Assembly: GCA_021464415.1 (NCBI GenBank)
Contig: CM038471.1
Location: forward strand, 32,771,234-32,835,233
Reading direction: 5' to 3'
DNA from: Lonicera japonica
Lineage: Eukaryota > Streptophyta > Magnoliopsida > Dipsacales > Caprifoliaceae
Length of the DNA stretch: 64,000 nucleotides
This document shows, piece by piece, positions 1 to 64,000 of the stretch; within the stretch, counting starts at the first letter, position 1, and the number at the start of each line of letters is the position of its first letter. A program made the translations under genes and the position numbers. The notes below the pieces were generated by a model that was given only the letters and a program-made list of their open reading frames with translations, was not told where the DNA came from and did not search any database.

Positions 1-378
1 GTGGACGATATTTAATCCGCAACATACCACTTCTAGTGTCCATCAACAAGAATTGTGTGACTAGAAATACGTAAAAATTATGTTAAACTAAAAACCGGTT
101 GTCATTTTCCGTAAGAGCACCTACAGTGTCTTCATTGTCTGCTTAAAAAAAACACACGTGTTCATGAAAGATATAATTGAATTACAATGAATAAGAGCGT
201 AAACAATGATATATGCAAGAAAAGAAAAATATCAAGTTCAAGTCGATCTCACCAAGAGGGTTTTTGGTGGATTTCATTGTTTACAATTAAATATGGAGAG
301 ATTTAGACTGTCATTTTTTTTTAAATAAAATAAAATGGGGAAGAGGTGAAAAAAGTTTAAAATTAAGCGCCTTCCACA
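1..378 (-). pseudogene. Truncated N-terminal copy of aspartic protease gene
   Basis: On the minus strand this stretch aligns by eye with the 5' part of the intact aspartic protease at 3735-4967: the region just before and after the first catalytic motif, the prosegment, and the start-codon area. It runs off the left edge of the window, so the rest of the copy is unseen. It is broken: there are several indels, and the position matching the initiator ATG reads GTG followed by codons for E-G-A and then a stop, so the original start is lost. The similarity continues upstream through the promoter to about 600, so the duplication included regulatory DNA. It could only be expressed from another start, which I think unlikely. 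Confidence 0.8.
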
Positions 379-475
379 TAGACAGGTTTCTTCTTAGGTT
401 TTCTTTTCCTTTGATTTATAATATCCTCTATCTTTGTGTTTTGTGCTTGTATATATATATAGCCAACACCCTTTA

Positions 476-483
476 TATTTATA
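476..483 (-). promoter_or_regulatory. TATA box of the protease pseudogene
   Basis: TATAAATA on the minus strand, about 100 bp upstream of the lost start. The same motif and surrounding bases occur upstream of the intact protease (5046-5053), which shows that the promoter was duplicated with the gene. Confidence 0.55.
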
Positions 484-602
484 GCAAAGATTAATTTACT
501 ACTAATTATGGATGTTAGAAGAATGGATAATGCGTGATACATAAAAGTAACATTTGTCCTAAAGGTGCGCTCGCAAATATGGGTGCTCAAATCTATTAAT
601 AA

Positions 603-627
603 GGATATATATATATATATATATACG
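603..627. repeat. (TA)n microsatellite
   Basis: Simple TA dinucleotide run just beyond the duplicated protease promoter. Confidence 0.9.
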
Positions 628-1402
628 TATTTTGTTAGAGCAATACAAAAATTTTAAAATATAAAATATAATTTTTTGAAACAGTACTTTACTCTAATAA
701 ATAAAATATTGTTTTGACAATATAGCTACTCTTAATAATTTGTGATATTAGAAATGGGCCATGATCTCTTGCATGCATGGGAATGTTTTATGTCAAAAAT
801 TTGGAGAATAATATTTTTCAAAAATAGGGGTCTATTTTTTAATAATTGTTAAAGTAGGTACCTATCAACAAATATATTGTGTTTTTTAAAATGAGAGGTT
901 TCACCAAAATTAAGTGATACATAATTATTAATGAAGATTATTTTATTTATTATCCAAATTACCCTTCCTTTGTTTTTTTAAGCATTCAATTTAGGTTTTC
1001 TAATTTAAACCCATTTCAATTGGAGTCAAGAAAAATGTACAAAAGTTAAATTCACTGTTGACCAGTTGACAATAGGGTGAACCAAAATTAAATAAAATCT
1101 TTGTATAGTATAGTTAGATTTGCTCCAATGTGAAAATAAAAATCATAAGATTGTGCACTTTCGAAATTATACTTGAAAAATATATTTTATTTTTTGAGTC
1201 GTCCACAGACAAGTCTCTGACGAAGACTCAAATAAAAATAGTACAGTATATGTTTCAAGGGCAATTGCTTTAAATCAAAACCAAAGATTATGTTTTATAT
1301 CAATTGTTATATATGTATGTGTATAACTAAAAACTTACTGGTGCATTATCTATAATCATATTTTTCTTTATTTAGAAAAAAAAATTAAAAGTGAAGTAAA
1401 TA
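628..1402. other. AT-rich intergenic DNA
   Basis: No coding potential or recognisable element seen; AT-rich with short homopolymer runs. Confidence 0.7.
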
Positions 1403-1412
1403 TGCGAATAAT

Positions 1413-2540
1413 GAGTAAATACCATTAATGGCCACTGAACTATTGGCAAATTCTACCTGTAGTTACTGAACTTAATTTTGTTACACTTTGATCATTGAAA
1501 TTTTAAAACGTACTACCATTGACCACTCCGTTAAATCTCACCGTTAGTTTTTGACGGGAATCATGACATGTGCTTGTCACATGACATCCGAAGGGCATTT
1601 AAGTCATTTTTCACTTTTTCCCCTTTTCTTTTCTTTCTTTCTTCTTCTTCTTCTTCTTCTTCTTCTTCTTCTTCTTCTTCTTCTTCTTCTTTTTTCTTCT
1701 TTTTCCGATCTCTTCTTCTTCTCCTTCCGATTTGTTCTTCTTTTCTTCTTTTTCTTCTTCTTCTTCTTCTTTTTTCTTCTTCTTCCGATCTCTTCTTCTT
1801 CTCCTTCCGATCTCTTCTTCTTCTTCTTCTTCTTCTTCTTCTTCTTCTTCTTCTTCTTCTTCTTCTTCTTCTTCTTCTTCTTCTTCTTCTTTCTTCTTCT
1901 TCTGATCTTTTCTTCTTCTCCTTCCAATCGGTTCTTCCTTTCTTCTTCTTCTTTTTTTTTCTTGTTCTCCTTTTCGTTCCAATCTTCTTCTCCTTCTTCC
2001 GATCAGTTATTCTTCTTCTTCTCCTCCTCCTTCCAATCTTCTTCTTCTTCTTCCGGCGTATTTTGTTCCGATCGGTTTTTCGTTCCAAAATGGTGTATTT
2101 TGTTGTTCTGTTATGTTGTTGTTCTTTGATTTGTTGCATCTCCTTCTTCGAATTCTTTAATTTTATTTTTTTGCTGAATTGAATTAATTTGGTGTGTAAA
2201 ATCAAGAGGTCTGTTTTTTTTTTGCTGAATTGAATTGAATTGAATTTGGTGGGTTTCGAAGAAGAAGAAATTCGTCTGAGAAGAGGAGGAGAAAGGGGAA
2301 GAAGAAGAAGAGGAAGAAGAAGAAAGAAAGAAAAGAAAATGAAAAAATACTTAAAGGCCCCTTCTATTGCACATGAAAATCACATGATATTGATTCCGTC
2401 AAAAACTAATGGTGAGATTTAACGGAGTGGCCAATGGTAGTACATTTTAAAAGTTCAATGGTCAAAGTGTAACAAAATTAAGTTCAGTGACTACTAGTAG
2501 AATTTGCCAATAGTTCAGTGGCCATTGATGATATTTACTC
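1413..2540. mobile_element. Non-autonomous Mutator-like element with long TIRs
   Basis: An element of about 1.13 kb bounded by a perfect 10-bp direct repeat TGCGAATAAT at 1403-1412 and 2541-2550 (the target-site duplication). Its inverted termini begin GAGTAAATA and match for roughly 200 bp (about 1413-1613 against 2338-2540), with scattered mismatches. TIRs this long with a 9-11 bp duplication are typical of Mutator-superfamily elements. It has no transposase. The interior is a huge CTT-rich pyrimidine tract on the left and a GAA-rich tract on the right, so the inverted symmetry continues inward. The long reading frames through the tract are low-complexity artefacts. The flanking duplication lies at the left edge of the next element (2552-3573), so this copy appears to have inserted there later. 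Confidence 0.85.
1632..2057. repeat. (CTT)n-rich polypyrimidine tract
   Basis: More than 400 bp of nearly pure pyrimidine, mostly CTT triplets, interrupted by repeated CTCCTTCCGATC-type spacers. A shorter purine partner (GAA/GAG-rich) lies at about 2258-2340. One strand is almost all C/T, which favours triplex formation and replication slippage. Confidence 0.9.
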
Positions 2541-2931
2541 TGCGAATAATAGGGTAGTTGATTAAAAAAAAATAAAAAACCCTAAAGTATAGATCAAATT
2601 ATATTTGTATCCTTTAAGTTTCAGAAGTGACAAGCTAACTACATTAAGCGACATGTTTTCAACTCTTCCGCCTGACCCCACTAGTTTTTATTGACGTACT
2701 TGACTCTACTCGTGGATCCAACTTGACAAAAAAAAATTATTAAATAAAAAAAATGTAACCCAACATAAAAAAGAATTCTCTAGACATCTCCTCAAGGGAT
2801 TTCCCCTTACTAATAAACAAAACCAACAAAGAATTCCTTATCCCAATCCCAGTAGGTCCCCTGCATTTGCTTTTTCCTTATCTTGATTTTGAGTTCCATA
2901 CAAAAACACGAACGCACTGCACACTCCTTCC

Positions 2932-3122
2932 TTATTGCAGTTGATATCCTGTGAAGTTTGATCGGAAGCTGATCACCAGAAAAATCTTTGTCGACACCGC
3001 AAAAGTTGTATTACTAGGTCCAAAATTTGCAACGGAGAAAGTGAGACCATACATAACAACAAAGCCTCTTTTATTGGCCTTTAGGGTCCAATGGTAATAA
3101 GGATTAAGGTCGAGCCCTACCT
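2932..3122 (-). pseudogene. Captured fragment resembling a PHT1 phosphate transporter
   Basis: The minus-strand translation includes YYHWTLKANKRGFVVMYGL, then SVANFGPSNTTF, then a decayed RSNFTG segment. Plant PHT1 H+/phosphate symporters have the same order near their C-terminal half: HW, GFxxMYSLTFFFANFGPNxTTF, then LRSTCHGISAA. Only about 60 residues are present, with no membrane helices complete, so it cannot encode a transporter. A possible splice donor (AAG|GTAGGG) lies at the upstream edge, suggesting a junction between two captured exons. The family name rests on remembered motifs and needs a protein search. Confidence 0.65.
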
Positions 3123-3128
3123 TGTGCG

Positions 3129-3428
3129 GCTTTTCAGCCTTGAGGACCATTGGCTTGGCGTTGACGACGAAGACGACAAGAGTTTAGGAATATTGTCAGC
3201 GGCAAAGGCGGGGGGAGGAAGAGGGCTGAGGTGAAGGTAGGGGAGAGAGGGAGCTTCAATGAGAGAGAGGAGGGTTTTGGAGTGGAGAAGAGGTGAGATG
3301 AAGAAGTCGCCATTGGAATGGGGGCGAGGAAGGGGAACTTTTATATTTTTTTTTCTAATCTTTTTTTGTGTTATATTTTTACATTGTTTTTTGCCAACTA
3401 GGATCCACATAGTTTGCCAACTAAACAT
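3129..3428 (-). other. Serine/proline-rich ORF inside the Pack-MULE
   Basis: A minus-strand frame of about 100 codons ends in a stretch rich in Ser, Pro and Leu, reminiscent of a chloroplast targeting N-terminus, then a short basic tail. It lies directly upstream of the PHT1-like fragment in the same orientation and may be a second captured exon, which would make the element chimeric. I do not recognise the source gene and see no intact product. Confidence 0.3.
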
Positions 3429-3734
3429 TTTTGAAATAAAAATTAATGGTGTTAGGCGAAAGTTTTAAAACATGCCACTTCATGTAATTTAGGTTTCTGG
3501 TTGTAACTTTTGAAATTCTAAACATAAAAATATAATTTGACTCAAACGTTAGGACTTTTTCTATCAATTACCCTAAATAATATGAAATTGTAGACAATGG
3601 ACATAATAGATCAGCAAATAATAAATAACAAAAAGAAAGTACAACTGAGGAACCATGCATTCAAACAACATCATCTGAAAACAAGATACAACACCTTAAT
3701 ACCTACTTCACATATTATTATTATTATTAAATGG

Positions 3735-4967
3735 TCATACAGTGAGAAGCTGGCAGTCAATCTTCTCAAAATATAGCCTATTTGTTGTTAGGTCATACCC
3801 AAAGTTGTAATATTGTTGTGCCAATGCTCCAATGATACTCTGATTGCCCAAACTAATTGACTCAGATGATTGCACAGCCAGGCAAAACGTATTATCACGT
3901 CTGTTTTGTAGAAACATATTGTCTGGAGGTACAATAAGATCAGCACCTTCAGCAAAGTGAAATATCAACCCACGAAACCACTCAAGGTCTCGATTTATAA
4001 TTCCTTTGTAGCAGAGGTGGTCAGGGTAACTCGAAGAATAAAATCTTTGTAAATGTCCATCCATCAAGGTTTGAAGTGCTGCAATAAGCGTTTCAAATGC
4101 AATTCTGCCTAGGTAAGTATAGGTTGATCCCGTATCTTTTTCAGTATATTTAAATATGTTTGCGTCTATATTAAGTCTGGTCTCTCCTAGACTAATACCT
4201 TCTAAGGATAAAAAATAATCGCCGTCCACATATAAAGGAGTTGAACTACCTTCGAAAATTGATCCGTTTCCTAAAATCAACCGATTGTAATTGTAGTAAG
4301 GATCATTAACACTACCAAGGCAATAAGAGAATTTTGAACCCAATTGTCTAACCAAAGAAAAAGTTGCGCCATCACCACTTAATCCAACTATCCCATTGTA
4401 GCTGTAGTCGTGGTTTTCTTTAAAATCATGTGCACAGCCAAAAACGAAATTAGAGATAGTGGCGGTGCCTTCGTCAGATGTAGCGAAAGTAAGTTGTTCA
4501 GTAGCAAGATTTCCTAAACTAGTGGTTTGATCAGCATATATTTCGAAGAATGGACACTCATTATAGCTAAGACAATCATAATTCGTACAATAACGAGAGT
4601 CACATGACAAGTTAGAATAAGTGGACGATTTTGAAGGCTCATATATGGGGTAAACGGGTTGGTACGAGTTACAAGGGCGGCATTTAATCCATGTTGTACC
4701 ACTTCCGGTGTCCATCACCAGGAGTTGTGGTACTGGAGGCTCCCCAAAAGATATGTTCACTAAAAACACGCCATAGTCTGCCATGAGAACACTTATAATG
4801 TCGTCCTCACCAGCAAGAGAAGTGCCGACTTGTGAAGATATAATTGAATGACTATGAACGAGATTAAAAACCAATGTTGTAGTATTTGTGGTTATATTTA
4901 TTGCTACTAATATATAGAAAAGATTTGTGAAAGAGAAGAGAAAAACAAGTTTAGAAGCACCTTCCAT
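3735..4967 (-). CDS. Nepenthesin/CDR1-type aspartic protease (A1 family)
   Basis: A single-exon 410-aa protein. The N-terminus (residues 1-25) is hydrophobic and reads as a secretory signal, followed by a short prosegment. The first catalytic motif is DTGS at 86-89 in the context VMDTGSGTTWIKC. The second is DTGS at 278-281, followed by TYTYL, where many relatives have DSGT/S. Cysteines at about 96, 99, 122, 127, 132 and 138 match the cysteine-rich insert typical of plant nepenthesin-like enzymes. There are several N-glycosylation sequons. The length is slightly short for the group (about 430-450), mainly because of a short prosegment. The product should be an extracellular or vacuolar endopeptidase; CDR1-like members act in defence, but the substrate here is unknown. 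A TATA box lies about 80 bp upstream of the ATG. A broken 5' copy lies at 1-378, so the locus was duplicated. Confidence 0.9.
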   Translation of the reverse strand: MEGASKLVFLFSFTNLFYILVAINITTNTTTLVFNLVHSHSIISSQVGTSLAGEDDIISVLMADYGVFLVNISFGEPPVPQLLVMDTGSGTTWIKCRPCNSYQPVYPIYEPSKSSTYSNLSCDSRYCTNYDCLSYNECPFFEIYADQTTSLGNLATEQLTFATSDEGTATISNFVFGCAHDFKENHDYSYNGIVGLSGDGATFSLVRQLGSKFSYCLGSVNDPYYNYNRLILGNGSIFEGSSTPLYVDGDYFLSLEGISLGETRLNIDANIFKYTEKDTGSTYTYLGRIAFETLIAALQTLMDGHLQRFYSSSYPDHLCYKGIINRDLEWFRGLIFHFAEGADLIVPPDNMFLQNRRDNTFCLAVQSSESISLGNQSIIGALAQQYYNFGYDLTTNRLYFEKIDCQLLTV

Positions 4968-5045
4968 GGTTTCAAATTTCTACTAGGCTTTCTTCTCCTT
5001 TGGTTTTTAATCTCAGTTGTGTATGTGTTTTGTGCATACTCCCAA

Positions 5046-5053
5046 TATTTATA
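5046..5053 (-). promoter_or_regulatory. TATA box of the aspartic protease gene
   Basis: TATAAATA on the minus strand, 79 bp upstream of the ATG at 4967. Base-by-base similarity to the pseudogene promoter (379-600) extends to about 5145, marking the length of duplicated promoter. Confidence 0.6.
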
Positions 5054-5149
5054 GTAAAATTTAATTATTACAAGAGTGAATAGTGTGTGACACATAAAAG
5101 TAGCACTTAATCTCATGGTGGGCTTTGCATGTTCCCACATCTAGGAGTA

Positions 5150-5933
5150 GATTACAATATATTTTCTCCACATTTAGCTGGATTTTTAAAATTTAGTTTT
5201 GGGTTTTTTTTAAAAAAAATATCGCGTTTGGTTTATTCATTTTAAAAACTTTATTCAAGTGAAAAGAATATTTTTATTTATTTTTTCCATTGTATTTTAG
5301 AAAACCTTTAATAAATGAAAAAGAAACAAAGATTATAATTTTAAAAAAAATTAAAAATAGTGTATAATTTATAAATCGAATTGAGAATCAGTTTTAAGGA
5401 AGTAAAAATAATTTTTAAATTAAATATTCAAAAATTTCAACCAAACGTTGATATCATGTGTGCTGGTTTATATATATACATATAATTTCGCATGTTTCCC
5501 AAATTTATGAATAACCACCTCTTTTTTAGTCGGGTAGCGCCTTGACCAGTGTGCAGATTAAAATCATATGTTTAGTCCTTTTCTAAAGAAAGTATAATTT
5601 TATATGTTTAGTCTCTCTTATTCAACAATAGTACTGCATTCAGATGTGTATATACTTAAACTTTTAATCTTTTTTATTCAAATAGAATATTGACACATTT
5701 ACAAGTTAAAACTTTATGTTTTTATCATATAATTCTGAGTAAATAGCGTATTGACACCTGTTTATACCTCTTTATAAAAATAGGGATTCAAATAACTCCA
5801 TCTAAACCCTAAAAAAATTAAAATAAGTAAAGAAAAAAGACTAGCACAAGAGGATCGCTAATGGTACACATACATTATCTGTAGCTCAACCCTTTTAAAC
5901 TTTAGCCTGCCTAGCCTACTTTTCATGCCATCA

Positions 5934-5937
<4 letters not shown>
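5150..5937. other. AT-rich intergenic DNA
   Basis: No gene or recognisable transposon; AT-rich and low complexity. Confidence 0.7.

Positions 5938-5984
<47 letters not shown>
5938..5984. repeat. (CT)n microsatellite
   Basis: An uninterrupted CT dinucleotide run of about 23 units between the two intact host genes. Confidence 0.95.
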
Positions 5985-5987
<3 letters not shown>

Positions 5988-6181
5988 ATGCAATTTAAAA
6001 TCAAAATATTTACAATTCACCAATTTAGAACCAACAAATTCGTAAATTAAATATAATAATGCAACCAAACGAGCCACGAATTCATAATTTTACATAAAAA
6101 AGTATATGTAAGTTAATACGAACCACCAACCATTGTTTAGATAAGTGCTACTGTGATAACATTAACATTGAGAGCGGACTT

Positions 6182-6718
6182 TCAGTTTCTTATGTGTTTC
6201 CCGCGATATCTTCTATATGCCCTGCTATAAGTGAAGGCAAGAAGGTCGAGAAATCGATTCAAGGTGGCTTCATCGTTTTTGATCGACTTCGGAACCTTTT
6301 TTAAGGCCTCCAAATATTCACGTGACAATACGCCATATGATTTATAGTTAATACCCGCTTTTCTGAGTTTATTTTTACACCTTATGTAATTCTCTGTATT
6401 ACTAATATCGTTTTTAGTATTACGGTGGAAAAATAGCTTCACACACTCTTCCACTCCTTCGGCTTTTGCTGTTGTTGCAGTGACTTCCGTTCCATCGACT
6501 TTCGATTTGACTTTAGCTGTTGTTGCAATGACTTCCATTCCTTCGACTTTCGCTTCAACTTTCGCTGCTGCTGTAATTCCTTCGGCTTTAGCTGTTGTTG
6601 CAATGACTTCTATTCCTTCGACTTTTGCGACTTTTGCTTCGACTTTCTCTGCTGCTGCTGTAATGAGAGAGAATATTAATAATATTAATGCTACAATTAA
6701 TGTCTTTGTACCTGTCAT
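6182..6718 (-). CDS. Hypothetical secreted repeat-containing protein
   Basis: An intact 178-aa reading frame I do not recognise. Residues 1-22 form a clear signal-peptide-like hydrophobic segment ending AAA. Residues 23 to about 90 are imperfect repeats built on KVEG(I/M)EVIATTAKAEG, rich in Ala, Lys, Glu and Thr and free of Cys. The C-terminal 85 residues are non-repetitive, basic and helical-looking, with only two cysteines (in EECVK and IRCKN), which could form one disulfide. The repeats keep one frame despite differing copies, and the frame has a TA-rich TATA region about 45-60 bp upstream of the ATG; both favour a real gene. It may be a lineage-specific secreted peptide precursor or apoplastic protein, but no function can be assigned. 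Confidence 0.6.
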   Translation of the reverse strand: MTGTKTLIVALILLIFSLITAAAEKVEAKVAKVEGIEVIATTAKAEGITAAAKVEAKVEGMEVIATTAKVKSKVDGTEVTATTAKAEGVEECVKLFFHRNTKNDISNTENYIRCKNKLRKAGINYKSYGVLSREYLEALKKVPKSIKNDEATLNRFLDLLAFTYSRAYRRYRGKHIRN

Positions 6719-6761
6719 GGCTGATTGTTTGCTTGATAAAAGTAAAAGAAAACTAATTACG

Positions 6762-6781
6762 TTTATATATATATATATATG
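6762..6781 (-). promoter_or_regulatory. (TA)n tract, possible TATA region
   Basis: A TA repeat 45-60 bp upstream of the ATG of the secreted protein gene. On the minus strand it ends in TATAAACG and may serve as its TATA box. Confidence 0.4.
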
Positions 6782-6784
6782 GGT

Positions 6785-7500
6785 AATTGAGGGTATCAGA
6801 TTGGGATCCGGATTGTAATACTGATTGATAGTATTTGATTGTGATTGAGATTAAAATTGTGATATTCATTCAGACTTCTAATTTGAATCTAATTCTAGTA
6901 TGACACAATTATGACTACATGAAAAATAAATTGTTTAGACAGATTATTTGGCATGGCCATATATCAGTGCCAATTAACCAAAGATTTGGAACAATTTGAC
7001 AGGGTTATTTGAGTAATTGATGTTTTACCACCAAGAGTTTGTTTGTTATTTCACTTCGATTTCTAATGTTTCATGTTTTTATCAATCATTAGGTACTCAA
7101 AATTTGAGCCAAGCTGTACTTTTATAAAAAATTGGATGCTTTGTCAATTTTTGAATGAAAATTCACATGGTACATGGATTTCTGTTCAAAAAATGGATAA
7201 GGTGTCCAATTTTAAAATAAAGTGTAACTGCGCACAAATTTTGAGGATCAAAATGTAGAAAATGAAACATTACGGACAAAATTAGCTTAGAAATTTTCCC
7301 TTATATTTTGGTTTTGCCTAATGTATTTGGTTGCTGCCATAGAAGTAATTATTGGGTATTAATTTGACCTATTTATGCAACATTTATTTATAAGTTGATT
7401 ATTTTTGTCAACGTCAGTTAATGATAAATTTATATTGTACAATGTGCATACATTTTTTAGATTTGTAAATTATAAATAGATTAATTATTAAAATTAAAGT
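6785..7500. other. AT-rich intergenic DNA with a weak inverted repeat
   Basis: No gene seen. A short inverted match (TAATGTTTCAT at about 7060 against its complement at about 7265) brackets roughly 200 bp and may be the remains of a small MITE. The evidence is too weak to classify it. Confidence 0.4.
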
Positions 7501-8092
7501 ACATGACATTGAGAAAATGGGTTTAGAGGCCTCCTTCCATAATTTTGTACACCAAAAAGACATCATACATTAACTTAAAAAATGAAGAATTTTTTCACAT
7601 TAATTTTTTGTTGCAAGGACAATTTTGGTTTTTAGGTTAGTTATAAATATTTTATCTTTTATAGATAAATAATTTAAGAGTTTTAAAATTACTGAACTGC
7701 CTTTCCTTCTTTCAACTCTTAATCTCGCGTAGAACAGGGAGGGAGGCAACAATATACGATCGACGGGATTGAAGAGAGGAAAAGCGAATATGATTGAAAA
7801 GAGGGAAAAGCGACTACGGTTGAAGAGAAGGAAAAGCGACTACGGTTGAAGAGAACAATGCAAGCATCTTATATTGACGGAAAGTATCATAGATCGACGG
7901 GATTAACGAAGGAAATGAGAATAAATCTCTTGGCTTCGGGGATGTTTAAGCATTTTCTAGGTATAATTTTTTATTCATGTTTTTAGATGAGATTTTGTTT
8001 CGTTTTGGTTGATTCTATCTTATATTTGGAGGATTTGATGAAATAGTGATTGAATGTTCGTATTTTTATAGGTTGTTTTAGCATTGTTTCAA

Positions 8093-8557
8093 TGAATCTA
8101 TGTATGCTATGTTTTTTTTTCTTCTAACTACAGAAAAACTGCAAAACTACTTTTGCACTTTTTTAGTTTTGATGATATATTTAGATTATGGAGAACTACC
8201 TTGTGATTTGTGCAAAACTTGTAGAAATGTTGCTTCATTTTGGTTGTTTTTAGCTTATAATTTGTATGATTTGATCAAATTAATAATGGCTAAATGTTCA
8301 TGTTTTTAAAGGTTATTTAATTAGTATATTGTAATCAATCTAGGTATTGCTTTGTTTTTCCTTTTATTTACTCCTTTGTACAGAAAAACTGCACAAATGG
8401 ATTTGTAGTTTTCCAATTTTGATCTAAGTATTTTCAAATGCAGTATTTTAGCACTTTGGTTTGTTTTTCCTTTTTTTTCTCCTAACTACAAAAAACTGCA
8501 AATATTATTTTTCAATTTTTCAGTTTTGATGTTATATTTAGATTATGCGTACAATGA
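8093..8557 (+). repeat. Three diverged direct repeats inside the MULE
   Basis: Blocks at about 8093-8205, 8335-8424 and 8448-8557 share the order: poly-T run, CTAACTACA, AAAAACTGCA, then TTTTGATG(A/T)TATATTTAG. The outer two also share the following ATTATG. The pattern suggests internal duplication before or within the transposase gene. Confidence 0.55.
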
Positions 8558-9270
8558 CCTTAAGAGACTTGCGAAGAATGTTACGAAAGATTTCTTTAAG
8601 GGGGCACCACTTGATCATTGGGTTAATGCGTTTTTTCCAGGAAGAAGATATGGTGTTATGTGTTCTAATATGACCGAAAGTTATAACTCGTGCGTTGCAA
8701 ATGAATTGACTCTTCCTATAATAATAATGCTAGATCAAATTCGTGTGAAAGTAATGAAGCAAATGTCGGATAGACTTGAAATGTCGAGGAATTAGAAAAC
8801 TATCTTGTGTCCAGAGTTGAAAAATGCTTGAAAGAGAAGGTTAATGGGAGTTCGACATGGAGGGTTGTCAAATTATCTGAGGAATTTTTGAAGTTATAAA
8901 GGAAAAGTCTTATTGCGTAGTTCTTTCGACATGGGAGTGTGGTTGTAATTCATGGTGGATTGATGGCTTTTTATGTTCACATGCCGTTTTGTGTATTTTG
9001 GCAGATAGGAATGTTGTTTATAATATTGCGATCCTTACTTCTTTACGTCTAACTTTCAGAGCTCTTGTGCTCATGTAGTTTACCCGGTGCCAACTTCTGA
9101 TCATCCTACTAATGCCTTGGATGTATTGAGAATTTTACCTCCCGATTGTAAAACTTAACCCGGTCGTCCTAAAATGAATTGAATTGAGAGCGCCGTTTCA
9201 AGTATAAAGAAGAAACGAAAATGTGGAAGGTGTAATCGTTATGGATATCAAAACAAGAAAACATACACTG
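8526..9270 (+). pseudogene. MULE transposase C-terminal half, broken
   Basis: The first 89 codons are open and read like the end of the mudrA-type catalytic domain: PLDHWVNAFFPGRRYGVMCS, then MTESYNS and LDQIRVKVM. A stop at 8793-8795 and later frameshifts interrupt the gene, but the trace continues. A SWIM-type zinc motif (CGCN at about 8940, SHAV at about 8980) and a terminal CxxC knuckle (CGRCNRYG at about 9218-9241) appear in shifting frames. MULE transposases carry these domains in this order. The N-terminal DDE part is missing, so no active enzyme is possible. Confidence 0.75.
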
Positions 9271-9526
9271 CACTTATTGTTTAGATTTTATTGCAGCATA
9301 GTATAATTACTTTTAGTGAATAATTTGGAATTAAATTCTTTGTATGATGGTATTTGAGAAAAAAATTTATGATTCCTTTAGTTTTGATTTTAAAATAATG
9401 TAATTTTGATTTTGATATATGAATGAAGATGTTTTTTCTATTTTTGTTGAATAAATAATATCAAGACATTGTTATTATTTGCAAGTTGTTTATTTGAATG
9501 AGAAAGACTTTGATTATCTATGCTAA

Positions 9527-9725
9527 ATTGCATTCGGATTTAGTGTAAAATAGTTTTTGCACTGAAATATTTCTGGTAATTGCATGTGTATTTAATGCAA
9601 AATTATTTTTGCATTGAAATATTTCTGGTAATTGCACTCGGATTTACTGTAAAATTGTTTTTGCATTGAATTCATATTGACAAGTTACAATTCTATTTAG
9701 TGTAAAATCGTTTTTGCAGTCAATT
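9527..9725. repeat. Tandem repeat of about 57 bp, three to four copies
   Basis: Diverged units share ATTGCATTCGGATTTA, GTAAAAT(A/T)GTTTTTGCA and TGAAATATTTCTGGTAA-type segments, near the right end of the MULE. Confidence 0.7.
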
Positions 9726-10224
9726 CAAGGGTGTTTTGGGTCTTTTGCAATAATTTGAGCATTGCCAGGTTCTCTTTAATATTGGTCATCATTACTTTAT
9801 AATGAAAAAGTAACAAGTCCTTTCACTGATTTTAATTTTGCAAAAGACCCTTTAAACCCATTGCCTCTATGACATAATTCAATTCTTTAATACTTTTAGA
9901 TAAAATTGATCAATTATTATTATTAGGTTCCAATTTAGTTCACAATATTGTAAAGAGACTTTATTTTTCTTCATTTTAATTAAAGAAAAGTACATATAAT
10001 AAAAAATAAATAAAAGAGAAGATACTCGAATAAAAGATACATAATTAAAAAAAATCATTACTTCATCAGCAAATAGCTCTTTATCTAGGTATTCTCAGGA
10101 CTTATGTCCATATTATGGACGATATTAAAAGAGATTTTATTAGTTTTCGGCTTTGTAATTAGTCTTTGTTAGTTTGTATTTTCTCTTGAAAAATATATAT
10201 ACATATATATACATAAGTAGGAAT

Positions 10225-10396
10225 TAGTTTCCTTATTGAATTAGGATTATAAGGTTTTGTTTGTCCTATTTAAAGGAGGTTGTTAAACATTATTGGAATG
10301 AATGATATTATGCAATTATTGAATATTTTACACCTTTGATTTCTTATTTGAACTTGTTGAATAATTTGAATTGACTAATTCAATTGTTCTTGATAT
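10225..10396 (+). mobile_element. Gypsy-type LTR, 5' portion, in inverted orientation
   Basis: This stretch, together with 11703-11877, matches in reverse the minus-strand Gypsy LTRs at 11900-12260 and 15516-15870: TAGTTTCCTTATTGAATTAG, the GGTTTTGTTT segment, and the track into CAATTGTTCTTGATAT. The two halves are separated by a solo Copia LTR. The outer left boundary is not defined; it may lie near 10108, where TGTCCATATTATGGAC begins. Its upstream part differs from the other LTRs, suggesting a related subfamily. Confidence 0.6.
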
Positions 10397-11697
10397 TGTT
10401 AGAGTGATATACTAAAAGCCATGATTTTATTATTATTGGTATGTTATATAGACTCGGTTTTGCTATTTTAATGAGAATCTTTATGGGCAATGGTTACATG
10501 ATATTATTTATTTAAATATTGTGCATGTGTGTGTCTTTTATTCCATATAGTAGATGATTTGGTGTGTAGAGTATAGCTTACACACAGAGGATCATATCAT
10601 CGGTTCTTGTGAAATATAAGTTTATTGGTTCACGATCTTAGATGGAATTGGACAACCATCGGTAGGATTGTAGCACAAGTTTTAGTAGTTTATCTTGACT
10701 ATAGGAAATGGTGTAGTTTTAACTCGTTGTGCTAGTACACTTTATGTGTATTGAACAGGACCAGTTTGGGTTAATCGTTTTTATACTGACTATATAAAAC
10801 AATTTAAAATCCCATGGTTATTATGATTACTTATGCTCTTAATCTTGAAATAATTAATAGACATATATATGTAGTGTTTGTTGTTTTGACTCATTAAAAG
10901 TGAGATTCATTTATGGATCAATAATCTTCGTGAATTGGATGGCGACACTATATGTATGATGAATATTAATTATTGACGGAATCCGCGTCCCGGTAAAGGG
11001 ATTGATGATAACCCCTTGAGAAGCTTATAAGTTTTGATCATGTCAAACCCTGCAGGTGGATTATGTTAATCCGACATGTCAAATAAGTTAAGTGGTAGGC
11101 TCAAGGATTAAGAAGTCATTTAAATATAATTGTCAGTAATTTAATTTAAATGACGGTTATCTGTAATCTTAATGTGGGGAGAATAATAAGTATTTAATAA
11201 TAAGGAGCTCGAAATATAATTTTGAGATAAGGACGGGAATGAAATTATAATTCTTTAATGGTGTGAATTATAATTTATGGAAGGAATCAATTCTTAATCG
11301 AATTAGGATTCCAGTTTTCCATAGTAAGCCCAAACACTTATTTCTCCTTAGGGTCCTTATCGTAGCCTTTTATATATGCCAGCCTTGCCTCTTCTCGTGA
11401 CACAATAATTCTCACGAATTTAGGGTTTGTGCCGTTGAGAGTAGAGGAGGAGATCTTGGTGATATCGCAGCCCACACTCGGTACAGGATTGCACGGCGAA
11501 AGGAATACGATAGAAGATCTTGAGGTTCTATCGAGCCCGTGTTCTCGATTTGTCTCCACCAATCCCTGTTCGTGCTGAGACGAGATCAAACCAGAGAGAT
11601 CTCGAAGGTAAAATCCGATTCCACACTAGGGTTTTACATAAAAATTTTGTTCGGTCTATACGCAATATTAAACGATTCTGGAACTTAGTTTCCATCA
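10397..11697 (+). mobile_element. Solo Ty1/Copia LTR
   Basis: A 1301-bp sequence starting TGTTAGAGTGATATAC and ending TTTCCATCA, flanked by GATAT at 10392-10396 and 11698-11702, a perfect 5-bp target duplication. It is the reverse orientation of the LTRs of the Copia element at 16394-42904, whose termini it shares. There is no internal region, so it arose by LTR-LTR recombination. It sits inside another LTR. Removing it restores a continuous match to the neighbouring Gypsy LTR, which independently confirms both ends. Confidence 0.9.
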
Positions 11698-11702
11698 GAT
11701 AT

Positions 11703-12070
11703 ATCAATTAATTCTCCACCAATTGATTATGGCGTCTTCGCGATACTAAGGTTCAATTCTTGTTTCAAGGGTTGGGTTAAGGTTTTCATCATCCATGTTT
11801 TCGACCAAATTCAAATGTTATTGCTACGTTCGTAGACCAAGGGTTGAGGATATATCAAACTGGTTTGCAAAACGATCCGATAATTGAGTGTTAAGAAAAC
11901 GATCGTTTTCCTAACCAGTTTGATGGATCCTCAACCCTTGGAGTACGAGCGTAGCAAGAACCTTTGAATTTGGTTGAAAAGATGGATGATGAGAACCTTA
12001 ACCCAACCCTTGAAACAAGAATTGAACCTTAGTATAGCGAAGACGCCACAATCAATTAGTGGAGAATTGA
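11703..12070. repeat. Large inverted repeat (tail-to-tail LTR ends)
   Basis: Arms at about 11703-11877 and 11900-12070 are inverted copies of the same LTR 3' portion, separated by roughly 20 bp (about 11878-11899). They share segments such as TCCTCAACCCTTGG, CCTTTGAATTTGG and AACAAGAATTGAACCTTAG. Transcription across it would give a hairpin with a stem of about 165 bp, a candidate source of small RNAs. Confidence 0.8.
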
Positions 12071-12708
12071 TTGATATGTCAAGAACAATTGAATTAGTCA
12101 ATTCAAATTATTCAACAAGTTTGAATAAGAACTCAGGAGTAAAACACTCAATAATTACATAATATCATTCACTCCAATAATGTTTGACAACCTCCTTTAA
12201 ATAGAAGAAACAAAACCTTATAATCCTAATTCAATAAGGAAACTAATTCTTACTTAGAAAAGGAAAAGAATAACTCCTAGAAATTTCCTAATGCAATAAG
12301 AAAATAAATAAATACTCTCAAATAAGCAATATGAAATAATAAAAAAAACCCATAAACTGTTTTACTGTAAAAGTGCTTTTGCAGTTTTTCAGTTTTGCTG
12401 CAAATCGACTTTTGTAGTAAAACAGTGTACAATATGTCAAGGTTGTTTTACTGCATAAATGCTTTTGCAATTTTTCCATGATTCAAACTTCATTATAAAC
12501 TATGAACTTCCACGCCCAATCTTTAGGAACTCCACGGAATGATTAATTGACTTGGAATCTCTTTGTACCTCTTGGAATAAGCAATTTAATAGCTTTTCCT
12601 TTAAACTTTCATGCTTTATCCTTTAATCTATGCATATTAAAGCCTTCATTCAAAAACTCATAATACTCTTGGGTTGAATTGAACGGAGGGCTAGGAAGGA
12701 TCACATCA
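11900..12708 (-). mobile_element. 3' LTR of the non-autonomous Gypsy element
   Basis: About 810 bp, alignable throughout with the 5' LTR copy at 15516-16393. It begins on the minus strand with TGATGTGATCC at 12708. The pol reading frame runs into it, as in some chromoviruses. It contains short repeats of a GCTTTTGCAGTTTT type near 12370-12480. Confidence 0.7.
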
Positions 12709-12977
12709 TACCCCTCCTCTTCAAGAAGATTCGTCCTCGAATTTTGGCTAAGCATTGTTTGATTCAACCGGCATCTAGCAGTTTCTGCATTTGAATAAAA
12801 TTTTGGTACTTGAAAAACTCCTTGATGGTAGAACTTATACTTGAGTCTTTGCTTTTGTCGGAACCTAGATTGAATCGGATTAGATCCTCCGAGGCATGAA
12901 TTGAAAAGGTTGTAATGCTTCCGCTGCTTGGCCTTCTTTGACAAATGGAATTCTTCGAACTTGAGACGATACTTCAA
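12702..12977 (-). pseudogene. C-terminal tail of Gypsy pol
   Basis: The minus-strand frame ends NSRTNLLEEEGYDVI immediately before and into the LTR. That acidic tail resembles the end of pol in plant Gypsy elements (SRTNPFEEG-like). Upstream residues are not recognisable as integrase, so only the extreme end survives. The frame continues about 90 bp into the LTR. Confidence 0.45.
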
Positions 12978-13074
12978 TTCGATCCTCTATAATTCATTAA
13001 AGAAACTTCCCAGCTGATGTTATGGATCAAAATCGTACTTGTCCACTCCAATGATATCTAAGTGGTCCACTTCA

Positions 13075-13671
13075 TCAACTTTCACCTCTAGTTCTTTGGC
13101 TTGAATCTATCTCCCTTCTTCCTTTTGCAATTATATTCCTTGCTTCGATGGCTACCTTTTGAAACCATTGCTCTTCTCCGTAAATAATCTCCATATTCCT
13201 TTCACTCTCTATGGCTGCCATACTATTCAATTCCTCCGCTACAACCTGCTTACCTACAGCCCTCAAAACAGAACAAGCAAACACAATCTCATCCGTGCCA
13301 AAAGTGCACTTTCTGAAGTTAATGGTTAGTTCCATGAAATGCAATAACTCATGTTCATTCAAGATAATGGACAAGCAACAATTAAAACTACTGCTACAAG
13401 ACAATGCATCACTTAAATGATTAAACCCTTTTAGCCCAGATATTCTCAAGAATGGATTCACAGTAAGTTTTTTTATACTCATAAAAGCATCAAAAGCATT
13501 GCTCAAATCAAAATACTTAGTTACCCATTCAAATAATCCTTGCTTTGTTTTAAATCCAAATAATTTCTTCGAAGAATAACTTACCAACTCCAATTTAGAA
13601 AACTTACCAAAACTTGCCTTAGAATTTGCTTGCCATGTTCTAACACCGCTTCCCTTGGCTTTGGTCAACAA
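13075..13671 (-). CDS. 198-aa ORF of unknown origin inside the Gypsy element
   Basis: An intact minus-strand frame located where RT, RNase H and integrase should be. It has no retroelement motif: no YxDD, no HHCC, no DDE. The sequence is mixed alpha/beta-looking with internal cysteines and no obvious signal or membrane segment. It begins right after the decayed N-terminal RT linker and ends before the pol tail. The simplest reading is a host gene fragment captured in place of pol, but I do not recognise the donor. It might instead be a family-specific extra ORF. Confidence 0.45.
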   Translation of the reverse strand: MLTKAKGSGVRTWQANSKASFGKFSKLELVSYSSKKLFGFKTKQGLFEWVTKYFDLSNAFDAFMSIKKLTVNPFLRISGLKGFNHLSDALSCSSSFNCCLSIILNEHELLHFMELTINFRKCTFGTDEIVFACSVLRAVGKQVVAEELNSMAAIESERNMEIIYGEEQWFQKVAIEARNIIAKGRREIDSSQRTRGES

Positions 13672-14686
13672 TTTCCTGCAATGAAGACAAAATAGAAATA
13701 TGCAAACATGGGTTAAGATTGTTAGTATTTAAAAATATTTTCTCTAATTCGTTCACTTTTGCATAACCACTCTTTTGTCTTCCCTCAAAATCACCCTCAA
13801 CGGAGACTACTAAATTTTTCTTTTGTCTTTCTTTTACCTCAGTCTTTCTCAAATTCTCACTCAACTTTTTTTCTTTTCTCTCACCCTGTTTCTTTTCCTC
13901 ACTAGCCTCACTGCTCTATTTATTTTCCTAACTAACCTTACTAGTCACTTTCTTTTCCACTCCTTTACCACTCTTTTCTTGCTTTTACTCACTCCCTCTT
14001 TTTTGATCACTCTCATTTTGTAACTTCATTTGATCTTCATAAGCTTTCTTTGGTGGCAATGGAATAAGAGTAACGGTTCTCTTATTCATCTTGAAAGAGT
14101 ACTTATTGAAAACGCCGTTGTGCCTGACTTGCCTATCAACCTGCCATGGTCCGCCTAACAACATGTGACTGGCTTGCATTGGAACTACATCACATAGAAA
14201 ATCGTCTTTGTATTTTCCAATGCTAAAAGAAATAAGCACTTATTGGTCCACTTTTATTTCTCCATTAAAATTTAACCATCGCAACTTGTAAGGACAAGGG
14301 TGCTTGATCGTAGACAATCTCAATTTCTCAATCATTACTATGCTAGTAAAGTTGGAGCAAACTCCCCCATCAATTATCAAATTATACGCCTTGGCTTGCA
14401 CAAGACATCTAGTTCGAAACATATTTGTTTGTGTACTTGGGTCCCCACACTCGGCTAGCAATTCTCCTTTTACGGCATGCTCCTCAATTTGGTTTAGCAC
14501 TGAACTTCCTCTCCTCTTAGACTTCTTATAAGCTTTGGTAAGTAATTCATTAAACTTAGAACAATCCTCATCATCAAACAAGAAAGCCTTTTTCGTGCTA
14601 TTACCCAAATTTTCTTTTCTCCTTCCCCCATTAGGAGTTTTACTTAACCGCATGCACCGTCTAATTTCTAGATTTCTTAATCGCAC
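13640..14686 (-). pseudogene. Gypsy gag end, protease and RT linker, broken
   Basis: Minus strand, in order: a Lys/Arg-rich gag C-terminus (14686 to about 14450); a retropepsin-like domain with IIDGGVCSNF as the active-site loop (canonical D-S/T-G, here DGG); then VVPMQASHMLLGGPW, the conserved flap/ILLGRPW region (about 14200-14150); and VTLIPLPPKKAYEDQ. A stop near 14240 splits it, and more stops lie at 13985-13864. A Lys/Glu-rich linker follows, with LNTNNLNP resembling the segment before RT in chromoviruses. The altered active site and stops make it non-functional. Confidence 0.7.
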
Positions 14687-14719
14687 ATTATCCCTTTTAA
14701 ACTCCTCATCACACTAACT

Positions 14720-15488
14720 TTCATAATGCTCAAAATTAAAATAAAACATTCTCGCTGCCAAAAAAAGGATTAGTACAAATAAAGAAAAATAAATTTTCTC
14801 ACTGTACTCCCTTACGTGTTTCGCTAAAAATAATATCACTCAGCTTTTTCCTCTCGTATTTATCACACAAAATATGTAATCCTCACAATTCACATTTGGA
14901 ACTTGACAAACGAGTTGAAGAATCTGAATTTTATTGCAAGTCTTCAACACCCAATCGTACACCCAACAATTCGGTTGGACATATTAAACAATGTGATTTA
15001 CCAAAGATTCAAAGAAACCAACTTCCAGCAATAATAAGGAATCAAACAAATTACTAGAATTTTAAACAAACACCAATGAATTTCAAACCCTAACAAGTAT
15101 AGCCATCAATTTTTTTCCTAGGGATTTTTAGATTTCCCAACTAAACGAAATTTATATGTATCAAACTCACAAGATAAAACCTAACAAGAAGTATCAATGA
15201 ATAATCTAGGGCTTTCAAAATCTTTAAGCCTCCACAATTAAAACTTTAATGCTGCAATATTCACAAACAAACCCTAATAATAATCAAAATTTGATTCTAG
15301 GGTTCTTTAAAAAAACAATTTTTAATCTTTTGTTTCCTTCAGAATCACTGTTCACGCGACACTGTTCACGTCTTTTTTTATATAAACCCTAATTGAACAA
15401 GATATAAGATAGATAACAAATCTTGAAAATAGGGCAAGAATTGAAAGAGCAAAAAATTATATGATAGATAAACCTGGATAGAAAATTT
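14720..15488. other. Gypsy 5' leader region
   Basis: AT-rich stretch between the primer-binding site and the surviving gag-protease frame of the minus-strand Gypsy element. No intact gene; upstream gag is missing or unrecognisable. Confidence 0.5.
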
Positions 15489-15501
15489 CTCTTTGATACC
15501 A
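15489..15501 (-). other. Primer-binding site (initiator tRNA-Met type)
   Basis: The minus strand reads TGGTATCAAAGAG, close to the TGGTATCAGAGC that pairs with the 3' end of plant initiator tRNA-Met. It lies about 15 bp inside the 5' LTR boundary. Confidence 0.75.
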
Positions 15502-15515
15502 AAGACGCGATCTTG

Positions 15516-16393
15516 GATCGTTTTCCTAACCAGTTTGATGGATCCTCAACCTTTAAACTACGAACGTAGCAAGAACCTTTGAATTTAGTCGAAAAGATGG
15601 ATGGTGAAAACCATAATCCAACCTTTGAAACAAGAATTGAACCTTGTTATAGCAAAGATGCCACAGTCAATTGATGGATAATTTATTGATATGTCAAGAA
15701 CAATTGAATTAGTCAATTCAAATTATTCAACAAGTTTGAATAAGAACTCAAAGGTGTAAAACACTCAATAATTGCATAATATCATTCATTCCAATAATAT
15801 TTGACAACCTCCTTCAAATAGGAGAAACAAAACCTTAGAATCCTAATTCAATAAGGAAACTAATTCCTATGTAAAAAAGGAAAAGAATAACTCCTACAAA
15901 TTTCCTAATGCAATAAGAAAATAAATAAATACTTTCAAATAAGCCCATAATTATCTATAGCCCTCGGGCTTTAAGCAATATTGAATAATAAAAAAAATGA
16001 TATAAACTGTTTTACTACAAAAGTGCTTTTGCAGTTTTTTAGTTTTGCTGCAAATCAACTTTTGTAGTAAAATAGTGTGCAATATCAAGGTTGTTTTACT
16101 GCAAAAGTGCTTTTGCAATTTTTTAGTTTTAGTGCAAATCAATTTTTCCAGTTTTTCAAAAATCCATTCCATGATTCAAATTTCATTGTAAGCCTTGAAC
16201 TTCCACGCTCAATCTGTAGGAACTCCATGGAATGATTGATTAATGCGGAATCTTTTTCTACCTCTTAGAATAAGCAATTTGATAGTTTTTCTTTAAACCT
16301 CCATGTTTTATCCTTGAGTCTTTGCGTATTAAAGCCTTCATTCAGGAACTCACAATACTCTAAGGTTGAATTGAATGGAGGGTTATGCAGGAT
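15516..16393 (-). mobile_element. 5' LTR of the Gypsy element, interrupted by Copia
   Basis: A direct copy of the 11900-12708 LTR, with several small insertions. Its first bases on the minus strand (about 7 bp plus the AGGAT duplication) now lie at 42905-42916, because a Copia element inserted at the very tip. The uninterrupted version is preserved in the 3' LTR at 12696-12708. Confidence 0.75.
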
Positions 16394-17858
16394 TGATGGA
16401 GACATAAATACAGGATTGTTTGATATTGCGTATAAATTGAACAAATTTTTTTTCTAAAACCCTATAAGAATAAAAGGATTTCAACTTTTTGGATCACGTA
16501 GAGGATCCATATGAGGAGACTAGGGTTTGAAACAATCAGATTGCGATTTGGTCGGATTTTTCAATTCTCGCCAGGCTGCAAAAATTGATTGTTTTTGCCA
16601 CCGAAACGACTTCTGATCGTCCTGATTTTGAAAAAATAATTATAACTTTGCGTTCCAAACGACATATCAAAAAATCAGCTCGATCCAACGGTGCGATCAA
16701 AAGTTACAATTGATTTACGACTGTAGTACCGAAAACCTAAAAATCTTTTATCGTATTCCTTCCGCCATCAAATCTTGCACCTAGTGTGGGCTACGGTATC
16801 ACCAAAAATTTCTCCTCTCTCAATAAAACAAACCCTAACTCATGAGAATTATTGTTATGATGAGAAGAAACAAGGCTGACGTATATATAAGGCAACGATA
16901 GGGACTTTAAGAGAAATAAGTGTTTGGCATTCCTATGGAAAGTTGGAATCCTAATTCCATTATGAATTAGTTCCTTCCATAAATTATAATTCGCACTATT
17001 AAAGAATTATAATTTCACTTCCATCCTTATCTCAAAATTATATTTTGAACTCATTATTATTGAACACTTATTATTCTCCCAACGTTCAGATTACAGATAA
17101 CCGTCATTTAAATTAAATTGCTGACAATTATATTTAAATGATTTCTTAATCCTTGAGCCTAGCAATTAACTTATTTGACATGTCGAATTAACATAATCCA
17201 CCTGCAGGGTTTGACATGATCAAAACTTATAAGCTTCTCAAGGGGGGCCATTATCAATCCATATACAGGGACGTGGATTCCATTAATAATTAATATTCAT
17301 CATACACATAGTGTCTTCATCCAATTCACGAAGATTATTGATCCATAAATGAATCTCACTCTTAATAAGTCAAAATAACAAACATTACATATATATGTCT
17401 ATTAATTATTTCAAGATTAAGAGCATAATTAATCATAATAACCATGGGATTTTAAATTGTTTTATATAGTCAGTGTAAAAATAATTAACCCAAACAGGTC
17501 ATATTCAATACACAAAGTGTACTAGCACAACGAGTTAAAATTATACCGTCTCTATAGTCAAGATAAACTATTAAAATTTGTGCTACAATCCTACCGATGG
17601 GTGTCCAATTCCATCCAAGACTGTGAACCATTAAACCTGTTTTCCATAAAATCCGATGATATGATCTTCTGTGTGTAAGCTATACTCTACACACCAAATC
17701 ATTTACTATATGAAATAAAAGACACACATGCACAATATTTAAATAAATAATATAATATTACCATTGACTATAAAGATTCTCATTAAAATTGCAAAACCAT
17801 GTTTTTAACATATCCAAACCAATAAGAAAATTTTAGCTTTTAGTATATCACTCTAACA
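16394..17858 (-). mobile_element. 3' LTR of the Copia element
   Basis: 1465 bp; on the minus strand it starts TGTTAGAGTGATATAC (17858) and ends CCATCA (16394). It shares its ends and most of its body with the solo LTR at 10397-11697. Confidence 0.85.
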
Positions 17859-17870
17859 ATCTCCCACTTA
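17859..17870 (-). other. Copia polypurine tract
   Basis: Minus strand AAGTGGGAGAT directly abutting the 3' LTR start, the purine primer expected for plus-strand synthesis in Copia elements. Confidence 0.7.
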
Positions 17871-18019
17871 TACTCAAAGCCATGCAGCTACGCATCTCAT
17901 TCACATTCCCTCAACATGAACACTCTAAGAGTTTTTCTTTCTTATGAATCCTCGACTCTTTTGAGTTAGAAATCGTTTCATTATTATCAAAATAAAGTGA
18001 AATAACTAATAACACTAAA

Positions 18020-18450
18020 GGTGCCAATCTAGATTCATAAGGAAGTTCCTAAGCCAAACCGCTGCCTTAGCTGCTTCTAAAGCAACCACATATTCAGCTT
18101 TCATGGTGGAGTCAGCAATGCATAACTGCTTGATACTCCTCCAACCAATGACTCCACCTCTTAGAGTAAACACATAACTTGAAGTTGACTTTCTGGAATC
18201 CTAACATTTGACTAAAAATTCTGGTCTGTGCATCCAACAGGTATGACTATTTGCCTGGTAAGCCAATATAAAATCTCGAGTCCTTTTAAGGTACTTAAGT
18301 ATATATTTTACCACAGTTCAGTGTTCTTTCTCTGGATTATACTGATATCTGCTAACCATATCAACGATAAAGCAGATGTCTGGTCTAGTACAAAATATAG
18401 CATATATGAGGCTTTCTACTGCCAAACCATAAGGAACTGCCCTCATTATC
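18020..18450 (-). pseudogene. Copia RNase H, broken
   Basis: The minus-strand trace includes DSRKSTSSYVFTL (about 18210-18170), then WRSIKQ, then ADSTMKAEYVVAL with the AEY motif (about 18120-18080), then AAVWL. These are signature motifs of the Copia RNase H end. Stops interrupt all frames. Confidence 0.75.
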
Positions 18451-18451
18451 T

Positions 18452-19072
18452 CTATCTCATCATATGTCTTATGACACTGATCTTAGATAGAGTGATTCCA
18501 TGCCTAAAAGGGAGAAACCCTTTATTGGAATCATGTATACTAAATCTGGCAAGAATTGTATTGATATAAGTACCTTGCGATAAGCCCAACATCCTATTTT
18601 TTCTATCTCGCATAAGCTTAATACCAAGCATATGACTGACTTTTCCCAAGTCCTTCATATCGAGCTAACTTGATAACCATACTCTCATTGAAAATAATAT
18701 TCACAAATCGCTTCCAATAAGTAAGATATTATCCATATACAATACATGGAATACAACCGCGCTTCCATTGCGCCTTTTGTACACACAAGACTCATTCGAA
18801 CATTGATCAAAACCAAAAGATTTGATTGCATGGTCAAAACAGATGTTCCAATATCTAGACAATTGCTTAAGCCCATAAATGGACTTCTTGAGCTTGCACA
18901 ACATGTACTCTTGGCCCTTTGCTATGAATCCTTCTGGTTGCATCATATAGATGCTTTTATCAAGACTTCCATTAAGAAAACATGTCTTGACATCTACTTG
19001 CCAAATCTCGTAATCAAGATGAGCCGCAATGGATAAGAGAATTCGAATAGACTTTGGCATGGCTACTGGCAA
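18452..19072 (-). pseudogene. Copia reverse transcriptase, broken
   Basis: Two frames (19072-18701 and 18658-18452). The N-terminal half has WQVDVKTCFLNGSL, MMQPEGF and CKLKKSIYGLKQ, the characteristic RVT_2 signature. The polymerase box reads LYMDNILLIG where active elements have YVDDILL, so a catalytic Asp is replaced by Asn. The C-terminal half has DLGKVSHMLGIK and SQGTYI. A stop separates the halves. Non-functional. Confidence 0.85.
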
Positions 19073-19849
19073 AAAGGTTTCATCATAATCGATCCCCTTC
19101 TTTCTGAGTGAACCCTTTTAGCAACAAGCCTTGATTTAAGCTCATCTAACCTCTCTATCTCTTATATACCCACTTGCATCCGATAGGTTTTATCCTTTCG
19201 GGTGATTTTACAAGATCTCAGACTTTGTTAGAGTAAATGGACTCCATTTCAGATTTCATAACCCTTTGCCATTTTCTGTATCTTTATCTTGAAGTACTTC
19301 ATTGTAGTTAAAAATGGTTCGTTTCTTGTTCATCAGGGACTTTGTCATAAGACTCTCCCAAGAACATAAAACGACTAGGTTGACGAACAACCCTCCCACT
19401 ACGACGAGGCACTACTTGTGTTTATATACATTGTGCAAATATTGAACTTACTAACTCACTATCCACACATTGTGCTGGTTCAAGAACCTACGTATTAATG
19501 ATTTGTTCAAGATGTGCACAAGTATTGGCAATCCTCCCACTACAACGAGATAATGGTATGTCGATATCCATTTACTATAGTATTTCCTCTTGTACTAAAA
19601 GAATAGACGAATTGTGCCTTATTTTTCTCCTCTCATTTCCACTACAACAATACTACTCCTGGGCTTATGGTCCATGATATAATCATCTTCTAAGAATCTA
19701 GCATTGATAACAATAACCTTGGTTCCTTTTGGATACGCAATAAAGAAACACACTTATGTTCTTGATTCTAACTAATCTGCATTACCTTTCAGCACGTGTG
19801 CGGGATTACCTCATACCCGCATATGCCGTAAACTGGGCTTACGCCCGGT
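19073..19849 (-). pseudogene. Copia integrase/RT connecting region, heavily decayed
   Basis: Lies between the integrase and RT frames of the Copia pol gene. Only short traces are readable; stops occur in all frames. Confidence 0.5.
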
Positions 19850-20174
19850 CTACAATTTTATGGGTGTAGTAAGTACTAACTTTAATGGTACCAAGTTCAA
19901 AATATATCCAACTATTTTTAGAGCATATCCCCAAAAAGAATTAGGTAGGTCTGAATGACTCATCATAGATCTTACCATTTCTATAAGAGTCTTATTCCTT
20001 ATTTCTGCTACACCATCATACTGTGGCATCCCCGACGCAGACAACTGGGATGTAATCTCAGTCTCTAATAAGTATTCCTTGAACTCTCCTAAGAGGTATT
20101 CACCACTACAATCTGATCGTAGTGATTTGATACATTTTCTCAAAGAATTCAGACTTACGTCGTATTAAGTAAAT
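19850..20174 (-). pseudogene. Copia integrase, C-terminal part of core
   Basis: The minus-strand frame contains LRSDCSGEYLLGEF (canonical LRSDRGGEY), a region around GMPQYDGVAEIRNKTL (canonical PQQNGVAERRNRTL), and LPNSFWGYAL. This is the Copia integrase catalytic core. It is the continuation of the GAG-pre-integrase frame that stops at 38756; the two halves are separated by Tat-1. Confidence 0.85.
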
Positions 20175-20179
20175 GTATC

Positions 20180-21731
20180 TGTGAGAATCCGCAAATGCGA
20201 CCCCCGGGTCTCATTCCCGTCCTTGGGCGTCTGAAACGTCAGAGCGGATTCTGTCGTTCCATTTGCTTCTATTGGTTCGATAATTCATATCAAGTGTCCC
20301 TATGTTCTATTTCTAGATGCAAAAGGGTTCGTTCAGAGTCGCCAGTACGATTTACGAGAAAATGGACAAAACAGTTGTGTAAGAGAAAAGGCTACAGATA
20401 AGTCTTTCTTTACACGTTTGTCTACGAAACCAAGATTCTATAGGGTTCGAAAACTATATTACGATTTGGGAAGGTGTTAAGCACCCATTCCGCCCTTTCG
20501 GTCTCTAATGGTCTTATATGTTTTATTTTATGTTAAAAAACTTGGATGCTTTTACTGACAGTCTATTACTTTCCAAGTGAAAAACCCTAATTCTTGGAAA
20601 AAACGGGGAAAGTGATATAAACCTTAGTGTTCCGAAATCCAATGTTTTGTTTTTGGAAGATGTAGATACAAGTGACAAAAGTTATTTTATTTTGAGAGAG
20701 AAAGTTTCCCATATTATTTCTCGGATAATGACAGTTTTTCTCGGGTTTTGACTTATTTTAGAGAAAGCTTAGATCTTGTATCGGGACTAATTTAATATGG
20801 AATTAGATCTCTTGAGGGGAGTTTTATCAGACACGTCGCATTCTAAAAAGACAGGATATGTTGATTTTAATTCCTAGATAAATTTTATCAGTCCGGGTTT
20901 TGAAAACAGGATTTTGTCCGGACGATAATGTACTTATTCTTCTGATTTTGCACATGGTTTTATCAGGGTCTTTTGTTTTGAAAACAATAGACTACTTTGT
21001 AACTTGGCAATAAGTTTATTCAAATAAAACGTGGACAGAACAACAGGAGTAAAACAAGTACATATATACAATTTTAATACTAGAAGAGACTTTCTTTACC
21101 TTCCCGACGAGAATAATAATAAGAAAGAAAATATAATGCGACAGAGAGATCTCCGGCGATAATGATCTTTTCCTTCTTCAGATATTTTCGAGAATTCGAT
21201 TCCAGAAACAGGACACGTCGAGTGTCGAGAATAAATTCGATAATTCTTCAGAAATAAGACGATAATCGAGAGTACTTGACGAAAGACCAGAAAATCAGAT
21301 ATAAGCCAATAATTCTTCAATCCCAAGTTGCTGTCCCTGAACCCTTAGGGGTGTTGGCCTATTTATAGTGCTCGGGGAAGAATGTCGCGCGACATTTCTC
21401 CAGAAAGGGCAAGTGTCGCGCGACATGTTGACCAATGTCGCGCGACATACGGCTGAAGTGATGTCTCTGACAGACTGATTTGTCAGAGAGTGGATGGTTG
21501 GGGTCAGAGGGGTTTGTCGTGTGACATAGGAGTGATTGTCGCGCGACATATCAGTGATTGTCGCGCGACATACTGATATGTCGTGCGACAATGCCACTTA
21601 AAAACAGGTTTGCTGGCCAACAAACCCTTTTGGGGTAGTTTCGGGTGCTCGGGTGGGTCCCAGACTCCAAAAATAGTAGTTCTTGTAGGTCGTTAGGGTT
21701 CTTAAGGGGGTCACTGATCGGGGTGTCTATA
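20180..21731 (-). mobile_element. 3' LTR of Tat-1
   Basis: 1552 bp. It contains a minus-strand TATA box (21360-21367) with TGTCGCGCGACA palindromes just upstream (21383-21600). The first dinucleotide on the minus strand is TA instead of TG. It is shorter than the 5' LTR mainly because it has fewer palindrome units. Confidence 0.9.
21360..21600 (-). promoter_or_regulatory. Tat-1 3' LTR promoter: TATA box plus palindrome cluster
   Basis: TATAAATA (minus strand, 21360-21367) with perfect TGTCGCGCGACA palindromes at 21383-21394, 21414-21425 and 21436-21447, and further exact or one-base variants between 21515 and 21595. Spacing from the TATA box to the first palindrome is about 15 bp. Confidence 0.7.
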
Positions 21732-21903
21732 GACCCTCTCGACTCAAGTTTCTTGCTTGTAAGGAATTGAGGCGACTGGAAGAGATCGTGATCCATGGCT
21801 CCCGCAAGAACTCTAAGGAAGTGTGCGCATGCAGAAAGTGTTCAAGAGTGCCTCCGGAGAGGGCTTTTGTTACCTCATTGCCTCTTTCGAGGACTTTCAT
21901 TTG

Positions 21904-22490
21904 CTCCACTCGCCTCAGATGGGAGGACTACCATTGTTACACTGTGCCTCTCGGGGAGGGCTTTTCTCTTCTCACCTCAGGTGGGAGGACTACCATTGCT
22001 ACACTGTGCATCTCTGGGAGGGCTTTGCTCTTCTCGCCTCAGGTGGGAGGACTACCATTGCTACACTGTGCCTCTCTGGGAGGGTTTTTCTCTTCTCGCC
22101 TCAGGTGGGAGGACTATCATTACTACACTGTGCCTTTCTGGGAGGGCTTTTGATCTGTAAGAAGAAAGAAAATTGCCTCTGGGAGGGCTTGTGTGAGTAT
22201 TTTTGCCTCTGGCGAGGGCTTTGCTCTTTTCGCCTCAGGTGGGAGGACTACCATTGCTACACTGTGCCTCTCTGGGAGGGCTTTGCTCTTCTCGCCTCAG
22301 GTGAGAGGACTACCATTGCTACACTGTGCCTCTCTGGGAGGGCTTTGCTCTTCTCACCTCAGGTGGGAGGACTACCATTGCTACACTGTGCCTCTCTGGG
22401 AGGGCTTTGCTCTTCTCGCCTCAGGTGGGAGGACTACCATTGCTACACTGTGCCTCTCTGGGAGGGTTTCTGATCTGTAAGAAGAAAGAA
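21904..22490. repeat. 62-bp tandem array with higher-order duplication
   Basis: Eight units of 62 bp share GGGAGGACTACCATTG and CACTGTGCCTCTCTGGGAGG. They form two blocks of four (starting about 21904 and 22220). The blocks are separated by, and followed by, a distinct spacer (GATCTGTAAGAAGAAAG...). The period is not a multiple of three, so the long frames across it are not proteins. It lies between the 3' LTR and the antisense PMD promoter. Confidence 0.9.
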
Positions 22491-22599
22491 AATTGCCTCT
22501 GGGAGGGCTTGTGTGAGTATGTTTGCCTCTGGCGAGGGCTTGTGTTTGTGATTTGCCTCTGGTGTGGGCTTGTGTTGCACTCTGGTGAATTTTGATGTC

Positions 22600-23400
22600 T
22601 CTCTTAGACTGCTAGTGTGAAAGAGAAATTTAGCGAGGGTGAAAAGAGCTTCTCGGGGTCTAATCTTGATGTCCATTTTCATGTATCCTTCTGAACTTTA
22701 CTCTCATGTTTTCCTCGAGTGAGGATACTTCTCTCAGAAGGCAGTTTTCGGATTTCTTTTGCTCTCCACAGAGTGATGATTCGAGGTTTTCCAAACCATC
22801 TCTTCTGTATCGTGCTGAAAAGAAAATTTGTTTGAAAGTTCAATCTCTGATCTCTGTTCTCTTTTTAGTTTTCTCTTTTGGTGGGCCCATATCGTATTCT
22901 GTTTTTCGATGCCTTTATTTATCCCTCTTTTGGGGAAGACTTTTCTTGGCCTTCTCTGTTTTTGACCAGGAGTCTTTTTATCCCTTTGTCGTGATCAGGA
23001 GCCTTACTCACCCAAAACAAAGCCCTGAGCCGGTTTTGGCCTAGCTGTCACTTTTGGTGTGGCTCTCCCTGTCACTCTGCGTTTCTGTTTCTCTCGCTCG
23101 TTCTGGGCACTCGTGCGGGTTCTTTCTTTTTTCTACTCTTTCAATTTTTTCTATTCCCGTCTTATCTTGATATTTTGTTTTTCTTTCATTAATGGTCTCG
23201 GTCCTTCTTGGGAGATCAGAGACTACTTTAACCGTTTGTATTTGTTCTTGCATTTTCGGAGAGATGATTTGGAAGTTTTTTCCTCGAATTTTCATCCTGG
23301 TGTGTGCGGTATTTAGCAAGTTTTTTGAAAACTGTTTCTCTGAAGTACTCCTGCAGGAGATAAAATGAGACAAAGGTCAAAAAATCAGGGGAGGGGACCA
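22600..23400. other. Tat-1 spacer upstream of the PMD promoter
   Basis: Pyrimidine-biased on the plus strand; contains no recognisable domain. Open frames are short and lack family resemblance. Confidence 0.5.
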
Positions 23401-23402
23401 AT

Positions 23403-23487
23403 ATGTCGCGCGACATTTCGGTGCAGAGCTCATTGTCGCGCGACAATGAGTCTGTTTGTCGCGCGACAAACTGGTGTATTATATATG
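23403..23487 (+). promoter_or_regulatory. Tat-1 antisense PMD promoter
   Basis: Three palindromes with the same 12-bp core TGTCGCGCGACA lie at 23403-23416 (outer bases A...T), 23431-23448 (CAT...ATG, core T-to-A extended) and about 23455-23471 (TT...AA), followed within 10 bp by a TATA-like TATTATATATG at 23477-23487. The PMD start codon is 138 bp further on. The same core and layout occur at the LTR TATA boxes. Confidence 0.7.
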
Positions 23488-23624
23488 CCCTTTGCTGAGC
23501 TCATTCCACTTCATTCTCTCATTTCTCTTTCTCTCTCTAGCTCTCTTTCTCTCTTCTCTCAAGCGCGGAAGCCCTGCCGCTTTTCTGATTTTTCCAACTT
23601 TCTCACTAATCTCTATATACACAG

Positions 23625-26600
23625 ATGGACCCTGCTTAGCCTGAGAGATTGGAGGGTGACCAGGAGGAGGTCACTTTTATCGATGCTCAGGGCGTTCTTC
23701 GATGCAACCCTCACCATGATGACTGGGAGGACCTTGACTGGTATGGCGAGGATGGGGTGGACCGCGGTTGGGCGGTGGTCTATTGAGACGTTACCCGAGC
23801 TGCTCCAGTCTCGGATGTTCCGTGGCTCTTGATGGAGCCTGTTTCTCATGAGATTCGTCGACAGTCTCTGGTATGTCTTCTTGGAATTCCTTTCCTTTGT
23901 GTGTTTATTCGTTTTATTATTTCTGTCGTTTCCTGCATGTATTTTAAACAATGTTAATATGCATGTCTGCCTAGAAATAACGTCCGATTTAGCGAACACA
24001 TACTTTTACCTGTGATACCTCTTAGGTTTTGAAAAATTACATAATTTTCCCCTATAACCCTATTTCTCTCATAATTACACCAAAGTACCCTCAGGTTTGA
24101 AAAATTACATAATTTACCCTTATAACCCTATATCTCTTATAATTACACCAAAGTACCCTCAGGTTTGGAAAATTACATAATTTGCCCTTATAACCCTATA
24201 TCTCTCATAATTACACCAAAGTACCCTCAGGTTTTGGAAAATTACATAATTTACCCTTATAACCCTATATCCCTCATAATTACACCAAAGTACCCTCAGG
24301 TTTGGAAAATTACATGATTTTACCCTTATAACCCTATATCTCTCATAATTACACCAAAGTACTCTCAGGTTTGGAAAATTACATATTTTACCCTTCTAAC
24401 CCTATATCTCTCATAATTACACCAAAGTACCCTCAGGTTTGGAAAATTATATAATTTTACCCTTATAACCCTATATCTCTCATAATTACACCAAAGTACT
24501 CTCAGGTTTTTGAAAATTACATAATTTACCCTTATAGTCCTATATCTCTCATAATTACCCTATAGTACCCTCAGGTTTGGAAAATTACATAATTTACCCT
24601 TATAACCCTATATCTCTCATAATTACACCAAAGTACCCTCAGGTTTTGAAATATTACATAATTTACCCTTATAACCCTATATCTCTCATAATTACCCCAA
24701 AGTACCCTCAGGTTTGGAAAATTACATAATTTTACCCTTATAACCCTATATCTCTCATAATTACACCAAAGTACCCTCAGGTTCGGAAAATTACATATTT
24801 TATCCTTATAACCCTATATTTCTCATAATTATACCAAAGTACCCTCAGGTTTGGAAAATTATATAATTTACCCTTATAACCCTATATCTCTCATAATTAC
24901 ACCAAAGTACCCTCAGGTTTCTTATATCTATATCTTCATTTTGCCTACAGTGGGTCGGTCGAGGTTGGGGTTCTCCCACCACTATTTTCGTAGAGTGGCG
25001 ACAAGCACAAGCCCCCGTCCAGGAGTTGCTCCTTGTGACTCCCTTTGGTTCTCTTTTTGATACCCTCTCGGAGAGGGTATTTAGGGTGGCTGTGTTGGTG
25101 TCGGCTCTGGCCTGTCACTGGTGGGACACCACTCATACCTTCCACTGGAGCTGGGGAGAGATGACGATGACTCCCCTCAACTTTTTTGCTTTGACCGGGA
25201 TTCCTTCAGAGGGAGTCCCCGTACAGATCGATGTCCCCGTATAGATTAATGTCCCTTGCGTCTGACGGCAGAGAGCATCGTCGGTGCATTAGGATGGTTT
25301 CCAGAGCGGCAGTGTTCTGGGGACACGATTCCTTGGGCTATCTTAGTAACGCGTCTGGCGACAGAGAAAGCCAGATTGATTGCTTCAGGAGCGCCAATGA
25401 CCCGCCAGCAGGTGCGTCAGTATGCCCGCATCCTCCTCTTACTGACGCTCCATGATCTGTTCGAGGCCCGTGGGGGGGACACGGCCCATCTCTGGTGGCT
25501 GCCCTACCTCCAGGATTTTAGCATCATGTTCGACTACGACTGGGGTGGTTTTATTCTTGCTGTCCTTTACGATGCTATGGACCAGATTTCTCGCCACTTG
25601 GTCCTGAATCTTAAGGGCTTTTCTTTGCTGTGGGAGGTATATACTTTTGTCCCTTTATTTTTGCTTCAGTCCCTTACATATTTATCTGTTTGATTTTTGC
25701 TGACATTCTTTTGCCTCTCTTTTTTTCTTTTTCAGAGCTGGTTTGTAGCTTATACTCATCTGGGTCGCGCCCAGGTGGATCTCCTCGTTGAGAACAAGGA
25801 CCAGTTTCCCTTTCTCTGCCGATTCATCGCGGGAAACTATAGAGCTCCTTATGTGTATCATACTCGAGAGACTGGAGCTGCTGCGGTCCATAACCTGTTG
25901 GAGGAGCATGTAAGTATTTTAGTATTCTTTCTCTTCAAATAGATGAATAGTAAAATAGAATATAAATAACTGAAATAAAATTTTTGTTTCTCGTTTAGAT
26001 TAAGTGGGCCCCCTGGGATGATCTAGGTCTCCACTTCGGATACAGCTGTGCTTTGACTGCCTCGAGGACCAGGCGGCTCATCAGGGATGAGTACGGCCTC
26101 CACTTTTACTTGGGCAAGAGAGTTATTCGCCAGCATACACCGGCCCAGTGGCCTAGAGTTCCTTCATTCCCACCAGTTTTGATGAGGCAGACGGGTAAGA
26201 TCGACTCGGTGACAGTGCAGGCGTTGGTTGACGGGCTCAGTTTTTAGACGTTCACCGAGGAGAGAGATTATGCTATCTTCGCTATCCGTTACTTGATGAG
26301 GGAGCCGAAGGGGACTCGGAGACGGGTCTTCTATGAGAGATACCGGGCGTTGGGCGGTGACCCCAACTATATACAAGGATAAACTCACTTGTCCAGGACA
26401 GTCCCCGGTCATCTGCCGCCTGTCCCTGATCAGAGGGACAACATTTTGGACTCCGATGATGATGACCCTGAGGGAGAGAGGGACGTCCTTACTGGTGCTG
26501 AGGGAGGCGATGATAGGCCCGAGGGAGGTGATGATAGGCCCGAGGGCGGTGAGGGAGGTGGGACAGCGGCTGTTCTAGAGTAGCCTCCTCAGACGACACC

Positions 26601-27580
26601 TATAGAGGAGCAGCGTGCTGAGGGTTTCGAGTTCTCTACTGGTCTATCAGCATCTCCGGGGGCTATTTTTAAGGCTGCTGAGGGAGGGACAGCAGATTTT
26701 TTGGAGCGATCCTGGGAGCCTGCGGACTTCGGGGTCGACTATGAGCAATTTGGGCAGACCCCTCCTGCTGCTGTGACCACTCCTTCCAGCGGGGTCCCCC
26801 CTTTGAGAGAGATGGTTGTCGTGGATCCTCCAGACGTTCGCACTTATGCTACACTGACTCCGCTTCCGTCGGCTGCTATAGGCCCTCCGGCCCAATCTCT
26901 AGGTTTTTAGGGGTTTTTTTTCTCGGCCTCCCCTGTTCCCGATTTGTGAGGAGGGTGGGTCCACTTCTGTGGCAGTACCGCTGGGTTCGTCTGTTCCTCT
27001 AGTAGACATCCCACCCTTTCCTCAAAATATTACCTACGTTGGTGCTGGTCTCCGCCACTATACTGTGCCTGAGTATCCTTTACCCGAGGATACCTTTGAT
27101 TATCTGGGCGGTCATGTTGGTGATAAGGTATGTCCATTCTATTCTGTCTTTCGCTGTTCTTTTATATATGTTTATCTTTTAAAAGTGTGATAACTCCCTT
27201 TCTTATTTCTTTTGCAGGGGGTGAGTGTTCGTGTAGCAGATCTGAGAGCTCTCCATGCCCAGTACCTCTACAACTGGAACCTCATTCAGTTTGTTAGTCG
27301 GGATCCCACGGCATACATGCGTAATTATCAAAGGACGATCGACGTATCTCTTCGGGTGGACGACCCTCTATCCACCTCTCGCGCTCGGTCAGAGTCTCGG
27401 AGGAGCAGTAGCCGGACTTCTAGGCATTCACGGTCTTCAGTGATTCGCCCCACGGAACCGGTCCAGTCGACGGGGCTTTCTAGGCAGCAGCTCCCTCTCA
27501 TTCGGATGTCCCAGCAGTTGATCTTACCCCAGAGGAGGGTTCGGGTGACAGTGGGAGCGTGTCGAAGCGCGCCCAGATAG
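23625..27580 (+). pseudogene. Antisense PMD (plant mobile domain) gene in Tat-1
   Basis: A five-exon gene opposite to gag-pol. Inferred exons: 23625-23870, 24951-25636, 25736-25909, 25999-27127, 27218-27580, each bounded by GT...AG (for example CTG|GTATGT, TGCCTACAG|T). Exons 2-4 encode a plant mobile domain: LACHWWDTTHTFHWSWGEM, then TPLNFFALTGIPSEG, then HLWWLPYLQDF, WGGFILAVLYDAM, and LGKRVIRQHTP. The N-terminus is acidic (NPHHDDWEDLDW). After the domain come an acidic Gly/Glu linker and a Ser/Arg-rich tail (exon 5). PMD proteins such as MAIN/MAIL1 act in nuclear silencing and genome stability, and related domains occur in transposons. Stops at codon 5 and elsewhere, plus a frameshift around 25245, make this copy a probable pseudogene. 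Confidence 0.75.
24005..24930. repeat. 68-bp minisatellite filling PMD intron 1
   Basis: About 13 head-to-tail units of about 68 bp, each with CTTATAACCCTATATCTC, ATAATTACACCAAAGTACC and CTCAGGTTTGGAAAATTACA. Units differ by 1-5 bases. The array occupies most of the 1.08-kb intron 23871-24950 and stops just before its 3' splice site. Confidence 0.95.
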
Positions 27581-27915
27581 ATTAGCTTTTCTTTTCCTGC
27601 ATTTAGTTAGTTCAGACAGATATGTAGTTTTATTTTTAGATATTTTAGACAGAGATTTAGTTTCTTGAAAACTGTTCTTTTATCAGTCTTTATAAAAATC
27701 TTTATTTGTGTCTGATGATGCGTTTTTATTCCTTATCTGTGATGAAAAGATAATAATTACATGAATCGATAATTTAGGAGCCATACCTTTGTGATGTGGC
27801 AGTACTTAGGGTTTCTGCAAAAGAACAGAGTGAGCACAATACATTTCAAAAGTGATTCTTTTGACAAAAGATGACTCTTATATGTAAGGAAGGCAAAAAA
27901 TAGGGGTTCTAAATA
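27580..27915. other. Spacer between the two antisense genes of Tat-1
   Basis: AT-rich 3' flank of the PMD gene, likely containing its polyadenylation region. No coding potential. Confidence 0.5.
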
Positions 27916-27997
27916 GGATTGTCACGCGAGAATCCCTCCTGATTATGGGTTTGTCGTGAGACAAACAAGTACTGGACCCTCTTTTGTGCTATAAATA
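27916..27997 (+). promoter_or_regulatory. Tat-1 promoter of the second antisense gene
   Basis: Two imperfect hairpins related to the TGTCGCGCGACA family: GGATT...AATCC around GTCACGCGAG (27916-27935) and GTTTGTC-GTGA-GACAAAC (27949-27966). The second is followed 23 bp later by TATAAATA (27990-27997). The start codon is at 28037. Confidence 0.65.
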
Positions 27998-28036
27998 CAC
28001 CCATCCTCCTTCTTTCATCCCCACCCCTTTCCCAAA

Positions 28037-29295
28037 ATGTCCTTTTTTCGTATAAATTCTGATTTCTCTTATGTTGAAGCCCGAGATACTCTGATATCTT
28101 CTGAGAATGGTTTGAACTTTGGTGCATTTAGTCCTTTAGCGGGCTGGTGCCATCGTCCTGTAGATTTTTCCTTTTTGCTGGGCGCTTTGTATCTCTAGAG
28201 CCCTGCGGATCATCTTTTCCGCTTTAGGCTAGATGAGCTCTGCCCTATTTATGAGGAGTTTTCCTGTCTGTTGCGTTTTGATGTTCGTCTCCCGATGGCA
28301 GTTCCCATAGAAGAAAGGGGTCCTCGAGATATGCTGATTGCCTTGTTAGCCATTTCCCAAGCGGCCTGTGATGGTTTTATTATCGATGGGCTTCTTGACC
28401 TCCATAAAATGGTGAAGTTCTTTCATCGTTACGAAGAGAGAGCTTCTTATAATGTGGGGAGTACTGCGGTGGCCTTGATCTGTCTTGTTTCTGATATGTT
28501 ACTGGTGACGGGCTCTTTCCGTGTTGATCTGACTATTCTGAGTTTGATTTACCATGCTAGGAATGGGGAGTCCATAGTGCCCATCGTTCTTGCAGAAACT
28601 CTGAATGGCCTAGACGATCTTTAAAGGGGGGCCTCACCCTTCTTCAGGGGGAGTCCGCGCTTGCTATACATGTGGCTATTGGAGTGTTTCTGATCGGTGG
28701 GTTTCAACGGGGTTCGGCTTGATAACCCGACGCACTTTTTCTGTCGTCCCCTCTTTGATGCTTTGACCATGTCTTCCTCTAATTGGACGGTGTGGTTCTC
28801 GGAGAATTTTTGGGCTATTCGGTGAAACATTCCTTGGTGGAAGCTGAGGGCGATAGTGCTTAGTACAGGGGGTCAAAACTATGTTCGGCTCTGTGGGCTC
28901 TGGTTTACCTCCTTTTATCTCCCAGGACGTCTTTTTCTGCAGTTCAACGTTCCTCAGGATATTCCTCTTGGTCTGAACAACTTTTCCTCTGAGTCTAAAT
29001 TTGTGACCCCGCATGTTTCTTTATCGGTAGAGAGGATGTAGCGTGCTCGACTGACTCGTCAGTTCAACTATGCCCGTTTCGGTATTACTAGGCCCCTCTA
29101 GGCTAACATCATCTATTCTCGTTGGGGGTCTTTAGAAGGGGAGCTAATTGATGATCCCTTCCAAATGGAGTGGTTCCGGTTCATGGATTCTGAGCCTAGA
29201 GAGGGGAATATTGTCTTTGCGTACCAGATCCTGGATGAGGCTCGAATTGATTTGGCTACTGAGGACCCTGCTTGGCTAACCCCTAGGGATTAGTT
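28037..29295 (+). pseudogene. Antisense DUF7745-like gene in Tat-1
   Basis: An apparently intronless gene of about 420 codons interrupted by several stops but continuous in one main frame. It starts MSFFRINSDF 40 bp after a TATA box. Landmarks: LDELCPIYEEFSCLL (about 28230-28275), then LRFDVRLPMAVP, ALLAISQAACDGFII, IVPIVLAETLNGLDDL, and after a stop RGSPRLLYMWLLECF. The block PIVLAET...GSPRLLYMW resembles the helical domain I recall as DUF7745, found in plant transposon-linked proteins. A homologous gene sits in the same place in Tat-2. Function unknown; stops suggest this copy is dead. Confidence 0.6.
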
Positions 29296-29398
29296 TTTTC
29301 TGTATACTGTATCTCCTTTATAACTTTCGGTGTTCTGAACCACCTTTAATAATATATGAAGGACTATTTGTGGGAAATACATTTCTTTATAATGTTTA

Positions 29399-29434
29399 AA
29401 CCGGGCCTGAAGTCACTTCTCAGGTTGCCTACGT
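29399..29434. other. Conserved 36-bp block downstream of Tat-1 pol
   Basis: On the minus strand it reads ACGTAGGCAACCT...ACTTCAGGCCCGGTT. The same block lies at 53474-53509 in Tat-2. It sits about 80 bp beyond the end of pol and about 100 bp beyond the end of the antisense gene, where the two transcription units converge. Confidence 0.7.
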
Positions 29435-29514
29435 TCCCCTTTTTGATTTTTCAAAAACACAATTTCGAGTTGGGGCTCAGGTTTACGTAGTTCTTATATA
29501 TACATGTTAAATCT

Positions 29515-30690
29515 ATTGGTAATACTTCTTCAATCAATCCATGTTAACTAGTGAATGTAGTAATTGTCCGTCCAAGTCTGTGAGTATAGCGGCACCCCCA
29601 GTGTCAATCTCTTTTACGATGTACGGCCCTGTCCATTTCTGCCAGAACTTCCCCTTGGGTCTCTGGCTGGTTCTCAAATTTCTTTCAGTACGATGTCATT
29701 CTCATTGATACCTCAAGTTTTTTACTTTTTGGTTAAACGCTCGAGCGAGCCTCTTCTGATACCCTTGGTGGTGGTATGCGGCTTTCAATCTCTTTTCATC
29801 CAGTAGGGCCAGCTCGTTATAACGTGCCTGGACCCACTCCAATTCATTGATTTGATTCTCTAGCATTACTCTGAGAGAGGGGACCTCTAACTCAACTGGG
29901 AGGACTGCTTCCATCCCGTATGTAAGTGAAAATGGGGTTGCCCCAGTAGAGACCCTCTCAGTGGTGCGGTATCCCCACAATGCATATGGAAATTTCTCGG
30001 GCCAGTCCCGGCAAGTGTGGGTCATCTTACTTAGGATATTCTTCAGATTCTTGTTGGCGGCCTCAACTGCCCCATTGGTTTACGGTCTGTATGGCGAAGA
30101 TCTGTGGCGGGTGATACCGTATTCTTCTATGACTGTATTAGCCTCTCCTTCGAAGTGGGTGCCGTTGTCTGAGATGATCTCGTGTGGGACCCCATACCGA
30201 CAGATGATATTCCGTCTGATGAATCGGGCAACTTTTCTGGCGTCAAGGGTTTGGGAAGACTCGGCTTCTACCCATTTGGTGAATAATCGATGGCCACTAG
30301 TATGAATTCATGGCCATTGCTGGCTTTGGGCGAGATCTTCCCAATGATGTCGATTCCCCAGGTTGCGAAAGGCCAGGGAGCAGTCATGTTGTACAATTCT
30401 TTCGGAGGAAGTTTCTGAGATTTAGCATAGATTTGGCACTTGTGACAACGGCGTACATGGTTAACGTAGTCGTTCTGCAAGGTAGACCAGTAATAACCTT
30501 GTCTGTTAATTTTGCGGGCAAGGGTATGACTGCTCATATGAGGTCCACAATCACCCCCATGCATCTGATCCATCATCTTAACCGATTCTTCTTCCGTGAG
30601 ACATTGAAGATGGGTCCCGTTGTAGTTCCTCTTATACAACCTTCCGGCACAAAGTATTAACCTTGATGCTAATTTCCTGAGTGTAACCCG
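29515..30690 (-). pseudogene. Tat-1 integrase
   Basis: Minus strand. The HHCC zinc finger is visible: MDQMHGGDCGPHMS, then HVRRCHKCQIYAK. The first catalytic Asp is in WGIDIIGK. The C-terminal region has ERVSTGATPFSLTYGMEAVL and then FWQKWTGPYIVKEI (about 29640-29600), ending LKKYY. Stops and frameshifts lie between 30268 and 30025 and in the C-terminus. The order is that of Ty3/Gypsy integrase. Confidence 0.85.
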
Positions 30691-30749
30691 TGTTTTCTTG
30701 TCCGTTTGTTCGGGATACTGATGGTTTTTTAAAAGGTTCCAGGTGTCCT

Positions 30750-31275
30750 AAAACCAAGTGGTTGAGTCCCCATTCTCTTCATTCTCTACCTCAAGGGCCA
30801 TGCAATGTGCTCGGCCTGATCTTCTTTGTACCGCAAGAGTTATTTCTTCCATCCCCTCCGGGATATCGATCATAGATGCCAGGGTTGCTAGTGCGTCAGC
30901 AAAACTGTTTTGTGACCTAGGGACATAGTAAAACTCTGAATGCTCAAACCTTCCTGCGACATCCTCCAGTCGGGCGAGGTAAGGGACCAATTTCTCATCG
31001 CTGATCTTCTATTCCTTCAGAACTTGATGGACCACTAATGCTGAATCTCCATATACCTGTATTCTCTTTATACCCCTTTGGAACGCGATCTCTAATCCGA
31101 TTATACATGCTACATACTCGGCCATGTTGTTGGTTCAGAAGAAGTCTAGACGATATGATACTGGAGAATGAGTTTGGTCTGGAGAGACCAACAAGATGCC
31201 TATCCCATTTCCGTTTCGGTTGGCGGCCCCGTCAAAGTATAATTTCCAGTCTTCATCGATCTCAACATTCATGAT
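30750..31275 (-). pseudogene. Tat-1 second (archaeal-type) RNase H
   Basis: The minus-strand trace shows three catalytic landmarks: WKLYFDGAANRNGNGIG (Asp), NMAEYVACIIGLE (Glu) and VYGDSALVV (Asp). A stop at 31135 and others interrupt it. Tat-lineage elements are known for this extra RNase H after the ordinary one, and its presence is a main reason for placing the element there. Confidence 0.8.
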
Positions 31276-31339
31276 AGTTTCGTCTAGGAATTCGGCTTCT
31301 TCTAGCATGTCCCCCAATATTGGATTGTGGGCTAGGTAA

Positions 31340-32456
31340 TCAGCTATGATCTTTCCTTTGACTGCCTTCTGGGTCATGTAGGTGATGTCGAATTCGGAGA
31401 GCAAGAATAACCTTTTTGCCATACGGTTCGAGAGAGCCAATTTTTTGAAGAGGTATTTTAACGGATCGATTCGTGATGCCAGGATGACCGGAAAAGCCAG
31501 CATGTAATGCCGTAATTTCTGCGTTACCCAGACGAGAGCGATGCATGATTTCTCTAATGGTGTATAGTTTATCTCAAATGGGGACAATTTTTTGCTGACG
31601 TAGTAGATGGCCTATTTTTTTCGTGTATCGGTCAGGTGTTGGGCTAGCATGGCCCCTACAGCTGAATTGATGACGGTCAGGTATAGAATTAATGGCAGTC
31701 CGGTCTGTGGTGGGGATAATATTGGGGGGTTGGAGAGATAGTCTTTGATTCTATTAAAAGCCTCCTGGCACTGATCGTCCCATTCTCCTGGTGAGGATTT
31801 CCTCAAGAGTTTGAAGATAGGTTCACAAGTTTGAGTAAGCTGAGAGATGAACCTGCTGATGTACTACAAATTATCTAGAAATCCCCGAACTTCTTTCTCG
31901 GTACGAGGCTCAGGCATTTCTCGGATGGCTCGAACCTTGGCAGGGTTTACCTCAATTCTTTTCTTATTGATGACATAGCCCAGGAGTTTTTCTTTGGCTA
32001 CCCCGAACACACATTTCTGCAGATTGAGTTTCATCTGGTACGGGCGGAGGCGATCAAAAAAGGCTCGTAAGACTGGCACATGGCCTTCCCTCTCCTTCGA
32101 CTTGATTATCATGTCATCCACATACACTTCTACTTCTTTGTGAATCATGTCGTGGAAGATAGCGATAGTTTCCCTCTGATATGTTGCCCCGGCATTCTTC
32201 AACCCGAATGGCATAACGGTGTAGCAGTATGTCCCCACGGTGTGATGAATGCTGTTTTCTCTTGGTGATCCAGGTGCATCTTGATATGATTATACCCGGC
32301 GAAATCGTCTACGAACGACTTCAAAGCATGGTTAGCGGTATTATCCACTATCAAATCAATGTTGGGTAATGGGAAATCATCTTTCGGGCAGGCTTTATTG
32401 AGATCTTGATAATCTACACATATGCGGACCTTCTCATTTGTCTTTGGAACGGGCAC
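31340..32456 (-). pseudogene. Tat-1 reverse transcriptase and RNase H
   Basis: The RT has VRICVDYQDLNKACPKD, then FGLKNAGATYQR and VYVDDMIIKSK with an intact YVDD box. The connection reads KKEVRGFL-type (here EKEVRGFLDNL), followed by RNase H residues SAVGAMLAQ, YTPLEKSC and LRHYM. A frameshift near 32235 and stops near 31862 and 31611 break the frame. All catalytic motifs remain visible, so the loss is recent. Confidence 0.88.
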
Positions 32457-32468
32457 AATGTTGGCTAA

Positions 32469-33190
32469 TCACGAAGGGTACTCGATCACCCGCAAAAACC
32501 CTACACTTAGTTGTTTCATTACTTCTTCTTTCACTTTCAGGGACCACTCAGGCGTAAGCTTTCTTAATTTCTGCTTGACGGGTCTAAACTCCGGCTTGGT
32601 GTGTATCTCGTGCATGACTATCTGGCTATTCAAACCTGGCATATCTGCATAGGACCAGGCGAAGATATCCACGTACTCATTCAGAGTTTGTGTGAATTCT
32701 TCTCTTTCTGTCTCGCTTAGACTTGCCTCAATACGGAACTCTTTCCTTTCTTCTTCAGTCCCGAGGTTAATCACAAGAGTGTCTCCCTCTTCACTCTGTA
32801 TACGTTGTTCTTCCCGCTCAGGGTGTTTGTTTAGTCTTTCCATCTTCATATAAGCAATTACAGAATCAAAACTAAAAGGATTACGCAAAAAATAGAGTCT
32901 TCTTCATTGATAATAGTGCTTACAGGTACAAGTTTAAAAAGTAAATCTAGGAGCGACTCCTCCCTAGTCTTACCCTCACTCTTATCTCTCACCCTTACAA
33001 TTTCACTATTTTCCCCCTTTTTCTGGTAATCTGGATCGGCATGTATTAAGTGTACAGGGTCTTCTCTAGGTTCATCATCCCCTAGAGCCATGACGTCGAA
33101 GAGATCTCCGACCATTTCTTCCTCTTCATCTTTCTCGTCTTCATTTCCTTCTCTCGGCCCGATTGTTAACTTGGTAGAGAAACTGTGCAA
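32469..33190 (-). pseudogene. Tat-1 protease-RT linker and RT N-terminus
   Basis: The minus strand contains an acidic linker (EGNEDEKDEEEEM) and, from about 32760, FTQTLNEYVDIFAWSYADMP and PVKQKLRKLTPEW, the typical N-terminal RT region of plant Gypsy elements. Broken by stops. Confidence 0.75.
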
Positions 33191-33610
33191 AATATTTTCC
33201 TTGAGATAGAGGTCCTCTTCATAGAAGATTTCCCATCCTGGAAGGTTATCTCCGTCGCTGTTTCTCCAAGGCTCCTAAAAGCCGCAAAAGGGGAAGTATT
33301 CTCCTTCTTTGACGAAAAACCCATTTAGAGAGCTAAAACTAGGATACTGATGCCCTCGACCCTTTTTCTCTTGGTTGTCTTCTTCGGTGTGCCGGTACCC
33401 CAACCCTGCTCTTTCACGCCTCGTTATTGGTTCTAAGGCCTGAAGTAATCCTGGCTGTCCCATTCTCAGACTGGCTCCAGGTAAGTATTTCATCATTCTC
33501 AGCATATTTGTGATCTTCGTGCTGAGACCGGGGATATTATCAGGGGGTACATACTCGATTCTCTGGGTGGTGAGAGCTTGTACTTGAGGCTCGTAAGAAA
33601 AGCCTCCCAG

Positions 33611-34256
33611 CTATATGCTCTGGCTCCCGATGCCCAAAACAGGTAATTCCAGATCTGCCAAGGTCCTCTCAGGATCTCCTTGGATGGTGATTATATTCCC
33701 TTCGAACAGTATCTTGATCTTCTGGTGTAAGGAGGAGGGGAGTGCTCCTATGTCATGTAGCCATGCTCTTCCTAATAGGATGTTAAAACTGGAGGGAATG
33801 TCTATGATTTGGAAGTCGGCTGGAAAGTTTCCGGGACCGACCATGAGATCTAGCTTTAGGGAACCCAGAACGGCCCTTCTGGTGTTGTCATAGGCTCTAA
33901 CAGTCACAGCTGACAGAGAAAGTTCTGAATCTAAGATACCCAGACATTTGGCGGTCTTTAAAGGGCAGACATTTATGGTTGACCCGTTGTCGATGAGGAC
34001 CTGCGGCAGGATTTTCCCTCGGGTCCGGATAGTATATGGAGGGCCAGATGTGTTTCTTCCCCAATGGAGATAAGTTTTCATCTGAAAATGACAGACTTTT
34101 TTGGACTATAAGGGACCTGATCATGTTTAGTAGTTGTTCTGGTGTGGAATCTAGTGATATGACGGCCTCATCTAGGAGTTTGATGAAGGCGGTCCTGTGA
34201 GGTTTGGAGGCAACCAAGAGGCCCCAAATGGTGATGTGTGCCTGAGTTTTCTTCAA
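33611..34256 (-). pseudogene. Tat-1 aspartic protease (retropepsin)
   Basis: An upstream segment (about 34250-34110) reads THITIWGLL-like with SKPHRTAFIKLLDEA, as in Tat pol. The protease frame (34081-33611) has active-site loop LIDNGSTINVCPL and the C-terminal ILLGRAWLHDIGA. Asp-Asn-Gly-Ser replaces the usual D-T/S-G. A frameshift joins the two frames. Confidence 0.8.
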
Positions 34257-34589
34257 CTGTTTCAGTACTCGATCTTCTCATATTCCCTTAGGAGGTGGTG
34301 ATTTCTCGGCATCCATTGGTGGTGGCTGGTATACCCTCCCTGAACGGGTAATTTGTTGTATCCAAAGGGATGCTGGGTCTAATCCCTCTGAGATTTCTGA
34401 TGACTCTGGCTCTACCGACCAACTGAAAGTCTCGGGGGAGGTTTCTGTTATACAGATTGTCTCATTGGGGGGGCCTCGGGGCTTCCACGACTGTTTCTTC
34501 TTATCCTGGGTCCATCATATCCCAGATTTTCCTAGATTGGTTTTGATTGTAAGTGGTTGTAAGATTCCTTGATTTGCCTTTCCTAAACC

Positions 34590-34922
34590 CTACCCGGGTA
34601 GGAAGTTTATTTTAGCCATCCATTGGTCAATTATCGGATTGAGGCCTGGGACAACTTGAGCCTTTTTTAGCGGTACAACTGGTGACTTGTAGGCTGGGTC
34701 ATCTCGGATGAGTCCCACGGGATCAAAACTTTCTTCATCAGTGGTTAAGGCGTTAATTCCCACAGGTGGAGCATGGTTGGGAAGGGGGTTGTTGGTAACA
34801 TTGGGCCTGCCGGGTGCGGGGATGGTTTCAGCTTCAATGAGGTCCTGGATACGATGGTGAAGAGCCAAGCAGTGTTCCGTGTCATCGCCTGCTGCTTGAT
34901 GGTATGCACAGTTCTCATTCAT
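34590..34922 (-). pseudogene. Tat-1 gag zinc-finger region
   Basis: The minus-strand frame starts with NENCAYHQAAGDDTEHCLAL, a CxxHx...HC-type knuckle as in Tat gag, then HHRIQDLIE and a proline-rich tail. It lies between gag and protease in the same orientation. Confidence 0.7.
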
Positions 34923-35102
34923 TCTCCAGGTGCTAGGAATAGGGTTTGGTGGGGGGCGCGGGTTGAGTGGAGTGATCAGTCCAGCCTTTCGGAGTAGTTC
35001 CAGGCTTTTGACCAGGGTAGTGGGAAGGGTGCAGAAGTTTCGCCTTTTCTTGGTCTCGGTGCTCGAAGAGTCTCCTTGTGCAGGCCAACTTATCGGAGGG
35101 GC

Positions 35103-36494
35103 TTATTGTGACTGTTGAAATGGATTTTGTTGATATGGGTATGAGCTTAGTTGATTTACGGCTAGAGTGGTCGTCTTCCTCCCGGTGTATGAGGCTTTCT
35201 TGGTATCAGTCTCTGCCTTCTTAGCCAATTCTTCCTCTACCTGCGACCCCATGCTCAACAGGGCTCTAAAGTGTGGGAACACGTACTTTCCTATACAAGT
35301 CAATACAGCAAGAGTGAAGTTTTTCTGAATTATCTCTAACTGCTCCTCTTTGTCTGGTCGTTTGGACATCTGGGATGCCATTTCTCTCCAGCGTGTAACG
35401 AAATCGCTGAAGCTTTCTTTCTCGCCTTGCTTGGCCATTTCCAGGTGTTTACGGGTAATTTCTAAATCCTTGTTGGACCCGTATTTGGTCATGAACTCCT
35501 TGACGATATCTTCCCAATTTTTTGTGTGGTGTCTCTCCAAATCGAAAAACCATCTCAGGGCGGCCCCCATGAGAGTCATAGGAAAGGCTTGAGCCAACTC
35601 TGGCTCTCCACAACCGGACACTTGCATGGATCTAATGTAGGATTGAAGATGGGTTTTAGGAGGCGTGGTTCCTGTGAATTTGGTGATGGAAGGGAGTTTG
35701 CATCCCTGGGGTAATCTTGCTTCCGGGTAGAAGGAGAAGGCATTCATATCTGTAATCTCGTCTGCCCATTTTATTAGAGAAATCCCCCTTTGCAGAACCT
35801 TCATTTGCTCTTTCAGTTTCTTCATTTCTTCACTCTCTCTTGACACCTTGTTGGGCTGTTCCCGAGATATAACCGATTTTGCATATAATGCCCGGAGTCG
35901 GTTGATGTCTGGGTACTCATTAGCAGGGGCTACCAGAGCCGCCAGTGGAATAGGCCTTGAGGGAACTTGTGGCCATGGTTGGTACTGAGGCTCAAAGCCT
36001 TTTTGGGGTTGGGGCCAAACGATGGGTGGCTCTTGTTGCTGATAAGTGGGGCCTGAATTCGGGGCCCATTGATTCTGATTGTTGGGACCGGTCTGAACAG
36101 GACCGGCTATGATGGGGCCCATTTGGGGTGGATTGGTTCCTTGGACTGGGGGAAGTACTTGTGATGACTGCCCTTGATTCTGATCTCAATTCCATGGTAG
36201 CCGTTCAAACCCCGGTGGTGCAGCTCATTCGGCTGACAACTCTTCTAGTTGGACTCGGGTACTCTGTTGCTTGGTTGTGAGGCTTCCTAGATTCTTGCTA
36301 ACAGTCATTAGTAAACGATGCATCTCGGCTAAGGTTGGCTGGACTGTTGATGCCTCGGCTAGGCTCTGATCTGTCTCTTGATTCTCGCGTCCATCGGCCA
36401 TTTTAGGTGTGCTTGGTCTTACTAGTCTTCCGGTATGATCTCGATCGGCCCAACCTTCCAGACTGTCGTTGTTTACGGCTGTAGACGAAACCAC
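35103..36494 (-). pseudogene. Tat-1 gag
   Basis: The main frame (36122-35103, 339 codons) has a proline/glutamine-rich N-terminus, a coiled-coil-like EEMKKLKEQMKVLQRG, then the Retrotrans_gag core: PKTHLQSYIRSM, AALRWFFDLE, FSDFVTRWREMASQM. The same frame extends upstream to 36494 but is broken by two stops near 36224 and 36185. It assembles the particle; no other product is likely. Confidence 0.85.
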
Positions 36495-36499
36495 GTGGC

Positions 36500-37123
36500 G
36501 AAGATGAAGGGAGACTATGATGCGACTTGATTTTTGCCAAAAGAACCACTAAAAATCGCCGAGAAAAGACTCGGGTTTTAAAAAGTGTTTTAAAGTAAGC
36601 TGTAAGGTGGTACATCCCCTACGGCTGTTTGACAAGTGTTTTAGCCGACTCGATCTTATATGCAGCGCAGGTGTACGAACGGTTAAGGCTTCAGGCTCCC
36701 TCATATTTGGCAAGACCTTGCGATATACCCCAGGGGCGGGTACGTGCAAGAATCGTTTGATATACTTTCCGGGTACGTGAGTGTTCTCGTCACTCGATAT
36801 ACCTCGGGGCGTACTTGGCCAAGGAGAGTGGAAGTAAATGCTTTCGGTTTATGTTGGCCTAAGCAAGCCAACTCCCTACTCACTTATAATACTTCCGAGG
36901 GTTTGGGGTAAATTCACACTCGTAGAACCAATGCATGATTTGTGAAAGTGCATGTGAAAGGTTGGTTTCACAAATATCATTATCTTTATTAAGTATTTTT
37001 GAAAAACTCCCATTTTTTAGAAAAAGGTTTCTTCTCAATCAATTAACATAAGTAGGGAAAGTAGTAAAAACAGATATTCAACAAATAAACAAAGTCCACA
37101 TATAAGAGTCTAGTTTTCTAAAG
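36500..37123 (-). other. Tat-1 leader (5' UTR)
   Basis: Noncoding stretch between the primer site and gag. It contains several related segments of type GATATACC...GGGCGTAC, similar in style to the Tat-2 leader around 45540-45680. Confidence 0.5.
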
Positions 37124-37141
37124 TCCCCAGCAGAGTCGCCA
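37124..37141 (-). other. Tat-1 primer-binding site
   Basis: The minus strand reads TGGCGACTCTGCTGGGGA, one base inside the 5' LTR end (LTR ...TCACA, then G, then the site). It resembles the tRNA-Arg-type primer site I recall for Ogre/Tat elements. Confidence 0.75.
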
Positions 37142-37142
37142 C

Positions 37143-38750
37143 TGTGAGAATCCGCAAATGCGACCCCCGGGTCTCATTCCCGTCCTTGGGCGTCTGAAAC
37201 GTCGGAGTGGATTCCGTCGTTCCATTTGCTTCTATTGGTTCGATAATTCATATCAAGTGTCCCTATGTTCTATTTCTAGATGCAAGAGGGTTCGTTCAGA
37301 GTCGCCAGTACATTTTACGAGAAAACGGATAAAACAGTTGTGTAAGAAAAAAGGCTACAGATAAGCCTTTCTTTACACGTTTGTCTACGAAACCAAGATT
37401 CTATAGGGTTTGGAAACTATATTACGGTTTGGGAAAGTGTTAAGCACCCATTCCGCCCTTTCGGTCTCTAGTGGTCTTATATGTTTTATTTTATGTTGAA
37501 AAACTTGGATGCTTTTACTGACAGTCTACTACTTTCCAAGTGAAAAACCGTAATTCTTGGGAAAAACGGGGAAAGGGATATAAACCTTTGTGTTCCGAGA
37601 TCTAATGTTTTGTTTTTGAAAGTTGTAGATACAAGTGACAAAAGTTGTTTTATTTTGAGAGAGAGAGTTTCTCGTATTATTTCTCGGATAATGACGGTTT
37701 TTCTCGGGTTTTGACTTATTTTGGAGAAAGCTTAGATCTTGTATCGAGACTAATTTAATATGGAATTAGAACTCTTGAGGGGAGTTTTATCAGACACGTC
37801 GCAGTCTAAAAAGACAGGATATGTTGATTTTAATTTCTAGATGAGTTTTATCAGTCCGAGTTTTGAAAACAGGATTTTGTTCGGACGATAATGTACTTAT
37901 TCTTCTGATTTTGCAAATGGTTTTATTAGGGTCTTTTGTTTTGAAAATAGTAGACTACTTTGTAACTTGGCAATAAGTTTATTCAAATAAAACGTGGACA
38001 GAACAACAGGAGTAAAACAACTACACAGATATACAATTTAAATACTAGAAGAGACTTTCTTTACCTTCCCGACGAGAATAATAATAAGAAAGAAAATATA
38101 ATGCGGCGGAGAGATCTCCGGCGATAATGATCTTTTCATTCTTCAGATATTTCTGAGAATTCAATTCTAGAAACGGGACACGTCTAGTGTCGAGAATAAA
38201 TTCGACAATTCTTCAGAAATAAGACGATAATCGAGAGTACTTGACGAAAGTCCAGAAAATCAGATATAAGCCAATAATTCTTCGATCCCAAGTTGCTGTC
38301 CCTGAACCCTTGGGGGTGTTGGCCTATTTATAGTGCTCGGGAAAGAATGTCGCGCGACATTTCTCCAGAAAGGGCAAGTGTCGCGTGACATGTTGACCAG
38401 TGTCGCGCGACATGTTGACCAGTGTCGACCAGTGTCGCGCGACATGTTGACCAGTGTCGCGCGACATACGGCTGACGTGATGTCTCTGATAGACTGATTT
38501 GTCAGAGAGTGGATGGTCGGGGTCAGAGGGGTTTGTCGTGCGACATAGGAGTGATTGTCGCGCGACATATCAGTGATTGTCGCGCGACATACTAATATGT
38601 CGTGCGACAATGCCACTTAAAAACAGGTTTGCTGGCCAACAAACCCTTTTGGGGTAGTTTCGGGTGCTCGGGTGGGTCCCGGACTCCAAAAACAGTAGTT
38701 CTTGTAGGTCGTTAGGGTTCTTGCGGGGGTCACGTATCGGGGTGTCTACA
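37143..38750 (-). mobile_element. 5' LTR of Tat-1
   Basis: 1608 bp; minus strand starts TGTAGACACCCCG and ends ATTCTCACA. The right flank is GTATC (38751-38755). It carries a TATA box at 38325-38332 and a larger palindrome cluster (38348-38610) than the 3' LTR. Confidence 0.92.
38325..38610 (-). promoter_or_regulatory. Tat-1 5' LTR promoter with expanded palindromes
   Basis: TATAAATA (minus strand, 38325-38332). The first palindrome is at 38348-38359, then a run of TGTCGCGCGACATGTTGACCAG-like units at about 38380-38470, including one partial unit (TGTCGACCAG). More palindromes follow at 38535-38610. Confidence 0.75.
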
Positions 38751-38755
38751 GTATC

Positions 38756-39041
38756 TATACTTTAAATAATTATTTACAAATGTGATAAAATTCTCAAAGC
38801 CTCCTATAGTCTGGAGTTTCATGTGACCATACAAATCAAAGTGAACCGGTTTTAATTGTTCTTTAGCGCTATAACCTTTTGCTGAGAATGATCTCTTAGT
38901 CATTTTACCATCTAAATAAGATTCACAAACTGGAAGTGCCTCCACTTCCAATGAACTTAATGGTCCATTTTCTACCAGTTTTTGAATTCGTTTTAGATTA
39001 ATATGACCAAGGCATAAATGCCAAAAATACATTTGGTTCAT
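38756..39041 (-). pseudogene. Copia GAG-pre-integrase and integrase start
   Basis: The minus-strand frame has FWHLCLGHINLKRIQKL (His residues of the HHCC finger), LPVCESYLDGKMTK (the second Cys is replaced by Tyr), and the start of the core HFDLYGHMKLQTIGG. It stops at the Tat-1 insertion and resumes at 20174. Confidence 0.85.
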
Positions 39042-39163
39042 TTTGAAGGTTCCTTTTTCTTAATTGGTAAACTATTAATGCTATTCAATTCACTCAGTTG
39101 TAGTACTGACAAGTCAGGATTGATAATGTAAAGATCAATTACTAATGTACCGGAACAAACAAA

Positions 39164-39460
39164 CTATTTATTTTTTCTAATGATAACTGATTTATCATTA
39201 AAATAAACAAAATATTTGTCATCAACCAATCTAGAAATATAAATCAAATTCCTTCTAATGGAAGATACATATAGACATTCCTTAATCATTAATATCCTAT
39301 TCTGACTAGACTGAAGATAAATATCTTCTATTACAACTGTTGCCACATTCGTAGCTGCCTATATGTAAATTTTCTCTATTTTTAAGTTGTCTGGTTTCCT
39401 GAAACCCCTACAAAGTATTGCAGACATGATTAGTGGCTCCCGAATCAACACACCGGGTAC
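39164..39460 (-). pseudogene. Copia protease and downstream linker
   Basis: The protease active site reads CVDSGATNHVC (about 39456-39424, minus strand), the classic Copia motif. It is followed by KECLYVSSIRRNLIYISRL, matching the CLYVPNIRRNLISVS region of related elements. Stops separate the parts. Confidence 0.8.
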
Positions 39461-39539
39461 TGGTAGATCGGACCACTAAACAAGATACAACAACAAATAG
39501 ATAAAATTTACATATGTTGTTATAAGGTTTAGGAAACTG

Positions 39540-40290
39540 GGACAATCTTTCTTCAAATGCACTTTCTATTGACAGTGAAAACACTGGCTCATAGGCTTTT
39601 TCACAACTCCTAAAGGTTCAGCGACTGCTACACGCACTGCTCCTGTGGGACTGCAGCTTATGCATTCTTCTTCTTCTTTTCTTGCTTTTGGGCATAGTAG
39701 TTGAAGCTTTCTCGGCCAGTAGAGTACTAGCCAGCTTACCAAGGAGTTCCTCAGCTGCTTGAAATTCTTTAGGAAGTTCCAACAATGAATAAAGCTTATT
39801 CATGTTGTAATTATATTGGAATCCCTTAAATAAGTCCAGCAGTGACTGGAAAACGATATCGACCTGAGTTTTCCCATCGATTTCATCTCTAAAGATCTCT
39901 TAGTTCATTTAGAAGATTGATCATCTTCAAAACAGGATCCTTAACACGGGTTCCTTCAGCAATAGTCGTGTTCATGAGGCATTTCATCAAAACCTGCCTT
40001 GCGGCATGATCCTGATCCCCAAAAATATCTTTGAGGTTCAGCATTATGTCATAGGCAGTGCCAAAAGACTAATGCTAATGTTGTAGCACATTTGACAAAA
40101 ATACCAGAATATAAAACCACGCCATCTCATTAGCCTTTGTTCACCTCCGGGAAGCCCGGGTTTTCTCATCGGTCGCCCCCTTACCAGGTTCTGCTGGACA
40201 AGACTTAGTGAGCACAAACTTGTACTCTTTAACAGTAAGCACAATGTTCAAGTTCCCTTTTTCAGTCAATATAATTTGGTCCAATCAATT
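39540..40290 (-). pseudogene. Copia gag with zinc knuckle
   Basis: Minus-strand traces: LNIVLTVKEYKFVLT at the start (about 40250), AYDIMLNLKDIFGDQDHAA (about 40060-40000), then a Lys-rich tail and a knuckle CFHCQ...HLKKDC (about 39580-39540). These match UBN2-type Copia gag. Many stops. Confidence 0.75.
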
Positions 40291-40525
40291 TGTTTTAGTT
40301 AAGAATAATTAAAAGTAGATCGAAAGAGTTTGCTATTTTAAAACTTGAGAATCACATATAAATTATGATGGACAATAATAACTTTGAATACATATTTTGA
40401 ATATAGTACCCTCTACCATTTCAAAAGGCGTTCGCCAGCACCCTAAGACTTTGAATAACATGCCTCATTAATGAAGTCGTCTATTATTCATTATTTCTTA
40501 GACATATATAAACCTATCAAATTTT

Positions 40526-40670
40526 ACTATCTAGACAATCCTTTATCGTCAAGCAATACATACTATCTAGACAATCTTTTATTATCAAGTAAAAGATACT
40601 ATTTAGACAATCCTTTATTGTCAAGTAAAATATACTATCTAGACAATCCTTTATTGTCAAGTAAAATTTA
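40526..40670. repeat. 36-bp tandem repeat, four copies
   Basis: Units share CTATCTAGACAATCCTTTAT and TGTCAAGTAAAA. They lie in the Copia leader. Confidence 0.9.
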
Positions 40671-40770
40671 AATAGCTGATTTCCTTTGGTCATACAAATA
40701 ATAGTAGAGACTTAGTTGGAGAGTATACTATTATTTATATCTAAGTGTATACCATCAGTTAATTTAGTCC

Positions 40771-40970
40771 AATGATTCTGCAATTTATTCTTTCTGATAT
40801 GGAGGTGAGCACTAAAACCCACACGAAAAATAAATCACATCATTTAAAATTATTAATTAGTGAAATTTGTATAATGATTCCGCAATCTATTCTTTTCGAT
40901 ATGGAGGTGAGCACTATAACACACACGAAGAATAAATTACATCATCTACAAACCAATGATAGAGACTGTG
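40771..40970. repeat. 102-bp tandem duplication
   Basis: Two copies share GATATGGAGGTGAGCACTA and CACACGAA(A/G)AATAAAT in the Copia leader. Confidence 0.85.
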
Positions 40971-40984
40971 GAATTTTTATGTGA

Positions 40985-41847
40985 AAAAATCCCTCACCCA
41001 CTTAGTATTTAAAACATTATTTTCCGAGGGTTAAAAAAAATTATATTAAATTCTAGTTAATTAAAATACAAGGGTATGAAATTTAAAAGACGTGCAGTAA
41101 AATTATTTTGTTGATTTTTTTTTTTAAAAAAACTTATATTTTTTAATTTCGCAAAATTTATATTTATATACCCTTTTTAAATTTGAAAAGAACTAAACAT
41201 AAAATAAAAGGCGATATAGGTATGGTCATGTATCCATGTTGTCCAAACTTGTAAGGAACCCTAAAAATTAAACACATATGACCAACACACAATCATAGAA
41301 ATCATTAAACCATTCAATAATAAGAATAATTAAATCCATGCTATTATGGTCCAAGCTTCATCATTCCTAGTCCGTTGAAAACCTATCACGACCTATGTCG
41401 CCATTTCACTGACTATGTCGGGAATTAATCTTGGTGGAAATGCCTTCTTTAACGTTCTTCATTAAAGAAATTGCAATCTTAGATACAAAGGTCATATGCC
41501 TCCATTTAAGGAATTCACACATAAATTATTATATCTTAACTGTAAATAAAATTACATAGATCATATGTCTCCTTTTAAGGAGTTCACAAATATAATCTAA
41601 ATTTAATTTACAACCATGAATAATACCCAAATCATCATGCGCATTAAAATTAACCACGAATAAAAACATCGTGAGATCCAATCACATAAAACATAATTAC
41701 GTGACCATAATAGTGGGACAAAAACACTGTAAAACAAGGGTTAGCGAGTTCTACATTCTATCTAACAACATGCATGAATCGATTTAAACGGACAACATGG
41801 CTAGTTCAATCCGTACACAGTATAAAAGAAAACCAATCCCTCTATTA
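40985..41847 (-). other. Copia leader / divergent 5' LTR end
   Basis: AT-rich noncoding stretch between gag and the recognisable 5' LTR. It includes a loose direct repeat (ATATGCCTCC.. and ATATGTCTCC.. segments at 41490 and 41570). I could not find the LTR 3' end or primer site, so the boundary is unresolved and may be rearranged. Confidence 0.4.
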
Positions 41848-42904
41848 TGGTATCACCAAGATTTTCTCCTCTTTTAATAGAACAAACCCTAACTCATGAG
41901 ATGAGAAGAGATGAGGACGGCGTATATATAAGGCTATGATAGGGACCTTAAGGAGAAATAAGTGTTTGGCCTTCCTATGGAAAGTTGAAATCCTAATTCC
42001 ACTATGAATTAGTTCATTCCATAAATTATAATTCGCATCACTAAAGAATTGAAATTGCATTCTCATCCTTATCTCAAAATTATCTTTCGAGCTCCTTGTT
42101 ATTAAATACTTATTATTCTCCCCAAGTTAAGATTACAGATAACCGTTATTTAAATTAAATTATTGACAATTATATTTAAATGACTTTTTAATCCTTGAGC
42201 TTACCACTTAACTTATTTGACATGTTGGATTAACATAATATACCTGCAGCGTTTGACATGATCAAAACTTATAAGGTCTCAAGGCGCTATCATCAATCCC
42301 TATACAGGGACGTGGATTTCGTTAATAATTAATATTTATCATACACATAGTGTCGTTATCCAATTCACGAAGATTATTGATGCATAAATGAATCTCACTC
42401 TTAATGAGTCAAAACAACAAACATAACATATATATGTCTATTAATTATTTCAAGATTAAGAGCATAAGTAATCATAATAACCATGGGATTTTAAATTATT
42501 TTATATAGTCAGTATAAAAACAATTAATCCAAACTGGTCCTATTCAATACACACAAAGTGTACTAGCACAACGAGTTAAAATTATACTGTTTCCTATAGT
42601 CAAGATAAACTACTAAAACTTGTGTTACAATCCTACCGATGGGTGTCCAATTCCATTTAAGATTATGTGTGAACCATTAAACTTATATTCCATAAGAACC
42701 GATGATATGATCTTCTGTGTGTAAGTTATACTCTACACACTAAATCATCTACTATATGGAATAAAAGACACACATGCACAACATTTAAATAAATAATATA
42801 ATGCAACCATTGCCCATAAAGATTCTCATTAAAATAGCAAAACCAAGTTTATAACATATCCAAACCAATAAGAAAATTTTGGCTTTTAGTATATCCCTCT
42901 AATA
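41848..42904 (-). mobile_element. 5' LTR of the Copia element (partial)
   Basis: 1057 bp matching the 3' LTR (16785-17858) and the solo LTR. It starts on the minus strand with TATTAGAG (TG changed to TA). Flanked by AGGAT. The last roughly 400 bp of the LTR are not recognisable here. Confidence 0.85.
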
Positions 42905-42916
42905 AGGATCACATGA

Positions 42917-43808
42917 AGTCATTACCCCTTTTGCCTGGCCGCCGCTACTGAACCTCTCACCCTCTTCGCCTCGCCGTCGTCCTTTTCACCCCTTTCCTTG
43001 TTTTTGTTTTCTCATACTCACTCCAGTTTCTTACTCTCACTATTTCTCGGATCTTAGAGGATCGAATAAATGTTAACCCCTATTTTAAGATCACTAGTTT
43101 GCAGAGTTGGATCAAGATATGGTGGTATAAGCTCTAATTCCCTGTTCTTCCAGTGAAAGTAAAAGAATAAGGCTGTAAGTTTCATTCCCCTATTTCTTTC
43201 AATTCAGTGCTCGTTTGGTTCCATTTTTTTGTATTTTCCGAAGGTCATAATTATGAAATCTCATAATTAATGTCAAGAGTTTGAGAAGGAAAGGTGCAAG
43301 TTCTTACGCTAAATTCATACTTTATGTGTCTACGCGTGAGCGAGAGATAGAGATGTATTAGTATGTGTATAAATTTTAAGTAAGGTGGGCAACAATATAA
43401 GTAATTCATATCGTTAGCGTATCAGATATTTGGTCATTGCGCTAGTATATATATATATATAAAAGTATTATTGTTCTTTCATTGTAAATTAAAAAATGAA
43501 GTATGATCTATGATATATTTATGTTGCTTCTATGCATTGGTATTGCAACTATTTTCACATAATCTTAAATCTCATTCTCAGTCAAGTTCTCACTGCCGTT
43601 GCTGTGTGCCTGTGCCTCATTCCCTCATTACCGCTGATGTGCCTCATTGCGTCATTGTCGTCCGCCGTTGTGTCCGTTGTTGCATAAGTACGCTCATTTT
43701 GATGTGTACTTCAAAATTTAAGTTTAGAATGAGATTAGCTTTGTTGAAACTCAGATGCTACTGATTTACTTAATGGATGGTGTTGATTGTTGCACAAGTG
43801 TATGTAAG
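42917..43808. other. Intergenic DNA between nested elements and Tat-2
   Basis: No gene with family resemblance. The GC-richer stretch at 42940-43000 and pyrimidine runs could be a decayed 5' UTR or another repeat. Contains a short TA run at 43447-43460. Confidence 0.5.
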
Positions 43809-43960
43809 TGTTGATACCTCATTTCGTGACCATTACAAATCTATTTTTGGTAAAGAAACCTTCAGAGAGAGCCTTTGAAAAACAGTTTCGAAGAGACGAG
43901 GAACAGAAGGGCCGAAGTCCCAAGAAACCAGAGCAGCAGAAAATGGTTATCATATTGTCT

Positions 43961-44157
43961 GTAAGGGTTATCTGATTACCCGTACGGGTTATCAAATAAA
44001 CCGTACGAACAATGGCCATGGCGGCAAACATTCAGCTAAAGTAGTCCTAAGCGGGGGATATTTGGTGGGTGAGACAGTTAATCCGATTAACTGTACGGAT
44101 AATGGATTGACCGTACGGGTAATCTGTCTTCGAGAGCAAATCCTTCGACTATATAAG
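43961..44157 (+). promoter_or_regulatory. Tat-2 LTR promoter: palindromes plus TATA box
   Basis: Near-palindrome GATTACCCGTACGGGTTATC (43974-43993), perfect CAGTTAATC-C-GATTAACTG (44075-44093) and GATTGACCGTACGGGTAATC (44105-44124), then CTATATAAG at 44149-44157, 24 bp after the last palindrome. Same layout as Tat-1 but an unrelated motif. Confidence 0.7.
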
Positions 44158-44684
44158 CCGGTAGAGAGTTCAAGGCAAACGTTCAAAAATTCAGTCTTAA
44201 AAGCAAAGGAAAAAAGGCAGGGAGAAAATAGAGAAACATTGTATTTTAGAGAGAGATTTGTACTTAAACTTTGCTGGATTAGTGAAAGAATTTGTATAGA
44301 CTCTTATATTTAGAATCAAAGTTCTGTATTTTCGTAAAAGGTATATATAAATTTCGCCCTCATCAAGTAGCTTTCCATTTTAATACCATATTACTACTAT
44401 TGTACATATATTTGTAAATATTATATATATCCACACCATCACCTATATAAAGCCTACACCATGTTATATGAATCAGATTTAAATGAAAAATGCCGCAATC
44501 ATGAATTTGGACCGAAACCCTGCATGAACTGAATATATGTTGAATCGCTGACTACCATGCTTTGACTAGACGCTGAACTCCCAATCTGTTTATTTTTAAC
44601 TAAAAACTCCTTCTCATGCCTTGTAAACACTTTCGCATGTTCTGTCTTTTACAGTTGTCTGAAATCTGTCTAAATTCACATTAA

Positions 44685-44713
44685 CTGTACGGGTAATCAG
44701 ATTACCCGTACAG
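44685..44713. repeat. Perfect 29-bp palindrome in the Tat-2 LTR
   Basis: Arms of 14 bp (CTGTACGGGTAATC and its complement) around a single central base. Another GATTACCCGTAC unit follows at about 44720. It lies downstream of the TATA box, so it may be transcribed. Confidence 0.9.
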
Positions 44714-45086
44714 ACAATCGGATTACCCGTACTAGCTTTCTGTCCATAGTGCTTTTCTTCATCTGAAAATAGTATGATCATGTGATGTTTTTTCGCAACT
44801 CGTAAATGTGATGTTCAGGCTAGAATGGTAAAAAAAAGATTAAAAATGACAACAAGCATGTCTATTTTGAAGCCGAAAGGGCGACACAAATGCCTAATAC
44901 CTTCTTGCAACATAACATAGTTTCCGAACCCAATTTGGTTGAACAAACAGTGTTGTATCCCAAAAAGGGTAAAAAATACACTTTTTGTCCGTTTTCTCGA
45001 AAAACGTACTAGCGACTCTAAAATCGGTTCAAAATGAGCCATGCGCCGAATGGTGTCGTGTGAGGGTCTCGTCAGGATTCTCACAG

Positions 45087-45105
45087 TGGTGACTATGCTG
45101 GGAAC
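45087..45105 (+). other. Tat-2 primer-binding site
   Basis: TGGTGACTATGCTGGGAAC, clearly related to the Tat-1 site TGGCGACTCTGCTGGGGA with four substitutions, one base after the LTR end. Confidence 0.7.
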
Positions 45106-46217
45106 TATTTAATCAAACTAGATTCTATGATATGCATGTGCTTATCATCGTGTTTTATCTATTTTCCATTAATTGTATACGCATGCTCTAACCTGTCTTT
45201 ACATGCTATTTACCGACTTTTGCATTTACATGACAACTTAGACATATGCTAGGATTCCCTGAAGACATAGTAGCATGCTAGGTTGATGCCTTGTAGATAT
45301 TTTTGTGCCTAAGACAAACAAAAATATTTTTTTCTTTTTTAAAATTTTTTTTAAGATAAATTGCCAACACTAAAGCACACTCGCACTGTATGCATATACC
45401 CCACCTTTATTACCCGATGGCCGAATATAAAATCATGCCAACTTGACGGGTTGGCAAATGCTGAAACATAAGCCCTCACTTCTTCTTGGTCTTGTGCTCT
45501 TTGAATATATCGTAACCGTCCAACACAGTACTAAAGATCACCCTGACGGGTATGAGGTATATCGTGGGACCTGTTACAGTACTCTATATATATCGGATTA
45601 AGGGCCAATTCACGTACATTTAGGGTATATCAAATGTTCGTCCACACGTACACTCGCTGTATATCGTGGAAACATATCAATGAAAACTTATACTAATTTT
45701 CAACTTAGGCTGCATCACCATGGCATATACAGATAAAAGAAACCTGTAGATCCTTTATTTTTTTTTCTTTTTCTAAAAAAAAAGAAAGACAGAGAGATCT
45801 CTGTCTGTTTTTTCAGATATTTCATTTTTTTTCTTGACATTAAGACAAATACAAGATTTTTCGTGAATAAAATATTTATGTGCCAACCTTGTGTGCTTTT
45901 GTTGTTGTAATGCTCATTTTTTTTTGTAAAAAAGAATTTTTTTTTGTTTCATCAAAAGACAAATTCTTTTCACAAGGCAGTTATTCCAATAGGTCCTTCA
46001 TTTCTTTTGTTTTTTATTTTAAAAAAAAATAAATAAAATTTACTTTTCAAGAAAACACAAGATCGACCAATTCTTTTGTAAATCAATCATTCTTTCTTTT
46101 TCAAAAAAATGCTTGTGTGCCATTTGTTAATTTTTTTTTCCGAAGCAATCCCTATTTTTTTCTCAAATTAAAATATCTCAATCGGACTCCGTTTACGTTC
46201 TTCAGGCTTGATTCACG
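45106..46217 (+). other. Tat-2 leader
   Basis: Noncoding, with poly-T/poly-A blocks and repeated (T)ATATCG(T/G)GG-like segments. No gene. Confidence 0.5.
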
Positions 46218-48500
46218 ATGACTTCTCTTGATGATGCAATCCGTGCCAAGGAAGAGGTAACAGAGGAAAGTACCATACAATTGTTCAAGGACTTCATTAA
46301 TAAAGTGGAAGCACAGGCCACTGCCTATCGAGCCGAGACACAAGCTCGTTTAGATACCATCATGGTCGCCTTAGCCCTCCAGGCTTCGGTACCACAGCCC
46401 TCAGTGGGACATGTAAAGGCAAGCAGTGACGCTTCGCAACTGGACTTACCTCAGTACCTTACCAACTCCATGTCAGTACCGATTGGAATGCTGATGTCTT
46501 CGATGTCACCACAGTTGAACTCTTCTGGTTTGCCATTGTATTTAATAGGGGGCCGAGTTATCAGTTTTTGCCGAGAACGACCTTTTCACATCCCACAACC
46601 CCAAGCCTTCAAAACTACATGAATATGCTCGGATATCCAAATAGCCAACTATATCCCAACATATAGACTTCCCATATATGGAGCCACCCCCACAATTCAA
46701 CTCGACCCTAAATCCCCTGCTTACTAACCCAACAAACACTATCCACTTCACCCCCCTAAAAAATTTCAGCATAAAACCCATCATGCCATCACAAGCCCCA
46801 TACGCCATATCCACCCCCATACCACAAACTACCCAAACAACCACCCCTACTTCAAGCACCCTACCAAACACTTAGTTAGAAGAGATCAAGGCTCTGAAAG
46901 CGCAAATTAAGGCACTGATGAAGAATTTCCAATCCCTGCAAAGGACCGATGAGATCACTAGTATCAAGAATTTTGCCTCTGTCCCCAACGCCCATGTTGA
47001 AAAGGGGTAAAAAATCCCAGTCTTCGCCATCTTCACAGGGATGGAACTGTCAGCCCACCACCTAAAAAACTATAGCCGGATCATGCATTTCAACAAGTTT
47101 GAGAACGAAGCCAAAGCATAACTATTCGCATCCTCACTGGGAGGAGCCACTCTCCGCTAGCTTCTCGACCTCGTTAGAGTCATGATGCGGGACAAGACTT
47201 GCAAAGTCTTCTTAGACCAAAACCGAAGCAATGATGAGCTGGTCATCACAATAAAAGATTTAGACATGACCAAAGAGGGGGAATCAGAAGGGTTTATCGC
47301 CTTTATAAATTGTTGGATGAAGCTCAGTGCTGAAATGGTAAGTTGCCCGAAAGAAGATGAGCAAGTTAAAATTGTTCAAAGGAATCTGAACCGAACGTGT
47401 CGAAATAAGATGATAACCCAAAGAATCCTAAACTTTCGAGCCCTTGTAGACATAACTGCCCAAGTAGAAGAAATGTTGGCTAAGAAGGCTACTGCCACAA
47501 CAACCAACCCCCTTGCCGTGAGTCATATCGCACCCACGTGGAATGCTGCTCCGAATCAAAGTGTAGAAGCCATTGGATACAGTCAGCCAGCACCCCCCGT
47601 AACCAAAGTCCAAGGGGCTATCGTTAAAATAACAATCCCAACAATTATAACTATCCCAATTACCCACACAAAAACTAAAACCCGAGGCAGTACACCAAGT
47701 TGAAAGCCTAGCTAAGTCATGTATTTGGAGGTTTCCAACACATGGGCCTGTTGCAGCCATTGGCACCCCGTCCGCCACATACATCCTACCCCCCAAAGTG
47801 GAATCATTCAACTCAGTGCAACTACCACCAATGTACGGACCACAACACTGATGATTGTGTAACTCTGTGCAACCACATCAAGAAGTTAATCGATAATGGG
47901 CAGTTCAAGGTGAACCCCGCGCCCAATGTAACTGGAAATCCTTTACCACCACATCATGGGGCGGCCGGAATGAATGCCATTGGAATGGATGAGGTCATGA
48001 TCGATCCATTTGTCTTGATAACTCCTATTTTTCAGAACCGCAGACCACCAGCCACAGGGGTGAGAGCAGTCCCCCTTTCGAGTAATGGATGTCTTCACCC
48101 TATCCAAGGGAACCGTGCATCGGGCAGCTGACCAAGTCAGTTGGGGCGAAATATCTGAAATTATAAAGGGCTTTAAGTCTTAGACATCGGTAATGGCCCC
48201 TCCCTCGTCGAAAATTAGGACCATCACTTTTGAGGAAATAAATAAAAGTTACCACCAGTCGTTTGCAGTCGGCACATCCCAAGCAGTAGCCCCGGCAATC
48301 CAATCCTCTTCAAGTCCAGTATCTGCTAGTTATGTAACTCGTTCTGGTTTTTTTTACCAAGGCCCATTAGAGGAAACCGATAAAGGAAAGTCTACTGAAC
48401 AACCAGGTACATCATCCGAATCGCACTACCCTACCAATCCCAATAACTACCTCGAGGAGGATAAGGTTTTCGAACAGTTAAAGAAAACCTAAGTAAACAT
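46218..48500 (+). pseudogene. Tat-2 gag
   Basis: Broken frames. The start is MTSLDDAIRAKEEV with a helical region; the gag core trace is at 47000-47480 (ITIKDLDMTKEGESEGFIAF, EQVKIVQRNLNRTCR, LVDITAQVEEMLAKKA). The zinc-finger region NYHQCTDHNTDDCVTL and HIKKLID lie at about 47815-47890. Many stops. Confidence 0.75.
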
Positions 48501-48559
48501 CTCTTTATGGACTCTGTTGTCTTCTTCGTATAGCCACTGTATTGCCTTGAGCCAATAAT

Positions 48560-49230
48560 TTGATAAAATCAATGTGCTAGTTGACATGTCCCCCCTTCAA
48601 ATGATCAACGCAATAAGTACCCTGACCATTCAAGGTTTGTTAGCTTTCAACGTTGAAGATTTACCAAAGATTGGCAAGAGCCATAATCATGCCTTACACA
48701 TCACCGTGGAGTGAAGAGGAAAGAGGGTAACGCAAATATTGACAATAGTTTAGCGATCAATGTCCTCCCCCTCAGAATGGCCAAGAACCTAGGCCTCAAG
48801 CTAGCCAACTTCCAACCCTACACTTTTATTATCCGAGCTTATGATAACATGTGCTGGAAAGCCATGGGAACCGTTTCTTTGATGGTTTAACTGGGGCCAA
48901 TTGAGTGCCCTATCGATTTTCATGTCCTAGATGTGGTGGCCAATTTTAATCTGTTGTTGGGCCAAGCTTGGCTACACCCATTCGGGGCAATGCCATTGTT
49001 TTTGCATCAGAAAGTGAAGTTCCTATTCCGGGATAGCATTGTGATAATCCAGGGAGATATCGACATAGAAGAGGTTGAGTTGACTGATGAAAAGCCAGTT
49101 CTGAAAATTGATAAAGGGAATGAGGGGATTGCCCTCAGTGGTTTCCACATCGAGCACATCCGAGTTCAACACCTCGAGACTGGCGGGATAATCGTTATGC
49201 GTAGGATTTCTCCCTTTTTGGTAATGTAAA
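48560..49230 (+). pseudogene. Tat-2 protease
   Basis: NFNLLLGQAWLHPFGAMP (48940-48995) matches the ILLGRAWLHDIGA region of Tat-1. The upstream active-site region is present only as traces in shifting frames. Confidence 0.7.
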
Positions 49231-49955
49231 TACTCTTCGCATAATGCAAAGGTGGGAATACATGCCCTACTTATGATTAGGGAAAAGGCAACAAGGAGTG
49301 GCAGAATTGTTTGATTTTCTTTAGCACAAAGGGCCATTCGGGCTGGGATACAAGCCAAGTGAGAAAGAGTTTCATTCAGCAAAGATAAAAGGCAGGAGGC
49401 CCAAGGCACTAAGAGAGAAAGAGGCTCGTATAATCAATGAAGGCACACTACTGGCATTGGCCCCGTATTTCCTAACTTTGAATAGTTTCTTCGTAAATGG
49501 CGGAGTTGCCTTCCTGGCAATAGTTTTGCAAAAACGTGGAGGAATGCCCGAGGTGATATAACCCCTCGCTAGGAAGTCTTTTGTGTTGGGGGAGCACCGA
49601 TCAGTCACCTGCCAAAAATCGAATATTTGAAAATCGACTGGGTCGATAAATCACTGGTCGAGATTACAGACCATATAATCGAAGACATTATAGGGCTGTT
49701 CATAAAAAAAGCCGAAGTCTGCATGCTCAAGGGAGACAGTCCCCCACAATTGAAACCTTTGAAATTAGCATCGTGTTTGCCTTGATTGAAGAATTGGGTA
49801 TCCTTTTAGCATGGCCAATAAAGTCTGCCACAAGCTGAAAGAATTTTCCCATATTACTAATGATGTTCTTATGTCTTTTGATGATTTTCCTATTTTAAAA
49901 AATGATGTATCCCCCCTCTTTATGATGATATAAAGTTTCTTTTGATTATCCTTGT

Positions 49956-50994
49956 GTGGTAGAAATAATTGATTCTGACAAAATAAACATAATTGATGAA
50001 AATGATTTCTTACGCCATTTAAAAGAACTTGAATTAAAGGAAAATGATCACGTGAAACCTAGTGAGGATGACCTGATTAACATTAACCTAGATGCACCCG
50101 AGGAACCCAGAGAAGTCAGGATAGGGTCCACTCTGAGTGCTGAAGAGCAGTCTAACTTCTTCAGCTTGTTACGAGAATTCGTGGATGTATTCACTTGGCC
50201 TTATGCAAATATGCCTGGAATAGATCAGTAAATTGTTATGCATAAAATTCACATCCCTCCTGAGATCAAACCGGTCAAGCAAAAGCTAAGAAAATTAAAA
50301 CCCATATGGTTGTTGAAAGTAAAAGAGGAAGTGGAGAAGCTTTTAAAATTTAAGTTTATTTGGGTCATTAAGTATTTGACATGGTTAGCCAATGTTGTGC
50401 CAGTGCCCAAGTCCACCAGAAAGGTACATAGGAGTGTTCGTAAACTTCAAGGATCTCAACAGAGCTTGCCCCAAAGACAATTTCCCCTTACCAAACATCA
50501 ATATAATTGTCGATAGTACTACCTCGCATGCCCTAAATTAGTTCGTATATGGTTTTGCGGCTTACAATCAGATTAAAATGCACTAGGACCACAAGGAGAA
50601 CATAGCATTCATCACGCTTTGGGGAACCTACTGTTATACAATCATGCATTTTGGATTAAAAATCGCCGAGCCCACTTATCAAAGAGCAGCCACAACCATT
50701 ATACATGACATGATCAATAAAAAAGTGGAGGTTTATTTGGATGATATGATCGTCAAGTCCAAAGATAGGGAAGGCCACCTTGTTTTCTTAAGGAAGTTCT
50801 TCGAGAGACTATGGTTATACATGATGAAACTCAACCCGCAAAAATGTGTTTTTGAGGTCACCAAAGGAAAGCTGTCAGGGCACGTTGTTAGCAAAGAAAG
50901 TATTGAAATAGATCCTACCAAGATAAAGGCCATCACGAAAATGCCTACACCAAAGACCAAAAAAGAGGTGAGAGGTTTCTTAGGAAAAATCTAA
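49956..50994 (+). pseudogene. Tat-2 reverse transcriptase
   Basis: FVDVFTWPYANMPG, then KPVKQKLRKLKP at the N-terminus. A frameshift lies around 50430 within VPVPKSTRKV. FGLKIAEPTYQRA and VYLDDMIVKSKDREG (YLDD box, canonical YVDD) are at 50644-50770, then KKEVRGFLGKI. Stops at 50229 and in the middle. Confidence 0.85.
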
Positions 50995-50999
50995 AACAT

Positions 51000-51510
51000 T
51001 AGCCGCTTCATAACACAGTTGACTTCTATTTACGATCAGATCTTCAGATTGTTTCGAAAAGATTCTGATTGGGTTTGGGACGATCAGTGCCAAAAGGCCT
51101 TTGAAAAGATCAAGCGATATCTATAAAAGCTACCGATCTTCATGCTACCACAACCTGATTTGCCTTTACTCTTGTATTTGACTATTAGCGATATAGCCAC
51201 AAGGGCCATGTTAGCCCAATGCATAGAAACATCCTCGAAAGAAAGGGCGATCTATTATGTCAGTCGAAAGTTTACGTCTTGTGAAATTAGATATTCGACT
51301 CTAGAAAAGACATGTGCCGCTTTGGTTGGAGTGGCTCAAAAATGGAGGCACTACCTACTATCCTTCCAAGTTAAGTTAATCTCGAGAATGGATCCCATTA
51401 AGTACTTATTTAAGAAACCCGCTCTATCTAGCATAATGGCCAGATTTCATTTCCTCTTGTTTGAGTTTGACATCTCTTATGTCACTTGGAAGGCAATAAA
51501 GGACAAGTGA
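51000..51510 (+). pseudogene. Tat-2 RNase H
   Basis: IATRAMLAQCIE, KERAIYYVSRKFT, YSTLEKTCAALV and WRHYLLSF identify the standard Gypsy RNase H. One open frame covers 51142-51510. Confidence 0.8.
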
Positions 51511-51539
51511 TAGCAGATTACTTGGCAGATAACTCGCTG

Positions 51540-52010
51540 ACCGATGAAGACTGGGAAAAAGCTGAGTTTCCTGACGAGGTAATCATAGAAATCGAAGGGG
51601 AGTTGAAATGGTAACTTTACTTCGATGGAGCGGCAAATCATAAAGGTTATGCCATCGGTATGCTCCTGATATCACCGACTAAGGAGGTCTATCCTTTGGC
51701 CGTTAAACTTAATTTTAAGTGCACCAATAATATGGCTGAATACGAAGCTTGCATTGCTGGTTTATAGTTAGCATTAGGGAAGGGATCGACGTCCTAGAGG
51801 TATGTGGAGATTCGTCATTAGTAATCGAGCAAGCTTTGGGCAATTGGTAGACCCTTAATGAAAGACTTTGCCTTTGCAAAGTGCTCTTGAAAAGCCTCGA
51901 GGTTCAATTCAAAGAAGTCCAATTTTTTCGCTTACCCAAAGACATAAATAACTTCACCGATGCACTGGCTACTTTGGCTTCCATGGTAGATATACCGGGT
52001 GGGATGATGG
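51540..52010 (+). pseudogene. Tat-2 second (archaeal-type) RNase H
   Basis: LYFDGAANHKGYAIGMLL (51612-51665), NNMAEYEACIAGL (51728-51766) and a trailing FTDALATLASMVDIPGG (51952-52005). The same domain and order as Tat-1. Stops present. Confidence 0.8.
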
Positions 52011-52079
52011 TATTCCCTTTGATAATTGAGAAGAGGGCTGAGCCTGTATACTATTTCAAAATTGAGGTATTGGAAGAGG

Positions 52080-53345
52080 ACACTATAGATCAGTCGGTTT
52101 GGTATTACTATATTTGGAGGCTTCTAAGCAAAGGAGTCTACCCTCCCAGGGTAGATAAACGAGACTGGGTCACCCTTCGGAGACTGGCGGCACAATTCAT
52201 CCTTTGTGACCATGTCCTGTACAGACGCTACTACGACGGTACTCATATCTAATGCGTGATTAAAAGTCAATTCGAAGAAATCATGGGCTAAATCCATAAT
52301 GGGGAGTGCGGGCCCTACATGAATGGGACTACCTTGTTTAGGAAGATCATTAGGCAGGGCTACTTTTGGCTACTCTACATGTAAGCTGTAATCAGTATGT
52401 TCAGAGATGTCATAAGTGTCAGAAGTACGCCAAGGCTCAGAATCTGTCTCCCAAAAGAATTATATTCTATGACTTCTCCATGGCCTTTTTTCAATATGGG
52501 GCATACACGTTATCGGACAGATAAATCCGAAAGCAAGCAACGGACATTAATACATCCTAGTGGCGATTGATTACTTCTCGAAATGGGTAGAGGTCGAGTC
52601 TTACGCCGTGTTGACCGCTAATAAAGTGGCCTAGTTCATTACGCGGAACATAATTTGTCGATATGGAGTACCACAAGAAGTCATATTCGATAACGAGGCA
52701 CACTTCCAAAGTGAGGCTGAAGACGTTTTAGAAAAGTACAGAATCAAATGACACATGTTTTCCCTGTACCAATCCCAAACAAACGGAGCTATCGAAGCCG
52801 TTAACAAGAACCTGAAGAACATCTTGGGTAAAATGGTTGAAAATGGCAAATATTAGCATTTAAAGTTACCTTTTACACTTTGGGGCTACCATACAACCAA
52901 AAGGGTTTCCACAAAGATGAGTCATTTCTCTTTAGTCTATGGTATGGAAGCAGTCTTGCCTGTGGAGGTTGAAGTCTCCTCTCTACGAGTTCGCTTGGAA
53001 AACTGAGTTCTAGAAAAGGAATGGGTACAACACTGATATGAAGAGTTAGCGATGCTCGACGAAAAACAACTGCAAGCTACTTACCATCACCAAGGGTGCC
53101 AACGCCGAGTGGCTCGGGCCTTCAACAAGAATGTCAAAAAAAGGAACAACAAAGAGGGGGATTTGGTATTAAGAGAGATAAGCGAGCCCATCAAGGACCC
53201 TCACAGAAAGTTCGCCCCTACTTGGAGTGGACCCTACATAGTTGATAAAATCTTGATAGGAGGAGCCACCACCTTAGTTGACCTTGATGGCATCTTACTA
53301 CCCCAACCAACCAATCTCGACCGTCTCAAGAAGTTCTACCCCTAA
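52080..53345 (+). pseudogene. Tat-2 integrase
   Basis: Decayed zinc finger and core traces (52290-52700), then an open C-terminal frame (53052-53345) with MLDEKQLQATYHHQG, GDLVLREI, FAPTWSGPYIVDKIL and LKKFYP at the end. Matches the Tat-1 integrase C-terminus. Confidence 0.8.
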
Positions 53346-53473
53346 AAAAAGAGTATATATATCAGGGGGAGAATGTCTTTTCCACTTCCACCACCATTCT
53401 AGAACTACGAGAACTTGATTCTCCAAACATCACTTGTTTTATCAAAACAAAATCTTGTCTTTTAAAAATAGGT

Positions 53474-53509
53474 ACGTAGGCAGCCTAGAAGGTTACTTCG
53501 GGTCCGGTT
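53474..53509. other. Conserved 36-bp block downstream of Tat-2 pol
   Basis: Reads ACGTAGGCAGCCT...ACTTCGGGTCCGGTT, the counterpart of 29399-29434 in Tat-1 (about 85% identical by eye), about 130 bp after the pol stop. Confidence 0.7.
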
Positions 53510-53789
53510 CATCTTTTACATGACCCTTTTTCCCTAAACGCTATTTAGTTAGTCCTCTAAAGGTTACTAAAGACATTTATGCAAGTTTGCAAGCGGTCAT
53601 TAAGAATTAGGAAAAAAAAACTTATCTTTTGATTTGTCAAAATCACTACAGACGAGGATATTAAAAACAACTTGTTATATTTTTGTTAAAAAGAACACAA
53701 CATTTCAAAACTTGAAACTAAAACCATGAAGGTTTGGCGAGGGATTAAAACCACCAATTCTAATCATCCATGTATTCTGCATATGTCTG

Positions 53790-55088
53790 CGTATAATGAA
53801 TAAGGGCCCAGGGACCCCGATCAACGACCATTTTGTAGCGCCAGGTCTTATACAAACAATACAATCAGACAATCTGGGCGGCGGTCATCTCTCCCATATG
53901 CATCCAAGTATACCAATTGTTAAGCCAATGATGGCCCACTGAGGCGGTTTAAGCAATGCTCTATAGAGACAAGATCATTTTCAAAGAAAGAAGGGTGGTC
54001 GGAACTGAGAGATCCATGACCTCCACATATGCATGATGAGAAATCCACAGGCTCTCCAAGAGACGGACCTCTTTGGCACGAGTCATGGAAACGCACTTCT
54101 TATGAAAATCCTGTGGGGGTTGAGAAATTATCTGCGCCTTTCTAAATTAACGAAGCAACTTGCTCAAGGTATAAAAAGAAGATTAGTTTAGACCAATTAA
54201 TTTCACGCAGTATACATTGGGCATCCCGGGGACAAAGCAAGTAATGTTCCACCAGGGGACGATCCACTAAATCACTGATATGCTGTGACCGCCAAACCAG
54301 TCCACTCAAGCCTCTAACCACCTGTTGAGGGTCAGTTGTTTGAAATCATGAATGCGATGCCTCCAGAACAGCGCTACTGCATCGATTGTCATAAACTTCA
54401 GTTGGACTAACATGCAAAACCTCTCAAAGAGCCATATGAATAGTAAAAGAGGGCTGCCACCAAAATATATTAGCTATTGACAATAACCGTCCATCCATTG
54501 GAGAGTCTCGGAGAGAATGATAGGCATAGGGTTGGCCCAATCAAATACGCCTTTCACCGCATTCAAAATGCTGAAATGGATTAAGGGAATAGGGCCGACA
54601 AACATAAGATATGCAAAGAGCAGTAAAATTGCTAAGTTGTGATGACCGATATCAGTTGAGTCTTGCTCCCTTCATCGCATGAAATAATCTATCAACACAG
54701 GCAGGTCAAACTTGTTGCCAATTACAACCCGATGAGTAAAAACTTTGGGAACACCCAATAGAGCGGACAGATTTTGTCGAATCAAACTGAACGACACGGG
54801 TAGGGCTTGACCATCCATGTTCCCCATTTCCAGGATAAAGAGAAAAATTCTCATACGTCAGGCAGAGTTCATCCACTCTGAATAGAAACACGTGTAAGTC
54901 CAGTTGCTAGAAATGCAGGGCTGTATATAACATAGGCTAGTCAATTTCTTAGGTTTGTCATTGGAAGAGGAGCCTCATGGGACCAAGCTGGAAAATATAA
55001 AAAATAGTATCATAAAGAGAATCAAGAGCGTGTATCCCTTCTGTGATTCACTAATTTCTAATTTCCTGGAAGAATTTTCGGGGTCCAT
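53790..55088 (-). pseudogene. Antisense DUF7745-like gene in Tat-2
   Basis: Minus strand, likely start MDPENSS at 55088, 45 bp after a TATA box. FLFRVDELCLTYENFS (about 54890-54845) aligns with FRFRLDELCPIYEEFS in Tat-1, and PIILSETLQWMDGY followed by GGSPLLLFIWLFERF aligns with its PIVLAETLNGLDDL/GSPRLLYMWLLECF. Multiple stops and shifts. The order relative to PMD and pol is identical to Tat-1, so the gene pair predates the split of the two families. Confidence 0.6.
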
Positions 55089-55132
55089 TCTGAAATGATT
55101 TTTGAGGAAAAAATGGCTCCCGGAGGACATTG

Positions 55133-55230
55133 TTTTATAAAAATGCCTTGTTTTAGGATTGACCGCACGGGCAATCCCAGATTAACCGCACGGGTAATCA
55201 GATTAGTTGTATGGTTAATCAGGTTTTAAG
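55133..55230 (-). promoter_or_regulatory. Tat-2 promoter of the DUF7745-like gene
   Basis: The minus strand shows three relatives of the Tat-2 LTR motif: AACCATACAACTAATC, then GATTACCCGTGCGGTTAATC, then GATTGCCCGTGCGGTCAATC (55158-55177 on the plus strand). They are followed about 15 bp later by TTTTATAAAA (55133-55142). The CpG-containing core CCGTACGG has become CCGTGCGG. Confidence 0.65.
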
Positions 55231-58049
55231 CGATTCTTTTTGTTGCCCAGTGTATTTCTCCTAACTTTTCGAATTATGGATTATGTGCCTCCTCTGTGAA
55301 TATTTATTTTGACTTCTCTCTAGCCAATTTTTGTCGGTTACTTGTTAATAATTTTTTTGTCTTCCATCTCTCTTACCATTATTTTTTTCCTTTTCTCATT
55401 TGTAATAATGTATTCATTTGAGTCATTTTCTTTCTAATACTTGTCATTTCTTTGCTCGCTGTTGGGCTGTCTCCTAACGTCTAATTTGCAGATAATAAAA
55501 TATGCATAGTACTAATAAGTGTGCAGGTATAGAAATGCAAGCAAATAAAAGTCGGTCACCTTATAAAAAACAATCCAAAAACCCTTCAATCCAATGCAGA
55601 AAACCAATCCAAAAACTAATTCAAAACCATTCAATCCAAAAACCAACCTAAATCATCCAAAAGTCAATCTAACCACCAAGGAGAAAAAAATTGTCCTAAA
55701 AACATCCTAAAACGCCATCCTGTAAAAAGCCATCAATCCTGCCGGGTCCTTTTGCTTAGATATGACTCCTCTGGGACTTGGCCACCTCGAGACGATTGCC
55801 CTCCCCTATGCACGGACTGGCTCTGAGTACAGGTCCGAGAACGAGTACCACCGATGCTCATGCTGCCAAGAGTTTGTTAAAGCACCTCCACACAGGTAAC
55901 CTGATCCGTCCTGAAAGCAGACCAAAAATTGATCGCCATGTGAGCCTCCTGGATCTCCCAAGTGTAGGATGTGCCCATCTAGAAAAGGGGAACAAGTGCA
56001 AAGCAATCAATACTAGCTAGGTCAGTGGTGAACGGATTATTGTAAAAGACATAAGTAGGGAAGAAAAATTATACCTTATGGTCTAGCATGCCCTAAGGAA
56101 GTGGAAAATACTGCTGACAAGGAGCTGGGTTTAGGCAGATATCTCGAGAGCCAACCACACCATCCCAAATAATGGGATATGAGTACGGGGTGGAAGACAA
56201 GTGATAGGTCGGATAAGTGGGCCTAACCTGATGAAAATGACCCGCTTAATAGGATGGCCCTACAGCGTGAGATGGCCTAGCCCCATAAGTAAGAGGCGGC
56301 ATCAATAGAGGTACACCACTGAAAGAAAGAGCCACATCAAAATGAGGAGGCCCGCGTGGATTCCCACGTGGATGCGGTGGAAGGGGCAGTGCAGACTAGC
56401 TAAAGTCAAAACCTCCAAAGGTAGTACCTCCTATCAGAACATAGACGCCCTGCCCCTTATCAGGAGCGCCCTCAAGAGAGGCGGGATGATCAAGAGAATC
56501 AACCGGCGGCGGAGGAAAAGGAACCTCAAGATCAGCAGTAGGGGGAGGATACCCACCAGGGATTGCCATCGCCCACATGGTCTCAACGAGAATAGGGGGC
56601 GGCTCGGCATCAAGTGTTTGGTAACGCAATCTCCATATGCCACCTCTGGCCCTCTAAGAAAACCATCAAAGTATATCCCCCCGGCTAGTTGGGTAATGGT
56701 CTCAGCCTTCATCCGCTCAAGACGACACGAAAAAAAGGGAGGATTAACCGGGGCCCTCAACAAAAAATTGGGAGAATGTTGTCGAATGACCCTCTTAGCC
56801 ATGTACACCTGATACTGGTTCTCCCCGCGAAATAAGGTACAATGTTGAGAAATTAATCGAGTTAACTCCCTCCCATTCAGTGTAATGGTATGGGATCCAA
56901 GTGACCTGAAAGAATAAGGAAGAAAATCTCATAAGTATCACGTGCGAAAGCATAAAAGCCTAAACTTGTAAAATTTAGAAGTAGTAAGTATACTTGAGCC
57001 TCTGTTAAGCCATCCAGCGCAACCCTCACCTGCTCGAGGGTGACAAGGTGTCCCGTCCTCCTGTTCGCGGCCAGGTATAAATTCTAGAAGGGCCAGCTGA
57101 TATCAGTGAATCGTAAAAGCTGCATCACATGTCCCTCGTCGAAATGTGCGAGGAACCAAACCTGCGAAAAGGGAAACAAGCATGCAAGTAAGCTTAAAGC
57201 TTGCTTTCTTATTTCAAGAATGATTTACAAATACAATGAAAGAAAATAAAAGACACGAATCGTATAATTCTCATAAGTAAGACATGCCGGCGTGGTTATC
57301 GTAAATCCCCTGAGAAAACAAATTCATGGAATGATAGAGCTTCACCAGTCCCAACCTCGCCCAGTTCATTCATTCGATAGACAGAAAATCCCTAAAGAGA
57401 TGAAGCCACCACAAGTGCCCTGACCCAGCTGAGTTAGCCACGAACGACTGACCAAACATATACATCAAAAATGTCTGGGCCTTCTACCTAATCACCACCA
57501 GGGTCAGGACCTCGTCTTGTCGCCAATGTTGCAAATAGGTCTTTAAGTGCTCAACCTTAATGGCGTTTTTCGCAGCCAAAGGAAACGCATAACCTATAGC
57601 TGCCTGCATGCCATCCCGAGTAACCACCCTCCTCCGGTCAACAAAAATGGTTTGCCCCTCAAATGGCAATCCATCCATTACCTAAAAATCAAGGGGGGTC
57701 ATCATCATTTCCTTGAAGCTGAAATGGAATGTGTTGGTAGTATCCTACCAATGCTGGGCCATAACTGATAGAAGGTGCAACCCCCTCTTTTTAGGGGCCC
57801 GAATAAGTGAATGCAAGAAGGGGCAATACCCCACATACCAGATAAGCATCAAGACAACCATGGGACATTTCTCCCAAGCATTTGCTAGCAGTCAAATAGA
57901 GCCCCGTCCTCACACTCCGCCACCCTCTTGTAAAAAGTAAACCTAAATTCAGGACCACAATCAGGTAACGTATATGAGGTAAATAAATGTTATCTCACGA
58001 GGACAATCTGACAAAAACAAGGAAGTTATGAATACCGTTCGTATTAACA

Positions 58050-58380
58050 TTATTTTTCAGAGGCATTTTAGTAATTTTCTATCTAACAAGTAGCCATCTG
58101 TACTAACTTTGTCTTTCAATGGTATTTTAGTATTTTTTTACGGAACAGGTAGCCATCTGTACTAATTTTGTCTTTCAAGGGCATTTTAATAATTTTCTAC
58201 CGAACAGGTAGCCATTTGTACAAACTTTGTCTTTCAAGAGCATTTTAGTAATTTTCAGTTTAAACGACATCATTATATACTAACTTTGTCTTTCAAGGGC
58301 ATTTTAGTAATTTTCAGCCTAAAAGGTATCTATTTGTGCTAACTTTGTCTTTCAAGAGCATTTTAGTAATTTTCTATTAA
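58050..58380. repeat. Tandem repeat of about 59 bp in the Tat-2 PMD intron
   Basis: Six units share CTTTGTCTTTCAAGGGCATT, TTAGTAATTTTC and AGGTAGCCATCTGTACTAA. Located where Tat-1 has its 68-bp intronic array, but the sequence is different. Confidence 0.85.
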
Positions 58381-58384
58381 AGTG

Positions 58385-58560
58385 GTAATACTCAGTCTCC
58401 CAAAAAAGCAAGACGAACACTCAGTCTCCCGAAAAGGCAAGACAAAAAAAAAATTAGTATCCCAAAAAGGCAAGACAACTCGTCTCCTAAAAAGGCAAGT
58501 CAATTTATCTCCCGAAATGGTAAGATAATTCGTCTCCCTAAAAGGAAAGACAAACATTAT
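58385..58560. repeat. Short degenerate CTCCCGAAAAGGCAAGAC repeat
   Basis: Five to six units of about 28-33 bp, adjoining the 59-bp array. Confidence 0.75.
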
Positions 58561-58599
58561 TACAATACTAAACATGTATATTCTGTTCAATAAATCAAT

Positions 58600-59050
58600 C
58601 TATTATTGTTATTATTATTTTTATTATTATTATTATTGTACTATTATTGCTTATTTATTTATGTGTTCATCAACATAGTCATTTAATTTCAACACATCAT
58701 GGTACGCCAAAAATGGGCCAATTCTCTCATCGTCAAAACACACTAAAGTCCCATCATGTCACATGTCTTTTGTCTCCCACTCAGCAAAAGTTTTGTCATC
58801 TCTTTTCTTTGTTTTATTTTATTTCCATTATTTGAGCATTTAAAGTAGTATGTTACGGAATTCAAGGTCTACCATCAGTTCAAAATTGCCCCAAAATGCC
58901 CTTTTCATAGGCTGTCAATGTTATGGGTGGGGTGTTACAGGATGTTCAAAATCCAACACATAATTGGCATGGGCATATATATGCATGTATCAATTGTCAT
59001 ATATCATTCACTAACCAAAGCAGAAAAAATGGGAGCTACAAAGGCGAAAA
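58600..59050. other. Rest of Tat-2 PMD intron 1
   Basis: AT-rich with (TTA)n at 58605-58640. No coding potential. Confidence 0.4.
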
Positions 59051-59258
59051 GTACACGCTATGGAGGCAAAGTGTGAGTGCAAATATGACTCTCTGGCTCC
59101 TATAGAAGGAATTCAGGATTGGCAGTTGGATCCCCCACCGGCAAGTATTGCACCTGCTGCCGAATGTCCGACAAATCAGCCCGTTCGAACAACACATCAT
59201 TCCAATCATCCGCATGAGGATGGGGATAGGCTCGGGCATTAACAAAGTGGTAGTTCGG

Positions 59259-59643
59259 ATTGAAGGGTATGGTATATTATAAGATTATTTAAAGAAAAAA
59301 TATAATATTCATGTTAGGTTGTGAAAAATGGGTTAAATTTATGCAAACTTTAACCCAACCCAAACTTGTGCTGGATTTTTGTTATGGAACCTATACATGG
59401 TTTGATCTTAAAATAATATGTTCCAAACCCGACTCAATAGAAAGATTCTAGGAATATTTAATATGCACAAGTTGCTAGTGACGTGCGTAGGAATTCAAGT
59501 CATAGAGGTGAGCTTTAAAGGTTTTCAAAAATTTTAAAGTAGTAAAATGATGACAAAATCGAAATATTATATGCATATATAAAAATACTTGATTCCTTAC
59601 ATAGTAAAACATCAAAATTACAACAATCCTTTTCATGATTTCA
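59259..59643. other. AT-rich DNA beyond Tat-2
   Basis: No gene. The TATTTAAAGAAAAAATAT segment at 59286 recurs at 60868 and 61035. Confidence 0.5.
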
Positions 59644-59700
59644 CACTACAAGAAAAATGACAATTAGTAGTGAATTTTTTATGGCAGTGATCTTAAGCTA
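59644..59700 (+). mobile_element. Lone CACTA-type terminus
   Basis: CACTACAAGAAAAATGACAA is the typical terminal inverted repeat start of plant CACTA (En/Spm) transposons, followed by subterminal GTAGTGA and GCAGTGA motifs. I find no matching right end in the window, so only a terminus remains. Confidence 0.55.
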
Positions 59701-60850
59701 GGTTATAGAAGAAGGGTATAGAAGGGTATATTCAAATCATCACATTGATCCCATTAATATTGTAACCTTTTGTTTCAGATCTTATAGAAAAAAGGGGATT
59801 GAGGGAGCCCAAAAATAATGTTCGTGATTTGGGGCTGGCCTATTCCTTTGGGCTTAGAGTTGTTTAGGCCTAATAACTAAACTAATGTGAGATCATCTGA
59901 AAACATAAATATCATGCTTGTAGATGAATATATCATTGCTGTTGAGTACAATTGCCATAGCCAAGAAAGTTGGATGACATCATTAAATGCCGATATGGTT
60001 ATGATAAGGTCATTATGCCTAGATGAGGATATTACGCCAAGATGGTCGTCCCTATCATTGAAAATAAGACACCTATAATTATACTATTTTAGGACACCTG
60101 TAAAGTTTAACACTAAAGTGGCACCCAAGTTTTACCCAAGTTTTACCCTTTATTATAGTCATTTTACTGTTTACCCTAACGAAGTATTGAAACCCTAATT
60201 CTATATATATAAATAGAAATGTGATGGTCTTTTACAAAAGATCTGATCTTGAATTCTAAATAATTAGAGATATGGAGAGAATGAGCTGGTAGCTTGTATT
60301 AGTATTCTCATTAATTGCCTTTGAACTATGTACAAATATACACGCACACACAAATGAGGGCGCACTGCTGGAAAAACATAAGAGCTAATGGAAGAACCTA
60401 CCTAATAACCAAAAAATCTCCTGCCTCCTTTACTATTTTCCAATCATTGATCCATTGAAATTGCTTTGAACTTACCTTGTGGAGATTCTCAAATACCGTT
60501 GGGGTTTAGCATCGTGCATTTTCCTTTAGGGGTTAAAATGTAAAAGAGTATTAGTTAAGAGAAATCTACTGCAATTTACTCTCACTTATTTAACCCATGT
60601 TTAAAAGCTACATGAACAACCCTCTTAATTATTAAAGTATACACAAAGACCTCTAATACTATGAAAATCTTGAAAACCCGAGGGGGAGCATTTGACCCCC
60701 TTGCACTAAGCTGTGTACGCCCTGTGAGTTGCAGAGTAAAAAACAATTTAATCCAAATGATTGTGTAGGCTTTGTTTGAAAAACTTAAACCTTGCATAGT
60801 TTATTATATGCAAAAGCCCGAGCTTGATCTATCCCATCCCAACCCATCCG
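59701..60850. other. Intergenic DNA, no gene recognised
   Basis: Short open frames only (for example at 59887-60078 and on the minus strand at 60582-60797), none with recognisable features. Confidence 0.5.
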
Positions 60851-60851
60851 G

Positions 60852-61190
60852 ATGTTATAAGAGTATTTAAAGAAAAAATATTACATTTAGGTAGGGCCAT
60901 ACGGGTCAAACGGATTAATCTTATAAGTTTTACAAATAAGAAATAACATTACAATTCTTCTCATTAACTCAATTAATTTGTCCCTCCCCAACCGACCCAA
61001 TGCGTCGTATTATATTATATTATATTATTAGTATATTTAAAGAAAATTTATTATATTTAGGTTTGGTTAGATAGGTGGAATGTTTTAAAAAGAAGAAATA
61101 AGATTACAATTCTTTTAATTAATTTATATTCATATATATAAAAACTGGGAAAAAATTGGTATGCATTATATTATAATATTTAAACTATTG
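60852..61190. repeat. Diverged direct duplication of about 170 bp
   Basis: Copies at about 60852-61020 and 61021-61190 share TATTTAAAGAAAA, TTAGGT, AAGAAATAA.ATTACAATTCTT, with a TTATA run between. A third partial copy is near 59280. Confidence 0.6.
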
Positions 61191-61452
61191 GAACATATTT
61201 TAGTAATCAAAACTAATTTACAAAAAAGAATTTCTACTAATATTTTAATAAACATAAATATAGTTGATATAGTTGATATTGTTCATATTTGGTATTATTA
61301 CATCATTAATTGGGAATAAATTAAAAGTCTCTATTATTTAATAGTAATTAGTTTGTTTCCATAATAAGTTAAAATGGAAAATATTAGAATTCAGATATTT
61401 TTGAAATACTTTTAAATTCGATAAGATATATAAGTAGTCATAATTATATAAT

Positions 61453-61834
61453 GGGGAAGGATCTTAAAAGGACCAACTTTTTGTTCCTAAAATGTGGACC
61501 AATCATTTTGAAGGGGTAAATAGATGAATTTTTTGATGAAACTTGGTGAAGATGAAATCAGTGATTAATCACCTCCAACAAATTTTATCAAAAAATTCAA
61601 TCGGAAAGAGGGTTAACTAAAAAATAGATATATATGTGCGTTTCTGGCCGTTAAATTTAAGATGTTTAGGTAACCCACTTTCTGACTGAAATTTTTGATG
61701 AAATTTAGTAGAGATGGTCTACTAATCATGGAAATCAATTTTACAAAGTTTCATAAAAAAAAATTCATCTGTTTATCCCCTCAAAATAATTGGTCCATTT
61801 AAGGACAAAAAAATAGTCCTCTTTAGATCCTTCC
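61453..61834. mobile_element. MITE with TIRs of about 110 bp
   Basis: The left end GGAAGGATCTTAAAAGGAC and the complement of the right end GGAAGGATCTAAAGAGGAC continue as inverted copies for about 110 bp (sharing GATGAATTTTTT and ATGAAACTT). The target duplication is uncertain: TAATTATATA occurs at 61441-61450 and 61841-61850 but is offset by a few bases from the TIR ends. No coding content. Confidence 0.7.
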
Positions 61835-61859
61835 TTATTATAATTATATAATTATAGTT

Positions 61860-62817
61860 TACGTTACCAGCACGCTACAATACTTATAAGTTGTTATATC
61901 AAAAGATAAATAATTGATGATATATCCTAACCACCGGTCAAGAGCATAAGAAAAAAAGTTAATTTTTTATACTTTATTAATAGAATATTTGTAAAACAAG
62001 ATATCTGTTAGATCAAAAGCAATTGTCCTAAAGAAATCAATGGGCTTGTGGCAATGGACCAAGCCTTATTATTATTTTATCTTGAAAGATGAATTAAACT
62101 TATTTATCTACTGATACATTGAATCGTAAAATTATGAATATGATAAAAAAAAAATTATAACTAAAAGAATTTTTTTGGTAAAACAGGCTGTACAGTTAAT
62201 ACATTCTTTTACATAACTTGTAATTTGTGGAGTTGTAATACTTAAATATATAAAAAGATATGTAAATCTTGCATATATAAAAAATTCATCCTGATTTACG
62301 GTGCACGTTTATTATTTTCACCAACTACAAACTGTGGTTTGAATTTCTTTATTTGTCAAATGCTTGAAATTTTCAATGGATAAATTATTAGACAATCGCG
62401 AGTTTCACATCCTTTGATCGGCCTGAAGAGAGATTAATTAAGTGCATGTAAATTAAATTTTGGGATACACACATCCTTACTTAAATAAATTAAATTAAGC
62501 TAGTTAAACTTAATTTTTACCCTTGTATTGTATTGTATGCAAATATATATAATACTTCTTATATTTTAAATTGAAACTCTAACGTTGATTTTGCCACTTT
62601 TTAAGAAAACTTTGATTTCAACTTAATTGATCAATAGTCAAGAATATAACTTATTTTATATTGTAGAATTTATTACACTGTTTAAGCCAAAAAGAAAATA
62701 AAACTATCAAAATTTGAGATGTTTGAAAAAAAAAAGAGTGATTATCAATTTAAAACATATGATATATGTTGTTTGAGAAAGAACCTAGGATGCAATTAGT
62801 TGAATACATGTATATAT

Positions 62818-62818
<1 letters not shown>
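61860..62818. other. AT-rich intergenic DNA
   Basis: Nothing recognisable. Confidence 0.6.

Positions 62819-62863
<45 letters not shown>
62819..62863. repeat. (GATA)n microsatellite
   Basis: About eleven GATA units preceded by a short TA run. Confidence 0.95.
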
Positions 62864-63186
62864 CCTCTTTGATTCTTTGTACATAATTAAAAAAAATAAA
62901 ATGAGTTTTCTTTGTTTGATTTTGCACGTTATATAAAGGTAATAAGTCCTTTTGGCTTAAACAGTGTAATAAAGGCAATTTATTTATTTTTATCAATGAT
63001 AGTTAAATAATAATATTTTTTTTACTATTAATTTAGTAAATTGACTTTGTCTGAGAAAAAAAACTGAACACTTTAACTGTCCTTACAAAAATGGAATACT
63101 GAACTCATAATTCCATCCATATTAAATTGATAGTTCAATTTTAACTTAATTTAGTACTTTTTGAGAAAATGGGATATAGGAAAATA

Positions 63187-63723
63187 GGGCTTTTTTAAAA
63201 AAGTTTTATGCAAAAGAACCGCAAATAATAATTTTATAAATTAAGGGCCTATTTTTGGCCAAACTCTAAAAAGAGTGCAACATTAACTTTACAATAGATT
63301 TTTGAATTGTAATATTTTATGGTATCATGCAAAATTAAATTTACACCGCATGTTTTTAGCAAATTATGATATCTAAGTGTTCAATTAACTTAGCTTTGGA
63401 GTTATTTTTATTAACTTTACAATAAAACACACATTATAATTTTTTTGAGTTATACAAAGTTAAGTTTGCACTCCTTGTTTTCTAATACGTTATTATGTAT
63501 TGTGGTTTATTTGACGCTACTTTATAGTTAGCTGAGTAACACATGAAAATATAAGAGTTTAAAAATATAAGCACATCATGTAAAACAAATTTATTTTAAA
63601 TTTTTTTGATTGCAAAGTTAAGTTTGCACAAAATACAATTTTGGTCAAAATCCTTATTTTAAAACAAAATTGATAAACAAGCCCTTATTTCATTTAAAAA
63701 TAAAAAATAAAAAATTGGCCCTT
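63187..63723. mobile_element. Possible degenerate inverted-repeat element
   Basis: TTTTGGCCAAACT...AACATTAACTTTACAAT on the left (from about 63255) and the complement of the right side, TTTTGACCAAAAT...AACTTAACTTTGCAAT (about 63610-63655), form an inverted pair, possibly extending out to GGGC ends. AT-rich; boundaries are weak. Confidence 0.35.
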
Positions 63724-64000
63724 AATTAAAAAAAATATTATTTCCCAAATTATTTATAAAAAAATATTATCACACAAGACTTTTGTCCCATTTCCAGTTA
63801 AAAAAAATACTTATTTAATCTTAATAAATGGTAAGGTATGCAACGTGAGATTGCTACGTATTATTTTCCAAAAATAAAACTCTCAATTTAATAAACTACA
63901 GACCAAAAAATATATATACGTAATTAATTTTAGATGTTTGAATTGAAAAGACATGTTAATTAAGATATATATATATATATACACGTAATTAGCGATGTCG
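63724..64000. other. AT-rich intergenic DNA with (TA)n
   Basis: No gene. A TA run at 63965-63980 near the window end. Confidence 0.6.

What the first reader, a model, noticed from the sequence alone, without database searches (positions are those of the whole stretch)
21360..38610. One palindromic motif sits just upstream of the TATA box at the LTR and at both antisense promoters of Tat-1
The core TGTCGCGCGACA occurs in clusters next to the LTR TATA box (21383-21600; 38348-38610) and next to the PMD TATA box (23403-23471). A relaxed hairpin version precedes the TATA box of the second antisense gene (27916-27966). Palindrome-to-TATA spacing is about 6-25 bp in every case. I saw the exact core nowhere else in the window. 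Sharing a motif across sense and antisense promoters suggests a single element-specific regulator, perhaps the PMD or DUF7745-like protein, acting as activator or anti-silencer. VANC proteins of VANDAL transposons, which recognise short motifs in their own element, are a precedent for the idea. The motif pattern is seen; the regulator is inferred.
Basis: partly seen in the sequence, partly recalled or inferred. Interest (0 to 1): 0.88.

Follow-up and report, generated by a model that had tools for sequence, protein, structure and literature searches.

The report
Retrotransposon families' private promoter palindromes
In one plant genome, three related families of jumping genes each carry their own short DNA palindrome in front of all three of their promoters, as would be expected if each family makes its own master switch, and this gives a concrete target for testing what their mysterious backwards genes do.

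Summary
TGTCGCGCGACA occurs 14 times exactly (21 within two mismatches; 0.33 expected) in the window, only upstream of the TATA boxes of the LTR, the antisense PMD gene and a second, DUF7745-type antisense gene. The host genome holds 29,561 exact copies against 1 of the reversed control. In 140 kb sampled, 87 of 87 sites lie in these three places. The 'relaxed' version in the window is decay: 20 of 20 copies sampled through a DUF7745-type protein match carry two sites 32 bp apart there.

The decisive result is new. Two other families of such elements, with antisense proteins only roughly 40-50% identical, have different palindromes (RRCCGYRCGGYY; TGTCYGCRGACA), and each again has its own at all three promoters. 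Own motif: 67 of 68 promoters; foreign motif: 0 of 136 tests. Family C's motif, read from LTRs, led to its PMD promoter.

Best reading: a dimeric, element-specific DNA-binding regulator co-evolving with its sites, probably encoded by one antisense gene, coordinating sense and antisense transcription. The binder, its sign and the transcription starts remain unproven.

The parts
20180..21731 (-). 3' LTR (left in window coordinates) of a minus-strand Tat-type Ty3 element; target-site duplication GTATC at 20175-20179
   Evidence: read directly; LTR pair 95.3% identical over aligned bases
37143..38750 (-). 5' LTR (right), followed by target-site duplication GTATC at 38751-38755; primer-binding site TGGCGACTCTGCTGGGGA just inside
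   Evidence: read directly; primer-site pattern used
21360..21367 (-). LTR TATA box TATAAATA, 3' LTR
38325..38332 (-). LTR TATA box TATAAATA, 5' LTR
21383..21590 (.). seven palindromes upstream of the 3' LTR TATA box (21383, 21414, 21436, 21515, 21537, 21559, 21579; five exact)
38348..38609 (.). nine palindromes upstream of the 5' LTR TATA box (38348, 38379, 38401, 38433, 38455, 38534, 38556, 38578, 38598; six exact)
23404..23468 (.). three exact palindromes (23404, 23434, 23457) upstream of the PMD-gene TATA box
   Evidence: 577 genome copies of palindrome-11 bp-TATATAAG, 0 in control
23480..23487 (+). TATA box (TATATATG here, TATATAAG in the four relatives aligned) of the antisense PMD gene
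23625..27580 (+). antisense gene with plant mobile domain (PF10536), broken in this copy; probable start ATG at 23625 by eye; 68-69 bp tandem repeat at 24028-24944
   Evidence: Pfam on pieces; ORF pieces; repeats
27920..27963 (.). two decayed palindromes 32 bp apart (27920, 27952) upstream of the second antisense gene
   Evidence: two sites 32 bp apart in 20 of 20 sampled copies
27990..27997 (+). TATA box TATAAATA of the second antisense gene
28037..29293 (+). second antisense gene, DUF7745-type, broken in this copy; probable start ATG at 28037 by eye
   Evidence: one piece 89% identical over 141 residues to Lonicera protein P0002; the family B homologue matches PF24924; A-B homology. The window pieces themselves gave no DUF7745 match in Pfam
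29400..36122 (-). pol (about 29400-35000) and gag (35103-36122) region of the element
   Evidence: gag Pfam match; pol region placed by position and by conservation with relatives

Best explanation
The palindromes are binding sites for a dimeric, sequence-specific regulator private to each family of this Tat-type retrotransposon. The same site type stands in front of the LTR promoter (sense, gag-pol RNA) and in front of the two antisense gene promoters, so one protein can switch all three and, if it is encoded by one of the antisense genes, can switch its own gene as well. Shown by sequence: the sharing, the positions, the restriction to promoters, and the change of motif in concert between families. 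Inferred: that a protein binds, that it is encoded by the element (PMD or DUF7745 protein), and that it activates or counters silencing rather than represses.
For: Enrichment: 14 exact sites in the window; 29,561 in the genome against 1 for the reversed control. Position: 87 of 87 sites within one mismatch in 14 stretches (140 kb, chosen by motif) lie in LTR, PMD or DUF7745 promoter, 0 in 78 kb unlabelled and 0 in 41 kb of other element parts. Geometry: palindrome-15 bp-TATAAATA 3,295 times against 0; palindrome-11 bp-TATATAAG 577 times against 0; two sites 32 bp apart in 20 of 20 copies chosen by protein match. Motif swap: family B has RRCCGYRCGGYY; 6 of 6 and 7 of 7 occurrences in two 8 kb stretches lie within 90 bp upstream of the two antisense TATA boxes, and it also has it in its LTR upstream of the TATA box. 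Family C has TGTCYGCRGACA at LTR, PMD promoter and DUF7745 promoter. Own motif 67 of 68 promoters, foreign 0 of 136 tests. Antisense proteins differ in parallel: A-B 44-51% in the longer pieces, 27-60% over all pieces; C DUF7745 41% to B and 48% to the A-type P0002; C PMD first exon 46% to B and 37% to A. In five PMD promoters 33 of 36 palindrome columns are invariant against 167 of 285 others (Fisher p 4e-5).
Against: No binding, transcript or methylation data. Neither protein matches a known DNA-binding domain in Pfam; the DUF7745 model is poor; PDB has no credible relative of the two family B pieces searched. Geometry is looser in the B LTR: the last full site ends 87-89 bp (four copies), 177 and 216 bp before the TATA box; in A LTRs it is 15-16 bp in 13 of 18 primer-site loci, 46 bp in 2 and absent in 3. 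Two of 20 A loci found by primer site (L043, L048) have no site within one mismatch. In B and C similarity between promoters runs some bases beyond the palindrome, so copying of short blocks contributed. Conservation at the DUF7745 promoter is weaker (p 0.02 in 20 copies; 0.13 in 25) and CpG retention in the window LTR pair only suggestive (18:1 against 44:15, p 0.10). A fourth group with the same primer site (L029, L037 tested) has none of the three motifs before its LTR TATA box. Family C antisense promoters rest on one element; two other C-related places (L050, L052) showed no C-type antisense promoter.
Confidence: 0.62

Rival explanations
1. Host transcription factors bind the palindromes; each family recruited a different host factor and uses it at all its promoters.
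For: Plant LTRs often use host factors (recalled). Perfect dyads next to TATA boxes fit ordinary dimeric factors. No element protein has been shown to bind.
Against: All three promoter types of a family must have changed to the same new factor each time, in three families in one nucleus. In the sample no site lay outside the element (0 of 87), though the sample was taken around the motif and does not rule out rare host sites. The reversed control occurs once in 886 Mb against 29,561.
Confidence: 0.22
2. The element protein is a repressor: the palindromes are operators that let the element damp its own sense and antisense transcription.
For: Except in the B LTR, the last site lies 11-37 bp from the TATA box in the copies measured that have a site close by, bar two A LTRs at 46 bp, where a bound dimer could also block assembly. 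Copy-number self-control is known in transposons (recalled).
Against: Many sites in an array (up to nine per LTR) and the spread to thousands of copies fit activation or anti-silencing at least as well. Sequence alone cannot decide.
Confidence: 0.2
3. Neutral spread: LTR pieces were copied into the internal promoters by template switching, without function.
For: In B and C short blocks around the palindromes are shared between promoters; arrays grow by local duplication, e.g. a third site gained in L073.
Against: In A the shared sequence ends within about five bases of the palindrome; sites in the sample occur only in the promoters, at promoter-specific distances from the TATA box while the bases between vary.
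Confidence: 0.08
4. The motif works as an RNA or DNA hairpin rather than as a protein site.
For: Each exact site is a perfect dyad.
Against: There is no loop: the 12-mer would give at most a 4 bp stem with a 4 base loop (read from the sequence, not folded). The antisense sites lie upstream of their TATA boxes.
Confidence: 0.03

Closest known systems
VANC anti-silencing proteins of VANDAL (MULE) transposons, Arabidopsis
   Same: Element-private short motifs, in arrays in non-coding regions, that differ between related elements; protein and motif evolve together (passages of PMC5735166)
   Different: VANDALs are DNA transposons (recalled); VANC binding and demethylation are shown by experiment. 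Here the host element is an LTR retrotransposon, the motif is a palindrome upstream of TATA boxes of sense and antisense promoters, and the binder is not identified
Foamy virus Tas transactivator
   Same: An element-encoded protein acts at both the LTR promoter and an internal promoter (abstract of PMC4929722 seen in search listing only)
   Different: The internal promoter there is in sense orientation (recalled); homology of Tas to PMD or DUF7745 was not tested
Grande gene23, Retand and RIRE2 antisense genes
   Same: Antisense genes between pol and the 3' LTR; gene23 has its own promoter and a nuclear product; a regulatory role has been suggested (PMC7264820 passages; PMC11963269 text parts 1-3 of 5)
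   Different: PMC11963269 stresses TRP28; the genes here match PMD and DUF7745. A term search of PMC11963269 gave no TATA and no promoter or palindrome analysis outside its reference list
MAIN and MAIL1 plant mobile domain proteins
   Same: Share the PMD domain; act in transcription and TE silencing in Arabidopsis (passage of PMC9289625)
   Different: Host genes; sequence-specific palindrome binding not known to me (recalled)

Membership tests
Tat-type Ty3/gypsy retrotransposon | LTR pair with target-site duplication, gag and pol | tested here: met
   LTRs and GTATC duplication read; gag domain; pol domains were not scanned one by one
Tat-type Ty3/gypsy retrotransposon | placement of reverse transcriptase in the Tat clade; dual RNase H | not tested
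   no RT tree or RNase H search was made; the label Tat-type rests on the antisense genes and the primer site (recalled)
Tat-type Ty3/gypsy retrotransposon | long pol-3'LTR region with antisense genes | tested here: met
   PMD and DUF7745 (homology to the window) on the strand opposite to gag
Retand lineage as described in PMC11963269 | antisense ORF with TRP28 (PF04195), 97% of clusters | tested here: inconclusive
   no PF04195 match in 10 window pieces (two of them gag and protease) and 4 family B ORFs, but the genes were scanned in pieces
Retand lineage as described in PMC11963269 | LTR 315-1,194 bp, internal region 7.4-12.9 kb | tested here: not met
   LTRs 1,552 and 1,608 bp, internal region 15.4 kb (coordinates); those ranges are for recently active elements
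VANC-type anti-silencing system | family-specific short motif in arrays within the element's own non-coding DNA | tested here: met
VANC-type anti-silencing system | element protein binds the motif and removes DNA methylation | not testable with these tools
   needs DAP-seq and bisulfite data
VANC-type anti-silencing system | sequence homology to VANC proteins | not tested
   no comparison made

The most novel reading that the evidence does not exclude
Plant Tat-type retrotransposons carry a private autoregulatory circuit: an antisense-encoded PMD or DUF7745 protein is a new class of dimeric DNA-binding factor whose palindromic target is rewritten, family by family, at the LTR and at both antisense promoters together, so that related families in one nucleus do not cross-activate. 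This would be an LTR-retrotransposon counterpart of VANC or of viral transactivators, and would explain why the antisense genes are kept.
Probability: 0.5. Interest if true: 0.9.

Novelty: new variant of a known kind. Interest (0 to 1): 0.83.

Why it matters
The function of antisense genes in plant LTR retrotransposons is called unknown in a review (PMC7264820, passages). A defined 12 bp target that changes in concert with the gene family turns the question into a binding assay: each family's two proteins against each family's palindrome, a 3 by 3 test with a clear prediction. It would also show how tens of thousands of transposon-derived sites can form a private regulatory network in a host genome.

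Tried and rejected
Structure route: the DUF7745 model from six homologues (P0001 first) had mean pLDDT 46, so no fold search was made; sequence search of PDB gave nothing credible.

Other collections: double-palindrome pattern in viral contigs 0; in bacterial genome contigs 4 MAG contigs (L015-L018), taken as chance and not studied.

Helical phasing: A spacings cluster at 20-23 and 30-34 bp, but B has 19-20 and once 41 and C 19, 30 and 54-55, so I drop a general phasing claim.

Generic palindrome density before the TATA box exceeded every shuffle only in the two window LTRs among 15 regions; the evidence is recurrence of the same motif. The window p2 counts only one unrelated dyad there because its sites are decayed.

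Family E (LTR in L052, motif like ATTAMCCGTACGGKTAAT, 19 exact in genome against 0): old; by eye I saw no matching motif between the PMD-like gene and that LTR, and that the two belong together is only assumed. Inconclusive, not counted. Family C was first thought to lack antisense genes, because none matched in L050; L080, L087 and L088 showed both.

Papers: exact-core text search gave one unrelated paper; DUF7745 gave none; palindrome plus LTR promoter terms gave nothing relevant by title and abstract. Absence in print is claimed only for these and the searches named in the report.
Full report
WHAT IS THERE. The window holds a minus-strand LTR retrotransposon of Tat type (label recalled; no RT tree made) at 20180-38750, flanked by the duplication GTATC (read). 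The LTRs are 95.3% identical over aligned bases. gag (35103-36122) and pol lie on the minus strand; two genes lie antisense on the plus strand between pol and the 3' LTR. The first matches plant mobile domain PF10536 in two pieces, one of them above the curated cut-off. A piece of the second is 89% identical over 141 residues to a Lonicera macranthoides protein (P0002); the window pieces gave no DUF7745 match themselves, but the family B homologue does (PF24924). Both genes are broken in this copy. Contigs C1-C9 of 63-117 Mb and the 89% match suggest a Lonicera-like host; this is inference.

THE MOTIF. TGTCGCGCGACA occurs 14 times exactly and 21 times within two mismatches in the window, against 0.33 expected, only in front of the LTR, PMD and second-gene TATA boxes, ending 15, 11 and 26 bp before them. 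Genome-wide there are 29,561 exact copies against 1 for the pattern read backwards. In 14 stretches of 10 kb taken around the first listed places, 87 of 87 sites within one mismatch (53 exact) fall in LTR (69), PMD promoter (12) or second promoter (6); 0 fall in 78 kb outside the labelled element or in 41 kb of the remaining element parts. These stretches were chosen by the motif, so this tests where sites sit, not how common elements are.

GEOMETRY. Palindrome-15 bp-TATAAATA occurs 3,295 times (control 0) and palindrome-11 bp-TATATAAG 577 times (control 0); the bases in between vary in the listed places. Among 18 A-type LTR loci found by primer site the gap is 15 bp in 12, 16 in 1, 46 in 2, and no site stands within 60 bp of a TATAAATA in 3. 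For the second antisense gene I took 20 of the 98 scored places (of 3,340 candidates) matched by an independent DUF7745 protein, all without stops in the match. All 20 align with the window's promoter, and 20 of 20 carry two sites exactly 32 bp apart, both exact in 18, the last one 25-28 bp before TATAAATA. The imperfect pair in the window is therefore decay. The annotated start of P0002 reads LSRDT...VCRATN, which is what two such palindromes 32 bases apart would give on translation (my reading).

CONSERVATION. In five PMD promoters 33 of 36 palindrome columns are invariant against 167 of 285 others (p 4e-5; columns are not independent). At the second promoter the contrast is weaker: 21 of 24 against 178 of 277 in 20 copies (p 0.02), 13 of 24 against 106 of 283 in 25 copies (p 0.13). 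Of 236 sites within two mismatches, the outer TGTC/GACA vary little and the commonest change is at the two central bases.

THE TEST THAT COULD HAVE FAILED. A primer-binding-site search gave 3,090 places; the first 30, all near the start of C1, became loci regardless of motif. Twenty belonged to the window's family A, 18 of which have at least one site (not L043, L048); the other ten were different. Family B (L019, L030, L031, L032) has an upper LTR not matched by A, with arrays of RRCCGYRCGGYY before its TATA box. I then fetched the 3' region of two B elements by distance alone. Antisense PMD and DUF7745 genes are there, 44-51% identical to A in the longer pieces, and every B motif in the two 8 kb stretches (6 of 6, 7 of 7) lies within 90 bp upstream of the two antisense TATA boxes; for one promoter of each type 1,000 shuffles never reached the observed number. 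From positions alone, elements at C1:307038-324542 and C1:589109-606947 show the same order: LTR cluster, two sites, two sites, LTR cluster. The pattern RRCCGTACGGYY occurs 5,879 times against 264 for its control. In the B LTR the last full site ends 87-216 bp before the TATA box, looser than in A and C.

A THIRD FAMILY. L023 and L041 have TGTCYGCRGACA before the LTR TATA box. A third stretch fetched by distance, L050 from L023's element, showed no antisense gene match, and its sites were LTR pieces; L052, beyond L041, showed no C motif. A genome list of TGTCCGCGGACA (382 against 198 in control, a weak excess; 50 places listed) showed a lone site between two close pairs at C1:28338511-28366701. 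I fetched eight stretches from that list: seven resemble C LTRs, and the lone internal one is the PMD promoter, with five sites in an array (one exact, three with one mismatch, one with two), then a TATA box 32 bp on and a first exon 46% identical to B's (E 2e-10) and 37% to A's. The DUF7745 gene was found about 4 kb away (41% to B, 48% to P0002), and its promoter, fetched by position, has three sites of the same type, the last 14 bp before TATATATA. That these genes belong to the element between the two LTRs is inferred from position and orientation.

MATRIX. Over 68 promoters of A, B and C (250 bp before the TATA box, one mismatch allowed) the family's own motif is present in 67; the other two motifs in 0 of 136 tests. 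The miss is L043, whose LTR is similar to A only in its lower part. Left out: A loci L026 (six sites, no TATAAATA in its first 600 bases) and L048 (no site, no TATAAATA), L020 and L021 (overlap loci), the LTRs, B-like L025 (no B site, no LTR TATAAATA), L024 (no TATAAATA), L078, and C-like L084-L086. Selection: L074-L077, L079-L083 and the A promoters were fetched through the motif; rows fetched without it are A LTR 15 of 16, A DUF7745 20 of 20, B LTR 4 of 4, B PMD 2 of 2, B DUF7745 2 of 2, C LTR 2 of 2, C DUF7745 1 of 1. Promoters within a family are not independent; the independent units are nine promoter types. Motif definitions were drawn from these families. Two LTRs of another group (L029, L037) have none of the three motifs.

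HOW IT MOST LIKELY WORKS. A perfect dyad without loop, repeated, upstream of the TATA box, equal on both strands, is what a homodimeric activator would need to serve promoters in both directions. Motif change in concert at three promoters, with antisense proteins diverging in parallel, points to a trans-acting factor private to the family; the simplest source is one of the two antisense genes. Anti-silencing is an attractive version because the sites are rich in CpG, but nothing here tests it. In B and C short blocks around the sites are shared between promoters and a third site in L073 sits in a 32 bp insert like its neighbours, so sites probably spread by small duplications, as described for VANC targets.

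AGAINST. No binding or transcript data; no recognised DNA-binding domain; model poor; a host factor is not excluded; family C has one element for its antisense promoters; family E is undecided. The B LTR of L019, but not the B antisense promoters tested, also contains TGTCGCACG, an A-like half-site, three times, which hints at common origin of the motifs and at imperfect separation.

KNOWN AND NEW. Antisense genes of plant LTR retrotransposons, their own promoters and a suspected regulatory role are in print. A shared palindrome linking them to the LTR, and its family-specific replacement, was not found in the searches made (listings, except PMC11963269 parts 1-3 and passages of the papers named).

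Noticed in passing
protein P0002 (Lonicera macranthoides LguiA_007186), residues 1-41: The annotated protein start appears to be promoter read as protein: LSRDT and VCRATN are what two palindromes 32 bases apart would encode, so the true start is probably the later methionine.
   Followed up: partly
window 21838-22581 and 24028-24944: Tandem repeats of 62 bp (pol-3'LTR region) and 68-69 bp (inside the PMD gene, probably an intron).
   Followed up: no
window about 50180-53140, opposite orientation to the element: Two stretches 66% identical to the pol region, so probably a second Ty3-like element; no LTR pair was found there.
   Followed up: no
LTRs of families A, B, C and the L024/L029/L037 group: A block like GAGACCGAAAGGGCGAATT (within four mismatches) is present in 11 of 11 LTRs tested whose upper parts differ by family; a conserved lower-LTR element of unknown role.
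   Followed up: partly
L024, L029, L037: LTR group related to family C in its lower part but with none of the three palindromes before the TATA box in L029 and L037; whether it has antisense genes is unknown.
   Followed up: partly
L073: A third palindrome within a 32 bp insert in the second antisense promoter, showing how arrays may grow.
   Followed up: partly
L019 LTR (family B): Three copies of TGTCGCACG, an A-like half-site, between B palindromes in the LTR but not in the B antisense promoters tested.
   Followed up: partly
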